A stretch of DNA of 37,753 bases from an uncultured Chloroflexota bacterium (GTDB taxonomy: Bacteria > Chloroflexota > Chloroflexia > Chloroflexales > Chloroflexaceae), in NCBI GenBank assembly GCA_937120965.1, contig CAKZKA010000095.1:1-37753 (forward strand), given 5' to 3'. The translations under genes were made by a program, and so were the position numbers. Below, one piece after another: positions 1-37,753 of this stretch. The stretch's first letter is position 1. Each line of letters begins with the position of its first letter. The notes beneath the pieces were generated by a model that was not told the DNA's origin, made no database searches, and worked only from the letters and a program-made list of their open reading frames with translations.

Positions 1-68
1 TGCGGTGAGCCGGTCGAACCGCCTGCGGTGAGCCGGTCGAACCGCCTGCGGTGAGCCTGTCGAACCGC
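1..68. repeat. Three tandem 23-bp TGAGCC(G/T)GTCGAA repeat units
   Basis: Three head-to-tail copies of a 23-bp unit containing GTGAGCCGGTCGAACCGC; the third has T for G in the centre. Each unit has short self-complementary ends (GCGGT/ACCGC). Single or double copies recur near 32756, 33001-33048 and 33117. The core TGAGCCTGTCGAA also occurs, as its complement, inside the MITE-like elements at 5841 and 14472. The block continues beyond the left edge of the window. Confidence 0.85.
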
Positions 69-143
69 ACCCCTGCCTGTAGGGGCGCCAGCCGCTCCTA
101 TCAGCGGTTGGGACACGGGGAAACCGGGTTTCCCCGTTCCCCT
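69..143. repeat. Composite hairpin element at the 3' end of the DCC gene
   Basis: A CCCCTGCCTG segment and an AGCGGTTGGG segment are followed by the 19-bp palindrome GGGGAAACCGGGTTTCCCC at 117-135. The palindrome lies only 8 bp beyond the stop codon of the minus-strand gene ending at 144. It could act as a terminator-like or mRNA-stabilising hairpin for that gene, but it has no U-tract. Confidence 0.75.
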
Positions 144-533
144 CTAGCGCGGGCAGGCGCCGTCATCACAGACATCGGTGCGGCCGCCGAGGAGGTAGCG
201 GTTCCGGGCGATCCAGGCGTAGACGGGACGGGCGAAGAGCATCGCGCCGGGCAGACGCAGCAGCTCACCGAAGCCCTGTAGACCCGGCAGGCGCAGCAGC
301 GTCTCGCGCACGGCGTCGGCGCCGCGGTAGAGGGTGCCATCGGGGGCCACCAGATGCACCTCGCGCTGCGCGTCCTCAGGCGAAACCTGCGGAAAGCGCG
401 CGCGGGCCTCGGGTGAGCGCATATCGAGCACTTCGATCAAGCCGGCGTCGTTGTAGGCCTCGATCCAGCCGATCTGCCCGGTGCAGATCCGGCACGCGCC
501 ATCGTAGAGCAGCGTGTAGCGGGGCGTGGTCAT
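144..533 (-). CDS. DCC-family (DUF393) thiol-disulfide oxidoreductase-like protein
   Basis: A 129-residue protein. Near the N-terminus it has the family motif YDGACRIC (residues 10-17), giving a C-x-x-C pair at Cys14/Cys17 after a short beta strand, as in the DCC family (named after the Asp-Cys-Cys motif). The remainder fits a small thioredoxin-like fold: a DMRSPEAR segment, a GADAV segment and a C-terminal hydrophobic part ending in an unusual Cys-containing tail. A redox role is a family inference and the substrate is unknown. The gene starts at ATG 533 and is transcribed away from the secreted-protein gene at 731. A hairpin repeat abuts its 3' end. Confidence 0.85.
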   Translation of the reverse strand: MTTPRYTLLYDGACRICTGQIGWIEAYNDAGLIEVLDMRSPEARARFPQVSPEDAQREVHLVAPDGTLYRGADAVRETLLRLPGLQGFGELLRLPGAMLFARPVYAWIARNRYLLGGRTDVCDDGACPR

Positions 534-563
534 CGTGTGTAAGCCTGTCGTAATATACGCAGC

Positions 564-593
564 TTGAGCGTATCAGGTTCCTGTCAGTACTAT
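564..593 (+). promoter_or_regulatory. Possible promoter for the secreted protein gene
   Basis: TTGAGC at 564-569 and TACTAT at 588-593 are 18 bp apart. This lies in the AT-richer divergent gap between the DCC gene and the gene at 731. It would give a leader of about 130 nt. Weak evidence: each hexamer has two mismatches to consensus. Confidence 0.35.
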
Positions 594-599
594 ATCATC

Positions 600-720
600 A
601 CACGCCGATGGGCGCAAAGGCGCCCACCTTCTGACCAGCACGCTGGAGCGTACCCCCTGGCACGACCCGCAGGGTCGTGCGGCCCGGGTAGGAGCGTCCC
701 ACCCGTGGCGTCTGACGAGA
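600..720 (+). promoter_or_regulatory. Structured leader with two perfect hairpins, unassigned
   Basis: Two hairpins lie between the putative promoter and the start at 731: TGGGCGC/GCGCCCA (609-626, loop AAAG) and GCACGACCC/GGGTCGTGC (660-680, loop GCA). The first has a GNRA-like AAAG loop closed by a 7-bp stem. I compared the layout from memory with c-di-GMP, ZTP, cobalamin and TPP riboswitches and found no match, so no class is assigned. There is no U-tract after the second stem. Confidence 0.4.
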
Positions 721-730
721 GGAACAAGCT

Positions 731-1957
731 ATGCAACAACGACACAGGCTGCGGCTCGCTGCCGCCGGTTTCGCGCTGACCCTGGCGCTTGTGCTGGGGG
801 TGTTCGCCTACGCTTCATCGGCTTCGACAGCTTCGTTTGCCATTTTTAGCGACCGGCCCCAGGTGGTGTGCGACCGCGTGGGCATTAGTGCCCCTTCGGT
901 GTTCCAGGGCGGGCGCTTCCAGCTCAAACTGTCGCGTTACTGGACCGAGCCGGTCGAGGTTGACATCTCGTTTCCCGATGGACGGCTGTTCACCGTGCCG
1001 GCTGCCCGGCTGCTCGACGGCACCATTGACCAGGTGATCAACAATCCGGTGGCGAGCCGCGCTCCGGCCAACATCGCCGGTGAGGTCTCAGCGGTGCTGA
1101 CCGTGCCGGGCACCTGGCCCTACGGCTGCTACTTCTTCACCGGGCGCGGCCTGCTCAGCGGCAAGGTTGCCGGCGCAGCGCTGGTAGTGGTACCCGGCGG
1201 CGCGCCGGGGCCGAACCCCGGGCCGGCCTTTGCCGCGGTCACCCGGGTGGGCAGCAACGAAGCCCGGGGCGTGCAGGGCTCGCAGGTAGACATCAACGGC
1301 GGCGGGTTCCAGGGCGGCGAGCGAATTGATATCTGGATCACCGCGCCTGATGGGACGGTGCTCAACTTCCCTCCCGGCCCCCCGGTCTTCGCCGATAATT
1401 CGGGCGACTTCCGCGCCGCCTTCACCTTCGATGGCCTCAACCCGGTGGGCGCCTACCAGTTCACCGTGCAAGGCGCCAGCAGCGGCTACCGCGTGATCAC
1501 GACCTTCACCCTCACCTCGCCGCCGGTCGTGCAGACGGGCTGGGCCAGGTTCCGTGTGGCTTTCCCCCCTGACCAGGCCGATCCCCAGCGGAGCGTCTTC
1601 GAGGTGCAAGGCGCGCTGTTCTTCCCCGGCGAACGGGTGGACATCTGGCTGACCTTGCCGGACGGCGCGGTGCGCGGGCTGCCTTCGCAGTTCGCCGACG
1701 GCGTGGGCGATTTCTACGCCGTGCTCTACCTCGACGAGCGTCTGCCGACCGGATTTTACCAGGCGACCGCTAAAGGCGCCCTGAGCGGGCATCTGGTGAT
1801 CACCACGTTCACCTTGCAGCCGGCCATTCCCCAGGACACGGTCTTCAATCCAGTTCCGGGGCCGGAAATCATCGAGAGCAGCAGTGGCTTTGAAGGCCCG
1901 CCCCCTGCGGTGCTCGACCCCTTCAATCAGGGCACAATCGGGGATCGCTTGCCGTAG
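731..1957 (+). CDS. Secreted protein with two tandem beta-domain repeats
   Basis: A 408-residue protein starting at ATG 731 behind GAGAGGA. Residues 1-31 form a signal peptide: basic start, hydrophobic AAAGFALTLALVLGVFAYA, then an AxA-type end. The mature part has an N-terminal domain (about 35-155) with two Cys. Two related repeats follow (about 170-265 and 280-370), each with a pattern of GERxDIWxTxPDG, FADxxGDF, a G-x-Y/F-x-x-T/Q segment and VITTFTL. The repeats look like Ig/IPT-type beta sandwiches used in exported or surface proteins. The C-terminal tail (about 375-408) is Pro-rich and of low complexity. No catalytic motif is visible, so the function is unknown; a cell-envelope or exported role is inferred from the signal and the repeats. 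It is preceded by a structured leader and followed by an inverted hairpin module at 2039. Confidence 0.75.
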   Translation: MQQRHRLRLAAAGFALTLALVLGVFAYASSASTASFAIFSDRPQVVCDRVGISAPSVFQGGRFQLKLSRYWTEPVEVDISFPDGRLFTVPAARLLDGTIDQVINNPVASRAPANIAGEVSAVLTVPGTWPYGCYFFTGRGLLSGKVAGAALVVVPGGAPGPNPGPAFAAVTRVGSNEARGVQGSQVDINGGGFQGGERIDIWITAPDGTVLNFPPGPPVFADNSGDFRAAFTFDGLNPVGAYQFTVQGASSGYRVITTFTLTSPPVVQTGWARFRVAFPPDQADPQRSVFEVQGALFFPGERVDIWLTLPDGAVRGLPSQFADGVGDFYAVLYLDERLPTGFYQATAKGALSGHLVITTFTLQPAIPQDTVFNPVPGPEIIESSSGFEGPPPAVLDPFNQGTIGDRLP

Positions 1958-2022
1958 ACTCACGTGCTTGTTCGGATGTACCACAGAAACCCATGCGAAT
2001 TCGCCACACAATGGCAAGACAA

Positions 2023-2060
2023 GCATGAGTTTTTTCCTGGGAGGGCTACGCCCTCCCAGA
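2023..2060 (-). repeat. Hairpin module (GGGAGGGC/GCCCTCCC), reverse orientation
   Basis: GGGAGGGCTACGCCCTCCC at 2039-2057, preceded by CATGAGTTTTTTCCT. The complement matches the module at 25760-25790, including the flanking AAGAAAAACTCATG, so this is a copy in opposite orientation. The stretch 1958-2123 holds this copy and further GC-rich fragments, and I see no gene in it. Confidence 0.75.
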
Positions 2061-2123
2061 TCCTCCCTCGGGAGAGGTAAGAGGGCACAGTCCTCCCAAA
2101 CCCTGCCGCTCCCGCCATTACCC

Positions 2124-2225
2124 TCACGAATACGGCGCAATCGCCGTCACCACCAGCACCATCACCAGAAAGCCGATTACGGCAGCGCTGAGGAATTGCG
2201 CCAGCCGGCGCCGGTTCTTGTTCAT
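2124..2225 (-). CDS. 33-residue single-pass membrane microprotein
   Basis: A short reading frame from ATG 2225 to TGA 2124-2126, below usual gene-calling thresholds. It has a consensus Shine-Dalgarno sequence, AAGGAGGT, ending 7 bases before the start codon, stronger than that of most full-size genes here. The product begins MNKNRRRLAQFLSAA, then has a hydrophobic stretch (about residues 14-30, VIGFLVMVLVVTAIA) and ends PYS. The layout is that of a single transmembrane helix with a basic N-terminal side, probably cytoplasmic. I do not recognise a family. It sits alone between the secreted protein and a hairpin array. That it is a gene is inferred from the ribosome binding site and clean membrane topology; expression is unproven. 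Confidence 0.6.
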   Translation of the reverse strand: MNKNRRRLAQFLSAAVIGFLVMVLVVTAIAPYS

Positions 2226-2275
2226 CTATGTAACCTCCTTTTTATTGCTGGCCTTTCAACCTGAGGTGGAAATAT

Positions 2276-2755
2276 GGGGAAACCGGGTTTCCCCACGCCC
2301 CTGCCCTCACCACCGGTTAGGGGACGGGGCAACCGGGTTGCCCCACGCCCCTGCCCTCACCACCGGTTGGGGGACGGGGCAACCGGGTTTCCCCACGCCC
2401 CTGCCCTCACCACCGGTTGGGGGACGGGGCAACCGGGTTGCCCCACGCCCCCTGCCCTCACCACCGGTTGGAGTACGGGGCAACCGGGTTGCCCCATACC
2501 CCTGCCCCCACCACCGGTTGGGGGACGGGGCAACCGGGTTGCCCCATACCCCTGCCCTCACCACCGGTTGGGGGACGGGGCAACCGGGTTGCCCCACGCC
2601 CCCTGCCCCCACCACCGGTTGGGGGACGGGGCAACCGGGTTGCCCCATACCCCTGCCCCCACCACCGGTTGGGGGACGGGGCAACCGGGTTGCCCCACGC
2701 CCCTGCCTGCCGGGGCGCCAGGCGCCCTCACCACTGGTTGGCGTACCAGTCTATG
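2276..2755. repeat. Nine-copy tandem hairpin array, 50-51 bp period
   Basis: The 19-bp palindrome (GGGGCAACCGGGTTGCCCC or its A/T variant) starts at 2276, 2326, 2376, 2426, 2477, 2527, 2577, 2628 and 2678. It is separated by a near-constant spacer containing CCCCTGCCCTCACCACCGG. The array is preceded by an entry-like sequence (CTGAGGTGGAAATA, about 2261) and ends in a GGGGCGCCAGGCGCCC palindrome near 2715. Most copies pair perfectly. Because the spacers are nearly identical this is not a CRISPR array. Reading frames through it encode only repetitive peptide and are not genes. Confidence 0.95.
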
Positions 2756-2858
2756 GCAGCCCCTGCGAGCCTTCCCACTTCCGCAGACCAATCATAAAAA
2801 CAGTGTACCCGCATCCGGCACCGATGCGCAACTATGTCCAGAAGAGCCGAACGGCGGG

Positions 2859-2887
2859 TTGACACAGGGCGTGCAGCGCAGTATACT
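2859..2887 (+). promoter_or_regulatory. Near-consensus sigma-70-type promoter for the TrmB/ATPase operon
   Basis: TTGACA at 2859-2864 and TATACT at 2882-2887 are separated by 17 bp, close to ideal for the housekeeping sigma factor. Transcription would start near 2894, inside the palindrome at 2891-2912. Confidence 0.85.
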
Positions 2888-2890
2888 ATG

Positions 2891-2912
2891 AGTAGTTCGG
2901 AGTTGAACTACT
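2891..2912. promoter_or_regulatory. Palindromic operator at the transcription start
   Basis: AGTAGTTC and GAACTACT form a perfect 8-bp inverted repeat with a 6-bp centre. It begins 3 bp after the -10 box and covers the expected start site, a classic repressor position. The adjacent TrmB-type regulator is the obvious candidate ligand, which would make the operon autoregulated. That pairing is inferred. Confidence 0.7.
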
Positions 2913-2942
2913 AATACTCGATGCAATGAGACAGACAACGCT

Positions 2943-3713
2943 ATGAACCTGCTCGATCAACTGGCGGCCCTGGGGCTTACCGAATACGAAGCCAAAGTTT
3001 ACCTGGCCCTGCTGAGTGAGCATCCAGCGACGGGCTATCAGATCAGCAAGAGTTCAGGTGTTCCGCGCTCGATGGTCTACGAGGCCCTGGGACGGCTGGA
3101 AGGACGGGGCGCGGTGCTCAAGTCCGAGGAGGAGAAGGCCACCCTGTACCGGCCGGTCTCGCCAGCGGTCCTGCTGGATCGCTACGAGCGCGAGGCGCAT
3201 GAACGAGCCGAGCGACTGCGGACCGAACTGATGCCCCTGTACAACCGGCAGGAGTCGGGGCGACTGTGGAACTTCAGCGGGCGCCGTGAGGCGCTGGCCT
3301 ATGCCGAGGAGTTGATCGAGGGGGCGCAGCACGAGTTGATGCTCGTGCTCACCGATGCCGATGTCGCGGCCCTGCGCGAGAGTCTGACCCGCGCCCATGC
3401 CCGCGGCGTCGCCCTCGGCGTTATTCTCACCGGTACTGCCGCGTTTGACCTCGGCCAGGTGGTGCACCATCCCAAACGTGAGATCGAGCTGCACCAGATG
3501 GAGGAAACGCTGATCGTTGTCGCCGATGAGCGCGAGTTCTTGATCGCCAGCGGTCATCTGTTCACCACCGCTACGGTGACGACCAACCACAATATGGTGC
3601 TGATTGCCCGCCAGTTCATCTGGATGGAACTGTTCGCCCAGCGTATTTTCGCCCGGCTCGGGCCGGATCTGCTGGCCAGGCTGTCGCCCGAGGACCAGCA
3701 AGTATTGCATTGA
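2943..3713 (+). CDS. TrmB-family transcriptional regulator
   Basis: A 256-residue protein starting at ATG 2943. The N-terminal 70 residues form a winged helix-turn-helix typical of the TrmB family: LGLTEYEAKVYLALL, then GYQISKSSGVPRSMVYEAL as the recognition segment, and a wing (SEEEKATLYRPV). A helical, probably coiled-coil linker (about 75-105) follows. The C-terminal part (about 110-250) resembles the TrmB effector/dimerisation region. TrmB proteins are best known in archaea but are common in Chloroflexota. The gene lies behind a strong promoter with a palindromic operator, and the ATPase start lies 12-15 bp from its stop, so the two are co-transcribed. A metal-responsive role is inferred from the neighbour; no clear metal-ligand cluster is visible in the effector region. 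Confidence 0.88.
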   Translation: MNLLDQLAALGLTEYEAKVYLALLSEHPATGYQISKSSGVPRSMVYEALGRLEGRGAVLKSEEEKATLYRPVSPAVLLDRYEREAHERAERLRTELMPLYNRQESGRLWNFSGRREALAYAEELIEGAQHELMLVLTDADVAALRESLTRAHARGVALGVILTGTAAFDLGQVVHHPKREIELHQMEETLIVVADEREFLIASGHLFTTATVTTNHNMVLIARQFIWMELFAQRIFARLGPDLLARLSPEDQQVLH

Positions 3714-3724
3714 CGAGGCGTGAC

Positions 3725-5659
3725 ATGGAAACCCTTTCCGAGCGCATCCCGACCGCCACGCGGTCACAGTGGCGCTTTATTTTTGACAACCACATCCTCG
3801 AGCCCCTCTTTGTGGTCCTGACCCTGGTGGGCATCGTTGCCGGCGGGGTTCTCGAGCACCTGGGGGTGGCGCCCGAGGCATTACTGGTCGTGCGTGTCGC
3901 GACCTACTTCTTCGGCGGGTTTTACGCCGTCCAGGCGATCATTGAAGGGCTGCGCGAGCGCACGATCAACGTTGACCTGCTGATGGTCCTGGCGGCCCTT
4001 GGCGCGGCATACGTGGACGCCTGGAGTGAGGGTGCGATCCTGCTGTTCCTGTTCTCGCTCAGCAACGTGCTCCAGAATTACGCGATGGATCGCACGCGCC
4101 AGGCCATCGAGAGCCTGCTCGAACTGCGCCCGGATACGGTCATGGTGCGACAGGGCGAGGCCCTGGTGGCGCTGCCGGTGGAGGAGGTCGAGGTTGGCGC
4201 GGTCGTGGTACTGCGCCCGGGCGACCGGGTGCCGCTCGACGGCGCCATTCTCCGCGGCTCGGGCGCCTTCGACGAGTCGGCGCTCACCGGCGAGTCGATG
4301 CCGGTGCAGCGCGGCGAGGGCGACGCGGTGCTGGCCGGCACGCTCAACCAGAGTGGCGCCCTGGACATCGTGGTAACCCGGCCGGCCAGCGAGAGCACCC
4401 TGGCCCGGATCATCGGCATGGTCAGCGAGGCCCAGGCGCGCAAGGCGCGCACGCAGAGCTTCCTTGACCGGGCCGAGCAGTACTATGCCACCGGGGTGAT
4501 CCTGAGCGTGGCCCTGTTCATCGTCCTGGTTCCGCCGCTGTTCGGCGTGCCGTGGCGCGAGAACTTCTACACGGCGATGGTTCTGTTGACCGTGGCTTCG
4601 CCCTGCGCCCTGGTGATCAGCGTGCCGGCGGCCCTGCTGAGCGCCATTGCCAATGCTGCCCGCAACGGCGTGTTGTTCAAGGGCGGCGCGTATCTCGAGG
4701 AGTTGAGCAAGATCAAGGTCGTGGCCTTCGATAAAACCGGCACGCTCACCTATGGCCAGCCCGTGGTGAGCGACGTGCTCCCCTGCCCCGGCGTCACGGC
4801 TGAGGAGTTGCTCGGCACCGTAGCCCGCGCCGAGCATCCAAGCGAACACCCGATTGCGCGGGCGATCAACGCCTACGCCGAGGCGCGGGGGATCGTCGTC
4901 AACGAGCCCGAGCGCTTCGAGGCCGTGACCGGTATGGGTGTGCGCGCCAGTTGGGACGGCGCGGAGACGCTCGTTGGCGCGCCGCGGCTCTTCGACCACG
5001 TGGGGACGCCCATTCCGCCCGCGATGCTGGCCGAGGTCAACCGGCTCGCCGATGAGGGGCGCGGCAGCGTGCTGGTGGCGCGCCGTGGCGACCGGTGGCT
5101 TGGCCTGGTGACGGTGATGGACCGTGAACGCGAAGATGCCGCCGCGCAACTGCGCGCCCTGCGGGCCAGAGGCATCGAGCGCATTGTGATGCTCACTGGT
5201 GACAACCCGCGTGTGGCGCAGGCCGTCGGGCGCCATCTGGGAGTGGACGAGGTGTACGCCGGCCTGATGCCCGAAGATAAGGTGCGTATCGTCGGCGAAC
5301 TGGGCGCGAAGTACGGCCCCACGGCCATGGTCGGTGACGGGGTGAACGACGCCCCGGCGCTGGCAAGCGCCACGATCGGCATCGCGATGGGCGCTGCCGG
5401 TACCGATGCGGCCCTTGAAACGGCCGACGTGGTGCTGATGCGCGATGACCTGGGCGCGATTGTCTATGCCGTGGGCCTCAGCCGCCGCGCCCAGCGCATC
5501 GTCTGGCAGAATATCATCTTCGCCTTTGCCGTCGTGGTGGCGCTGGTAACGCTGACCCTTACCATTGGCGTGCCTCTGCCCCTTGGCGTGGTTGGCCACG
5601 AGGGGAGCACCATTCTGGTGGTGCTCAATGGCCTGCGGCTGCTGGTACATCGGGGGTAG
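3725..5659 (+). CDS. P1B-4-type heavy-metal-transporting ATPase (Co/Zn/Fe-like)
   Basis: A 644-residue P-type ATPase of the inner membrane that exports a transition metal ion with ATP hydrolysis. Numbering from ATG 3725: the phosphorylation site DKTGT begins at D336; the actuator loop has TGES; the ion-binding motif in the membrane is SPC (292-294); the nucleotide-domain motif is SEHP; the hinge is GDGVNDAP; and HEGST (625-629) lies in the last membrane helix. SPC plus HEG(G/S)T is the signature of the P1B-4 subgroup (CoaT/CtpD-like). There is no N-terminal CxxC metal-binding domain, also typical of P1B-4. A TTG at 3710 would give an upstream start overlapping the regulator stop. ATG 3725, preceded by GAGG at 3715-3718, is preferred. 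It is co-transcribed with the TrmB regulator, which probably adjusts export to metal load. The exact metal cannot be read from sequence. Confidence 0.92.
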   Translation: METLSERIPTATRSQWRFIFDNHILEPLFVVLTLVGIVAGGVLEHLGVAPEALLVVRVATYFFGGFYAVQAIIEGLRERTINVDLLMVLAALGAAYVDAWSEGAILLFLFSLSNVLQNYAMDRTRQAIESLLELRPDTVMVRQGEALVALPVEEVEVGAVVVLRPGDRVPLDGAILRGSGAFDESALTGESMPVQRGEGDAVLAGTLNQSGALDIVVTRPASESTLARIIGMVSEAQARKARTQSFLDRAEQYYATGVILSVALFIVLVPPLFGVPWRENFYTAMVLLTVASPCALVISVPAALLSAIANAARNGVLFKGGAYLEELSKIKVVAFDKTGTLTYGQPVVSDVLPCPGVTAEELLGTVARAEHPSEHPIARAINAYAEARGIVVNEPERFEAVTGMGVRASWDGAETLVGAPRLFDHVGTPIPPAMLAEVNRLADEGRGSVLVARRGDRWLGLVTVMDREREDAAAQLRALRARGIERIVMLTGDNPRVAQAVGRHLGVDEVYAGLMPEDKVRIVGELGAKYGPTAMVGDGVNDAPALASATIGIAMGAAGTDAALETADVVLMRDDLGAIVYAVGLSRRAQRIVWQNIIFAFAVVVALVTLTLTIGVPLPLGVVGHEGSTILVVLNGLRLLVHRG

Positions 5660-5768
5660 GCTCCCTTTCACGGGTAGGTTTTCGGGGCCACGGCCTCTCC
5701 GCCTCACCCCCCTGGCCTTTCACGGGTGGAACCTTTGGGGCCGCGGACTCTCCTCCTCACCCCCCCGG

Positions 5769-5796
5769 CCCCCTTCTCCCTGAGCGGGAGAGGGGG
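5769..5796 (+). terminator. Hairpin downstream of the metal ATPase
   Basis: CCCCCTTCTCCC and GGGAGAGGGGG pair with one bulged T around a TGAGC loop, 110 bp after the ATPase stop. It has no U-tract, so it may be a factor-dependent or weak terminator. The stretch 5660-5768 holds a direct repeat of CTTTCACGGGT and no gene. Confidence 0.4.
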
Positions 5797-5840
5797 GCGC
5801 TCACGTTTGGCGTCCCAATGACTTCTCCCCTCTCTCCGTC

Positions 5841-6098
5841 AAGTTTGGGGACGGACAGAACATCCGAGCCAACGTGGCCTGGACCGCATTGGAACGCTCC
5901 CGCGCACGGCTCTGGTCTCTCCGCTTCGACAAGCTCAGCGCAGGCGCTCCAGCGAAGCTGGAGAGGCCCGCCCCTTCGGGCTGAGCCTCAGGGCGAAGCC
6001 TGAGCCTGTCGAAGGGGGCCGGGGGCGGGAGCCAACTAGTGCATCCCAACGCCATAAAGCCCGTCGGCGCCTATACGTTCTGTCCGCCCTTAAACTCC
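5841..6098 (+). mobile_element. MITE-like element, copy 1 (about 258 bp)
   Basis: The left end contains AGTTTGGGGACGGACAGAAC. The right end, read on the other strand, contains GAGTTTAAGGGCGGACAGAAC, so the termini are imperfect inverted repeats sharing CGGACAGAAC. The interior carries the GCTTCGACA(A/G)GCTCAGCG core and aligns along its length with 14472-14676. Copy 1 has about 50 bp of extra sequence (around 5968-6020) with a second copy of the CTGTCGAAG core, suggesting a nested insertion. It carries no reading frame of its own and no transposase, so it is non-autonomous. Target-site duplications were not convincing by eye. Confidence 0.75.
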
Positions 6099-6454
6099 GT
6101 CACGTAGCGGGCAGGGGTATGCGGGGCCTGGGGGTTGCGCCCCCAAAAGCCCTGCATCTGAGAGGAGGCCGGGAGGGGAACGGCGTGGCTGCCGCCCAGG
6201 CGATGGCGGGCGACGATCTCGGCGACGACGTGCGCCAGGGTTGCGTCGAGATTGACCAGTGTGACTTCGGCGCTCTTCTCACTTTGCCAGTTGTCGTACA
6301 GGTTTCGTTACGGCCCGTAGCGAGAGGATTACGCACACCTGACCGGCAGTTTGGTATCATAAATTAGATCTGAACAATCTGCAGCAGCGGGGTGGGGGAG
6401 AACCCGGTTCTCCACATCTACCCCGCCGGTTGGTGTTTGCACCGAGGTCTGGCT
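6099..6454. other. Gap before archease: possible gene remnant, hairpin, -10 box
   Basis: About 355 bp without an intact gene. On the minus strand, about 6307 down to 6180, a frame reads LYDNWQSEKSAEVTLVN then LDATLAHVVAEIVARH, which has protein-like composition. It begins right after an in-frame TAA (6308-6310) and runs into repeat DNA, so it may be a decayed gene fragment; I cannot name the family. On the plus strand an extended -10 (TGGTATCAT, to 6360) could drive archease/rtcB. A divergent 19-bp-module variant, GGAGAACC/GGTTCTCC, lies at 6397-6413 in the leader. Confidence 0.4.
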
Positions 6455-6868
6455 ATGGGCACCGAGTGCGTCTATGAAGAACTGGCCCATACCGCCGATG
6501 TGGGCATGCGTGTGCGCGCGCCCACGCCGGCAGCCCTGTTCGCCTGCGCGGCGCGGAGTCTTGTGGCGCTGGCCGGCGCCACCCCGGGCGAACCCTCGGA
6601 GCGACGGCAGGTGTATGTGGAAGCCGTTGACGCCGAGAGTCTGCTGGTGGAGTGGCTGAACGAGGTGCTCTACCTCTGCGAGAGCACCGGCGCGGTCGTT
6701 GCCGACGTGCTGGTAACGGCGTGGACACCCACCGGGATCGCAGCCGAGGTAAGCCTCGCGCCGCCGGCGATCCCGCCGCGCGGAGCGATCAAGGCAGTCA
6801 CATACCACCGTCTGCGGCTGGCCGAGGAGCCGGAGGGCTGGCTGGCCGAGTACTATGTTGATGTGTAG
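6455..6868 (+). CDS. Archease, RtcB-activating protein
   Basis: A 137-residue protein of the archease family (PF01951). It promotes guanylylation and multiple turnover of the RNA ligase RtcB, and in some lineages supports tRNA methylation. Family features seen: an early ELAHTADVGMRV with the metal-binding Asp region, a central LLVEWLNEVLYLCE, and the C-terminal GAIKAVTYHRLRL with the conserved His, ending in YYVDV. ATG 6455 is chosen because GAGG (6444-6447) precedes it by 7 bases. An upstream in-frame ATG at 6392 would start inside a repeat hairpin. The stop overlaps the Shine-Dalgarno of rtcB, 12 bp upstream of the next start, so the pair is a two-gene operon. Confidence 0.93.
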   Translation: MGTECVYEELAHTADVGMRVRAPTPAALFACAARSLVALAGATPGEPSERRQVYVEAVDAESLLVEWLNEVLYLCESTGAVVADVLVTAWTPTGIAAEVSLAPPAIPPRGAIKAVTYHRLRLAEEPEGWLAEYYVDV

Positions 6869-6880
6869 GGAGGCGCCGTG

Positions 6881-8332
6881 ATGATCACCAAACATGATCT
6901 TCGGCCCCTGGCGGCGGACCTCTGGGAGATCCCCGTCGGGTTTCGCCGCGATATGCGTGTGCCGGCGCGGATCTACGCCAGTGAGGAGTTGCTCGACCAT
7001 GCGCTGGAGGATCTCAGCCTCCAGCAACTGGTCAACGCGGCGACCCTGCCGGGTGTGGTGGCCTATACCCTGGCAATGCCCGACATCCATCAGGGCTACG
7101 GCTTTCCTGTCGGCGGCGTCGCGGCGATGGCCCTGCCCGATGGCGTGATCTCGCCGGGGGCCATCGGCTATGATATCAACTGTGGCGTGCGACTGCTGGC
7201 CGCGGAACTTGATGCGGAACAGGCCGCGCCCTATCTGGATGAACTGGCCGATACGCTCGACCGCGCCTGCCCCAGCGGTACCGGGCGCGGAGGCCGTATC
7301 CGCCTGAACGACGCCGATCTTGATGAGGTGCTGGCCGAGGGCGCCCGCTGGTGCCTGCGCCACGACCTGGCAACCGAGCACGACCTGGCGCATACCGAGG
7401 AAGGGGGCTGCATGGCCGGGGCCAACCCGGCGCGGGTCAGTCCGCGCGCCCGTGACCGCGCCCGCGACCAGCTCGGGACGCTCGGCGCCGGGAACCATTT
7501 TCTCGAGGTGGACCAGGTGGTGCAGGTGCACGATCCCGCGATTGCCGCGGCCTATGGGCTGCGCGAGGGGCAGATCGTGGTGCTGATCCACTGTGGCTCG
7601 CGCGGCCTGGGGCATCAGATCTGTACCGACTATGTGCGCGATTTCCAGCAGGTGGTGCAGCGCTACGGGATCAGTTTGCCTGACCGTGAGCTGGTCTGTG
7701 CGCCGCTGAGCGCGCCGGAGGCCCGGGCGTACATCGAAGCCATGCACTGCGCGGCCAATTTCGCCTTTGCCAATCGGCAGACCCTGGCCGCCCTCGTGCG
7801 CCAGAGTTTCACCCACGTCTTTGCCCGGCGCGGGCTGCCTGCCGGTCTGCGGCAGGTGTATGATGTGGCCCACAACATGGGTAAGATGGAAGAGCACCGG
7901 ATCGACGGCAAGCGCATGCAGGTCTGTGTACACCGCAAGGGGGCCACGCGGGCGTTTGGCCCGGGTTCGCCGGAGATCCCGGCGGATTACCGGCCTTACG
8001 GGCAGCCGGTACTGGTGCCTGGCTCGATGGGCACCGCCAGTTATGTGCTGGCGGGTACGGAACACGCCATGGCCGTGAGCTTCGGCTCGACCTGCCATGG
8101 GGCCGGGCGCATGCTCAGCCGCACGGCCGCCAAGCGCCAGATCCACGGTGAACAACTGCGCAAGCAACTCACCAGGCAGGGCATCCACGTCCGCGCCGGG
8201 AGTATGGCCGGTCTGGCCGAAGAGGCGCCGTTCGCCTACAAATCAGTGGACGAGGTGGTGGCGGTTGTTGACCGGGCCGGCCTGGCGCGCATCGTCGCTC
8301 GCCTCGAGCCGTTGCTGGTGGTGAAGGGGTAG
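6881..8332 (+). CDS. RNA ligase RtcB
   Basis: A 483-residue tRNA-splicing/RNA-repair ligase that joins 2',3'-cyclic phosphate (or 3'-phosphate) ends to 5'-OH ends using GTP and Mn2+. Visible signature segments: [10 protein letters not shown] (metal-binding Asp and Cys), [35 protein letters not shown], and the guanylylation motif CHGAGR with the GMP-accepting His at 406 from ATG 6881. Length matches the family. GGGAGG (6868-6873) lies 7 bases before ATG 6881; a GTG at 6878 directly adjoins it and is a less likely start. It is paired with archease. In bacteria it is usually an RNA-repair enzyme and may also act on introns or stress-cleaved RNA; the natural substrate here is not evident. Confidence 0.97.
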
Positions 8333-8340
8333 TTGAGACT

Positions 8341-8390
8341 GTGGAGGTGTAGGGGTGTTTTCAGGTTTTTCCACACCTCCACACCTCCAC
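8341..8390. terminator. Bidirectional hairpin between rtcB and the capA-like gene
   Basis: GTGGAGGTGT at 8341-8350 can pair with ACACCTCCAC at 8373-8382 or with a second copy at 8381-8390. T-rich stretches (GTTTTCAGGTTTTT) lie in the loop. It sits in the 64-bp gap between two converging genes, where a shared terminator is expected. Confidence 0.6.
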
Positions 8391-8396
8391 ACCTTC

Positions 8397-9524
8397 CTAC
8401 CAACGCACTTCGAGAGCCTGATCGGGTTGAAGCTTCACCGCAACGCCGAGATTGCGACTGACGCGGCTGAGCCGCCGGGCCAGCCAGCCAGCTTCCTCGG
8501 GGGTGGCGCGCCACAGGCGGAAGCGTCGCCGTCGGAAGGGTAGCAGGCGGCCCCGCAGCAGACGCCCGTCGCCGGCCAGGGTGGCGAGGACGATGATGCC
8601 CAGGTCGGGACGGTACGATTCGTAGCCGCCGATGCCCTCGTAGTCGTTGATAAGGTCGCCGCAGCCGTAGAGGATCAGGCGCCCCTGGTACACTTCGATG
8701 CCCAGGGGATGGTGCGAAGAGTGCCCATAGACCAGATCGACCCCGGCGACGGCGATTAACTGCTGGGCGAAATCCTGGTGCTCAGGGGGAATGGCGTAGC
8801 CCCAGTTGCCGCCCCAGTGGAGCGAGACCACCACGCGGTCGCCTGGCTGGCGCAGGGCGCGGATGTGCGCCGCGACGTGCGCCAGGCTGCGCGGCGAGAG
8901 ATCTTCGAGCAGGTTGACCCCGGCGCGCTCTGCGGTGGCGGCCCAACTGAAGGGAATGCCGCTGGAGGGCAGACCCCAGGCCAGCACCAGCACCCTGTTC
9001 CCCGCTGGCGAGGCAACAATCACCGGCGCAGCAGCCTCGACGCGATTCAGACCCGCCCCGACGGTGCGTATGCCCGCCTGCCGCAGGCTGCGCAGGGTCT
9101 CACACAGCCCTTCGCGGCCCCAGTCGAGCACGTGGTTGTTCGCCAGCACGCAACAATCCACCTGCGCTGCGCTCAGGCAGGGCAGGTTGGCGGGATGCAT
9201 GCGGTAGGTGATCCCCTTGTCCGGCCAGGGCGTAGCGCTGGTTGTTACCGCGGTTTCGAGATTGATCAGACGCGCATCGGGCGCCTCACGCTCGAGGAGC
9301 GGCAGCGCGTCGCCCCATGGGTAAGCCGGGTCAACCGGCCTGGGGATGGGGCCGTTCACCTGTTCGGCAAAAGCGACATAGTCCACTGCGCTGCGCACAA
9401 ACGACTCGTAGATCGTCGGGTCGCCCGGATGCGGGAGAATCTGATCAATGCCGCGCCCGGTCATGACATCACCGCACAGGGCGAGGGTGACACAGCTAGC
9501 GGACGGGGGCGCATCCTGGCTCAT
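8397..9524 (-). CDS. CapA/PgsA-family metallophosphoesterase-like protein
   Basis: A 375-residue protein of the bacterial capsule-synthesis CapA family (PF09587), a calcineurin-like phosphoesterase fold. Order of motifs: CGDVMTGRGID near the N-terminus (metal-binding Asp), RLINLETAVT, VLANNHVLDWG (Asn-His), VVVSLHWGGNWGY, and VYGHSSHHPLGIEVY followed by YGCGDLINDYEGI. CapA/PgsA proteins take part in poly-gamma-glutamate synthesis or export in Bacillus. Many stand-alone homologues, as here, have no capB/C neighbours and no proven role. No signal peptide or N-terminal membrane anchor is visible, so it may be cytoplasmic. The start at ATG 9524 is supported by a GGGAGAG ribosome binding site. It is followed by the terminator shared with rtcB. 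Confidence 0.88.
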   Translation of the reverse strand: MSQDAPPSASCVTLALCGDVMTGRGIDQILPHPGDPTIYESFVRSAVDYVAFAEQVNGPIPRPVDPAYPWGDALPLLEREAPDARLINLETAVTTSATPWPDKGITYRMHPANLPCLSAAQVDCCVLANNHVLDWGREGLCETLRSLRQAGIRTVGAGLNRVEAAAPVIVASPAGNRVLVLAWGLPSSGIPFSWAATAERAGVNLLEDLSPRSLAHVAAHIRALRQPGDRVVVSLHWGGNWGYAIPPEHQDFAQQLIAVAGVDLVYGHSSHHPLGIEVYQGRLILYGCGDLINDYEGIGGYESYRPDLGIIVLATLAGDGRLLRGRLLPFRRRRFRLWRATPEEAGWLARRLSRVSRNLGVAVKLQPDQALEVRW

Positions 9525-9539
9525 AGCTCTCTCCCTGTC

Positions 9540-9690
9540 AGATGCCTATGCGGCTTCGCCGCACCCTGCCAGGATGAACATGGGTTGGTTCCGGGGGGCT
9601 GCGCCGACCCGGAGCCTCCCAACGCAGAGGGCTTGCCACCCCGGCAGGCAGGGGCGTGGGGAAACCTGGTTTCCCCATACCCCAGCCACT
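9540..9690 (-). repeat. Composite hairpin element, reverse orientation
   Basis: It contains ATGCGGCTTCGCCGCA (GCGGC/GCCGC hairpin module), GGATGAACATG (entry-like), the CCCCGGCAGGCAGGGG segment and the palindrome GGGGAAACCTGGTTTCCCC at 9658-9676. The palindrome is perfect with a different central base. It lies 28 bp beyond the stop of the minus-strand hydrolase. Confidence 0.7.
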
Positions 9691-9704
9691 GGCGGGATCG
9701 CCGT

Positions 9705-10376
9705 TTACCGCAGCCAGCGCGCAAACCAATCGGCGGCCAGCCGCGCCACCTCCTCCAGCGCACCCGGCTCCTCGAAGAGATGGGTTGCTCCCGGCACGAT
9801 TGCCAGCGACGACTGCGGCGGCAAGGCGGGCAGCACGGCCTGGTTCAGCGCGAGCACCTCGCGGTCGGCGCCGCCGACGATGAGCAGGGTCGGAGCGCGC
9901 ACCGCCTTCAGGTGCGATGCGGCCAGATCGGGGCGCCCGCCCCGCGAAACGACCGCGGCGACAAGCTCCGGGCGCTCCGCGGCGGCGATGAGGGCGGCTG
10001 CCGCGCCCGTGCTGGCCCCGAAGTAGCCCAGCGGCAAGGCGCTGGTTTCAGGCCAGGCGCGCACCTGCTCGGTCGCGTGGAGCAGGCGATGGCTCAGGAG
10101 TGGGATATCGAAGCGCAGATGGCGCGTGATCGCGTCGCGGGCCTCTTCATCAGCCGAAAGCAAGTCGAAGAGCAGGGTGGCAAAACCGGCCTGGTTCAGT
10201 TGCCCGGCCACGAAGCGGTTGCGCGGGCTGAAACGGCTGCTCCCGCTGCCGTGGGCAAAGAGGACCAGGCCCCGGGCCTCCGACGGGCGGACCGGGCTCC
10301 CCGCAAGGGTCAGGCGATCAACCTGAATGCGCACGGGAACCTCCCTGTAGCCCTGATCGTACATGCGCTCGGTCAT
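9705..10376 (-). CDS. Alpha/beta hydrolase (dienelactone-hydrolase-like)
   Basis: A 223-residue cytoplasmic alpha/beta hydrolase. It has the oxyanion segment LVLFAHGSGSSR, the nucleophile elbow GASTG (Ser of the GxSxG motif), the acid loop IVGGADREV and the catalytic His in GATHLFEEPGALEE, so the full Ser-Asp-His triad is present. The SRFSPRNRFVAGQLNQAGFATLLFDLL segment is typical of the small dienelactone-hydrolase-like group often annotated as putative phosphoribosyltransferase partners or esterases. The substrate is unknown. The reading frame is open upstream to 10649, but that part is repeat DNA. ATG 10376 (MTERMYDQGYREV) follows an AGGTAGGG stretch and gives a normal length. ATG 10364 is an alternative. 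Confidence 0.85.
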   Translation of the reverse strand: MTERMYDQGYREVPVRIQVDRLTLAGSPVRPSEARGLVLFAHGSGSSRFSPRNRFVAGQLNQAGFATLLFDLLSADEEARDAITRHLRFDIPLLSHRLLHATEQVRAWPETSALPLGYFGASTGAAAALIAAAERPELVAAVVSRGGRPDLAASHLKAVRAPTLLIVGGADREVLALNQAVLPALPPQSSLAIVPGATHLFEEPGALEEVARLAADWFARWLR

Positions 10377-10489
10377 AGTGGCCCTACCTTTTTGTGTGCA
10401 TGCCAACAAAGCGGCAACATGCCGCCTGCTCCCAGGGTAGCATGTCTGAGCGATAGGCGAGGGGCGAAGGGCTTCACACGGGGTAAGCG

Positions 10490-10860
10490 TTTCACCACCG
10501 ATGTGAACATAGCCCGCCTGCGGGAGGGTTTGGGAGGGCTGCGCCCTCCCAGGAAAAAAATCTGTTTTCATCGTGTCAGGGTATGGGGAACCCGGGCTTC
10601 CCCAACCCCCTCCCTGCGGGGAGGGTTTGGGGGCCTGTGGGCTGAACATCGAATCGGATGAACTGACCTAGAGTTCCCTACCCCCCTCCGGGGAAGGTTT
10701 GGGAGGGCTGCGCCCTCCCAAGAACACATATTTTCATTCCGGCGTTGTGCGGCGCAGCCGCATGGACGGCTGGGATGGGTTCCCTGGTGCGGGGGAAATG
10801 CGCCAACGAATGGGAAACGAATGACCGAATATAACGAATGCGAACGGCGTGCCTGACTCT
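10490..10860. repeat. Composite hairpin element with two B modules, C module and AACGAAT block
   Basis: In order: entry-like ATGTGAACATAGCCCGCC (10501), hairpin GGGAGGGC/GCCCTCCC (10532-10550), a degenerate 19-bp module (10585-10603), a second GGGAGGGC/GCCCTCCC hairpin (10701-10719), the TGCGGCGCAGCCGCA hairpin (about 10747-10762), and a block (about 10781-10860) with repeated AACGAAT. That last block is nearly duplicated at 25658-25725. The gap 10377-11040 contains no gene that I can support. Confidence 0.8.
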
Positions 10861-10993
10861 TCCGAGAAGGCGCGCCAAGCCGGCAGCCGCGCGAACACGA
10901 GCGCCACGATCCGCGCGTGCCGTGAACGCGCCGGTCTCGTGATACCCGTTGAAGGGGCAGCCCTCCCTGGAAACAACCTGCTGACCGGCGTGG

Positions 10994-10999
10994 TATACT
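10994..10999 (+). promoter_or_regulatory. -10 box upstream of the BtuF-like gene
   Basis: TATACT preceded by TGG. No good -35 hexamer is seen at the right distance, so this is a weak call. It lies 42 bp upstream of the start codon. Confidence 0.3.
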
Positions 11000-11040
11000 G
11001 CGCCTCGCAGCCATTTCACTGCCATCACCGGGAGGCAGGT

Positions 11041-11847
11041 ATGCTGTTCGATGCCCTGGGACGACGCCTCGAACTCAGCGGGCCGCCCCGACGGATCGTC
11101 TCGCTCGTGCCCAGCCTGACCGAGTGGCTGTTCAGTGTGGGCCTGGGCGAGCGGGTCGTTGGCGTCACCGACTACTGCATCGAGCCGGCGGCGGCGCTGA
11201 CGGGCCTGCCGCGGCTGCGGGGCGCCAAGAACCCCGACCGGGCGCGGATCGTCGCCTTGCAGCCCGACCTGGTGATCGCCGACCAGGAGGAGAACCGCGA
11301 GCGCGATGTTCTGGCGCTCACCACGGCGGGCATCCCGGTGTATGTGACGGCCATCCGCAGCGTGGCCGATGTGCCGGAGCAACTCGAGCCGCTGGCGCGG
11401 ATGCTGGGGGTAGCTGAGCGAGCCGCCCCGGCGCTGGAGGACCTGCGCGCGGCGATCAGCGCGGCGGAGCAGGCCCTGCCGGCCACGCCGCGCCCGAGCA
11501 TCGCCTTTATCTGGCGTGACCCGTGGATGGCGGTCGGCGCCGAAACCTACGCTGGCGACCTGTTGCGGCTCTGTGGCGCGGCCAACCTCGCCGCGCAGCT
11601 TCCCGGGCGCTACCCGCGCGCTCCCCTCGATGCCTTTCTGGCCCTGCGCCCGGAGGTGATCGTGCTCCCCAGCGAGCCGTATGCCTTCAGTGAGCGTGAC
11701 CTTGACGCCTTCACCCCTTTCGCCGATGTACCCGCGGTGCGCGATGGGCGGGTTTCCCCATTCCCCTGCCCACGGGGTGGCAGGCGACCCCGGCAGCAGG
11801 AATGCCAGTGGCCGATCCCACGGGCAGCGCAAATGCGGATGTGTTAG
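11041..11847 (+). CDS. BtuF/FhuD-like periplasmic-binding-fold protein, C-terminus replaced
   Basis: A 268-residue protein of the helical-backbone metal-receptor family (PF01497; corrinoid or siderophore binding). It begins at ATG 11041 behind GGGAGG (11030-11035). Family features: PPRRIVSLVPSLTEWLFSVGLGERVVGVTDYC, then GAKNPDRARIVALQPDLVIADQEEN, a long linker helix (about 105-145), SIAFIWRDPWMAVGAETYAGDLLRLCGAAN, and ALRPEVIVLPSEPYAF. The normal sequence ends at about DVPAVRDGRV (nt 11755). The remaining ~30 residues are low-complexity Pro/Arg/Gln sequence translated from repeat DNA, whereas relatives continue with a final strand and helix. There is no signal peptide, as in other cytoplasmic or N-terminally short members. 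It is probably a 3'-truncated gene, and whether it still functions is uncertain. The damage lies at the left edge of the restriction-modification island. Confidence 0.8.
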   Translation: MLFDALGRRLELSGPPRRIVSLVPSLTEWLFSVGLGERVVGVTDYCIEPAAALTGLPRLRGAKNPDRARIVALQPDLVIADQEENRERDVLALTTAGIPVYVTAIRSVADVPEQLEPLARMLGVAERAAPALEDLRAAISAAEQALPATPRPSIAFIWRDPWMAVGAETYAGDLLRLCGAANLAAQLPGRYPRAPLDAFLALRPEVIVLPSEPYAFSERDLDAFTPFADVPAVRDGRVSPFPCPRGGRRPRQQECQWPIPRAAQMRMC

Positions 11848-11850
11848 AAT
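11751..11850. repeat. Half hairpin module and junction of the R-M island
   Basis: CGGGTTTCCCC, the right half of the 19-bp palindrome, appears directly after the conserved BtuF coding sequence. CCCCTGCCCACGGGG follows, and then the upstream region of the methyltransferase. The left arm of the palindrome is missing, so the join lies inside the palindrome. TAGAAT at 11845-11850 could be the -10 box of the methyltransferase. Confidence 0.55.
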
Positions 11851-11890
11851 ATCTGTGCGTTTTTGCATCGCTGTTGAGTGAGCGCCTGTC

Positions 11891-13057
11891 ATGACTAACC
11901 TGACCTTCTACGAATTCTTCGCCGGCGGCGGTCTGGCACGGATTGGTCTGGGACCGCAGTGGACATGCCTGTTTGCCAACGACTTCGATGAGAAGAAGGC
12001 AGAGGTGTATCGCCGCAACTTCGCCGGCGCGCCCGAGCTGGTCGTTGAGAACATTCATCGCCTTACAGCCGATATGCTGCCGGGGCGTGCGCTGCTGGCG
12101 TGGGCGTCATTTCCCTGCCAGGACCTGTCGCTTGCCGGGAAGGGCGGCGGTCTGCGCGCCGAACGCAGCGGCGCCTTCTGGCCGTTCTGGCGTCTGATCG
12201 TTGATCTTGAACGAGAAGGACGCAGCGTTCCCATCATCGCTATCGAAAATGTGGTCGGTTTGCTATCATCGAATCAGGGGCGCGACTTCCAAGAACTGGC
12301 TTCGGTGATAGTTGCAGAAGGATACCGATTAGGAGCGATGGTTATCGACGCGGTTCACTTCGTTCCGCAATCAAGACCGCGCCTCTTCGTGATTGCGGTC
12401 AAGGAACATGTGACAATACCGGACACGTTGACGACGCATGTGCCAGACGCCCTCTGGCATCCATCTGCGGTCGCGCGCGCGTGCCATGGTCTGGCGCCGG
12501 CTCTGCAGAGCGCGTGGATCTGGTGGAGTCTGCCCGCGCCTGCATGCGCGCGCCCGCACCTGCGCGACGTGATCGATCACGAGCCGGTTGGTGTGTCCTG
12601 GCACAGCCAGGAAGAAACAGGGCGCCTGCTCTCACTGATGTCGCCGCGCAATCTTGCCAGAGTGCGTCACGCGCAGGCAACCGGTCGCCGGTATATCGGA
12701 ACGATCTACAAGCGAACGCGCATCCAGGACGGTGTCAAGCGCCAGCGCGCCGAAGTGCGGTTCGATGGCGTGAGCGGTTGTCTACGCACGCCGACTGGAG
12801 GTTCGAGTCGGCAGACGATACTGGTTGTTGAGGGAGATGGTATCCGCTCGCGCCTGCTGTCGGCACGCGAAGCAGCACGCTTGATGGGATTGCCTGACAG
12901 TTACTGGTTGCCAGAACGCTACAACGACGGGTATCATGTGATGGGAGACGCCGTAGCGGCGCCGGTCGTTTCGTGGCTGGAAACGCATATCCTGCGACCG
13001 CTTGCAACACATATCGCGCAAAGCGTAGAGGAGCAGACGCATAATGTCAGCGTCTAA
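11891..13057 (+). CDS. DNA (cytosine-5) methyltransferase
   Basis: A 388-residue C5 methyltransferase that transfers methyl from S-adenosylmethionine to cytosine in a specific DNA site. Motif I is FYEFFAGGGLARIGL; motif IV, with the catalytic Cys76, is FPCQDLSLAG; motif VI is IAIENVVG; motif VIII is QSRPRLFVIA. The variable target-recognition region lies at about 175-310 and contains CLRTPTGGSSRQ. Motifs IX/X are REAARLMGLPDSYW and YHVMGDAVAAPVV. All core motifs are intact. The stop overlaps the start of the nuclease gene by 14 bp, and a Vsr gene follows, so this is the modification arm of a type II system. The recognition sequence cannot be read from sequence. Base composition is more AT-rich than the neighbours, increasingly so downstream, consistent with horizontal acquisition. 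Confidence 0.95.
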   Translation: MTNLTFYEFFAGGGLARIGLGPQWTCLFANDFDEKKAEVYRRNFAGAPELVVENIHRLTADMLPGRALLAWASFPCQDLSLAGKGGGLRAERSGAFWPFWRLIVDLEREGRSVPIIAIENVVGLLSSNQGRDFQELASVIVAEGYRLGAMVIDAVHFVPQSRPRLFVIAVKEHVTIPDTLTTHVPDALWHPSAVARACHGLAPALQSAWIWWSLPAPACARPHLRDVIDHEPVGVSWHSQEETGRLLSLMSPRNLARVRHAQATGRRYIGTIYKRTRIQDGVKRQRAEVRFDGVSGCLRTPTGGSSRQTILVVEGDGIRSRLLSAREAARLMGLPDSYWLPERYNDGYHVMGDAVAAPVVSWLETHILRPLATHIAQSVEEQTHNVSV

Positions 13058-13910
13058 GCCGATCATTTTCTGTGAGCTGTCCGAACATACGAAGCGCCTT
13101 ATTGAAAAGTATGTCGAGGCGCTCAAATCGTCTGCGCCATCGATTGGCAGCCACGGCATGAACGAGACCGAATTCTGGCAATCAGGACTCTTTCGCGCTG
13201 CTATTGGGCAATTGCGTGGCGCTCAAGCAGCCACAACCCACGAAAAACGTGACTTTATCGAGCGGGTGCTGGGCTTTCTCAAAGATAATCACAAGATTAC
13301 CGACTGGACGTTTAGCGGATCAGGCAATCGCCACGATTACGAGGTTCACATAAACGAAGACTACACGTGTGTCATCGAGGCGAAAGGCTGTCTCGACGGC
13401 AATAACACTAATATCTTCCAGCGCCCGGCCAATGCCAATGAATTCATTATCTGGTCGCTGTGTCAGAATCCCGGCTCAGATCCTCGACACAATGCCTGGT
13501 CGGGCATTCATACGCGGTTAAGCGCTGAGATCATTCACCAAAAGGAGCGAGTGGATGGCTTGATAATCTGGGATATGCTCTGTGGCACGAAAGGTCGCGT
13601 CCGTCCCAAGCTGGCCGCTGGGCTTGAACGTAGCACAAGAGTAGACGCTTTTCAGGTTCCGCCACCGTGTTTGTATCTCTTCCCCAAGACGCTTCCCGAT
13701 GTGCGCAATAATTCCAGACCGGCGTGCTGGAACATTAATGACGTTAGGTTTTTGAAAATACTCTATGACACATTCAAGTGTGATGTTCATGATATAGTTG
13801 AGATTTGCATCGAGGTGCGCACTTCTGGCCCCGATGTTGAACGACGAACGATTTGGAAGCGCAACGGCGTGTTAGTGGTTCAGTCAAGGTGGACAAAAAT
13901 CAAGCGGTAA
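13044..13910 (+). CDS. Probable type II restriction endonuclease
   Basis: A 288-residue protein whose ATG (13044) overlaps the end of the methyltransferase gene and is preceded by AGAGGAG. A candidate PD-(D/E)xK nuclease core is visible at about 97-117: RHDYEV (acidic Asp) followed by TCVIEAKG (Glu-x-Lys). The surrounding sequence (NETEFWQSGLFRAAIG, RDFIERVLGFLKD) is alpha-helical, as is common before such cores. I do not recognise a specific restriction family. The call rests on the E-A-K motif and its position between a 5mC methyltransferase and Vsr. The codon usage is clearly more AT-rich than the host genes. An alternative is an accessory nuclease of unknown type. Confidence 0.72.
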   Translation: MSASKPIIFCELSEHTKRLIEKYVEALKSSAPSIGSHGMNETEFWQSGLFRAAIGQLRGAQAATTHEKRDFIERVLGFLKDNHKITDWTFSGSGNRHDYEVHINEDYTCVIEAKGCLDGNNTNIFQRPANANEFIIWSLCQNPGSDPRHNAWSGIHTRLSAEIIHQKERVDGLIIWDMLCGTKGRVRPKLAAGLERSTRVDAFQVPPPCLYLFPKTLPDVRNNSRPACWNINDVRFLKILYDTFKCDVHDIVEICIEVRTSGPDVERRTIWKRNGVLVVQSRWTKIKR

Positions 13911-13913
13911 ATT

Positions 13914-14324
13914 ATGCCGGATGTTTTTCAGCCAGAAGAACGAAGCCGCATTATGGCAAAGGTGCGCGGCGAGGACACCTTGCCGGAAAAGCTCGTGCGC
14001 TCGTTGATTCACAGGATGGGGTATCGCTTTCGACTTCACTTAAAAGATTTGCCCGGCAAACCTGACATTGTTTTGCCGCGCCACAAGAAAGTTATCTTTG
14101 TACATGGCTGTTTCTGGCATCAACACGAAGGATGCCCTCATGCAGCGCGACCGGCGAGCAACATCGAATACTGGAATAAAAAACTTGATCGAAATATGAT
14201 TCGTGATCGGGAAAATATGCAAAAGCTAGAATATCTTGGCTGGAAGGTGCTTGTCATTTGGGAGTGTGAAACGAGAGATCAGGAGCGATTGATTCAAACT
14301 TTGAAAACCTTCCTGTCTTCCTGA
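13914..14324 (+). CDS. Very-short-patch mismatch repair endonuclease Vsr
   Basis: A 136-residue DNA mismatch endonuclease that nicks 5' of the T in T:G mismatches formed by deamination of 5-methylcytosine. Visible family motifs: RSRIMAKVRGEDTLPEKLVRSLIH at the N-terminus, LPGKPDIVLPRHKKVIFVHGCFWHQHEGC (catalytic Asp in PDI, plus zinc-binding His/Cys), and YWNKKLDRNMIRDRENMQKLEYLGWKVLVIWECE. It starts 3 bp after the nuclease stop and completes a three-gene operon. It protects the host from mutation caused by the neighbouring methyltransferase. Its stop codon TGA (14322-14324) lies inside the entry module CTGAGGTGAAAATAGCCCGC of a hairpin element. Confidence 0.96.
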   Translation: MPDVFQPEERSRIMAKVRGEDTLPEKLVRSLIHRMGYRFRLHLKDLPGKPDIVLPRHKKVIFVHGCFWHQHEGCPHAARPASNIEYWNKKLDRNMIRDRENMQKLEYLGWKVLVIWECETRDQERLIQTLKTFLSS

Positions 14325-14471
14325 GGTGAAAATAGCCCGCGCTCGGGAAGGTTTGGGAGGGCGCAGCCCTCCCAAGAATAGCTATTTTCATTCCGGCGTT
14401 GTGCGCCATGCGCATGACCGTCTGAGGTGAACATACGGGGAAACCGGGGTTCCCCAACCCCCTCCCTGCGG
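14321..14471 (+). repeat. Composite hairpin element at the right edge of the R-M island
   Basis: The entry module CTGAGGTGAAAATAGCCCGC (14321-14340) contains the vsr stop. It is followed by the hairpin GGGAGGGCGCAGCCCTCCC (14355-14373), a GTTGTGCGCCATGCGCATG segment, a second entry module CTGAGGTGAACATA (14422) and the 19-bp module GGGGAAACCGGGGTTCCCC (14437-14455). The order matches the element at 25726-25863. Confidence 0.85.
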
Positions 14472-14676
14472 GGTTTAAGGGCGGACAGAACATTCGAGCC
14501 AACGTGGCGTGTACCCTATTGGAACGCCCCCGCGCGCGGCTCTGGTCTCCCCGCTTCGACAGGCTCAGCGCAGGCGCTCCAGCGAAGCTGGAGCGGGGGA
14601 GGGGGCGGGAGCCACCCAGCGCATCCCAACGCCATACCGCCCGTCGGCGCTCATACGTTCTGTCCGCTCCTGAACC
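14472..14676 (+). mobile_element. MITE-like element, copy 2 (about 205 bp)
   Basis: Left terminus GGTTTAAGGGCGGACAGAAC. The right terminus on the opposite strand reads GGTTCAGGAGCGGACAGAAC. The interior aligns with copy 1 at 5841-6098: GAGCCAACGTGGC, the CTTCGACAGGCTCAGCGCAGG core, GCTCCAGCGAAGCTGGAG and CATCCCAACGCCATA. It lacks the extra ~50 bp of copy 1. It has no transposase or other gene. It is inserted directly next to the hairpin composite after vsr. Confidence 0.78.
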
Positions 14677-15081
14677 CTGTGGGAAGGGAACCAGGCGCCA
14701 CTCCCCAGCAGGGGGCGGTTGGGAGGGAGAGCAAAACACCCACCGCGCCACGCAGCAGCCCGGGTAGCTGACAGGATTCTAATAAACTTCTTATATTGCC
14801 CTGCGCCAGAACAGGTATGATAATTCATCGTTGGAGGGTATCGTCCTATCGGTGACGGCGACCGGTTCTCCCTGTCGGCCATGCACTCCGGGGTGATACC
14901 TGCGCGACACACGTCAACGAAGACATAGTGTGGAGGGTGCATCCCGCAAGCCGAGGCTTCGCTCCCGACCGGAGTGCTCGCGGTTGCTCGAACGTGGCTG
15001 ATGGAACATACGCGCGCTTCGGCAGCGCGTTGTTTCTGGCGCTACGCCAGGTTTGCCGTCGATTAGCAAAGGAGGTGAACG
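14677..15081 (+). promoter_or_regulatory. Upstream region of the zinc-ribbon/glucan synthase operon
   Basis: A gap of about 400 bp with no supported gene. It is AT-richer at 14765-14830. CTGACA (14768-14773) and TATATT (14792-14797) form a possible promoter with an 18-bp spacer; TTGCCC (14796-14801) and GATAAT (14819-14824) form another with 17 bp. The leader would be over 200 nt. I see no known riboswitch. AAAGGAGGTGA (15068-15078) is the ribosome binding site of the next gene. Confidence 0.4.
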
Positions 15082-15489
15082 ATGCAGATCGGCTCTACCT
15101 TGATGACATGCCCGAACTGCGGCGCTGAATGGTCGTCGCCGGCGCTTGCAACCTGCCGGGTCTGCCACTACGCGCCTACCGAGGTCGCCGCCGGCCGCGC
15201 TGCTGCCCCACGCTCGGCCGTTGACCTGCACACGGCGCTGGACGACCTGCTGAGTCGGGCCCGTCGCAGCGGTTTGAGCGCTGAGACGATCCTCCAGGTA
15301 TTGCAAGACGAGCTGGCCTTCGCCGCCGATCTTGCCCAACCCGACCGCCGCCACCTCGTCCAGATCCTCGACCTTGGTCCGCAAGAACTGGGCCTCCGTG
15401 AGCCCTCCGCCGGTAATCGCCGCGCCACCCTGCCGGCCCGTCCGGTCGTGGCCCAGACGATGGCGCCCGCGCCGGCAAAACGCCTCTGA
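15082..15489 (+). CDS. Small zinc-ribbon protein preceding the glucan synthase
   Basis: A 135-residue protein with one of the strongest ribosome binding sites in the window (AAAGGAGGTGA). Near the N-terminus, TCPNCGAEW and TCRVCHYAP place four Cys at 10, 13, 25 and 28, a zinc-ribbon arrangement. Residues about 45-100 are predicted helical (SAVDLHTALDDLLSRARRSGLSAETILQVLQDELAFAADLAQ), and the last 30 are Pro/Ala-rich and probably disordered. There is no signal peptide or membrane helix. The stop is 12 bp before the start of the giant cyclic glucan synthase, so the genes are translated from one transcript. A regulatory or partner role for the synthase is inferred from this pairing only. I do not recognise a named family. 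Confidence 0.78.
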   Translation: MQIGSTLMTCPNCGAEWSSPALATCRVCHYAPTEVAAGRAAAPRSAVDLHTALDDLLSRARRSGLSAETILQVLQDELAFAADLAQPDRRHLVQILDLGPQELGLREPSAGNRRATLPARPVVAQTMAPAPAKRL

Positions 15490-15501
15490 GTCACGTGTGC
15501 C

Positions 15502-18500
15502 ATGGATATTGCTGTCCAGTGGGCTGCGCTGAACCGTAGCCTCAAGACGATCACGGCCTCGATGCGCCGTACTATTCCCGCGGCGATTGGTGGTGTGGTG
15601 ATGCCACCGATCGCGCGGGGGCCCGAGCTGTTCAACGTCGAGCAGCTCGAGCAACACGCCCGCGCTCTCGCCAGCAGCCACCGCCCGGGGCATCCCCTGC
15701 TGAGCCTGCCTGGAGCGTTGATGCTCCAGGTGGCCCAGGACGAACGCGATCTGCTGCGCGCCTATCGCATCCTGGCCGAGGATGCCCGCCAGCGGAAGAT
15801 GGCGCTGCCTGCCGTGGAGTGGTTGCTGGATAATATGTATGTGGTGCGCGACCAGATCCGCGAGATCCGCCAGGATCTGCCCGGGGGCTATTACCGTGAA
15901 TTGCCGAAGTTGATCGGCGGACCCTACCGCGGTCGCCCGCGTGTCTACGCTCTCGCGCAGGAGTTGATCCTTCACAGCGACGGCAAGATTGACCAGGAGC
16001 GCCTGTTGCGCTATGTGCTGGCCTACCAGGCGGTTGCGCCGTTGACGATGGGCGAGCTGTGGGCCGTGCCGATCATGCTCCGCGTGGGCCTGATCGACTA
16101 CCTGGCGCGCCAGGCGCGCCTGGTGCTCGATGTGCGCGCGCAGTACACCGAGGCCGATGCCTGGGCCGAGCGTCTGCTGGCGCAGCCAGACGGCCCGGCG
16201 GAGACGCATCCTGTGCTGCGCGAACTGGCGCAGCGGCATCCCCATCTGCTCCTGCCCTTTGCTGTGCAGTTGCTCCGCCGCCTGCGGAGCTATGATGGCG
16301 AGCGCGATGCCTCCGGGCTGATCGCCTGGCTGGAAGGCCAGCTACCCTCCCGCAGCGCCGAAGAGGTGGTGCACGTTGAGCATCAGCGGCAGGCGGCGAT
16401 CCAGGTCTCGGTCGGTAACGCGATCACCAGCATGCGCACCCTCAACGCCATTGACTGGGCCGACTGGTTCGAGCAGGTCAGCCTGGTTGAGCAGGTGTTG
16501 CGCCAGGACCCGGCGGGGGCCTACCCGCGCAGCACCTTTGCGACACGTGATCGCTACCGTCACGAGGTGGAGCGCCTGGCGCGCGGCAGCGGACGCAGCG
16601 AGGTTGACGTGGCGCGCCAGGCGCTGATCCAGGCCACGCGGGCAGCCGCTGCCGGTGAGAGGCCGCGCGCGGCGCACGTGGGATACTACCTGATCGGCAA
16701 TGGTCAGACGCCCTTCGAGGCCCTGCTGGGCTATCGCGCCGCTCCGGGCGAGGTGGCCCGCCGGGCGCTGCTGCGCCATCCCGCCCCGGTCTACTTTGGC
16801 GCCATTGCCGCCATAACCGGCGCGGCGGTCGCAGGCGGGTTGCGCCTGGCCCGATCCGCGGGCGCGTCGCCGCAGCAGGCGCCCCATCCCGCGCTGCAGG
16901 CCCTGGCGGCCGGGCTGCTCGCCCTGCCCGCCAGCACCCTGGCCATCGAACTGGTTAACCGGGCCGTGGCCCACCTGCTGCCCCCGCGCCTCCTGCCGCG
17001 TCTCGACCTTCGGCACGGCATTCCGGCCGATCTGCGCACCATGGTGGTCGTCCCCACGCTGTTGTTGACGCCCGAAAGTGTGCGGCACCAGCTCGAGACC
17101 CTGGAGGTGCTCTTCCTGGCCAATGAGGACCCCCACCTGCACTTTGCCCTGCTGAGCGACTTTGCCGACGCCCCGCAGCCGCGCATGCCCGAAGATGAGC
17201 AGTTGCTCGCGGTGGCCCGCGAGGGTATCCTGGCATTGAACGCCCGCTACGGCTCCGACCGTTTCTTCTTCCTGCACCGGCGCCGGTTGTGGAACCCCCA
17301 GCAGGGGTGCTGGATGGGCTGGGAGCGCAAGCGCGGCAAGCTCGAGGAGTTCAATCGCCTGCTCGCCGGCGCTACAGATACAACCTACGAGGTGCTGCTC
17401 GGCGACCTGAGCGTGCTGCCGCAGATCCGCTACGTGATCACCCTCGACGCCGACACCCAGCTCCCCCGTGACGCAGCGCGGGCGCTGATCGGCACCCTGG
17501 CTCACCCCCTCAACGCCGCAGTGGTAGACCCGCGGACCCGTCGCACGGTCGAGGGCTACGGCATCCTGCAACCGCGGGTGGGCATTGACCTGCCGAGCGC
17601 CCTTGCCAGCCGGTTTGCGCGGATCTTTGCGGGCAATGTAGGGATCGATCCCTACACCACCGCCGTGTCCGACACCTACATGGACCTGTTCGGCGAGGGG
17701 AGCTTCGTCGGCAAGGGGATTTACGACCCGGCGGTGCTGCGCGAGACCCTGCACGACCGCTTCCCCGAAAACACCCTGCTCAGTCATGACCTGATCGAGG
17801 GCAACTACGCCCGGGTGGCCCTGCTCTCCGATGTCGAGCTGATCGACAGCTACCCGACCACCTACGCGGCCTACGCGGCCCGACAGCACCGCTGGGTGCG
17901 CGGCGACTGGCAGATCGCCGCCTGGCTGCTGCCCTGGACGCCGACAGGAAGCGGGATGTGGGCGCCGAACGTGTTGCCCTTGCTGGCTCGCTACAAGATC
18001 TTCGACAACCTGCGGCGCAGCCTGACAGCGCCGGCATCGGTGGCCATGCTGGGCCTGGGCTGGTTGGTGTTGCCCGGGCGCGCGTGGGTGTGGACGCTGG
18101 CCGCGGTTGCGCCGTTGAGCGTGCCGCTGCTGTTTGAGCTGGCCGACGCGCGCTTCTGGCTTCTCGACTGGCGCCTGGCCCAGCGCCGGCAGGCCAAACT
18201 GGCAGCCCTGCGCGCTGAGGGGCTGCGACTGCTGATCAACATCGCCCTGCTGCCCGATCAGGCGGCGCTCAACGTTGACGCGATCACGCGCACCCTGGCG
18301 CGGATGCTGATCACCCGGCGTCGGCTCCTGGAATGGGAGACGGCCGCCCAGGCTCAGTTGCGCCTGCGACGCTCCTGGGATCGGGCGCTGCGACGCACGG
18401 CCCCGGCGCTGGCGGTGATCGGGCTGCTGGGCCTGACCCGGCCCCGGCAGGCGCTGGAGGCCCTGCCCGCGGCCGCGCCGGTGCTGGCAGCCTGGATCGG

Positions 18501-21500
18501 CTCGCCGGCCCTGGTGGGCTGGCTCGACCGGCCCTACCTGGCCCCTCCACCCCAACCGCTCACCGCCGACGATGTCACGCTCCTGCGCCGCCTGGCCCGC
18601 GCTACCTGGGCCTACTTCGAGCGCTTTGTGGACGAAGAGGGCCATTACCTGGCGCCCGACAACTTCCAGGAAACGCCCACCCCCCTGGTGGCGCCGCGCA
18701 CCTCGCCGACCAACATCGGCCTGCAACTGCTGGCCGACCTGGCAGCCTACGATTTCGGGTACGTCTCGTTGAGCGAACTGACCGCCCGCAGCGAGCGCGT
18801 CTTTGCCACGCTGGAGCGGCTCGAACGCTACCGCGGGCACCTGCTCAACTGGTACGATACACGCACGTTGCGTCCGCTCCCACCGCTGTACGTCTCCACA
18901 GTGGACAGCGGCAACCTGGCCGGCCACCTGATCGCCCTGGCCCAGGGCTACCTGGCGCTGGATCAGGCGCCGATCATCGGCCCGGCGGCGCTGTCGGGGC
19001 TGCGCGACGTGTTGCTGCTGCTGCGCGATCAGGTGGGGGCGGATGACTTGCTGCACGAGCGGCTGGCCGAACTGGAGCGCGCGCTCGAAACGCCGCCGAC
19101 GAGCCTGCGCGGCTACCGCGACCGCCTGCGCGCGCTCCTCGAGCGCACCGAGGCCCTGCGCCTGAGTGGCGCCGCCGCCGACTGGCTACGGGCCTTCCGC
19201 CACCAGGCCCGCGCCCACCTGGAGGACCTGGAAACACTGGCCGGCGCCGAGCTGGGGACAGACGGGCCGGCGCCCAGCCTGGCCGACCTGGCAGCCCGAA
19301 ACGACGCCGCGGCGCGCCTGCGTGAGCGCCAGGCGGCGATCGTCGTCCAGGCGCGCGAGCTCGCGCTGGGAATGGACTTCCGCTTCCTCTACGATGAGAC
19401 GCGGCGCCTCTTCGTGATCGGCTATAACGTCAGCGAGGGCCGCCGCGACACCTCCTTCTACGACCTGCTGGCCTCCGAATCGCGCCTGGCGAGCTTCGTT
19501 GCGATTGCCAAGGGCGACGTGCCCAAGGAACACTGGTTCCACATCGGGCGCACCTTCACCCCCGCCGCCGGTCCGGCGACCCTGATGGCCTGGAGCGGCA
19601 CCATGTTCGAGTACCTGATGCCGCTGCTGGTGATGACCACCTTCCCCGAGACCCTGCTCGATGCCACGGTGCGTGGCGCAGTCGCGGCGCAGATCGCCTA
19701 CGGGGCGCGCAAGGGCGTGCCCTGGGGCATCTCAGAGTCGGCCTACAACAGTCGCGATCTGGCGATGAACTACCAGTACCGCGCCTTCGGTGTACCGGGC
19801 CTGGGCCTGAAGAGCGGCCTGGCCAACGACCTGGTGGTGGCGCCTTACGCCACCGTGCTGGCGTTGAGCGTGCAGCCGCACGCCGCGGTAGAAAACCTGC
19901 GACGGTTGATCGAGCTGGGCATGTGGGGCGCCTATGGTCTCTACGAGGCGGTGGACTTTACTCCCGAGCGGCTTCCACCGGGCAAACAGCGCTCCATCGT
20001 ACGCTCGTTCATGGTCCATCACCAGGGGATGAGCCTGGTGGCGCTCGACAATGCGCTCAACGATGCGATTATGCAGCGCCGCTTCCATCAGGAGCCAATG
20101 ATCCGCGCTACCGAGGCCCTTCTGCACGAGAAGATCCCCCAGAGCGCGCCGATCCAGTTGCCCGAAGATGTGGCCGAGGCGCCAGCGGCGATCCTGCCGG
20201 TGCTCCCCACCTCGCGCCAGTTTGCCAGCCCGGGCACGGCGGTGCCCTACACCCACCTGCTGGGTGGCCCGATCTACCGGGTGGTGCTCACCAACGCCGG
20301 CAGCGGCGCCAGTTTCTACAAGGGCCTGGCGGTGACCCGCTGGCGGCCCGACGGCACACGCGACTGCTGGGGCAGCTTCATCTACCTCCGCGATGCCCGT
20401 AGCGGGCTGGCCTGGTCGGCAGGCTACCAGCCTGTGCGCCGCGAGGGGCAACAGTACCGCGCCCGCTTCAGTCTCGAGAAGGCCGAGTTCTTGCAGCAGA
20501 TCGGCGGCATCGAGACCCGTATGGAGGTCACGGTCTCGCCCGAGGACCCGGCAGAGGTGCGGCGGATCACCCTGACCAACCTGGGCGCAGCGCCCCGCGA
20601 GCTGGAGGTCACCAGCTATGCCGAAGTGGTGCTGGCGCCGCCCTTGGCGGAACTGGCCCACCCGGCCTTTGCCAACCTGTTCGTCGAGACCGAGTTCGTG
20701 GCCGAGCGGGGGGCGCTGCTGGCCTCGCGACGGCCACGGGCAGAGGAGAGCGAGCGCCCCTACGCCGTGCATGTGGTGGCAGCGCGCTCGGGTGTGGTGG
20801 GCGAGGTGGAGTTTGAAACCGACCGGGCCGCTTTTCTGGGACGGGGCCACGGCCCGGCCCATCCGGTGGCCCTCGATCGGCCACTGAGTGGTACTGTCGG
20901 CGCGGTGCTCGACCCGATCTTCAGCCTCCGGCGGCGGGTGCGCATTGCGCCTGGAGCCTCGGTGCAACTCTTCTTCACCACTGCCGTGGGGGCAACCCGT
21001 GAGGAGGCCCTGCGCCTGGCCGACAAGTACCGCGACCCCCTGGTAGGGGCGCGGGCCTTCGATCTGGCCTGGACCCAGGCCCAGGTTGAGTTGCAAAGTC
21101 TGAACCTGGACGGCGACGCGGCCCACCGCTACCAGCGTCTGGCGGCCTTCGCGCTGTTCCCCGACCCGCTCCGGCGCGCTGCGCCCGAGGTGATCGCGCG
21201 CAACCGCAAGGGCCAGCCCGGGCTGTGGGCCTACGGCATTTCCGGCGATGACCCGATTGTGCTGGCGCGCATCTCCGCGCCGGGCGAGCTGGGCCTGGTG
21301 CAGGAACTGTTGCAAGCCCACGAGTACTGGCGGCAGAAGGGGCTGCGGGTCGAACTGGTGATCCTCAACGAGGAAGTCGGCGGCTATATGCACGAGTTGC
21401 ACGAGCAACTGCTGGCGCTGATCCGCAGCGGGCGGGCAGGGGGCTGGCTCAACCAGCGCGGTGGCGTCTTCGCCCTGCGCGCCGACCTGATGCCCGAAGA

Positions 21501-24060
21501 GGACCGCGTGCTGCTGGAGAGCGCCGCGCGGGTGGTGCTGGCAGGCCGGCGCGGCAGTCTGGCCCAGCATCTGCGGCGCCGTGAGGCGGACACGGCGCCA
21601 CTGCCCCAGATTCTCGCCGTGCCCCCTGCGGGAACGGCCCTGTCCCCCGGCGAACCGCTCGCCGTGCGCGGCCCCTACGGCGGCTTTGCCCGCGATGGCG
21701 CCGAATACGTGATCGAACTCGCGCCCGGGCAGTACACGCCTGCGCCCTGGATCAACGTCATCGCCAACCCGCGCTTCGGCTGCATCGTCTCGGAGCGGGG
21801 CACCGGTTACACGTGGGCGGAAAACAGCCGCGAGAACCGTCTGACGCCCTGGTCAAACGACCCGGTGAGCGACCCGGGGGGCGAGGCGCTGTACCTGCGC
21901 GACGAGCGCGACGGCACGGTGTGGTCGCCAACCCCCTGGCCGCTGGGCGCGGGCCATGTGCGGGTGCGCCACGGCTTCGGCTACAGCATCTTCGAGCATC
22001 GCCGTCACGCGATTGCCAGCACACTGACCCTGGGCGTGGCGCCTGAGGACCCGGTGAAGTTTTACCGGCTGGAGCTGAGAAACGAGAGTGACGAAGAGCG
22101 CGAACTGAGCGTCACGTTTTATGTCGAGTGGGTGCTTGGCGTCTTCCGCGAGCAGATGGCGCCCTTTATCGTAACCGTGGCCGACGAAGAGCGCGGAGCG
22201 CTCCTCGCGCGTAACGCCTACAACCACGAGTTCGGGGAACGCATCGCCTTCATCGCCGCCGGTGAGCCGGCGAGCTTCAGCGGCGACCGCGCGGCCTTTA
22301 TCGGGCGCAACGGCGACCTGGCGAGTCCGGCGGCGCTGCTGCGCGGCGGCCCGCTGACGGGCCGCGCGGGCGCCGGGCTGGACCCCTGCGGCGCGCTGCG
22401 CTGTCTGGTGCGGCTGGCGCCCGGCGAACGGCGCGTGCTCGTGCTGCTGCTGGGGCAGGGCGCCGACGAGGGTGAGGCATGGGCGTTGATCGAGCGCTAC
22501 CGCGCCCCCGCAGCGGTTGAGGCGGCCCTGGAGCAGAGCGTGGCCGCCTGGAACGCTCTGCTGGGCCAGACCCGCGTGCGCACGCCCAGCGCGGAACTTG
22601 ATGTGCTGCTCAATGGCTGGTTGCTCTACCAGACCCTGAGCTGCCGGATCTGGGCGCGTTCGGCCTTCTACCAGTCGGGCGGGGCCTACGGCTTCCGTGA
22701 CCAACTGCAAGATGTGCTGGCGCTGCTGCACACCGCGCCGGCCCTGGCGCGCGAACACCTGTTGCGCGCTGCTGCGCGGCAGTTCGTGGAGGGAGATGTG
22801 CAGCACTGGTGGCACCCCCCGACCGGTCGCGGCATCCGCACGCGCTTCGCCGACGACTACCTGTGGCTGCCCTTCGCAACCGCCCACTACGTTCGGTTCA
22901 CCGGTGACGAGAGTGTGCTCGACGAGGTGGCGCCCTTCCTCGAAGGCCGGCCCCTTGCCGATAATGAGGCGGAGTACTACGATCACCCCGCCACTTCAGC
23001 GGAGCAGGCCAGCCTCTACGAGCACTGCGCGCGGGCGGTGGAGCTGGCCCTGCGTCGCCGGGGCGAACACGGCCTGCCGTTGATGGGCGCCGGCGATTGG
23101 AACGACGGGATGAACCTGGTGGGCGCGGGGGGCCGCGGCGAGAGCGTCTGGATGGGCTGGTTCCTGGTCGTTGTACTGCGCGCCATGGCCGAACTGGCGA
23201 CGGCGCGCGGCGAGGCCGAGCGCGCTGCTCGTTACACGGCGGCCGCCCGCGAGCAACTTGCGGCGCTCGAGGCCAGCGCCTGGGACGGGGCCTGGTACCT
23301 GCGCGCGTTCTACGACGATGGCACGCCTCTTGGCTCATCGCGCAGCGAGGAGTGCCGGATTGACCTGCTGCCGCAGGCCTGGGCGGTGATCGCCGGGGGC
23401 GACCCTGCCCGGGCGCGCCAGGCGCTCGAGTCGGCACTCGTACACCTGGTGGACCGCGAGGCGGAGCTTATCCGGCTCTTGACGCCGCCTTTTGATCGCA
23501 GCGAGCACAACCCGGGCTACATTAAAGGTTACGTGCCGGGGGTGCGCGAGAACGGCGGGCAGTACACCCACGCGGCGATCTGGCTGATCTGGGCCTGCGG
23601 GCTGCTCGGCGCGCGCGGGGATGCGAATGCGCTGCTGAGCATGATCAACCCGCTGCGGCACGCCAACACCTACCCTGAGATCTACAAGGTCGAACCGTAT
23701 GTCGTCGCCGCCGACGTCTACGCCGCCGAGCAGCACCGCGGGCGCGGCGGGTGGACCTGGTACACCGGTTCGGCGGGCTGGCTCTACCGGCTGGGTCTGG
23801 AGGTCATCCTGGGGCTGCGGCGCGAGGGGGCCAGCCTGTGTGTGCAGCCGTGTGTGCCACCCGACTGGCCAGGCTATGAGGTGGACTACCGCTACGGCAG
23901 GAGCATCTACCACATCCGGGTGGAACGCCTGCCCGACGAAGCCACCGCGGAACTCGAGACCCTGCTTGACGGCGAACGGCTGCCCGACGGGCGCATCCCC
24001 CTGCGCGACGATGGTCGGACGCACGAGGTGCTGGTGCGGATGGCGCCCGTGGCACGGTAA
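15502..24060 (+). CDS. Cyclic beta-1,2-glucan synthase (NdvB/ChvB/Cgs type)
   Basis: A 2852-residue inner-membrane enzyme, close to the usual length of this family. It polymerises UDP-glucose into beta-1,2-glucan, cyclises it and trims it. Domains in order: an N-terminal cytoplasmic region (1-425); membrane helices near 430-450 and 465-495; a GT84 glycosyltransferase (about 505-830) with TLDADTQLP (Asp649/Asp651), [20 protein letters not shown] and [10 protein letters not shown] (795-804); further membrane segments (about 847-880 and 967-1008); a glycoamylase-like cyclisation region (about 1010-1540) with [20 protein letters not shown]; two beta-sandwich regions of GH94 type (about 1580-1850 and 2060-2330); and the GH94 phosphorylase-like catalytic region (about 2340-2850) with YGFRDQLQD and GDWND (Asp2532). 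The frame is unbroken. Cyclic glucans act in osmotic adaptation and surface interactions in proteobacteria; the role here is unknown. No obvious Shine-Dalgarno precedes ATG 15502, so translation probably depends on the upstream zinc-ribbon gene. Confidence 0.93.
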
Positions 24061-24080
24061 TGGCGGGTGCGTGCTGATGT

Positions 24081-24180
24081 GAACAGATGGGGAAACCGGG
24101 TTTCCCCACGCCCCTGCCTGATGGGGCGCCAGGCGCCCACAACGGCGGTTGGGGTATGGGGAAACCGGGTTTCCCCAAGC
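24081..24180 (+). repeat. Two 19-bp hairpin modules with GGCGCC palindrome between
   Basis: GGGGAAACCGGGTTTCCCC at 24089-24107 and at 24158-24176, both perfect. Between them are CCCCTGCCTGATGGGG, GGGCGCCAGGCGCCC (24124-24138) and AACGGCGGTTGGGG. An entry-like TGATGTGAACA lies at 24074. The element starts 14 bp after the glucan synthase stop. Confidence 0.88.
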
Positions 24181-24204
24181 CCCTCCCTGGCGGGAGGGTA
24201 ATGG

Positions 24205-24210
24205 TATAAT
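24205..24210 (+). promoter_or_regulatory. Consensus -10 box for the microprotein/GNAT operon
   Basis: TATAAT preceded by TGG. The -35 region is occupied by the GGCGGGAGGG part of the repeat and has no good match. Transcription would start near 24217, just before GGAGGT (24222-24227). Confidence 0.5.
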
Positions 24211-24238
24211 CGGGCCAACACGGAGGTCCTGGCCCTGT

Positions 24239-24361
24239 ATGGCACACGATTCCGCGCATTCGGCTCTGAGCATCGGCAGTGCCGGCTCCATTCTGAGCAT
24301 CGGCGGCCGGGGCAAGCTCCGTGGTCGCCCGATAGGTCGCGCCGGAGCGATGCGCCGATGA
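24239..24361 (+). CDS. 40-residue SIGSAGS-type microprotein, coupled to the GNAT gene
   Basis: A short frame from ATG 24239 to TGA 24359-24361 with GGAGGT 11 bases upstream and a TATAAT box just before. The product starts MAHDSAHSALSIGSAG and continues SILSIGG, a short-period S-I-G/S-A-G repeat suited to a stacked beta structure, then a basic tail GRGKLRGRPIGRAGAMRR. I recall similar S-I-G-S-A-G-S repeats in small bacterial proteins of unknown function, but cannot verify this here. The stop overlaps the start of the next gene in an ATGA arrangement, so the two are translationally coupled. Function unknown. Confidence 0.6.
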   Translation: MAHDSAHSALSIGSAGSILSIGGRGKLRGRPIGRAGAMRR

Positions 24362-25584
24362 GCCTCACCTGGACGGTGATCGGCGGCAATGCGGCAACCT
24401 GGGCCGGGCAGGTTGATGCGCTCTACGCCCTGCCGGCGATGGCGACGCAGCCCCTGGTGCCGGCCTACTTCGTCAAGACCTCGTTTGCGCGTATGGGCGG
24501 GAGCCTGGCCGTGCTCCACGCCGGGTCCCGTCCGGCGCCGCTAGGGGTCGGGCTGCTCTTTCCACGCACGATCGTTGCCGGGCAGCCGATCTACACGCTG
24601 CGCCTGCACGCCCTCGGCCCGCTGCCTGGCCTGGAGGAGTTGCAGGCCACCCTCGAACCCCATCTGGCGCCAGCGCGGGTAGTGATCTACCTGCCCGAAG
24701 TCGGACGGACATTTGTCGCAACCCATCGCTCGAGCGACACCTTCGACATCGGCGCGCCGTCGGTGGCCGAACTGCCGGCCATCCGGCGCCTCCGGGGCGT
24801 CATCTGGGGCCTGGGCGACGCCGAAGCCTACCCCGACGATCTCCACAGCGCCGAGTTCGGCCCGGCCACTTCACTGGTCGCGCGCCGCCACGGGCATGTG
24901 GTCGGCTTCCTGCTGGGGTTCTTCCGCTTTGGCCTGCCAGCCCTGGAGGGCCTGCCGCTCCCCTACCGCCTCGACCTGCTCGTTGAGTCGCAGACTATGG
25001 GTGTGGCCGCGGCCTACCGGAGCGCGGGCGTCGCCGCTGCGCTCAAACGTGAACAGGCCCGTCAGGCCCTGGCGCGCCAGCTCGACGTCATCCACTGGAC
25101 TGCCGATCCCTTGCAGTTTCCCAACGCGGTGCTGAACTTCAGCAAGTTGCGCGCGCTTGCCGGCGAGTTTTACCCCGACTACTATCCGTTCCGCAACGAA
25201 CTGAACCGTATCACCGCTTCACGGCTCGGGCTGATCTGGCTGCCCCGTTCGGCGCGCGCTCAGGCCGCCCTTGAGGCGGCGCCGCATCGGGAGCGCCACG
25301 ATCTCAGCCGCTTCGCTGGCTGCGCGATCCTTAACGATGGCCCCAACCCACGCCCCTACCGCAGCGATGCCCCGCACCTGGCCCTTGAAGTTCCCGCAGA
25401 CTGGACCGCCCTGCAACGTGACGACCCCCGCACCGCAGCGGCCTGGCGCGCAACCAGCGACATGCTCCTCGAAGCCTGCCTCGGCTTCGCGCCGGGGCGC
25501 TACCTCATTGGGGATACGGCGCTCGAGGGTGGACGACGGTACCTGATAGCTCATCGCTTCGATCCGGCACTACTCTTGAGGTGA
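24358..25584 (+). CDS. GNAT-superfamily acetyltransferase-like protein (COG3375 type)
   Basis: A 408-residue protein starting at ATG 24358. The middle (about 160-270) has the features of the COG3375 GNAT-like group: LVARRHGHVVGFLLGFF (strand pair), YRLDLLVESQTMGVAAAYRSAGVAAALKREQ (the Q/R-x-x-G-x-A-like acetyl-CoA segment), and IHWTADPLQFPNAVLNFSKLRALAGEFYPDYYP. An N-terminal GNAT-like domain also seems present (about 40-120, VLHAGSRPAPLGVGLLF). The biochemical role of this group is not established to my knowledge; relatives are often next to o-succinylbenzoate or amino-acid enzymes, which is not the case here. It is coupled to the preceding 40-residue frame. The stop TGA (25582-25584) lies within the repeat entry module TTGAGGTGAACATAG. 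Confidence 0.75.
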   Translation: MSLTWTVIGGNAATWAGQVDALYALPAMATQPLVPAYFVKTSFARMGGSLAVLHAGSRPAPLGVGLLFPRTIVAGQPIYTLRLHALGPLPGLEELQATLEPHLAPARVVIYLPEVGRTFVATHRSSDTFDIGAPSVAELPAIRRLRGVIWGLGDAEAYPDDLHSAEFGPATSLVARRHGHVVGFLLGFFRFGLPALEGLPLPYRLDLLVESQTMGVAAAYRSAGVAAALKREQARQALARQLDVIHWTADPLQFPNAVLNFSKLRALAGEFYPDYYPFRNELNRITASRLGLIWLPRSARAQAALEAAPHRERHDLSRFAGCAILNDGPNPRPYRSDAPHLALEVPADWTALQRDDPRTAAAWRATSDMLLEACLGFAPGRYLIGDTALEGGRRYLIAHRFDPALLLR

Positions 25585-25980
25585 ACATAGCCCGCGCGGG
25601 AGGGTTGGGGAAAGCGTAGCCCTTCAGAGGGTTTCACCTGCTCCGGGATAGACTTCCTGGGACGCGGGGGGAAATGCGCCAACGAATGGGAAACGAATAA
25701 ACGAATGCGCAAGGTGTGCCTGACTCTGAGGTGAACATAGCCCGCGCGCGGGAGGGTTTGGGAGGGCTACGCCCTCCCAAGAAAAACTCATGTTCATTGT
25801 GTCGTTGTGCGGCGCAGCCGCATGGACGGCTGAGGTGAACATACGGGGAGTCCGGGTTTCCCCATACCCCTGCCTGTTGGGGCGCCTGGCGCCCTCACAC
25901 CGGTTAGGACGGGTAAACCGGGTTCCCCACACCCCTCCCTGACGGGAGGGCTTGGGAGGGCTACGCCCTCCCAAGTTAAT
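25576..25980 (+). repeat. Long composite of hairpin modules between GNAT and SBP genes
   Basis: In order: entry TTGAGGTGAACATAGCCCGC (25576), the AACGAAT block (25658-25725, near-duplicate of 10781-10860), entry CTGAGGTGAACATAGCCCGC (25726), hairpin GGGAGGGC/GCCCTCCC (25760-25778), GTTGTGCGGCGCAGCCGCA hairpin (25804-25822), entry CTGAGGTGAACATA (25830), 19-bp module (25845-25863, one mismatch), a GGGGCGCCTGGCGCCC palindrome (about 25879-25894), a degenerate 19-bp module (about 25911) and a final GGGAGGGC/GCCCTCCC hairpin (25954-25972). There is no gene in this stretch. Confidence 0.88.
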
Positions 25981-25983
25981 GCC

Positions 25984-26013
25984 TTGCGACGCCTCGCACT
26001 GCCGTGCTATAAT
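25984..26013 (+). promoter_or_regulatory. Promoter of the solute-binding lipoprotein gene
   Basis: TTGCGA (25984-25989) and TATAAT (26008-26013) are 18 bp apart. Transcription would start near 26020, leaving a short leader containing AAGGAG (26032-26037), 6 bases before the GTG start. Confidence 0.7.
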
Positions 26014-26043
26014 TCCAGAGTTTATACCGGCAAGGAGCGCCCC

Positions 26044-27354
26044 GTGGCCGTGCCTCAGCAACTGAGACGGATCGTGATCCTGGCCCTGACGCTCCTCACC
26101 TTCATCGCATGCAGCGCGCAAGGCCCCGGTCTCGCCACGACCCCTCAGCCTGCCGCGCCGGGACCGGCGCGGACGATTCTGCTTCTCTGGCACGCCTGGA
26201 CACCCCCCGCCGATCGCGCCCTCGCCACGGTGGTCGAACGTTTCAACCGCGCCAATCCAGGCATACAGGTCGTGATCCAGACCCGTCAGGTCACCAGTCT
26301 GCGTGATGATCTGGCAAATGCCGTGGCCGAGGGCGGCGGTCCGCATCTGGCGATTGTCTCCAGCCATACCCTGGGCAGCCTGGCCGAGGAAGGCGCGCTG
26401 CTGCCCCTCGATGATCTCCTGGCGGCACAGGAACTCGAGCGGTTGCTGCCAACAGCGGTGGGGGCGGCCCGGGTGCGCCACCGCGAGGGCGCCAGCCTCT
26501 ACGGCGTGCCGCTCACCTTCGATACCCTTGCGCTGTACTACAACAAGGCCAATTTCTCCGCGGCCCCGCCGGGCGACACCGACAGCCTGCTGCGCGTGGC
26601 GCGGGGCCTGAGCGATAGCCGTAGCGACCCGCCGGTCTGGGGCCTGGCCTACAACCTCAACCTCGACCGCACCATCGGGTACCTCTACGCCTTTGGCGGG
26701 CGCATCTTCGACGATGAGGGCAACCTCGTGCTCGGGCTTGACGGCCGTACCGGAGCTGAGGCCTGGTTGGAGTGGCTGCTGGCCCTGCGCGAAGACGAGG
26801 GCTTGCTGGCGGGGCTGGACGGCATCGCCGTAGACAATGCCCTGATGAGCCAGCGCGCGCTGATGACTATTGACTGGGCCCACGCGCTGGGTCGCTACAG
26901 CGCGCTCTGGCCAGGCAAACTGGGGGTCGCCCCCCTGCCGCGCCTCTCCGGAACGAACCGGTTGCCCCAGCCATACGTTCAGAGCGACACGCTGGTGCTC
27001 AATGCCCGCGTGGGCGATGGCCCGGAGCGCGGCGCAGCCGTTGCCTTCACCCGCCATCTTATTACCGACGCCTCGCAGCGCGAACTATTGCGCGCCGGAC
27101 GCCAGCCGGTGCTGATGAGCCTCGACCTCAACGCCGCCGATCTGGCTGTTCCCACCGAGATGCGTGAGGCCGCCCGCGTGTTTCGCGCCCAGGCCGAGGC
27201 CGGCCTGCCCATGCCTAACACCCGTGCCGCTACCGAAACCGTCTGGCCGGTGCTGACCGATATGCAGGGCAGCGTACTGCGACGCCTGCTCACTCCCGCC
27301 CAGGCCGTGGAGTATGCCGACACGACCCTCCGCGCCCGCCTTGATCAACCTTGA
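26044..27354 (+). CDS. ABC transporter extracellular solute-binding lipoprotein (family 1)
   Basis: A 436-residue lipoprotein that captures a solute, probably a sugar or oligosaccharide, outside the membrane. GTG 26044 is chosen because AAGGAG lies 6 bases upstream and gives a normal lipoprotein signal: basic LRR, hydrophobic IVILALTLLTFIAC, Cys23 as lipid anchor. The mature part is a family-1 solute-binding fold: ILLLWHAWTPPADRALATVVERFNRANPGIQVVI, then VPLTFDTLALYYNKANF (typical of maltose-type binders), AYLYAFGGRIFDDEGN-like segment near 200, and a C-terminal RAATETVWPVLTDMQG. No permease or ATPase genes are adjacent, so its partners are elsewhere. The stop TGA (27352-27354) lies inside a repeat entry module. 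Confidence 0.9.
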   Translation: MAVPQQLRRIVILALTLLTFIACSAQGPGLATTPQPAAPGPARTILLLWHAWTPPADRALATVVERFNRANPGIQVVIQTRQVTSLRDDLANAVAEGGGPHLAIVSSHTLGSLAEEGALLPLDDLLAAQELERLLPTAVGAARVRHREGASLYGVPLTFDTLALYYNKANFSAAPPGDTDSLLRVARGLSDSRSDPPVWGLAYNLNLDRTIGYLYAFGGRIFDDEGNLVLGLDGRTGAEAWLEWLLALREDEGLLAGLDGIAVDNALMSQRALMTIDWAHALGRYSALWPGKLGVAPLPRLSGTNRLPQPYVQSDTLVLNARVGDGPERGAAVAFTRHLITDASQRELLRAGRQPVLMSLDLNAADLAVPTEMREAARVFRAQAEAGLPMPNTRAATETVWPVLTDMQGSVLRRLLTPAQAVEYADTTLRARLDQP

Positions 27355-27372
27355 GGTCAACGTAGCCCGCAT
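27351..27372 (+). repeat. Solitary entry module at the stop codon of the SBP gene
   Basis: TTGAGGTCAACGTAGCCCGC, a slightly diverged copy of TTGAGGTGAACATAGCCCGC with no following hairpins. The TGA is the stop codon of the preceding gene. Confidence 0.6.
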
Positions 27373-27471
27373 CACCGTAATGGGTCGATGGTATACTTAC
27401 GATCGCGACTAGTCATTACACTTCAACGCCTGACGGACAGCTTCCTGGCCCATCAGCACGAAGCAAACTAG

Positions 27472-27500
27472 TTGCCGCTGGTACGTAGTTGTAGTAGAAT
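27472..27500 (+). promoter_or_regulatory. Promoter of the Roadblock gene
   Basis: TTGCCG (27472-27477) and TAGAAT (27495-27500) with a 17-bp spacer. The leader is about 95 nt, GC-rich, with short self-complementary GGCC/GCCGG tracts but no recognised element. Confidence 0.6.
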
Positions 27501-27603
27501 AGACGCGGATGGCCGTCGCGTTGCGGCCCTGAACCAGGCCGGCAAGGCCCGGCGCACTCTTGCCTCTGCCCCACAACTGGCTGACGGCCCAAGGAGGATA
27601 TAC

Positions 27604-27972
27604 ATGGCAAGCAGAACCGAAGAAATGGTGCGGCATCTGAAAGCCCTGTCCATGAACACGCCTGACATTGAGGCTTCGGCCGTCGTGAGTGTTGATGGCC
27701 TCATCATGGCTTCGGCGCTGCCCGCCGACGTGGAGGAGGATCGGGTCTCGGCGATGAGCGCGGCGATGCTCTCGCTCGGCGAACGCATCGCGTCTGAATT
27801 GCGGCGTGGCCAGCTCGACCAGGTCTTCGTCCGGGGTGAGGACGGGTACGTGATCCTGATGGCTATTGGCGAGGAGGCCGTGCTCACCGCGCTGGCCCAG
27901 AGCCGGGCCAAGCTTGGCCTCGTCTTTCTTGATATGCGCCGAACGGCCAATGAACTGATCAACCTGGTGTGA
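27604..27972 (+). CDS. Roadblock/LC7-domain protein
   Basis: A 122-residue single-domain Roadblock/LC7 protein. The start at ATG 27604 is set by AAGGAGGA (27591-27598), 5 bases upstream. The fold is visible as a first helix (TEEMVRHLKALSMNTPDIEASAV), the strand pair VVSVDGLIMASALP, a second helix with VSAMSAAMLSLGERIASEL, strands QVFVRGEDGYVILMAIG and a final helix after EEAVLTALAQSRAKLGLVFLDM. Bacterial Roadblock proteins usually modulate small Ras-like GTPases (MglA/MglB type) or sensors. No GTPase gene is within the window, so the partner is unknown. Confidence 0.93.
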   Translation: MASRTEEMVRHLKALSMNTPDIEASAVVSVDGLIMASALPADVEEDRVSAMSAAMLSLGERIASELRRGQLDQVFVRGEDGYVILMAIGEEAVLTALAQSRAKLGLVFLDMRRTANELINLV

Positions 27973-28148
27973 TCAGGGGGTGGGGCGCGGCAGACACCGG
28001 GGTCCGAGGCATAGGCCTTGGGCCCATTTCTGTGCCCGGCATGCGCCGGCTACGTCGCCTGTCCACACGCTTGGGAAGCCCTGCTGAAAAGTCGCCAGCG
28101 GCGGTGTCGCGCCCTCACTGCGATCCCGTCGCTACCCGGGAGGCTGTT

Positions 28149-28403
28149 GTGGCAAGTCATTACGATCGAGAGCAGATCCGCGCCGCCCTGGCCGAGACCG
28201 ATCCAGCCTATAGCTACTACCTCGATCTCGAGACGGGCACGGTTGTCCGCGTGCCGGATACGGAAGACACACCCGAAGCAGCCGCGCTGCGCGATCAGGT
28301 CATGGAGGGCTACGGCGATCGCTACCGCTATATTCCTGGCGGCAACGCCGCGCCGGGCGATAGCGATGTACAGAAGTGGCTCGAAGCGGAGGGGCTCGTG
28401 TGA
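28149..28403 (+). CDS. UPF0158-like small protein
   Basis: An 84-residue protein. GTG 28149 is preferred: GGGAGG (28138-28143) precedes it by 5 bases, whereas the open frame upstream (from 27969) is of low quality and would overlap the Roadblock stop. The sequence has the helix YDREQIRAALAETD followed by SYYLDLETGTVVRV, which matches the core of UPF0158 (PF03682). It continues with RYRYIPGG and ends WLEAEGLV. It is shorter than typical UPF0158 proteins. Function unknown. It lies 176 bp downstream of the Roadblock gene on the same strand. A hairpin module begins 5 bp after its stop. Confidence 0.65.
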   Translation: MASHYDREQIRAALAETDPAYSYYLDLETGTVVRVPDTEDTPEAAALRDQVMEGYGDRYRYIPGGNAAPGDSDVQKWLEAEGLV

Positions 28404-28440
28404 AGGCAGGGGCAACCGGGTTTCCCCGCGCCCCTGCCCA
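28404..28440 (+). repeat. 19-bp hairpin module, mixed-arm copy
   Basis: GGGGCAACCGGGTTTCCCC at 28409-28427 followed by GCGCCCCTGCC. The left arm is the C variant and the right arm the T variant, so one position is unpaired. It lies 5 bp from the stop of the UPF0158-like gene. The rest to 28535 has no gene. Confidence 0.8.
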
Positions 28441-28535
28441 TGCGATTCTCGATTGTAGATCTTAGATTGTCGCGCCAGACGTCCAGGCGCGCTTTGACGC
28501 AACGCTGCGTGCGGGGTGTTCGCAGGACATTGGTA

Positions 28536-29780
28536 TCACTTCTCGTAGGGCTTGCCGGCGGCAGCGGGGCCGACCGCGCGGCCAATCAGGCCCGCCAGCA
28601 CAACCATCGTGGCCACGTAGGGCAGGATCTGCAAGAACTGCACCGGCACCGGCGCCCCGCCAATCTCAACCTTGAGGATCTGCAAGCGAGTTTGCAGAGC
28701 CTCGAAATAGCCGAAGAGCATCGCTCCCCCGAAGGCGCCAAACGGCATCCACTTGCCGAAAATCATTGCCGCCAGGGCGATGAAGCCCTTGCCGGCAGTC
28801 ATACCGTCATCGAAATTGCCCACCGTTTCGAGCGAGAACCAGGCCCCGCCGAGGCCGGCGATCATGCCGCTGATCAGCACATCGGTGTAGCGCACCCGGT
28901 ACACATTGATGCCCACCGTATCGGCTGCGCGGGGGTTCTCGCCAACCGCGCGCGTGCGTAGACCCCAGCGGGTAAAGAAGAGCACCAGGTGGGTCAATAC
29001 CACCAGCGTCACCATGGCGTAAAAGATCGGCTTTCCGTTGAACAGGGTCGGGCCGAGGATGGGAATGTCGCTCAACAGCGGGATGGGGACCTGCGGAAGA
29101 GTGACCCGCCCCCCGCCGGAGTCGACGATGAACTGCCGTCGCAGATAACCGGTGACCCCGATGGCCAGAATGTTGATCACCGTACCACTGATAATCTGAT
29201 CGGTTTTAAACTGGATGGCAAGGGTGGCGTGGATGAGCGCCATGAGCCCGCCGACCAGCACCGCCGTCAGCACGCCAACCCAGATGTTGCCGGTGAAGGC
29301 AAAGGCAGCGAACCCGAAGGCGGCGCCGCTGAGCATCATCCCCTCAATAGCGATGTTGATCACCCCACTGCGTTCGGCCCAGATACCGGCCATGGCGCCC
29401 AGGGCGATGGGCGTGCCCAACCGCAACGTCTCGCTGATCATAGTCATGACGTTGGTCTGTTTTCCCGCGGCGGCCCAGATCAGAACCGCCGGAAAGATCA
29501 GCACGGTTGAGGCCCACAACAGCCAGGTGGCGACACGCCGCGCAGCCGGGACCAGGGCCAGCGCGCCGCTGACCAGGAACAGGCTGCCGATAAGCAGCAG
29601 TGAGAGGGCCGTTGGCGCCTGGACCACCGGGCCGGGCACGCCGAAGGCCAGTTTCGAGATGGTTGAGTCAGCCTGGCCGACGCGGCTGATAGTGGTGGAG
29701 ATCAACAGCAGGCCGAGCCCGATGAAAAAGCCAGCGACTATCTGACGTCGGGTAGGCCCGCGGCGGCGCGTTGCCATCAT
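28536..29780 (-). CDS. ABC transporter permease, nucleoside/BMP-type (BPD_transp_2)
   Basis: A 414-residue inner-membrane permease of the branched-chain/BMP-nucleoside import type (PF02653; NupQ/YufQ-like). It starts at the first of two adjacent ATGs (29780), preceded by AAGGAAAGGA. The N-terminal part has helices near 15-35, 60-80 and 88-105. The core contains RLGTPIALGAMAGIWAERSGVINIAIEGMML (the family's hallmark loop), GLMALIHATLAIQFKTDQIISGTVINILA, TRWGLRTRAVGENPRAADTVGI (cytoplasmic coupling loop) and GKGFIALAAMIFGKWMPFGAF. About ten membrane segments are expected in total. The usual partners (second permease, ATPase, BMP lipoprotein) are not adjacent; the next genes on either side are unrelated. 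It is probably an isolated member of a dispersed transporter. Confidence 0.92.
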   Translation of the reverse strand: MMATRRRGPTRRQIVAGFFIGLGLLLISTTISRVGQADSTISKLAFGVPGPVVQAPTALSLLLIGSLFLVSGALALVPAARRVATWLLWASTVLIFPAVLIWAAAGKQTNVMTMISETLRLGTPIALGAMAGIWAERSGVINIAIEGMMLSGAAFGFAAFAFTGNIWVGVLTAVLVGGLMALIHATLAIQFKTDQIISGTVINILAIGVTGYLRRQFIVDSGGGRVTLPQVPIPLLSDIPILGPTLFNGKPIFYAMVTLVVLTHLVLFFTRWGLRTRAVGENPRAADTVGINVYRVRYTDVLISGMIAGLGGAWFSLETVGNFDDGMTAGKGFIALAAMIFGKWMPFGAFGGAMLFGYFEALQTRLQILKVEIGGAPVPVQFLQILPYVATMVVLAGLIGRAVGPAAAGKPYEK

Positions 29781-29813
29781 GCGGCATTCCTTTCCTTCGA
29801 TGGCGGCTGCTGT

Positions 29814-29851
29814 ATGATACCACATGGACGCTGGCCCACTTCTGGTATACT
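29814..29851. promoter_or_regulatory. Divergent -10 boxes between permease and scpB
   Basis: On the minus strand TGGTATCAT is an extended -10 at 29814-29822. On the plus strand TGGTATACT is an extended -10 at 29843-29851. No good -35 hexamers are seen, consistent with extended -10 promoters. The two point away from each other, serving the permease and scpB. Confidence 0.5.
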
Positions 29852-29921
29852 GACGCGCCAGGGCGCCCGCCGTTGCGGCGTCGCGTCGGAAAGCAGCGCC
29901 GTTTGACCGACGAGCGAGGCT

Positions 29922-30545
29922 ATGAGCGATCCAGAACACGAAGCGCAGCCGCCCCTGCCTCACCTGCCGCCCCCTGCGGTCACGCCGACCCTGGTGCAAC
30001 TGGTGGAGAGCCTCCTGTTCATTGCAGGTGAACCGGTTAGCGTGGCCCAACTGGCGCGCGCGCTCGAAGCCCCCGCCGATGCGGTGGAAACGGCCCTGGA
30101 ACAACTGGCCATCCAGTGCCGCGAGCGTGGCGTGCGGGTGCAGCGGCACGGCGAGCTGGCCCAGCTCGTTACCGCCCCGGAGGCGGCGCGGGTCGTCGGG
30201 CGATTTCTCGGGGTTCAGGCCAGCGGGCGCCTCTCCAGCGCGGCGCTGGAGGTGCTGGCCATTATCGCCTACCGCCAGCCGGTAACACGGGCGCAGATCG
30301 AGGCCATCCGCGGGGTCGATAGCAGTGGCGCGCTGCGCGCCTTGCTGGCCCGTGACCTGATCTGTGAAGCCGGGCGCCTCGAGAGTGTGGGGCGGCCCAT
30401 CCTCTACGCTACGACCCCGGCCTTCCTCCAGCAATTTGGCCTGACCAGCCTGGCCGATCTGCCACCGATCGATCTGCTGGCAGCCATGCACGGGGCCGGC
30501 GCTGCGGACGCCGCCGCAGAAGCGCCCGGTGGCACAGAAGCATAG
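29922..30545 (+). CDS. Segregation and condensation protein B
   Basis: A 207-residue ScpB, the winged-helix subunit (kite protein) of the SMC-ScpAB complex that compacts and segregates the chromosome. Two winged-helix domains are seen: residues about 25-100 (VESLLFIAGEPVSVAQLARAL ... RGVRVQRHGELAQLVTAPEAA) and about 105-185 (SSAALEVLAIIAYRQPVTRAQIEAIRGVDSSGALRALLARDLI, then VGRPILYATTPAFLQQFGL and LADLPPI). The first ~20 residues are Pro-rich. There is no scpA immediately upstream. Its position directly before oriC and dnaA fits a chromosome-maintenance locus. The start at ATG 29922 has a weak GAGCGAGG ribosome binding site. Confidence 0.93.
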   Translation: MSDPEHEAQPPLPHLPPPAVTPTLVQLVESLLFIAGEPVSVAQLARALEAPADAVETALEQLAIQCRERGVRVQRHGELAQLVTAPEAARVVGRFLGVQASGRLSSAALEVLAIIAYRQPVTRAQIEAIRGVDSSGALRALLARDLICEAGRLESVGRPILYATTPAFLQQFGLTSLADLPPIDLLAAMHGAGAADAAAEAPGGTEA

Positions 30546-30573
30546 CATGAAACTACCCACTGCCACCCACACG

Positions 30574-30830
30574 TTCTCCACAATCAGCGCCGGGTTATCC
30601 ACAATCCGGGTGAAGCCGTTCGCGTCGCGCCCTGCGCCGATCCAGACGGCCCGGACGCGGCGCGGGCGAGTAGAAACGCGTGACACCAGGCCAGGTTATC
30701 CACATGGTTGGCAAAAGGTTATCTACATAAACCACGGAATAGCGCGCCAGAATAGAAAGAAATGCCCCTATACCAGCGTTCGTAACTATAATCAGGATTT
30801 ATAGAATTGCACGTTATGTTGCTTGAAAAA
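30574..30830 (+). other. Probable replication origin oriC with DnaA boxes
   Basis: In the gap between scpB and dnaA four DnaA-box-like 9-mers lie on one strand: TTCTCCACA (30574), TTATCCACA (30595), TTATCCACA (30696) and TTATCTACA (30719). Two match the bacterial consensus exactly. An AT-rich stretch follows (about 30728-30830, including CTATAATCAGGATTTATAGAATTG), a good candidate for the unwinding element, directly before the dnaA promoter. No gene is supported here. Confidence 0.88.
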
Positions 30831-30851
30831 TCGGAGGGTTTGGAGTATGAT
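30823..30851 (+). promoter_or_regulatory. dnaA promoter
   Basis: TTGAAA (30823-30828) and TATGAT (30846-30851) with a 17-bp spacer. The leader is about 140 nt. Its closeness to the DnaA boxes suggests autoregulation by DnaA, an inference. Confidence 0.7.
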
Positions 30852-30994
30852 CTCGTTCACATCCAACACGTACCGCCAGCGGTCCCCACGACCTGTCCGC
30901 TGAAGGGTTTGGCCCGTATCTCAGAATTTCTGTGGAACGGCGCGCGGCTCGCCGCGCGCTGCGGGTTCCTGTGGCCAGTGCCAGGGAGGCGCAT

Positions 30995-32392
30995 GTGAAC
31001 TTAAACCAGATCTGGCAGGCAGCACTGGGCACGATCCAATTGCAGACCTCGCGCCAGGAATTTGACACCTGGCTGCGTGGCACCAGCCTGCTCGCTCTCG
31101 ATGGCGGGCTGGCTACTGTTGGCACCCTTTCGCCCTTCCACAAGGAGGGACTGGAGTCGCGCTTTCTGATACCGGTGCGGCGCTCCCTCGGCGATGTGGT
31201 CGGGTATCCGGTGCAGGTGCGGGTGGTGATCGCCACCGGCGCGCACCAGTCCCCCCGAGGTGACAGCGCTCCCGCAACTGCCGCGCTCACCCCAACGGAT
31301 GAAGATAGTTGCCTTACCGGCGAGCGGGCCGTGCAGCTCGAGCTTTCCAGTGCCATGCGCTCGGGTATGCTTAACCCGAAGTATACCTTCTCACGCTTCA
31401 TTGTCGGTTCCAGCAACCGGTTGGCCCACGCCGCCTGTCTGGCCGTCGCCGATAAGCCCGGCCAGGCCTACAATCCCCTCTTCCTCTACGGCGGCGTTGG
31501 TCTGGGCAAGACACACCTGCTCCACGCCATCGGTAATTATGTGCTCGACCGCGATCCGGAGATTAATGTGCTCTATGTGTCTTCGGAGAAGTTTACCAAT
31601 GATCTGATTAATGCCATCCGCCGACAGCAGACCGATGAGTTCCGTATGCGCTATCGGAACATTGATGTGCTGCTGATTGATGACATCCAATTCATCGCCG
31701 GGAAGGAGTCCACCCAGGAGGAGTTCTTCCATACCTTCAATGCGCTCCACTCCGCCGCTAAACATATCGTGATCAGTTCTGATAAACCGCCCAAGGCTAT
31801 CCTGACCCTCGAGGAACGCCTGCGCTCGCGCTTCGAGTGGGGCCTGATTGCCGATGTGCAACCGCCGGACCTGGAGACGCGCACGGCCATCCTCCGGGCC
31901 AAGGGTGATCAGATGAACGTCCTGGTGCCCGATGAAGTGATTGATTTCCTGGCCCATAAGGTGCAGAGCAATATTCGTGAGCTTGAGGGCAGCCTGAACC
32001 GGGTGGCCGCCTACGCCGCGATGCACGGCCTGCCTATCAGCGTGGAGGTTGCAACCCAGGCCCTCGCTGATCTGCTCGGCAATACTCGTCGTCGCCGCAT
32101 TACCGCCGAGACGATTATCCAGGCCGTAAGCGAACACTACGGCGTTGATGTGCGCGCCCTGACCGGTCGCGGCCGCTCGCGGAACGTTGTGCTGCCGCGC
32201 CAGGTCGCTATGTACCTCCTGCGCGAAGAGACTGAGGCGAGTCTGATGGATATCGGCAATATGCTCGGTGGCCGTGACCATACCACGGTGATGCACGGCT
32301 GTGAGAAGATCGCCGAAGAGATGACTACCGATAATCGCCTCCGCGGCGAGGTGCTGAGCATCCGCGAAAAGTTGCATACCCTGGCGGGGTGA
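30995..32392 (+). CDS. Chromosomal replication initiator protein DnaA
   Basis: A 465-residue initiator that binds DnaA boxes, oligomerises with ATP and opens the origin. GTG 30995 is chosen because GGGAGG (30984-30989) lies 5 bases upstream and the protein then begins with the usual [27 protein letters not shown] domain I. Domain II (about 85-125) is short. Domain III has Walker [17 protein letters not shown] (Lys172), Walker B LLIDDIQF (Asp229/Asp230), and the LRSRFEWG arginine-finger region. Domain IV ends with the signature [15 protein letters not shown] (about 425-439). The frame upstream to 30932 is open but lacks a ribosome binding site. dnaN does not follow, unlike in many bacteria. 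Confidence 0.98.
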
Positions 32393-32404
32393 GCTGTCAC
32401 CTGA

Positions 32405-32421
32405 CCGGTCATCGTGACCGG
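32405..32421 (+). terminator. Hairpin just after dnaA
   Basis: CCGGTCA and TGACCGG, a perfect 7-bp stem with a TCG loop, 13 bp after the dnaA stop. No U-tract follows, so it may be a factor-dependent terminator or mRNA 3'-end structure. The stretch 32422-32700 has other imperfect hairpins and no gene. Confidence 0.4.
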
Positions 32422-32699
32422 CTCTGGCTCACAGGCTTTGAGCAGTACATCCGCTCCAGGCCGCGAAGGCCGGCTTCGCAGACGGTAGCCCGCGGCTTGA
32501 GCCTCCGGGTGAGGCTGGATAGCGGATGATCTGTTCAAAGACCATCAGTCGCGCCCCGCCCGTTCCGCCGCGTAAAGCGCATCCGGCGCGTGATGCCCTT
32601 GTGACGGCTGGCCGCGCCCGCCCCCGTCAGCGCCTTCTTCCACGCGCATCGCTTTACGACCTATGGCCCCGATCGCGGCCCCTCCAGGCTCGCGGCGGG

Positions 32700-33160
32700 G
32701 CCAGCGGTTTGTGCGTGCCTGAGGTGAACATACGGGGAAACCGGGTTTCCCCACCTGCGGTGAGCCTGTCGAACCGCACCCCTGCCTGCTGGGGCGCCAG
32801 GCGCCCCCAACGGCGGTTGGGATACGGGGAAACCGGGTTTCCCCACCCCCCTGCCTGCGGGGAGGCGCCCGGTTCCCTCCCCCAGCAGGGGAGGGCCAGG
32901 GAGGGGGCGGCCCTCCCAAAGACGCCCCATGGTCATCGCGGCGGTGTGCGCCCCGCGCACGGGGCCTACCGTGAACATACGGGGAAACCGGGTTTCCCCA
33001 CCTGCGGTGCGCCGGTCGAACCGCCTGCGGTGCGCCGGTCGAACCGCACCCCTGCCTGGAGGGGCGCCAGCCGCTCCCACCAGCGGTTGGGAAATGGGGA
33101 ACCCGGGTTTCCCCACCTGCGGTGAGCCTGTCGAACCGCACCCCTGCCTGTGGGGAGGTC
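32700..33160. repeat. Composite repeat block with four 19-bp modules downstream of dnaA
   Basis: 19-bp modules lie at 32734, 32826, 32981 and 33096 (the last has one mismatch). Entry modules are at 32719 (CTGAGGTGAACATA) and 32971 (GTGAACATA). Copies of the TGAGCCTGTCGAA or TGCGCCGGTCGAA unit lie near 32760, 33003, 33026 and 33118. A GGGGCGCCAGGCGCCC palindrome is near 32791. Frames across this block encode only repeat-derived peptide. Confidence 0.88.
32881..32959 (+). repeat. Long inverted repeat, left copy
   Basis: A 79-bp stretch running from CCCAGCAGGGGAGGGCC to GTGTGCGCCCCGCGCA. Its reverse complement is present at 37637-37715 with about three differences by eye. The pair encloses the permease and thioredoxin-like lipoprotein genes. 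Confidence 0.85.
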
Positions 33161-33164
33161 GGGC

Positions 33165-33193
33165 GTAGAGACGCGGCGGCGCTGCGTCTCTAC
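33165..33193. repeat. GTAGAGACGC hairpin
   Basis: GTAGAGACGC and GCGTCTCTAC, a perfect 10-bp stem with a 9-nt loop. The rest of the gap to 33420 has a second hairpin, GCAGGGC/GCCCTGC at 33336-33356, in the probable leader of the permease gene, a possible -10 (TATGCT, 33249) and no gene. Confidence 0.65.
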
Positions 33194-33420
33194 ACGTTTC
33201 ATTTCATTACCGGTTAGTGCGTCCCTTTTCTCACAATCAGAATGGTGGTATGCTGCATAGAAGGTGTTGGGGCAGTTGCAGACTTGCGGCACGTTCGCGC
33301 CCCACTGGCAACAAAGGCACAGCCGCGAGTAGAGCGCAGGGCAGGTACAGCCCTGCTCGCCAACTCTTCCCCCCATACCCGCGTCGCGTGATAACCCATA
33401 GAAAGTAGCTGGCACCCCCC

Positions 33421-36012
33421 GTGCATACCCTGGTTCCTTCGTTGCTGCTGCGCACCTCCCTGCGCACTATGCTCCGCCACCCGTGGCAGATCGGCCTGTG
33501 CATCCTTGGCGTGGCCCTCGGCGTGGCCGTCGTCGTCGCCATTGACCTGGCGACCGCCAGCGCCCGCCGGGCCTTCGACCTGAGTACCCAGAGCGTGACC
33601 GGACGGGCCACCCACCAGATTGTGGGCGGTCCCCGCGGCCTGGATGAAGCCCTCTACCGCCAGCTCCGCCTCGACCTCGGTGTGCGCGACGCCGCGCCTG
33701 TCGTCGAAGGGTATGTGCAGGCGCCCTCGCTGGACCAGACCCTCCAGGTGTTTGGGGTGGATGTCTTCGCCGAAGCGCCCTTTCGCCCCTACCTGGCCGG
33801 CCCGGAGAGCGGCTCCGGTGTCGATCTGGCGGCCCTGCTTGCCGAGCCGGGCGCCGCGCTCCTGGCCGAGACGACGGCCCGGCGCGCCGGACTGGCCCCC
33901 GGGGATGCGCTGCCGCTGCAGATAGGCGCGCGCGCAACCGAGGTGCGCCTCGTGGGCCTGCTGCGCCCCGCCGACGAGGCCAGTCGTCGCGCCCTGGAGG
34001 GGCTGCTGATCACCGACATCGCCACCGCCCAGGAACTGCTCAGCATGGTGGGACGCCTGAGCCGCATTGACCTGATCCTGCCCGGCGCTGGCGCTGACGC
34101 CGACCCCACCGCGCTGGCCATTCGCGCCAGCCTGCCTCCCGGCGCCGAACTGGCCCCCGCCGCCGCTCGCTCCAACGCCCTGGAGCAGATGACCCGCGCC
34201 TTCGAACTCAATCTGACCGCCCTGAGTCTGCTGGCGCTGATCGTCGGGATGTTTCTGATCTACAACACCATGACCTTCAGCGTTGTGCAGCGGCGCGGCC
34301 TGCTCGGCACCCTGCGCTGCGTTGGCGTCACCCGGGGACAGATCGCCGCCCTGGTGCTGCTCGAGGCGGCCCTGATCAGCCTGGTGGGCGCGCTGCTCGG
34401 CCTGGGACTGGGCGCGCTCCTCGGGCAGGGTCTGGTGCGGCTGGTCACTCGCACCATCAACGACCTGTACTTTGTGGTTACGGTGCGCGACCTGAGCCTG
34501 GACCCGCTGGTGCTGCTCAAGGGTCTGCTGCTGGGCATCGGCGCGACGCTGTTCTCGGCGGCGGTGCCAGCGGTGGAGGCCACGCTCACGCCGCCGCGCA
34601 GCGTGCTGCGGCGTTCCAGCGTGGAGGATCGCGCCCGCCGCCTGGCGCCGCGTCTGGCTCTCGCCGGGGCCGGGCTGATCGTGGCGGGGCTGCTCCTGCT
34701 GCTGATCCCCACCGCGGCGCGCGGCGAAGCAGCCCCGCTGTCGCTGATCCTCGCCTTCGGCGCGCTCTTCGTCGTGGTGCTCGGCGCGGCGCTGATCAGC
34801 CCGGCCCTCACCGTGGCGCTGATGAGCCTGGCCCGCCCGCTCCTCGGCGCCGCCTTCGGCCTGCTCGGGCGCATGGCCGCGCGCGACGTGATCGCCGCCC
34901 TCTCACGCACCGCTGTGGCCGTGGCTGCCCTTATGGTCGCTGTCAGCGTCTCGATTGGCGTCGGCATTATGGTTGGCAGCTTCCGCCAGACGGTTGTGGC
35001 CTGGCTCGAACAGAGCCTGATCGCCGATGTGTACATCTCGGCCCCGACCACTGCCGCCAATCGGGTTGACAGCACCCTGCCCGACGGGCTGGTAGACGCC
35101 CTTGGCGCCGTCGAGGGCGTGCAGGCGGTGACACGCTTTCGCAGCGTGCAGGTAGACGGCCCCGGTGGCCCGACCACCCTGGTGGCCATCGACGCGCCAG
35201 CGGCGCGCGGGCAGGTGGCCCTGCGCTTTCGCGAGGGCGGCGGTGAGGCTACCTGGGCCGCCTGGGAGGCTGGCGCCGTGCTGATCTCCGAGCCCCTGGC
35301 CTACCGGACCGGCCTCGGCATGGGAGATACTCTGACCCTGCGTACCGACCACGGACCGCGCACCTTCTCGATCGCCGGCGTGTACTACGACTACTCCTCT
35401 GACCGGGGCATTATCCGCATGCCCTATGCCGCCTACCGCGCCGCCTGGGATGATCCGGCCATCTCCTCAGTGGCCCTGTATGCCGCACCGGGAGTCAAGG
35501 TTGATGAGCTACTCCAGCGAGTGCGCGCGGTTACCGCAGAGCAGGGCCAGATAATCGTCAATTCGAACCGGGCGCTGCGTGAAGGCACGCTGGCGATCTT
35601 CGACCGCACCTTTGCCATCACTGCCGTTTTGCAGATGCTCGCGACCATCGTGGCCTTTATCGGCATCCTCAGCGCCCTGATGGCCCTGCAACTGGAGCGG
35701 TCGCGCGAGCTGGCCATGCTCCGCGCCAACGGCCTGACCCCTGGCCAACTCTGGCGCGTGGTACTGACCCAGACCAGCCTGATGGGGTTGACAGCCGGAC
35801 TGCTGGCGGTTCCCCTCGGGCTGGCCCTGGCCCTGGTGCTGGTGCACGTGATTAACCGCCGCTCCTTCGGCTGGACCCTCGATCTCAGTCTCGACCCGTT
35901 GCTCTTCGCCCAGGCCCTGCTGGTGGCCTGCACTGCCGCCCTGCTCGCCGGGGTTTATCCCGCGCTGAAGATGAGCCGCACCAATCCGGCCCTCGCGCTG
36001 CGAGAAGAGTGA
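33421..36012 (+). CDS. FtsX/MacB-family ABC transporter permease, two-module type
   Basis: An 863-residue permease of the ABC3/DUF214 family. GTG 33421 is taken as the start because it keeps the typical SLLLRTSLRTMLRHPWQ segment before the first membrane helix (GLCILGVALGVAVVVAI, about 22-40); the ribosome binding site is not clear. There are two FtsX modules. Each has a large extracytoplasmic domain (about 45-255 and 525-710) and a set of membrane helices (first near 262-380, with MFLIYNTMTFSVVQRRGLLGTLRCVGVTRGQI; second at the C-terminus, with MALQLERSRELAMLRANGLTPGQLW). Two additional helices and a third (about 405-510) join the modules. Such proteins form lipoprotein-release, efflux or antimicrobial-resistance transporters with a MacB/LolD-type ATPase. 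No ATPase gene is adjacent in the window. Confidence 0.9.
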   Translation: MHTLVPSLLLRTSLRTMLRHPWQIGLCILGVALGVAVVVAIDLATASARRAFDLSTQSVTGRATHQIVGGPRGLDEALYRQLRLDLGVRDAAPVVEGYVQAPSLDQTLQVFGVDVFAEAPFRPYLAGPESGSGVDLAALLAEPGAALLAETTARRAGLAPGDALPLQIGARATEVRLVGLLRPADEASRRALEGLLITDIATAQELLSMVGRLSRIDLILPGAGADADPTALAIRASLPPGAELAPAAARSNALEQMTRAFELNLTALSLLALIVGMFLIYNTMTFSVVQRRGLLGTLRCVGVTRGQIAALVLLEAALISLVGALLGLGLGALLGQGLVRLVTRTINDLYFVVTVRDLSLDPLVLLKGLLLGIGATLFSAAVPAVEATLTPPRSVLRRSSVEDRARRLAPRLALAGAGLIVAGLLLLLIPTAARGEAAPLSLILAFGALFVVVLGAALISPALTVALMSLARPLLGAAFGLLGRMAARDVIAALSRTAVAVAALMVAVSVSIGVGIMVGSFRQTVVAWLEQSLIADVYISAPTTAANRVDSTLPDGLVDALGAVEGVQAVTRFRSVQVDGPGGPTTLVAIDAPAARGQVALRFREGGGEATWAAWEAGAVLISEPLAYRTGLGMGDTLTLRTDHGPRTFSIAGVYYDYSSDRGIIRMPYAAYRAAWDDPAISSVALYAAPGVKVDELLQRVRAVTAEQGQIIVNSNRALREGTLAIFDRTFAITAVLQMLATIVAFIGILSALMALQLERSRELAMLRANGLTPGQLWRVVLTQTSLMGLTAGLLAVPLGLALALVLVHVINRRSFGWTLDLSLDPLLFAQALLVACTAALLAGVYPALKMSRTNPALALREE

Positions 36013-36051
36013 TACCATGCTGCATCAACGGCTGATATGGAGCAAAAAGAT

Positions 36052-36975
36052 ATGTCCGGCAAATTTTCCTGGACGGCACTGGCAGCGATGGCGCTCAGCA
36101 TGGCCCTTGTCCTGAGCGCCTGTGGTCAGGGCGCAACACCCGCCACACCAACCGCCCCCGCCGCAGCCGAACGCATCCCGGTGCTGGCTGCTTCCGAACT
36201 GGCTACAGGTCCCAACCGGCTTCCCTTCGGCGTACTCCAGAGCGGCACACCGGTAAACGATCCCGCCCTGAGTCTGGGGTTGCGCTTCTTCTTCCTCGAC
36301 GGCCCCGAGCCAACACAGGTGCAGGGCGAGACTACCGCAACCTATCACGGCGAGGGGTTGCCCTTTGGCCTCTACGTTGGCTACATTACCTTCGACCGGC
36401 CCGGCGCCTGGGGCGTGGAGATCAGCACGCCGCAGGCCAGCGGCGACGCGACCGTGACCCGCCTGCGCCTCGATGTGCTCGAAAAACCGGCTGCGCCGCC
36501 GGTCGGCGCTCGCGCTATTCCCAGCCGCAACCTCACTGCGCGCGATGTGCCCGACCTGGGCCGGCTCACGTCGGACGTCACCCCCGACCCGGATTTCTAC
36601 CAGCTCACGGTGGCTGAGGCCCTGGGCGCCGGCAAACCCTTCATCGTCACCTTCTCGACCCCCGGCTATTGCCAGACGGCTGTGTGCGCGCCGAATATGC
36701 AGGTCCTCAAGCGCCTGAAGACGAAGTTTCACGACCGGATCAACTTTATTCACATCGAAGTCTATCCCTATCCCTTTGGCGAATCGTTCCAGGCCCAACG
36801 CTACGTGCCGCAGATGGCCGAGTGGGGCCTGCGCACCGAGCCGTGGACGTTTCTGGTAGACGCAAACGGGATGATCCAGGCCCGCTACGAAGGCGGCGTC
36901 ACCTTTGCCGAGCTGGAGCCAGCGCTGGAGCAACTCGCCGCGGGCCAGCCGGTGACTCTCCCCGGCCTCCAGTAA
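36052..36975 (+). CDS. Thioredoxin-fold lipoprotein with C-x4-C motif
   Basis: A 307-residue lipoprotein. ATG 36052 is preferred to ATG 36037 because GGAG (36039-36042) fits it. The signal peptide ends in LVLSAC with lipid-anchor Cys24. Residues about 40-145 form a beta-rich extracytoplasmic domain (FGVLQSGTPVNDP, GLYVGYITFDRPGAWGVEIST). The C-terminal part (about 180-300) is a thioredoxin fold: FIVTFSTPGYCQTAVCAPNMQVL has the Cys207/Cys212 pair, followed by INFIHIEVYPYP and EPWTFLVDANGMI with the cis-Pro. The C-x4-C spacing differs from the classical CxxC and is known from a subgroup of bacterial thioredoxin-like proteins. It could handle redox or metal cofactors outside the membrane. It lies 39 bp after the permease and is probably in the same operon. 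Confidence 0.88.
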   Translation: MSGKFSWTALAAMALSMALVLSACGQGATPATPTAPAAAERIPVLAASELATGPNRLPFGVLQSGTPVNDPALSLGLRFFFLDGPEPTQVQGETTATYHGEGLPFGLYVGYITFDRPGAWGVEISTPQASGDATVTRLRLDVLEKPAAPPVGARAIPSRNLTARDVPDLGRLTSDVTPDPDFYQLTVAEALGAGKPFIVTFSTPGYCQTAVCAPNMQVLKRLKTKFHDRINFIHIEVYPYPFGESFQAQRYVPQMAEWGLRTEPWTFLVDANGMIQARYEGGVTFAELEPALEQLAAGQPVTLPGLQ

Positions 36976-37320
36976 TCGGGAAATCCGATTTGCGGCCGTG
37001 TGCGGCCAGTTCTTGAGCGCGAGTATCCGTGTGAGGCTGTCTGAAAAGGGTGTCATCGCCTGAAGACCCTGCAGTAAGATGACCGGTAATACCATTCACG
37101 TAGAGTATAGGTAAAACACGGTTTCAGGAAGCTGGGGGATAGTAACACGATACCCGGGAGCGCCTCCGGCAAGCCATTTATCCTGAACAGGGGCCTGCCC
37201 GGGAGGGCTGCAATCCCTGTACCTTTCTCGCCGACAGGGGCGCGGGTAATCCCGGTCGCCCCTGTGTTCACCTCAGCCCTCTATGCGGCTGCGCCGCACA
37301 ACCCCTCAGGGAGGGAGAAG
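36976..37320. other. Gene-free gap with an inverted composite repeat
   Basis: No gene is supported. The stretch 37031-37055 (GAGGCTGTCTGAAAAGGGTG) resembles the terminus of some insertion sequences, but no partner end or transposase is seen. From about 37262 a composite hairpin element begins in reverse orientation: complement of CTGAGGTGAACA (37265-37276), then TGCGGCTGCGCCGCA (GCGGC/GCCGC module), then AACCCC. Confidence 0.45.
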
Positions 37321-37617
37321 GGGGAACCCCGGGTTCCTCATTTCCCAACCGCTGGTGGGAGCGGCTGGCACCCCCCACTGGCAGGAGGATGGGGAACCCC
37401 GGGTTCCCCATAGCCCAACCGCGGTTGGGAGCCGCTGCCGCCCCCACCGGCTGGGGGTTGAGGAACCCCGGGTTCCCCAGGCCCCAACCGCGGTTGGGAG
37501 CCGCTGCCGCCCCCACCGGCTGGGGGTTGGGGAACCCCGGGTTCCCCAGGCCCCAACCGCGGTTGGGAGCCGCTGGCATCCCGGTGAACAGGAGCGAAGG
37601 GAACCCCGGGGTCCCTA
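37321..37617. repeat. Tandem hairpin array, 69-bp period
   Basis: Five copies of the GGGGAACCCCGGGTTCCCC form of the 19-bp module (near 37321, 37391, 37461, 37529 and 37599) alternate with CCCAACCGCGGTTGGG, a perfect 16-bp palindrome, and CCCCCACCGGCTGGGGG. The period is 69 bp where it can be measured (37432, 37501, 37570). The first and last copies have mismatches. Confidence 0.9.
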
Positions 37618-37636
37618 TGTTCACGTGAGACGCCTA

Positions 37637-37715
37637 TGCGCGGGGCGCACACCGCCGCGATGACCATGGGGCATCGTTGGGAGGGCCGCCCCCTCCCTGG
37701 CCCTCCCCCGCTGGG
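37637..37715 (-). repeat. Long inverted repeat, right copy
   Basis: Reverse complement of 32881-32959 with about three differences by eye, including the GGGAGGGGGCGGCCCTCCC hairpin and CCCCATGGTCATCGCGGCGG. Confidence 0.85.
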
Positions 37716-37753
37716 GTTCAGGGGCGGACAGAACGTATGAGCGCCGACGGGCG
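37716..37753 (-). mobile_element. MITE-like element, copy 3, cut by the window edge
   Basis: GTTCAGGGGCGGACAGAACGTATGAGCGCCGACGGGC matches the right terminus of copies 1 and 2 read on the other strand. The element therefore enters from its right end, and its remainder lies beyond the window. Confidence 0.75.

Follow-up and report, generated by a model that had tools for sequence, protein, structure and literature searches.

GTAG REPs and REPINs are intergenic palindromes of 20-40 bp that occur in hundreds of copies, carry a tetranucleotide at their end, form dimers and arrays, and are mobilised by RAYT, a Y1 tyrosine transposase. They often provide a TAG stop codon to flanking ORFs, and many REPs abut the 3' ends of genes (PMC3733652). 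CGTC-tagged REPs are also palindromic and of high copy number, with no dedicated transposase known; Chloroflexota is absent from the five phyla listed for them (PMC3733652). It is already known that a repeat can supply a stop codon. The family described below, and the base-level comparison of its sites before and after insertion, are new.

The repeat is probably (probability about 0.66) a mobile, non-coding repeat present at high copy number in a Chloroflexales lineage, tagged by CT/CTGA, for which stop codons are the outermost tolerated target. It was studied in a window of 37,753 nt (the whole stretch of DNA that was analysed) from a draft genome of 5.18 Mb in 307 contigs, here called G000. 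The 19-mer of its left end, the entry module, occurs five times in the window at up to 3 mismatches, against 0.01 expected by shuffling. The features of the window are as follows; a slash within a sequence marks the edge of a unit.

117-135: plain hairpin without CTGA entry, 8 nt from the stop of a DCC1-like gene (144-533, minus strand, PF04134)
2262-2274, plus strand: variant entry TGAGGTGGAAATA at the start of a 50-bp hairpin array
9658-9676: plain hairpin without CTGA entry, 28 nt from the stop of a hydrolase gene (9705, minus strand)
10499-10580, plus strand: unit with degenerate entry CGATGTGAACATAGCCCGC, away from any stop
13914-14324, plus strand: vsr gene (TIGR00632, PF03852; profile match), ending in the module
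14321-14335, plus strand: left end (entry module) CTGAGGTGAAAATAG, whose first TGA is the vsr stop, 14322-14324
14326-14392, plus strand: unit body with closing stem GTGAAAATAG, two inner hairpins and 3' strand CTATTTTCAT
14398-14423, plus strand: right-end hairpin GTTGTGCGCCATGCGCATGACCGTCT and tandem junction CT/GAGGTGAACATA to the next unit
14422-14435, plus strand: second entry module, CTGAGGTGAACATA, with a GGGGAAACC hairpin after it
24075-24087, plus strand: variant entry TGATGTGAACAGA, 14 nt past the stop of a 2852-aa gene
24358-25584, plus strand: 408-aa gene, earlier called GNAT-like
25576-25595, plus strand: entry module TTGAGGTGAACATAGCCCGC, whose second TGA (25582-25584) terminates the 408-aa gene
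25726-25830, plus strand: second unit of this array, with entry (25726-25739), exit strand ATGTTCAT (25790-25797) and right-end hairpin (25804-25830)
25830-25975, plus strand: third entry (25830-25843), with GGGGA..TTTCCCC and GGGAGGGCTACGCCCTCCC hairpins
25984-27354, plus strand: extracellular solute-binding protein (SBP) gene (PF01547; profile match)
27351-27370, plus strand: degenerate, truncated entry TTGAGGTCAACGTAGCCCGC, whose TGA (27352-27354) is the SBP stop
28409-28427: plain hairpin without CTGA entry, 5 nt after an 84-aa ORF
32719-32732, plus strand: entry module CTGAGGTGAACATA with GGGGAAACC hairpins
37263-37276, minus strand: entry module (CTGAGGTGAACACA)

Three genes of the window end inside the entry module. 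An earlier note had placed the stops of vsr, the 408-aa gene and the SBP gene within TGAGGTGAACATAGCCCGC-type sequence, with the first TGA used in vsr and SBP and the second in the 408-aa gene, and all three are located and read as it described. The vsr gene ends TCC TGA within TGAGGTGAAAATAGCCCGC, and relatives are one residue longer (FLSDE-stop vs FLSS-stop). The 408-aa gene ends TTG AGG TGA within TGAGGTGAACATAGCCCGC; relatives end in ..LLL-stop with TAA or TAG, and here one Arg has been gained (..LLLR-stop). The SBP gene ends CCT TGA within TGAGGTCAACGTAGCCCGC. This copy is a stub with no hairpin behind it, the sequence being unique after GCCCGC, and the C-terminus RLDQP-stop is identical in the congeners G002, G003 and G004, all of which lack the repeat there. 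The nearest named relatives of the SBP are from Chloroflexaceae bacterium SKW209 (86%) and an uncultured Chloroflexales bin (85%). The hairpins reported near three further stops are present, at 8, 28 and 5 nt, but without the CTGA entry. For the labels 'GNAT-like' and 'UPF0158-like' no Pfam or NCBIfam match was obtained.

Units are composites of 90-240 bp. They start with GA[G/T]GTGAA[A/C]ATA, reading CT/GAKGTGAAMATA at the left junction, continue with one or more variable hairpins inside a closing stem that is closed by TATKTTCAT, and finish with a GTTGTGCG..CGCA hairpin followed by ..CT. The left end CTGA[G/T] is conserved at 94% (C), 97% (T), 94% (G) and 98% (A). Ends of the variant form CTAAC go together with a C at the following base and therefore look like subfamilies. 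Right ends run to CT (T after C) and then into variable sequence, with GACCGTC, GGACGGC and GGGGCC among several variants. The two ends of a unit are unlike each other (GAKGTGAA and GACGGCT), and convergent ends are rare. Tandem units are frequent, with the head-to-tail junction ..GACGGCT/GAGGTGAACATA. Single units are predicted to fold into a three-way junction, as at 14321-14425 (z -4.0), and the predicted hairpins of the units are strong (z -2.9 to -4.0). Covariation in the closing stem is weak, a C-G/A-U association at one pair (p = 0.045, n = 140).

The core of the left end, CTGAKGTGAAMATA, is present in 1,173 copies in G000 at up to 1 mismatch, in 14-78 copies in four congeners and in 0-9 copies in other members of the family. 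The GCCCGC form of the entry was counted 462 times in G000 vs 1-5 times in congeners. These copy numbers identify a genus-wide repeat family amplified in the species of G000, and the species-specific amplification suggests that the repeat is mobile. Units in G004 have the same ends and other inner hairpins. Rfam gave no match in the window at the gathering score, and none at the repeat units; a search of IMG/VR for viral carriage returned no match to the repeat, and no paper on such repeats in Chloroflexales was found in the literature. The intergenic DNA between conserved genes has been largely replaced by species-specific repeats, which are different in each congener.

The frequency with which the repeat ends genes was determined in 61 stretches (1.01 Mb) of G000, with genes predicted by a simple purpose-written caller; vsr was missed by the caller and added by hand. 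Modules numbered 338, vs 3 for the reversed pattern, more than chance would give; their density is biased upward because the first two of the three sample batches were picked on module-bearing contigs. Only nine of the 338 lie inside called genes. Among the 175 modules of this sample that follow a sense gene, 40 contain its stop. Considering the first module of each array, a sense gene was found at the left in 98 cases and an antisense start in 100, and 38 of the 98 arrays supply the stop of the left sense gene (the first TGA in 27, the second in 11). With read-through counted, the T of the module falls on codon position 1, 2 or 3 in 27, 11 and 2 genes, respectively. The module thus offers stops in two frames genome-wide, in agreement with the claim of more than one, and only the third frame reads through.

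Orthologues of 36 module-ended genes were compared in up to four congeners. The modal length difference was zero in 19 of 25 first-TGA genes, and 0 or +1 residue in 7 of 11 second-TGA genes. The relatives' stops at unchanged sites were TGA in 25 rows, TAA in 9 and TAG in 8; at one such site three congeners read TCGCGC-TAG and G000 reads TCGCGC-TGAGGTGAAC. In a larger set from the single congener G003 (0.88 Mb), length was kept in 17 of 22 first-TGA genes and in 206 of 273 controls (p = 1). Insertions lying no more than 30 nt to either side of the native stop number 44, and 17 of them hit the stop exactly (p = 2e-19 vs uniform placement). Insertion on a stop leaves the protein essentially unchanged, the first bases of the repeat replacing or re-forming the stop codon, as judged from the comparison with congeners. 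The claim that termination is preserved on insertion therefore holds, with C-termini that match those of relatives lacking the repeat. The earlier note had set this comparison as a test, taking identical C-termini in repeat-free orthologues as a sign against its proposal; taken literally, that sign is present, but what it shows is a placement of the insertion exactly on the native stop, and it does not mark the link with stops as accidental.

What the host site contributes was estimated from the same congener. Relatives carry TGA at these stops in 59% of cases, against the 85% expected if a full host CTGA were needed (p = 0.04), an expectation taken from controls whose own stop is CTGA. C precedes the stop in the congener at 9 of 17 sites (53%) vs 49 of 206 controls (24%; p = 0.017). 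As 24% is the expectation if the element brought its own C, a C from the element is disfavoured. G follows the stop at 13 of 17 sites vs 83 of 206 controls (p = 0.005). YTRRG is found at the stop in 10 of 17 vs 36 of 206 (p = 0.0004), a similarity that may be inflated because some congener sites may hold shared relics of old modules (possibly TGAGATGAACCGA in G003, and module-like TGATGTGAACATAACC at the same stop in G002). Among four models the best is that C pre-exists and GA comes from the element, by 12-fold over all bases coming from the element and by 25-fold over a pre-existing CTGA. The target might therefore be written as roughly YTRRG, from 17 sites and one congener. Sites on the start side have no clear pre-existing CTGA. 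No target-site duplication beyond CT was seen in this family; a TNA duplication was considered and rejected, the left trinucleotide being almost always TGA and the right flanks unmatched. Because the corresponding gaps in the congeners are occupied by repeats of their own, these genomes offered no clean full-length empty site for a single unit, and the right boundary is not fixable that way.

In the proposed mechanism, a unit would enter after a host CT, within an extended target of about YTRRG, giving the left junction CT/GA. Copies of both orientations survive in non-coding DNA, right up to gene borders. If the host CT consists of the final base of one codon and the T that opens a TAG, TAA or TGA stop, the GA of the element would complete TGA, so that protein length is kept and the stop codon alone is altered. 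If the CT is located one or two codons upstream, the gene would end at the second TGA, with at most one or two residues altered. Most simply read, the element inserts at any occurrence of the motif and is retained where no essential sequence is lost. Stops are then best seen as a side effect of the sequence at the element's end, combined with selection against damaging insertions. No mobilising enzyme was found. As candidate movers, IS200/IS605-like and IS110-like transposases were rejected, both being absent from G000: PF01797 (Y1_Tnp, which includes RAYT) has no match in G000, G002, G003 or G004 and one weak match in G001, and PF01548 (DEDD) is absent from G000.

The earlier note had gone further, to a targeting of gene 3' ends, and this part was not supported. 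A mobilising system that truly prefers stop codons or gene 3' ends beyond the local motif, in effect a stop-codon homing element, is rather unlikely. The peak exactly at the native stop is sharp, and in two genes unrelated repeats sit at the same stop codon in G000 and G002; if the target were bare CT, stops would be preferred 6-fold. However, at their left edges arrays face a stop just as often as a start (98 vs 100), on the start side they reach right up to the ribosome-binding site, and the fraction of intergenic regions holding a module is 0.35 for divergent, 0.31 for convergent and 0.25 for tandem gene pairs. CTGA at stops is no more occupied than neighbouring CTGAs: of the CTGAs at stops 15.5% are occupied, compared with 30% of those in the next 30 nt, 26% of those in the 30 nt before a start, 10% of those in the remaining non-coding DNA and 0.2% of those within genes. 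With CTRRG or YTRRG as the target, insertion per site at stops is 0.8-0.9 of that in the next 30 nt. A related proposal, also rather doubtful, is a novel mobilisation system without a known transposase that targets the stop-codon context itself, Y-T-R-R-G, which fits TAA, TAG or TGA before G. If it were true, the GA of the element would turn any stop into TGA, a built-in, protein-sparing insertion at gene ends.

It is quite improbable that the module serves as a functional 3'-UTR or terminator element, kept for ending genes or transcripts. The strong predicted hairpins would suit such a role, as would the plain GGGGAAACC hairpins, which are commoner within 30 nt of a stop (67/378) than of a start (27/416). 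Against it, starts are abutted in equal number, and the intergenic content of each congener has given way to different repeats. Moreover, the two TGAs of the module are equally conserved in arrays that no gene reads into; being conserved regardless of use, they are part of the element's end and not adapted to termination. Random insertion with truncation of the C-terminus at the first in-frame stop of the module, leaving only tolerant genes, is very improbable and rejected as the main account: a minority of module-ended genes have lost 6-12 residues, but length is unchanged in 17 of 22 first-TGA genes, uniform placement is rejected and the frames (27:11:2) are not equal.

A separate MITE of about 140 bp, distinct from this repeat, was found in G002, G003 and G004. 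Its ends are GTAGTCTGTGAACG and CGTTCACAGACTAC, with terminal inverted repeats of about 14 bp, and the 3 bp flanking it are identical in 9 of 12 pairs (TCA, TAA or TGA; a TNA duplication). TNA-target MITEs have an IS5/IS1031-like target. When the MITE lies on a TAA or TGA stop, the duplication copies the stop, and the gene still terminates correctly (loci L253, L256 and L263); at L256, GGGC-TGA-GTGG, the sequence outside the duplication, is uninterrupted in G003 and G004. In two genes one and the same stop codon carries the CTGA-tagged repeat in one species and the MITE in another.

Among known systems, IS110-type elements have a CT core dinucleotide, and CT stands at both junctions of the present repeat with no longer duplication; the resemblance is the dinucleotide alone, PF01548 being absent from G000. 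With CGTC-tagged REPs the repeat shares palindromic structure, high copy number and the lack of a known dedicated transposase, and one right-end variant reads GACCGTC; CGTC, however, marks just one right-end variant among several, and the composite units are larger. The GTAG REPs and REPINs are alike in being high-copy, intergenic and hairpin-forming (here 1,173 copies, 9 of 338 modules in genes), in their dimers or arrays and in a terminal tag that supplies stops. The tag is CTGA, giving TGA, and not GTAG, giving TAG; the units are composites and not short palindromes, and there is no Y1 transposase in G000 or G002-G004. As the features of tag and transposase both fail, the repeat is not a GTAG REP. 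Nor is it a classical MITE, as it shows neither terminal inverted repeats nor a target-site duplication beyond CT; the TNA-target MITE of the congeners has both, yet takes the same gene-end position in the same genus and preserves a TAA or TGA stop. For REP-like elements, the question of true 3'-end targeting as opposed to target availability plus selection had been left open, and the two are separated here. The controlled comparison gives a base-level answer, in which the position of the native stop is kept, the end of the repeat completes the codon and proteins are unharmed. Within one genus, two unlike repeats reach stop-codon preservation by two routes.

The congeners G002, G003 and G004 carry a MITE of approximately 140 bp, distinct from the CTGA-tagged mobile repeat family of the window's own genome (G000). 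Its ends are GTAGTCTGTGAACG and CGTTCACAGACTAC, and 3-bp TNA duplications occur at the element. The ends were counted in four congeners, with 102 in G002, 30 in G003, 32 in G004 and none in G001. For some copies the target is a stop codon, TAA or TGA, and this stop is preserved. The MITE was observed in the compared stretches L253, L256, L263, L268, L271, L275, L278, L280 and L218 (G002-G004).

Variation within the repeat units was also noted. Tandem units in G004 have entry and right-end sequences as in the G000 family and differ in their inner hairpins (GGCGGGTAGGCCGCAGCGCGCTGCGGCC...). In the window, eight tandem repeats of about 50 bp with GGGGCAACCGGGTTGCCCC-type hairpins form an array, which begins with the variant entry TGAGGTGGAAATA.

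L128, 1709-1905, minus strand: G004 tandem units
Window 2215-2767: array of eight repeats
Window 11891-14324: C5-cytosine DNA methylase, unknown 288-aa ORF and vsr, in a single stretch
Window 15502-24060: protein of 2852 aa, of the cyclic beta-glucan synthase type, containing GH94 and glucoamylase-like domains
Window 31487-31556, minus strand: weak match to AsdA, the antisense RNA of dnaA

The codon-based gene caller failed to call vsr, which hints at foreign codon usage. The AsdA match (32.7 bits, below the gathering score of 52) lies inside dnaA (30932-32392), antisense to it.

At orthologous loci of G000-G004, species-specific hairpin repeats largely replace the DNA between conserved genes. 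The replacement extends from the stop codon up to the ribosome-binding site, and the genes themselves remain highly similar. In two genes the same stop codon is taken by unrelated repeats in different species: the G000 family (L037 near 2112, L056 near 6382) and, in G002, the 140-bp MITE (L256 and L253).
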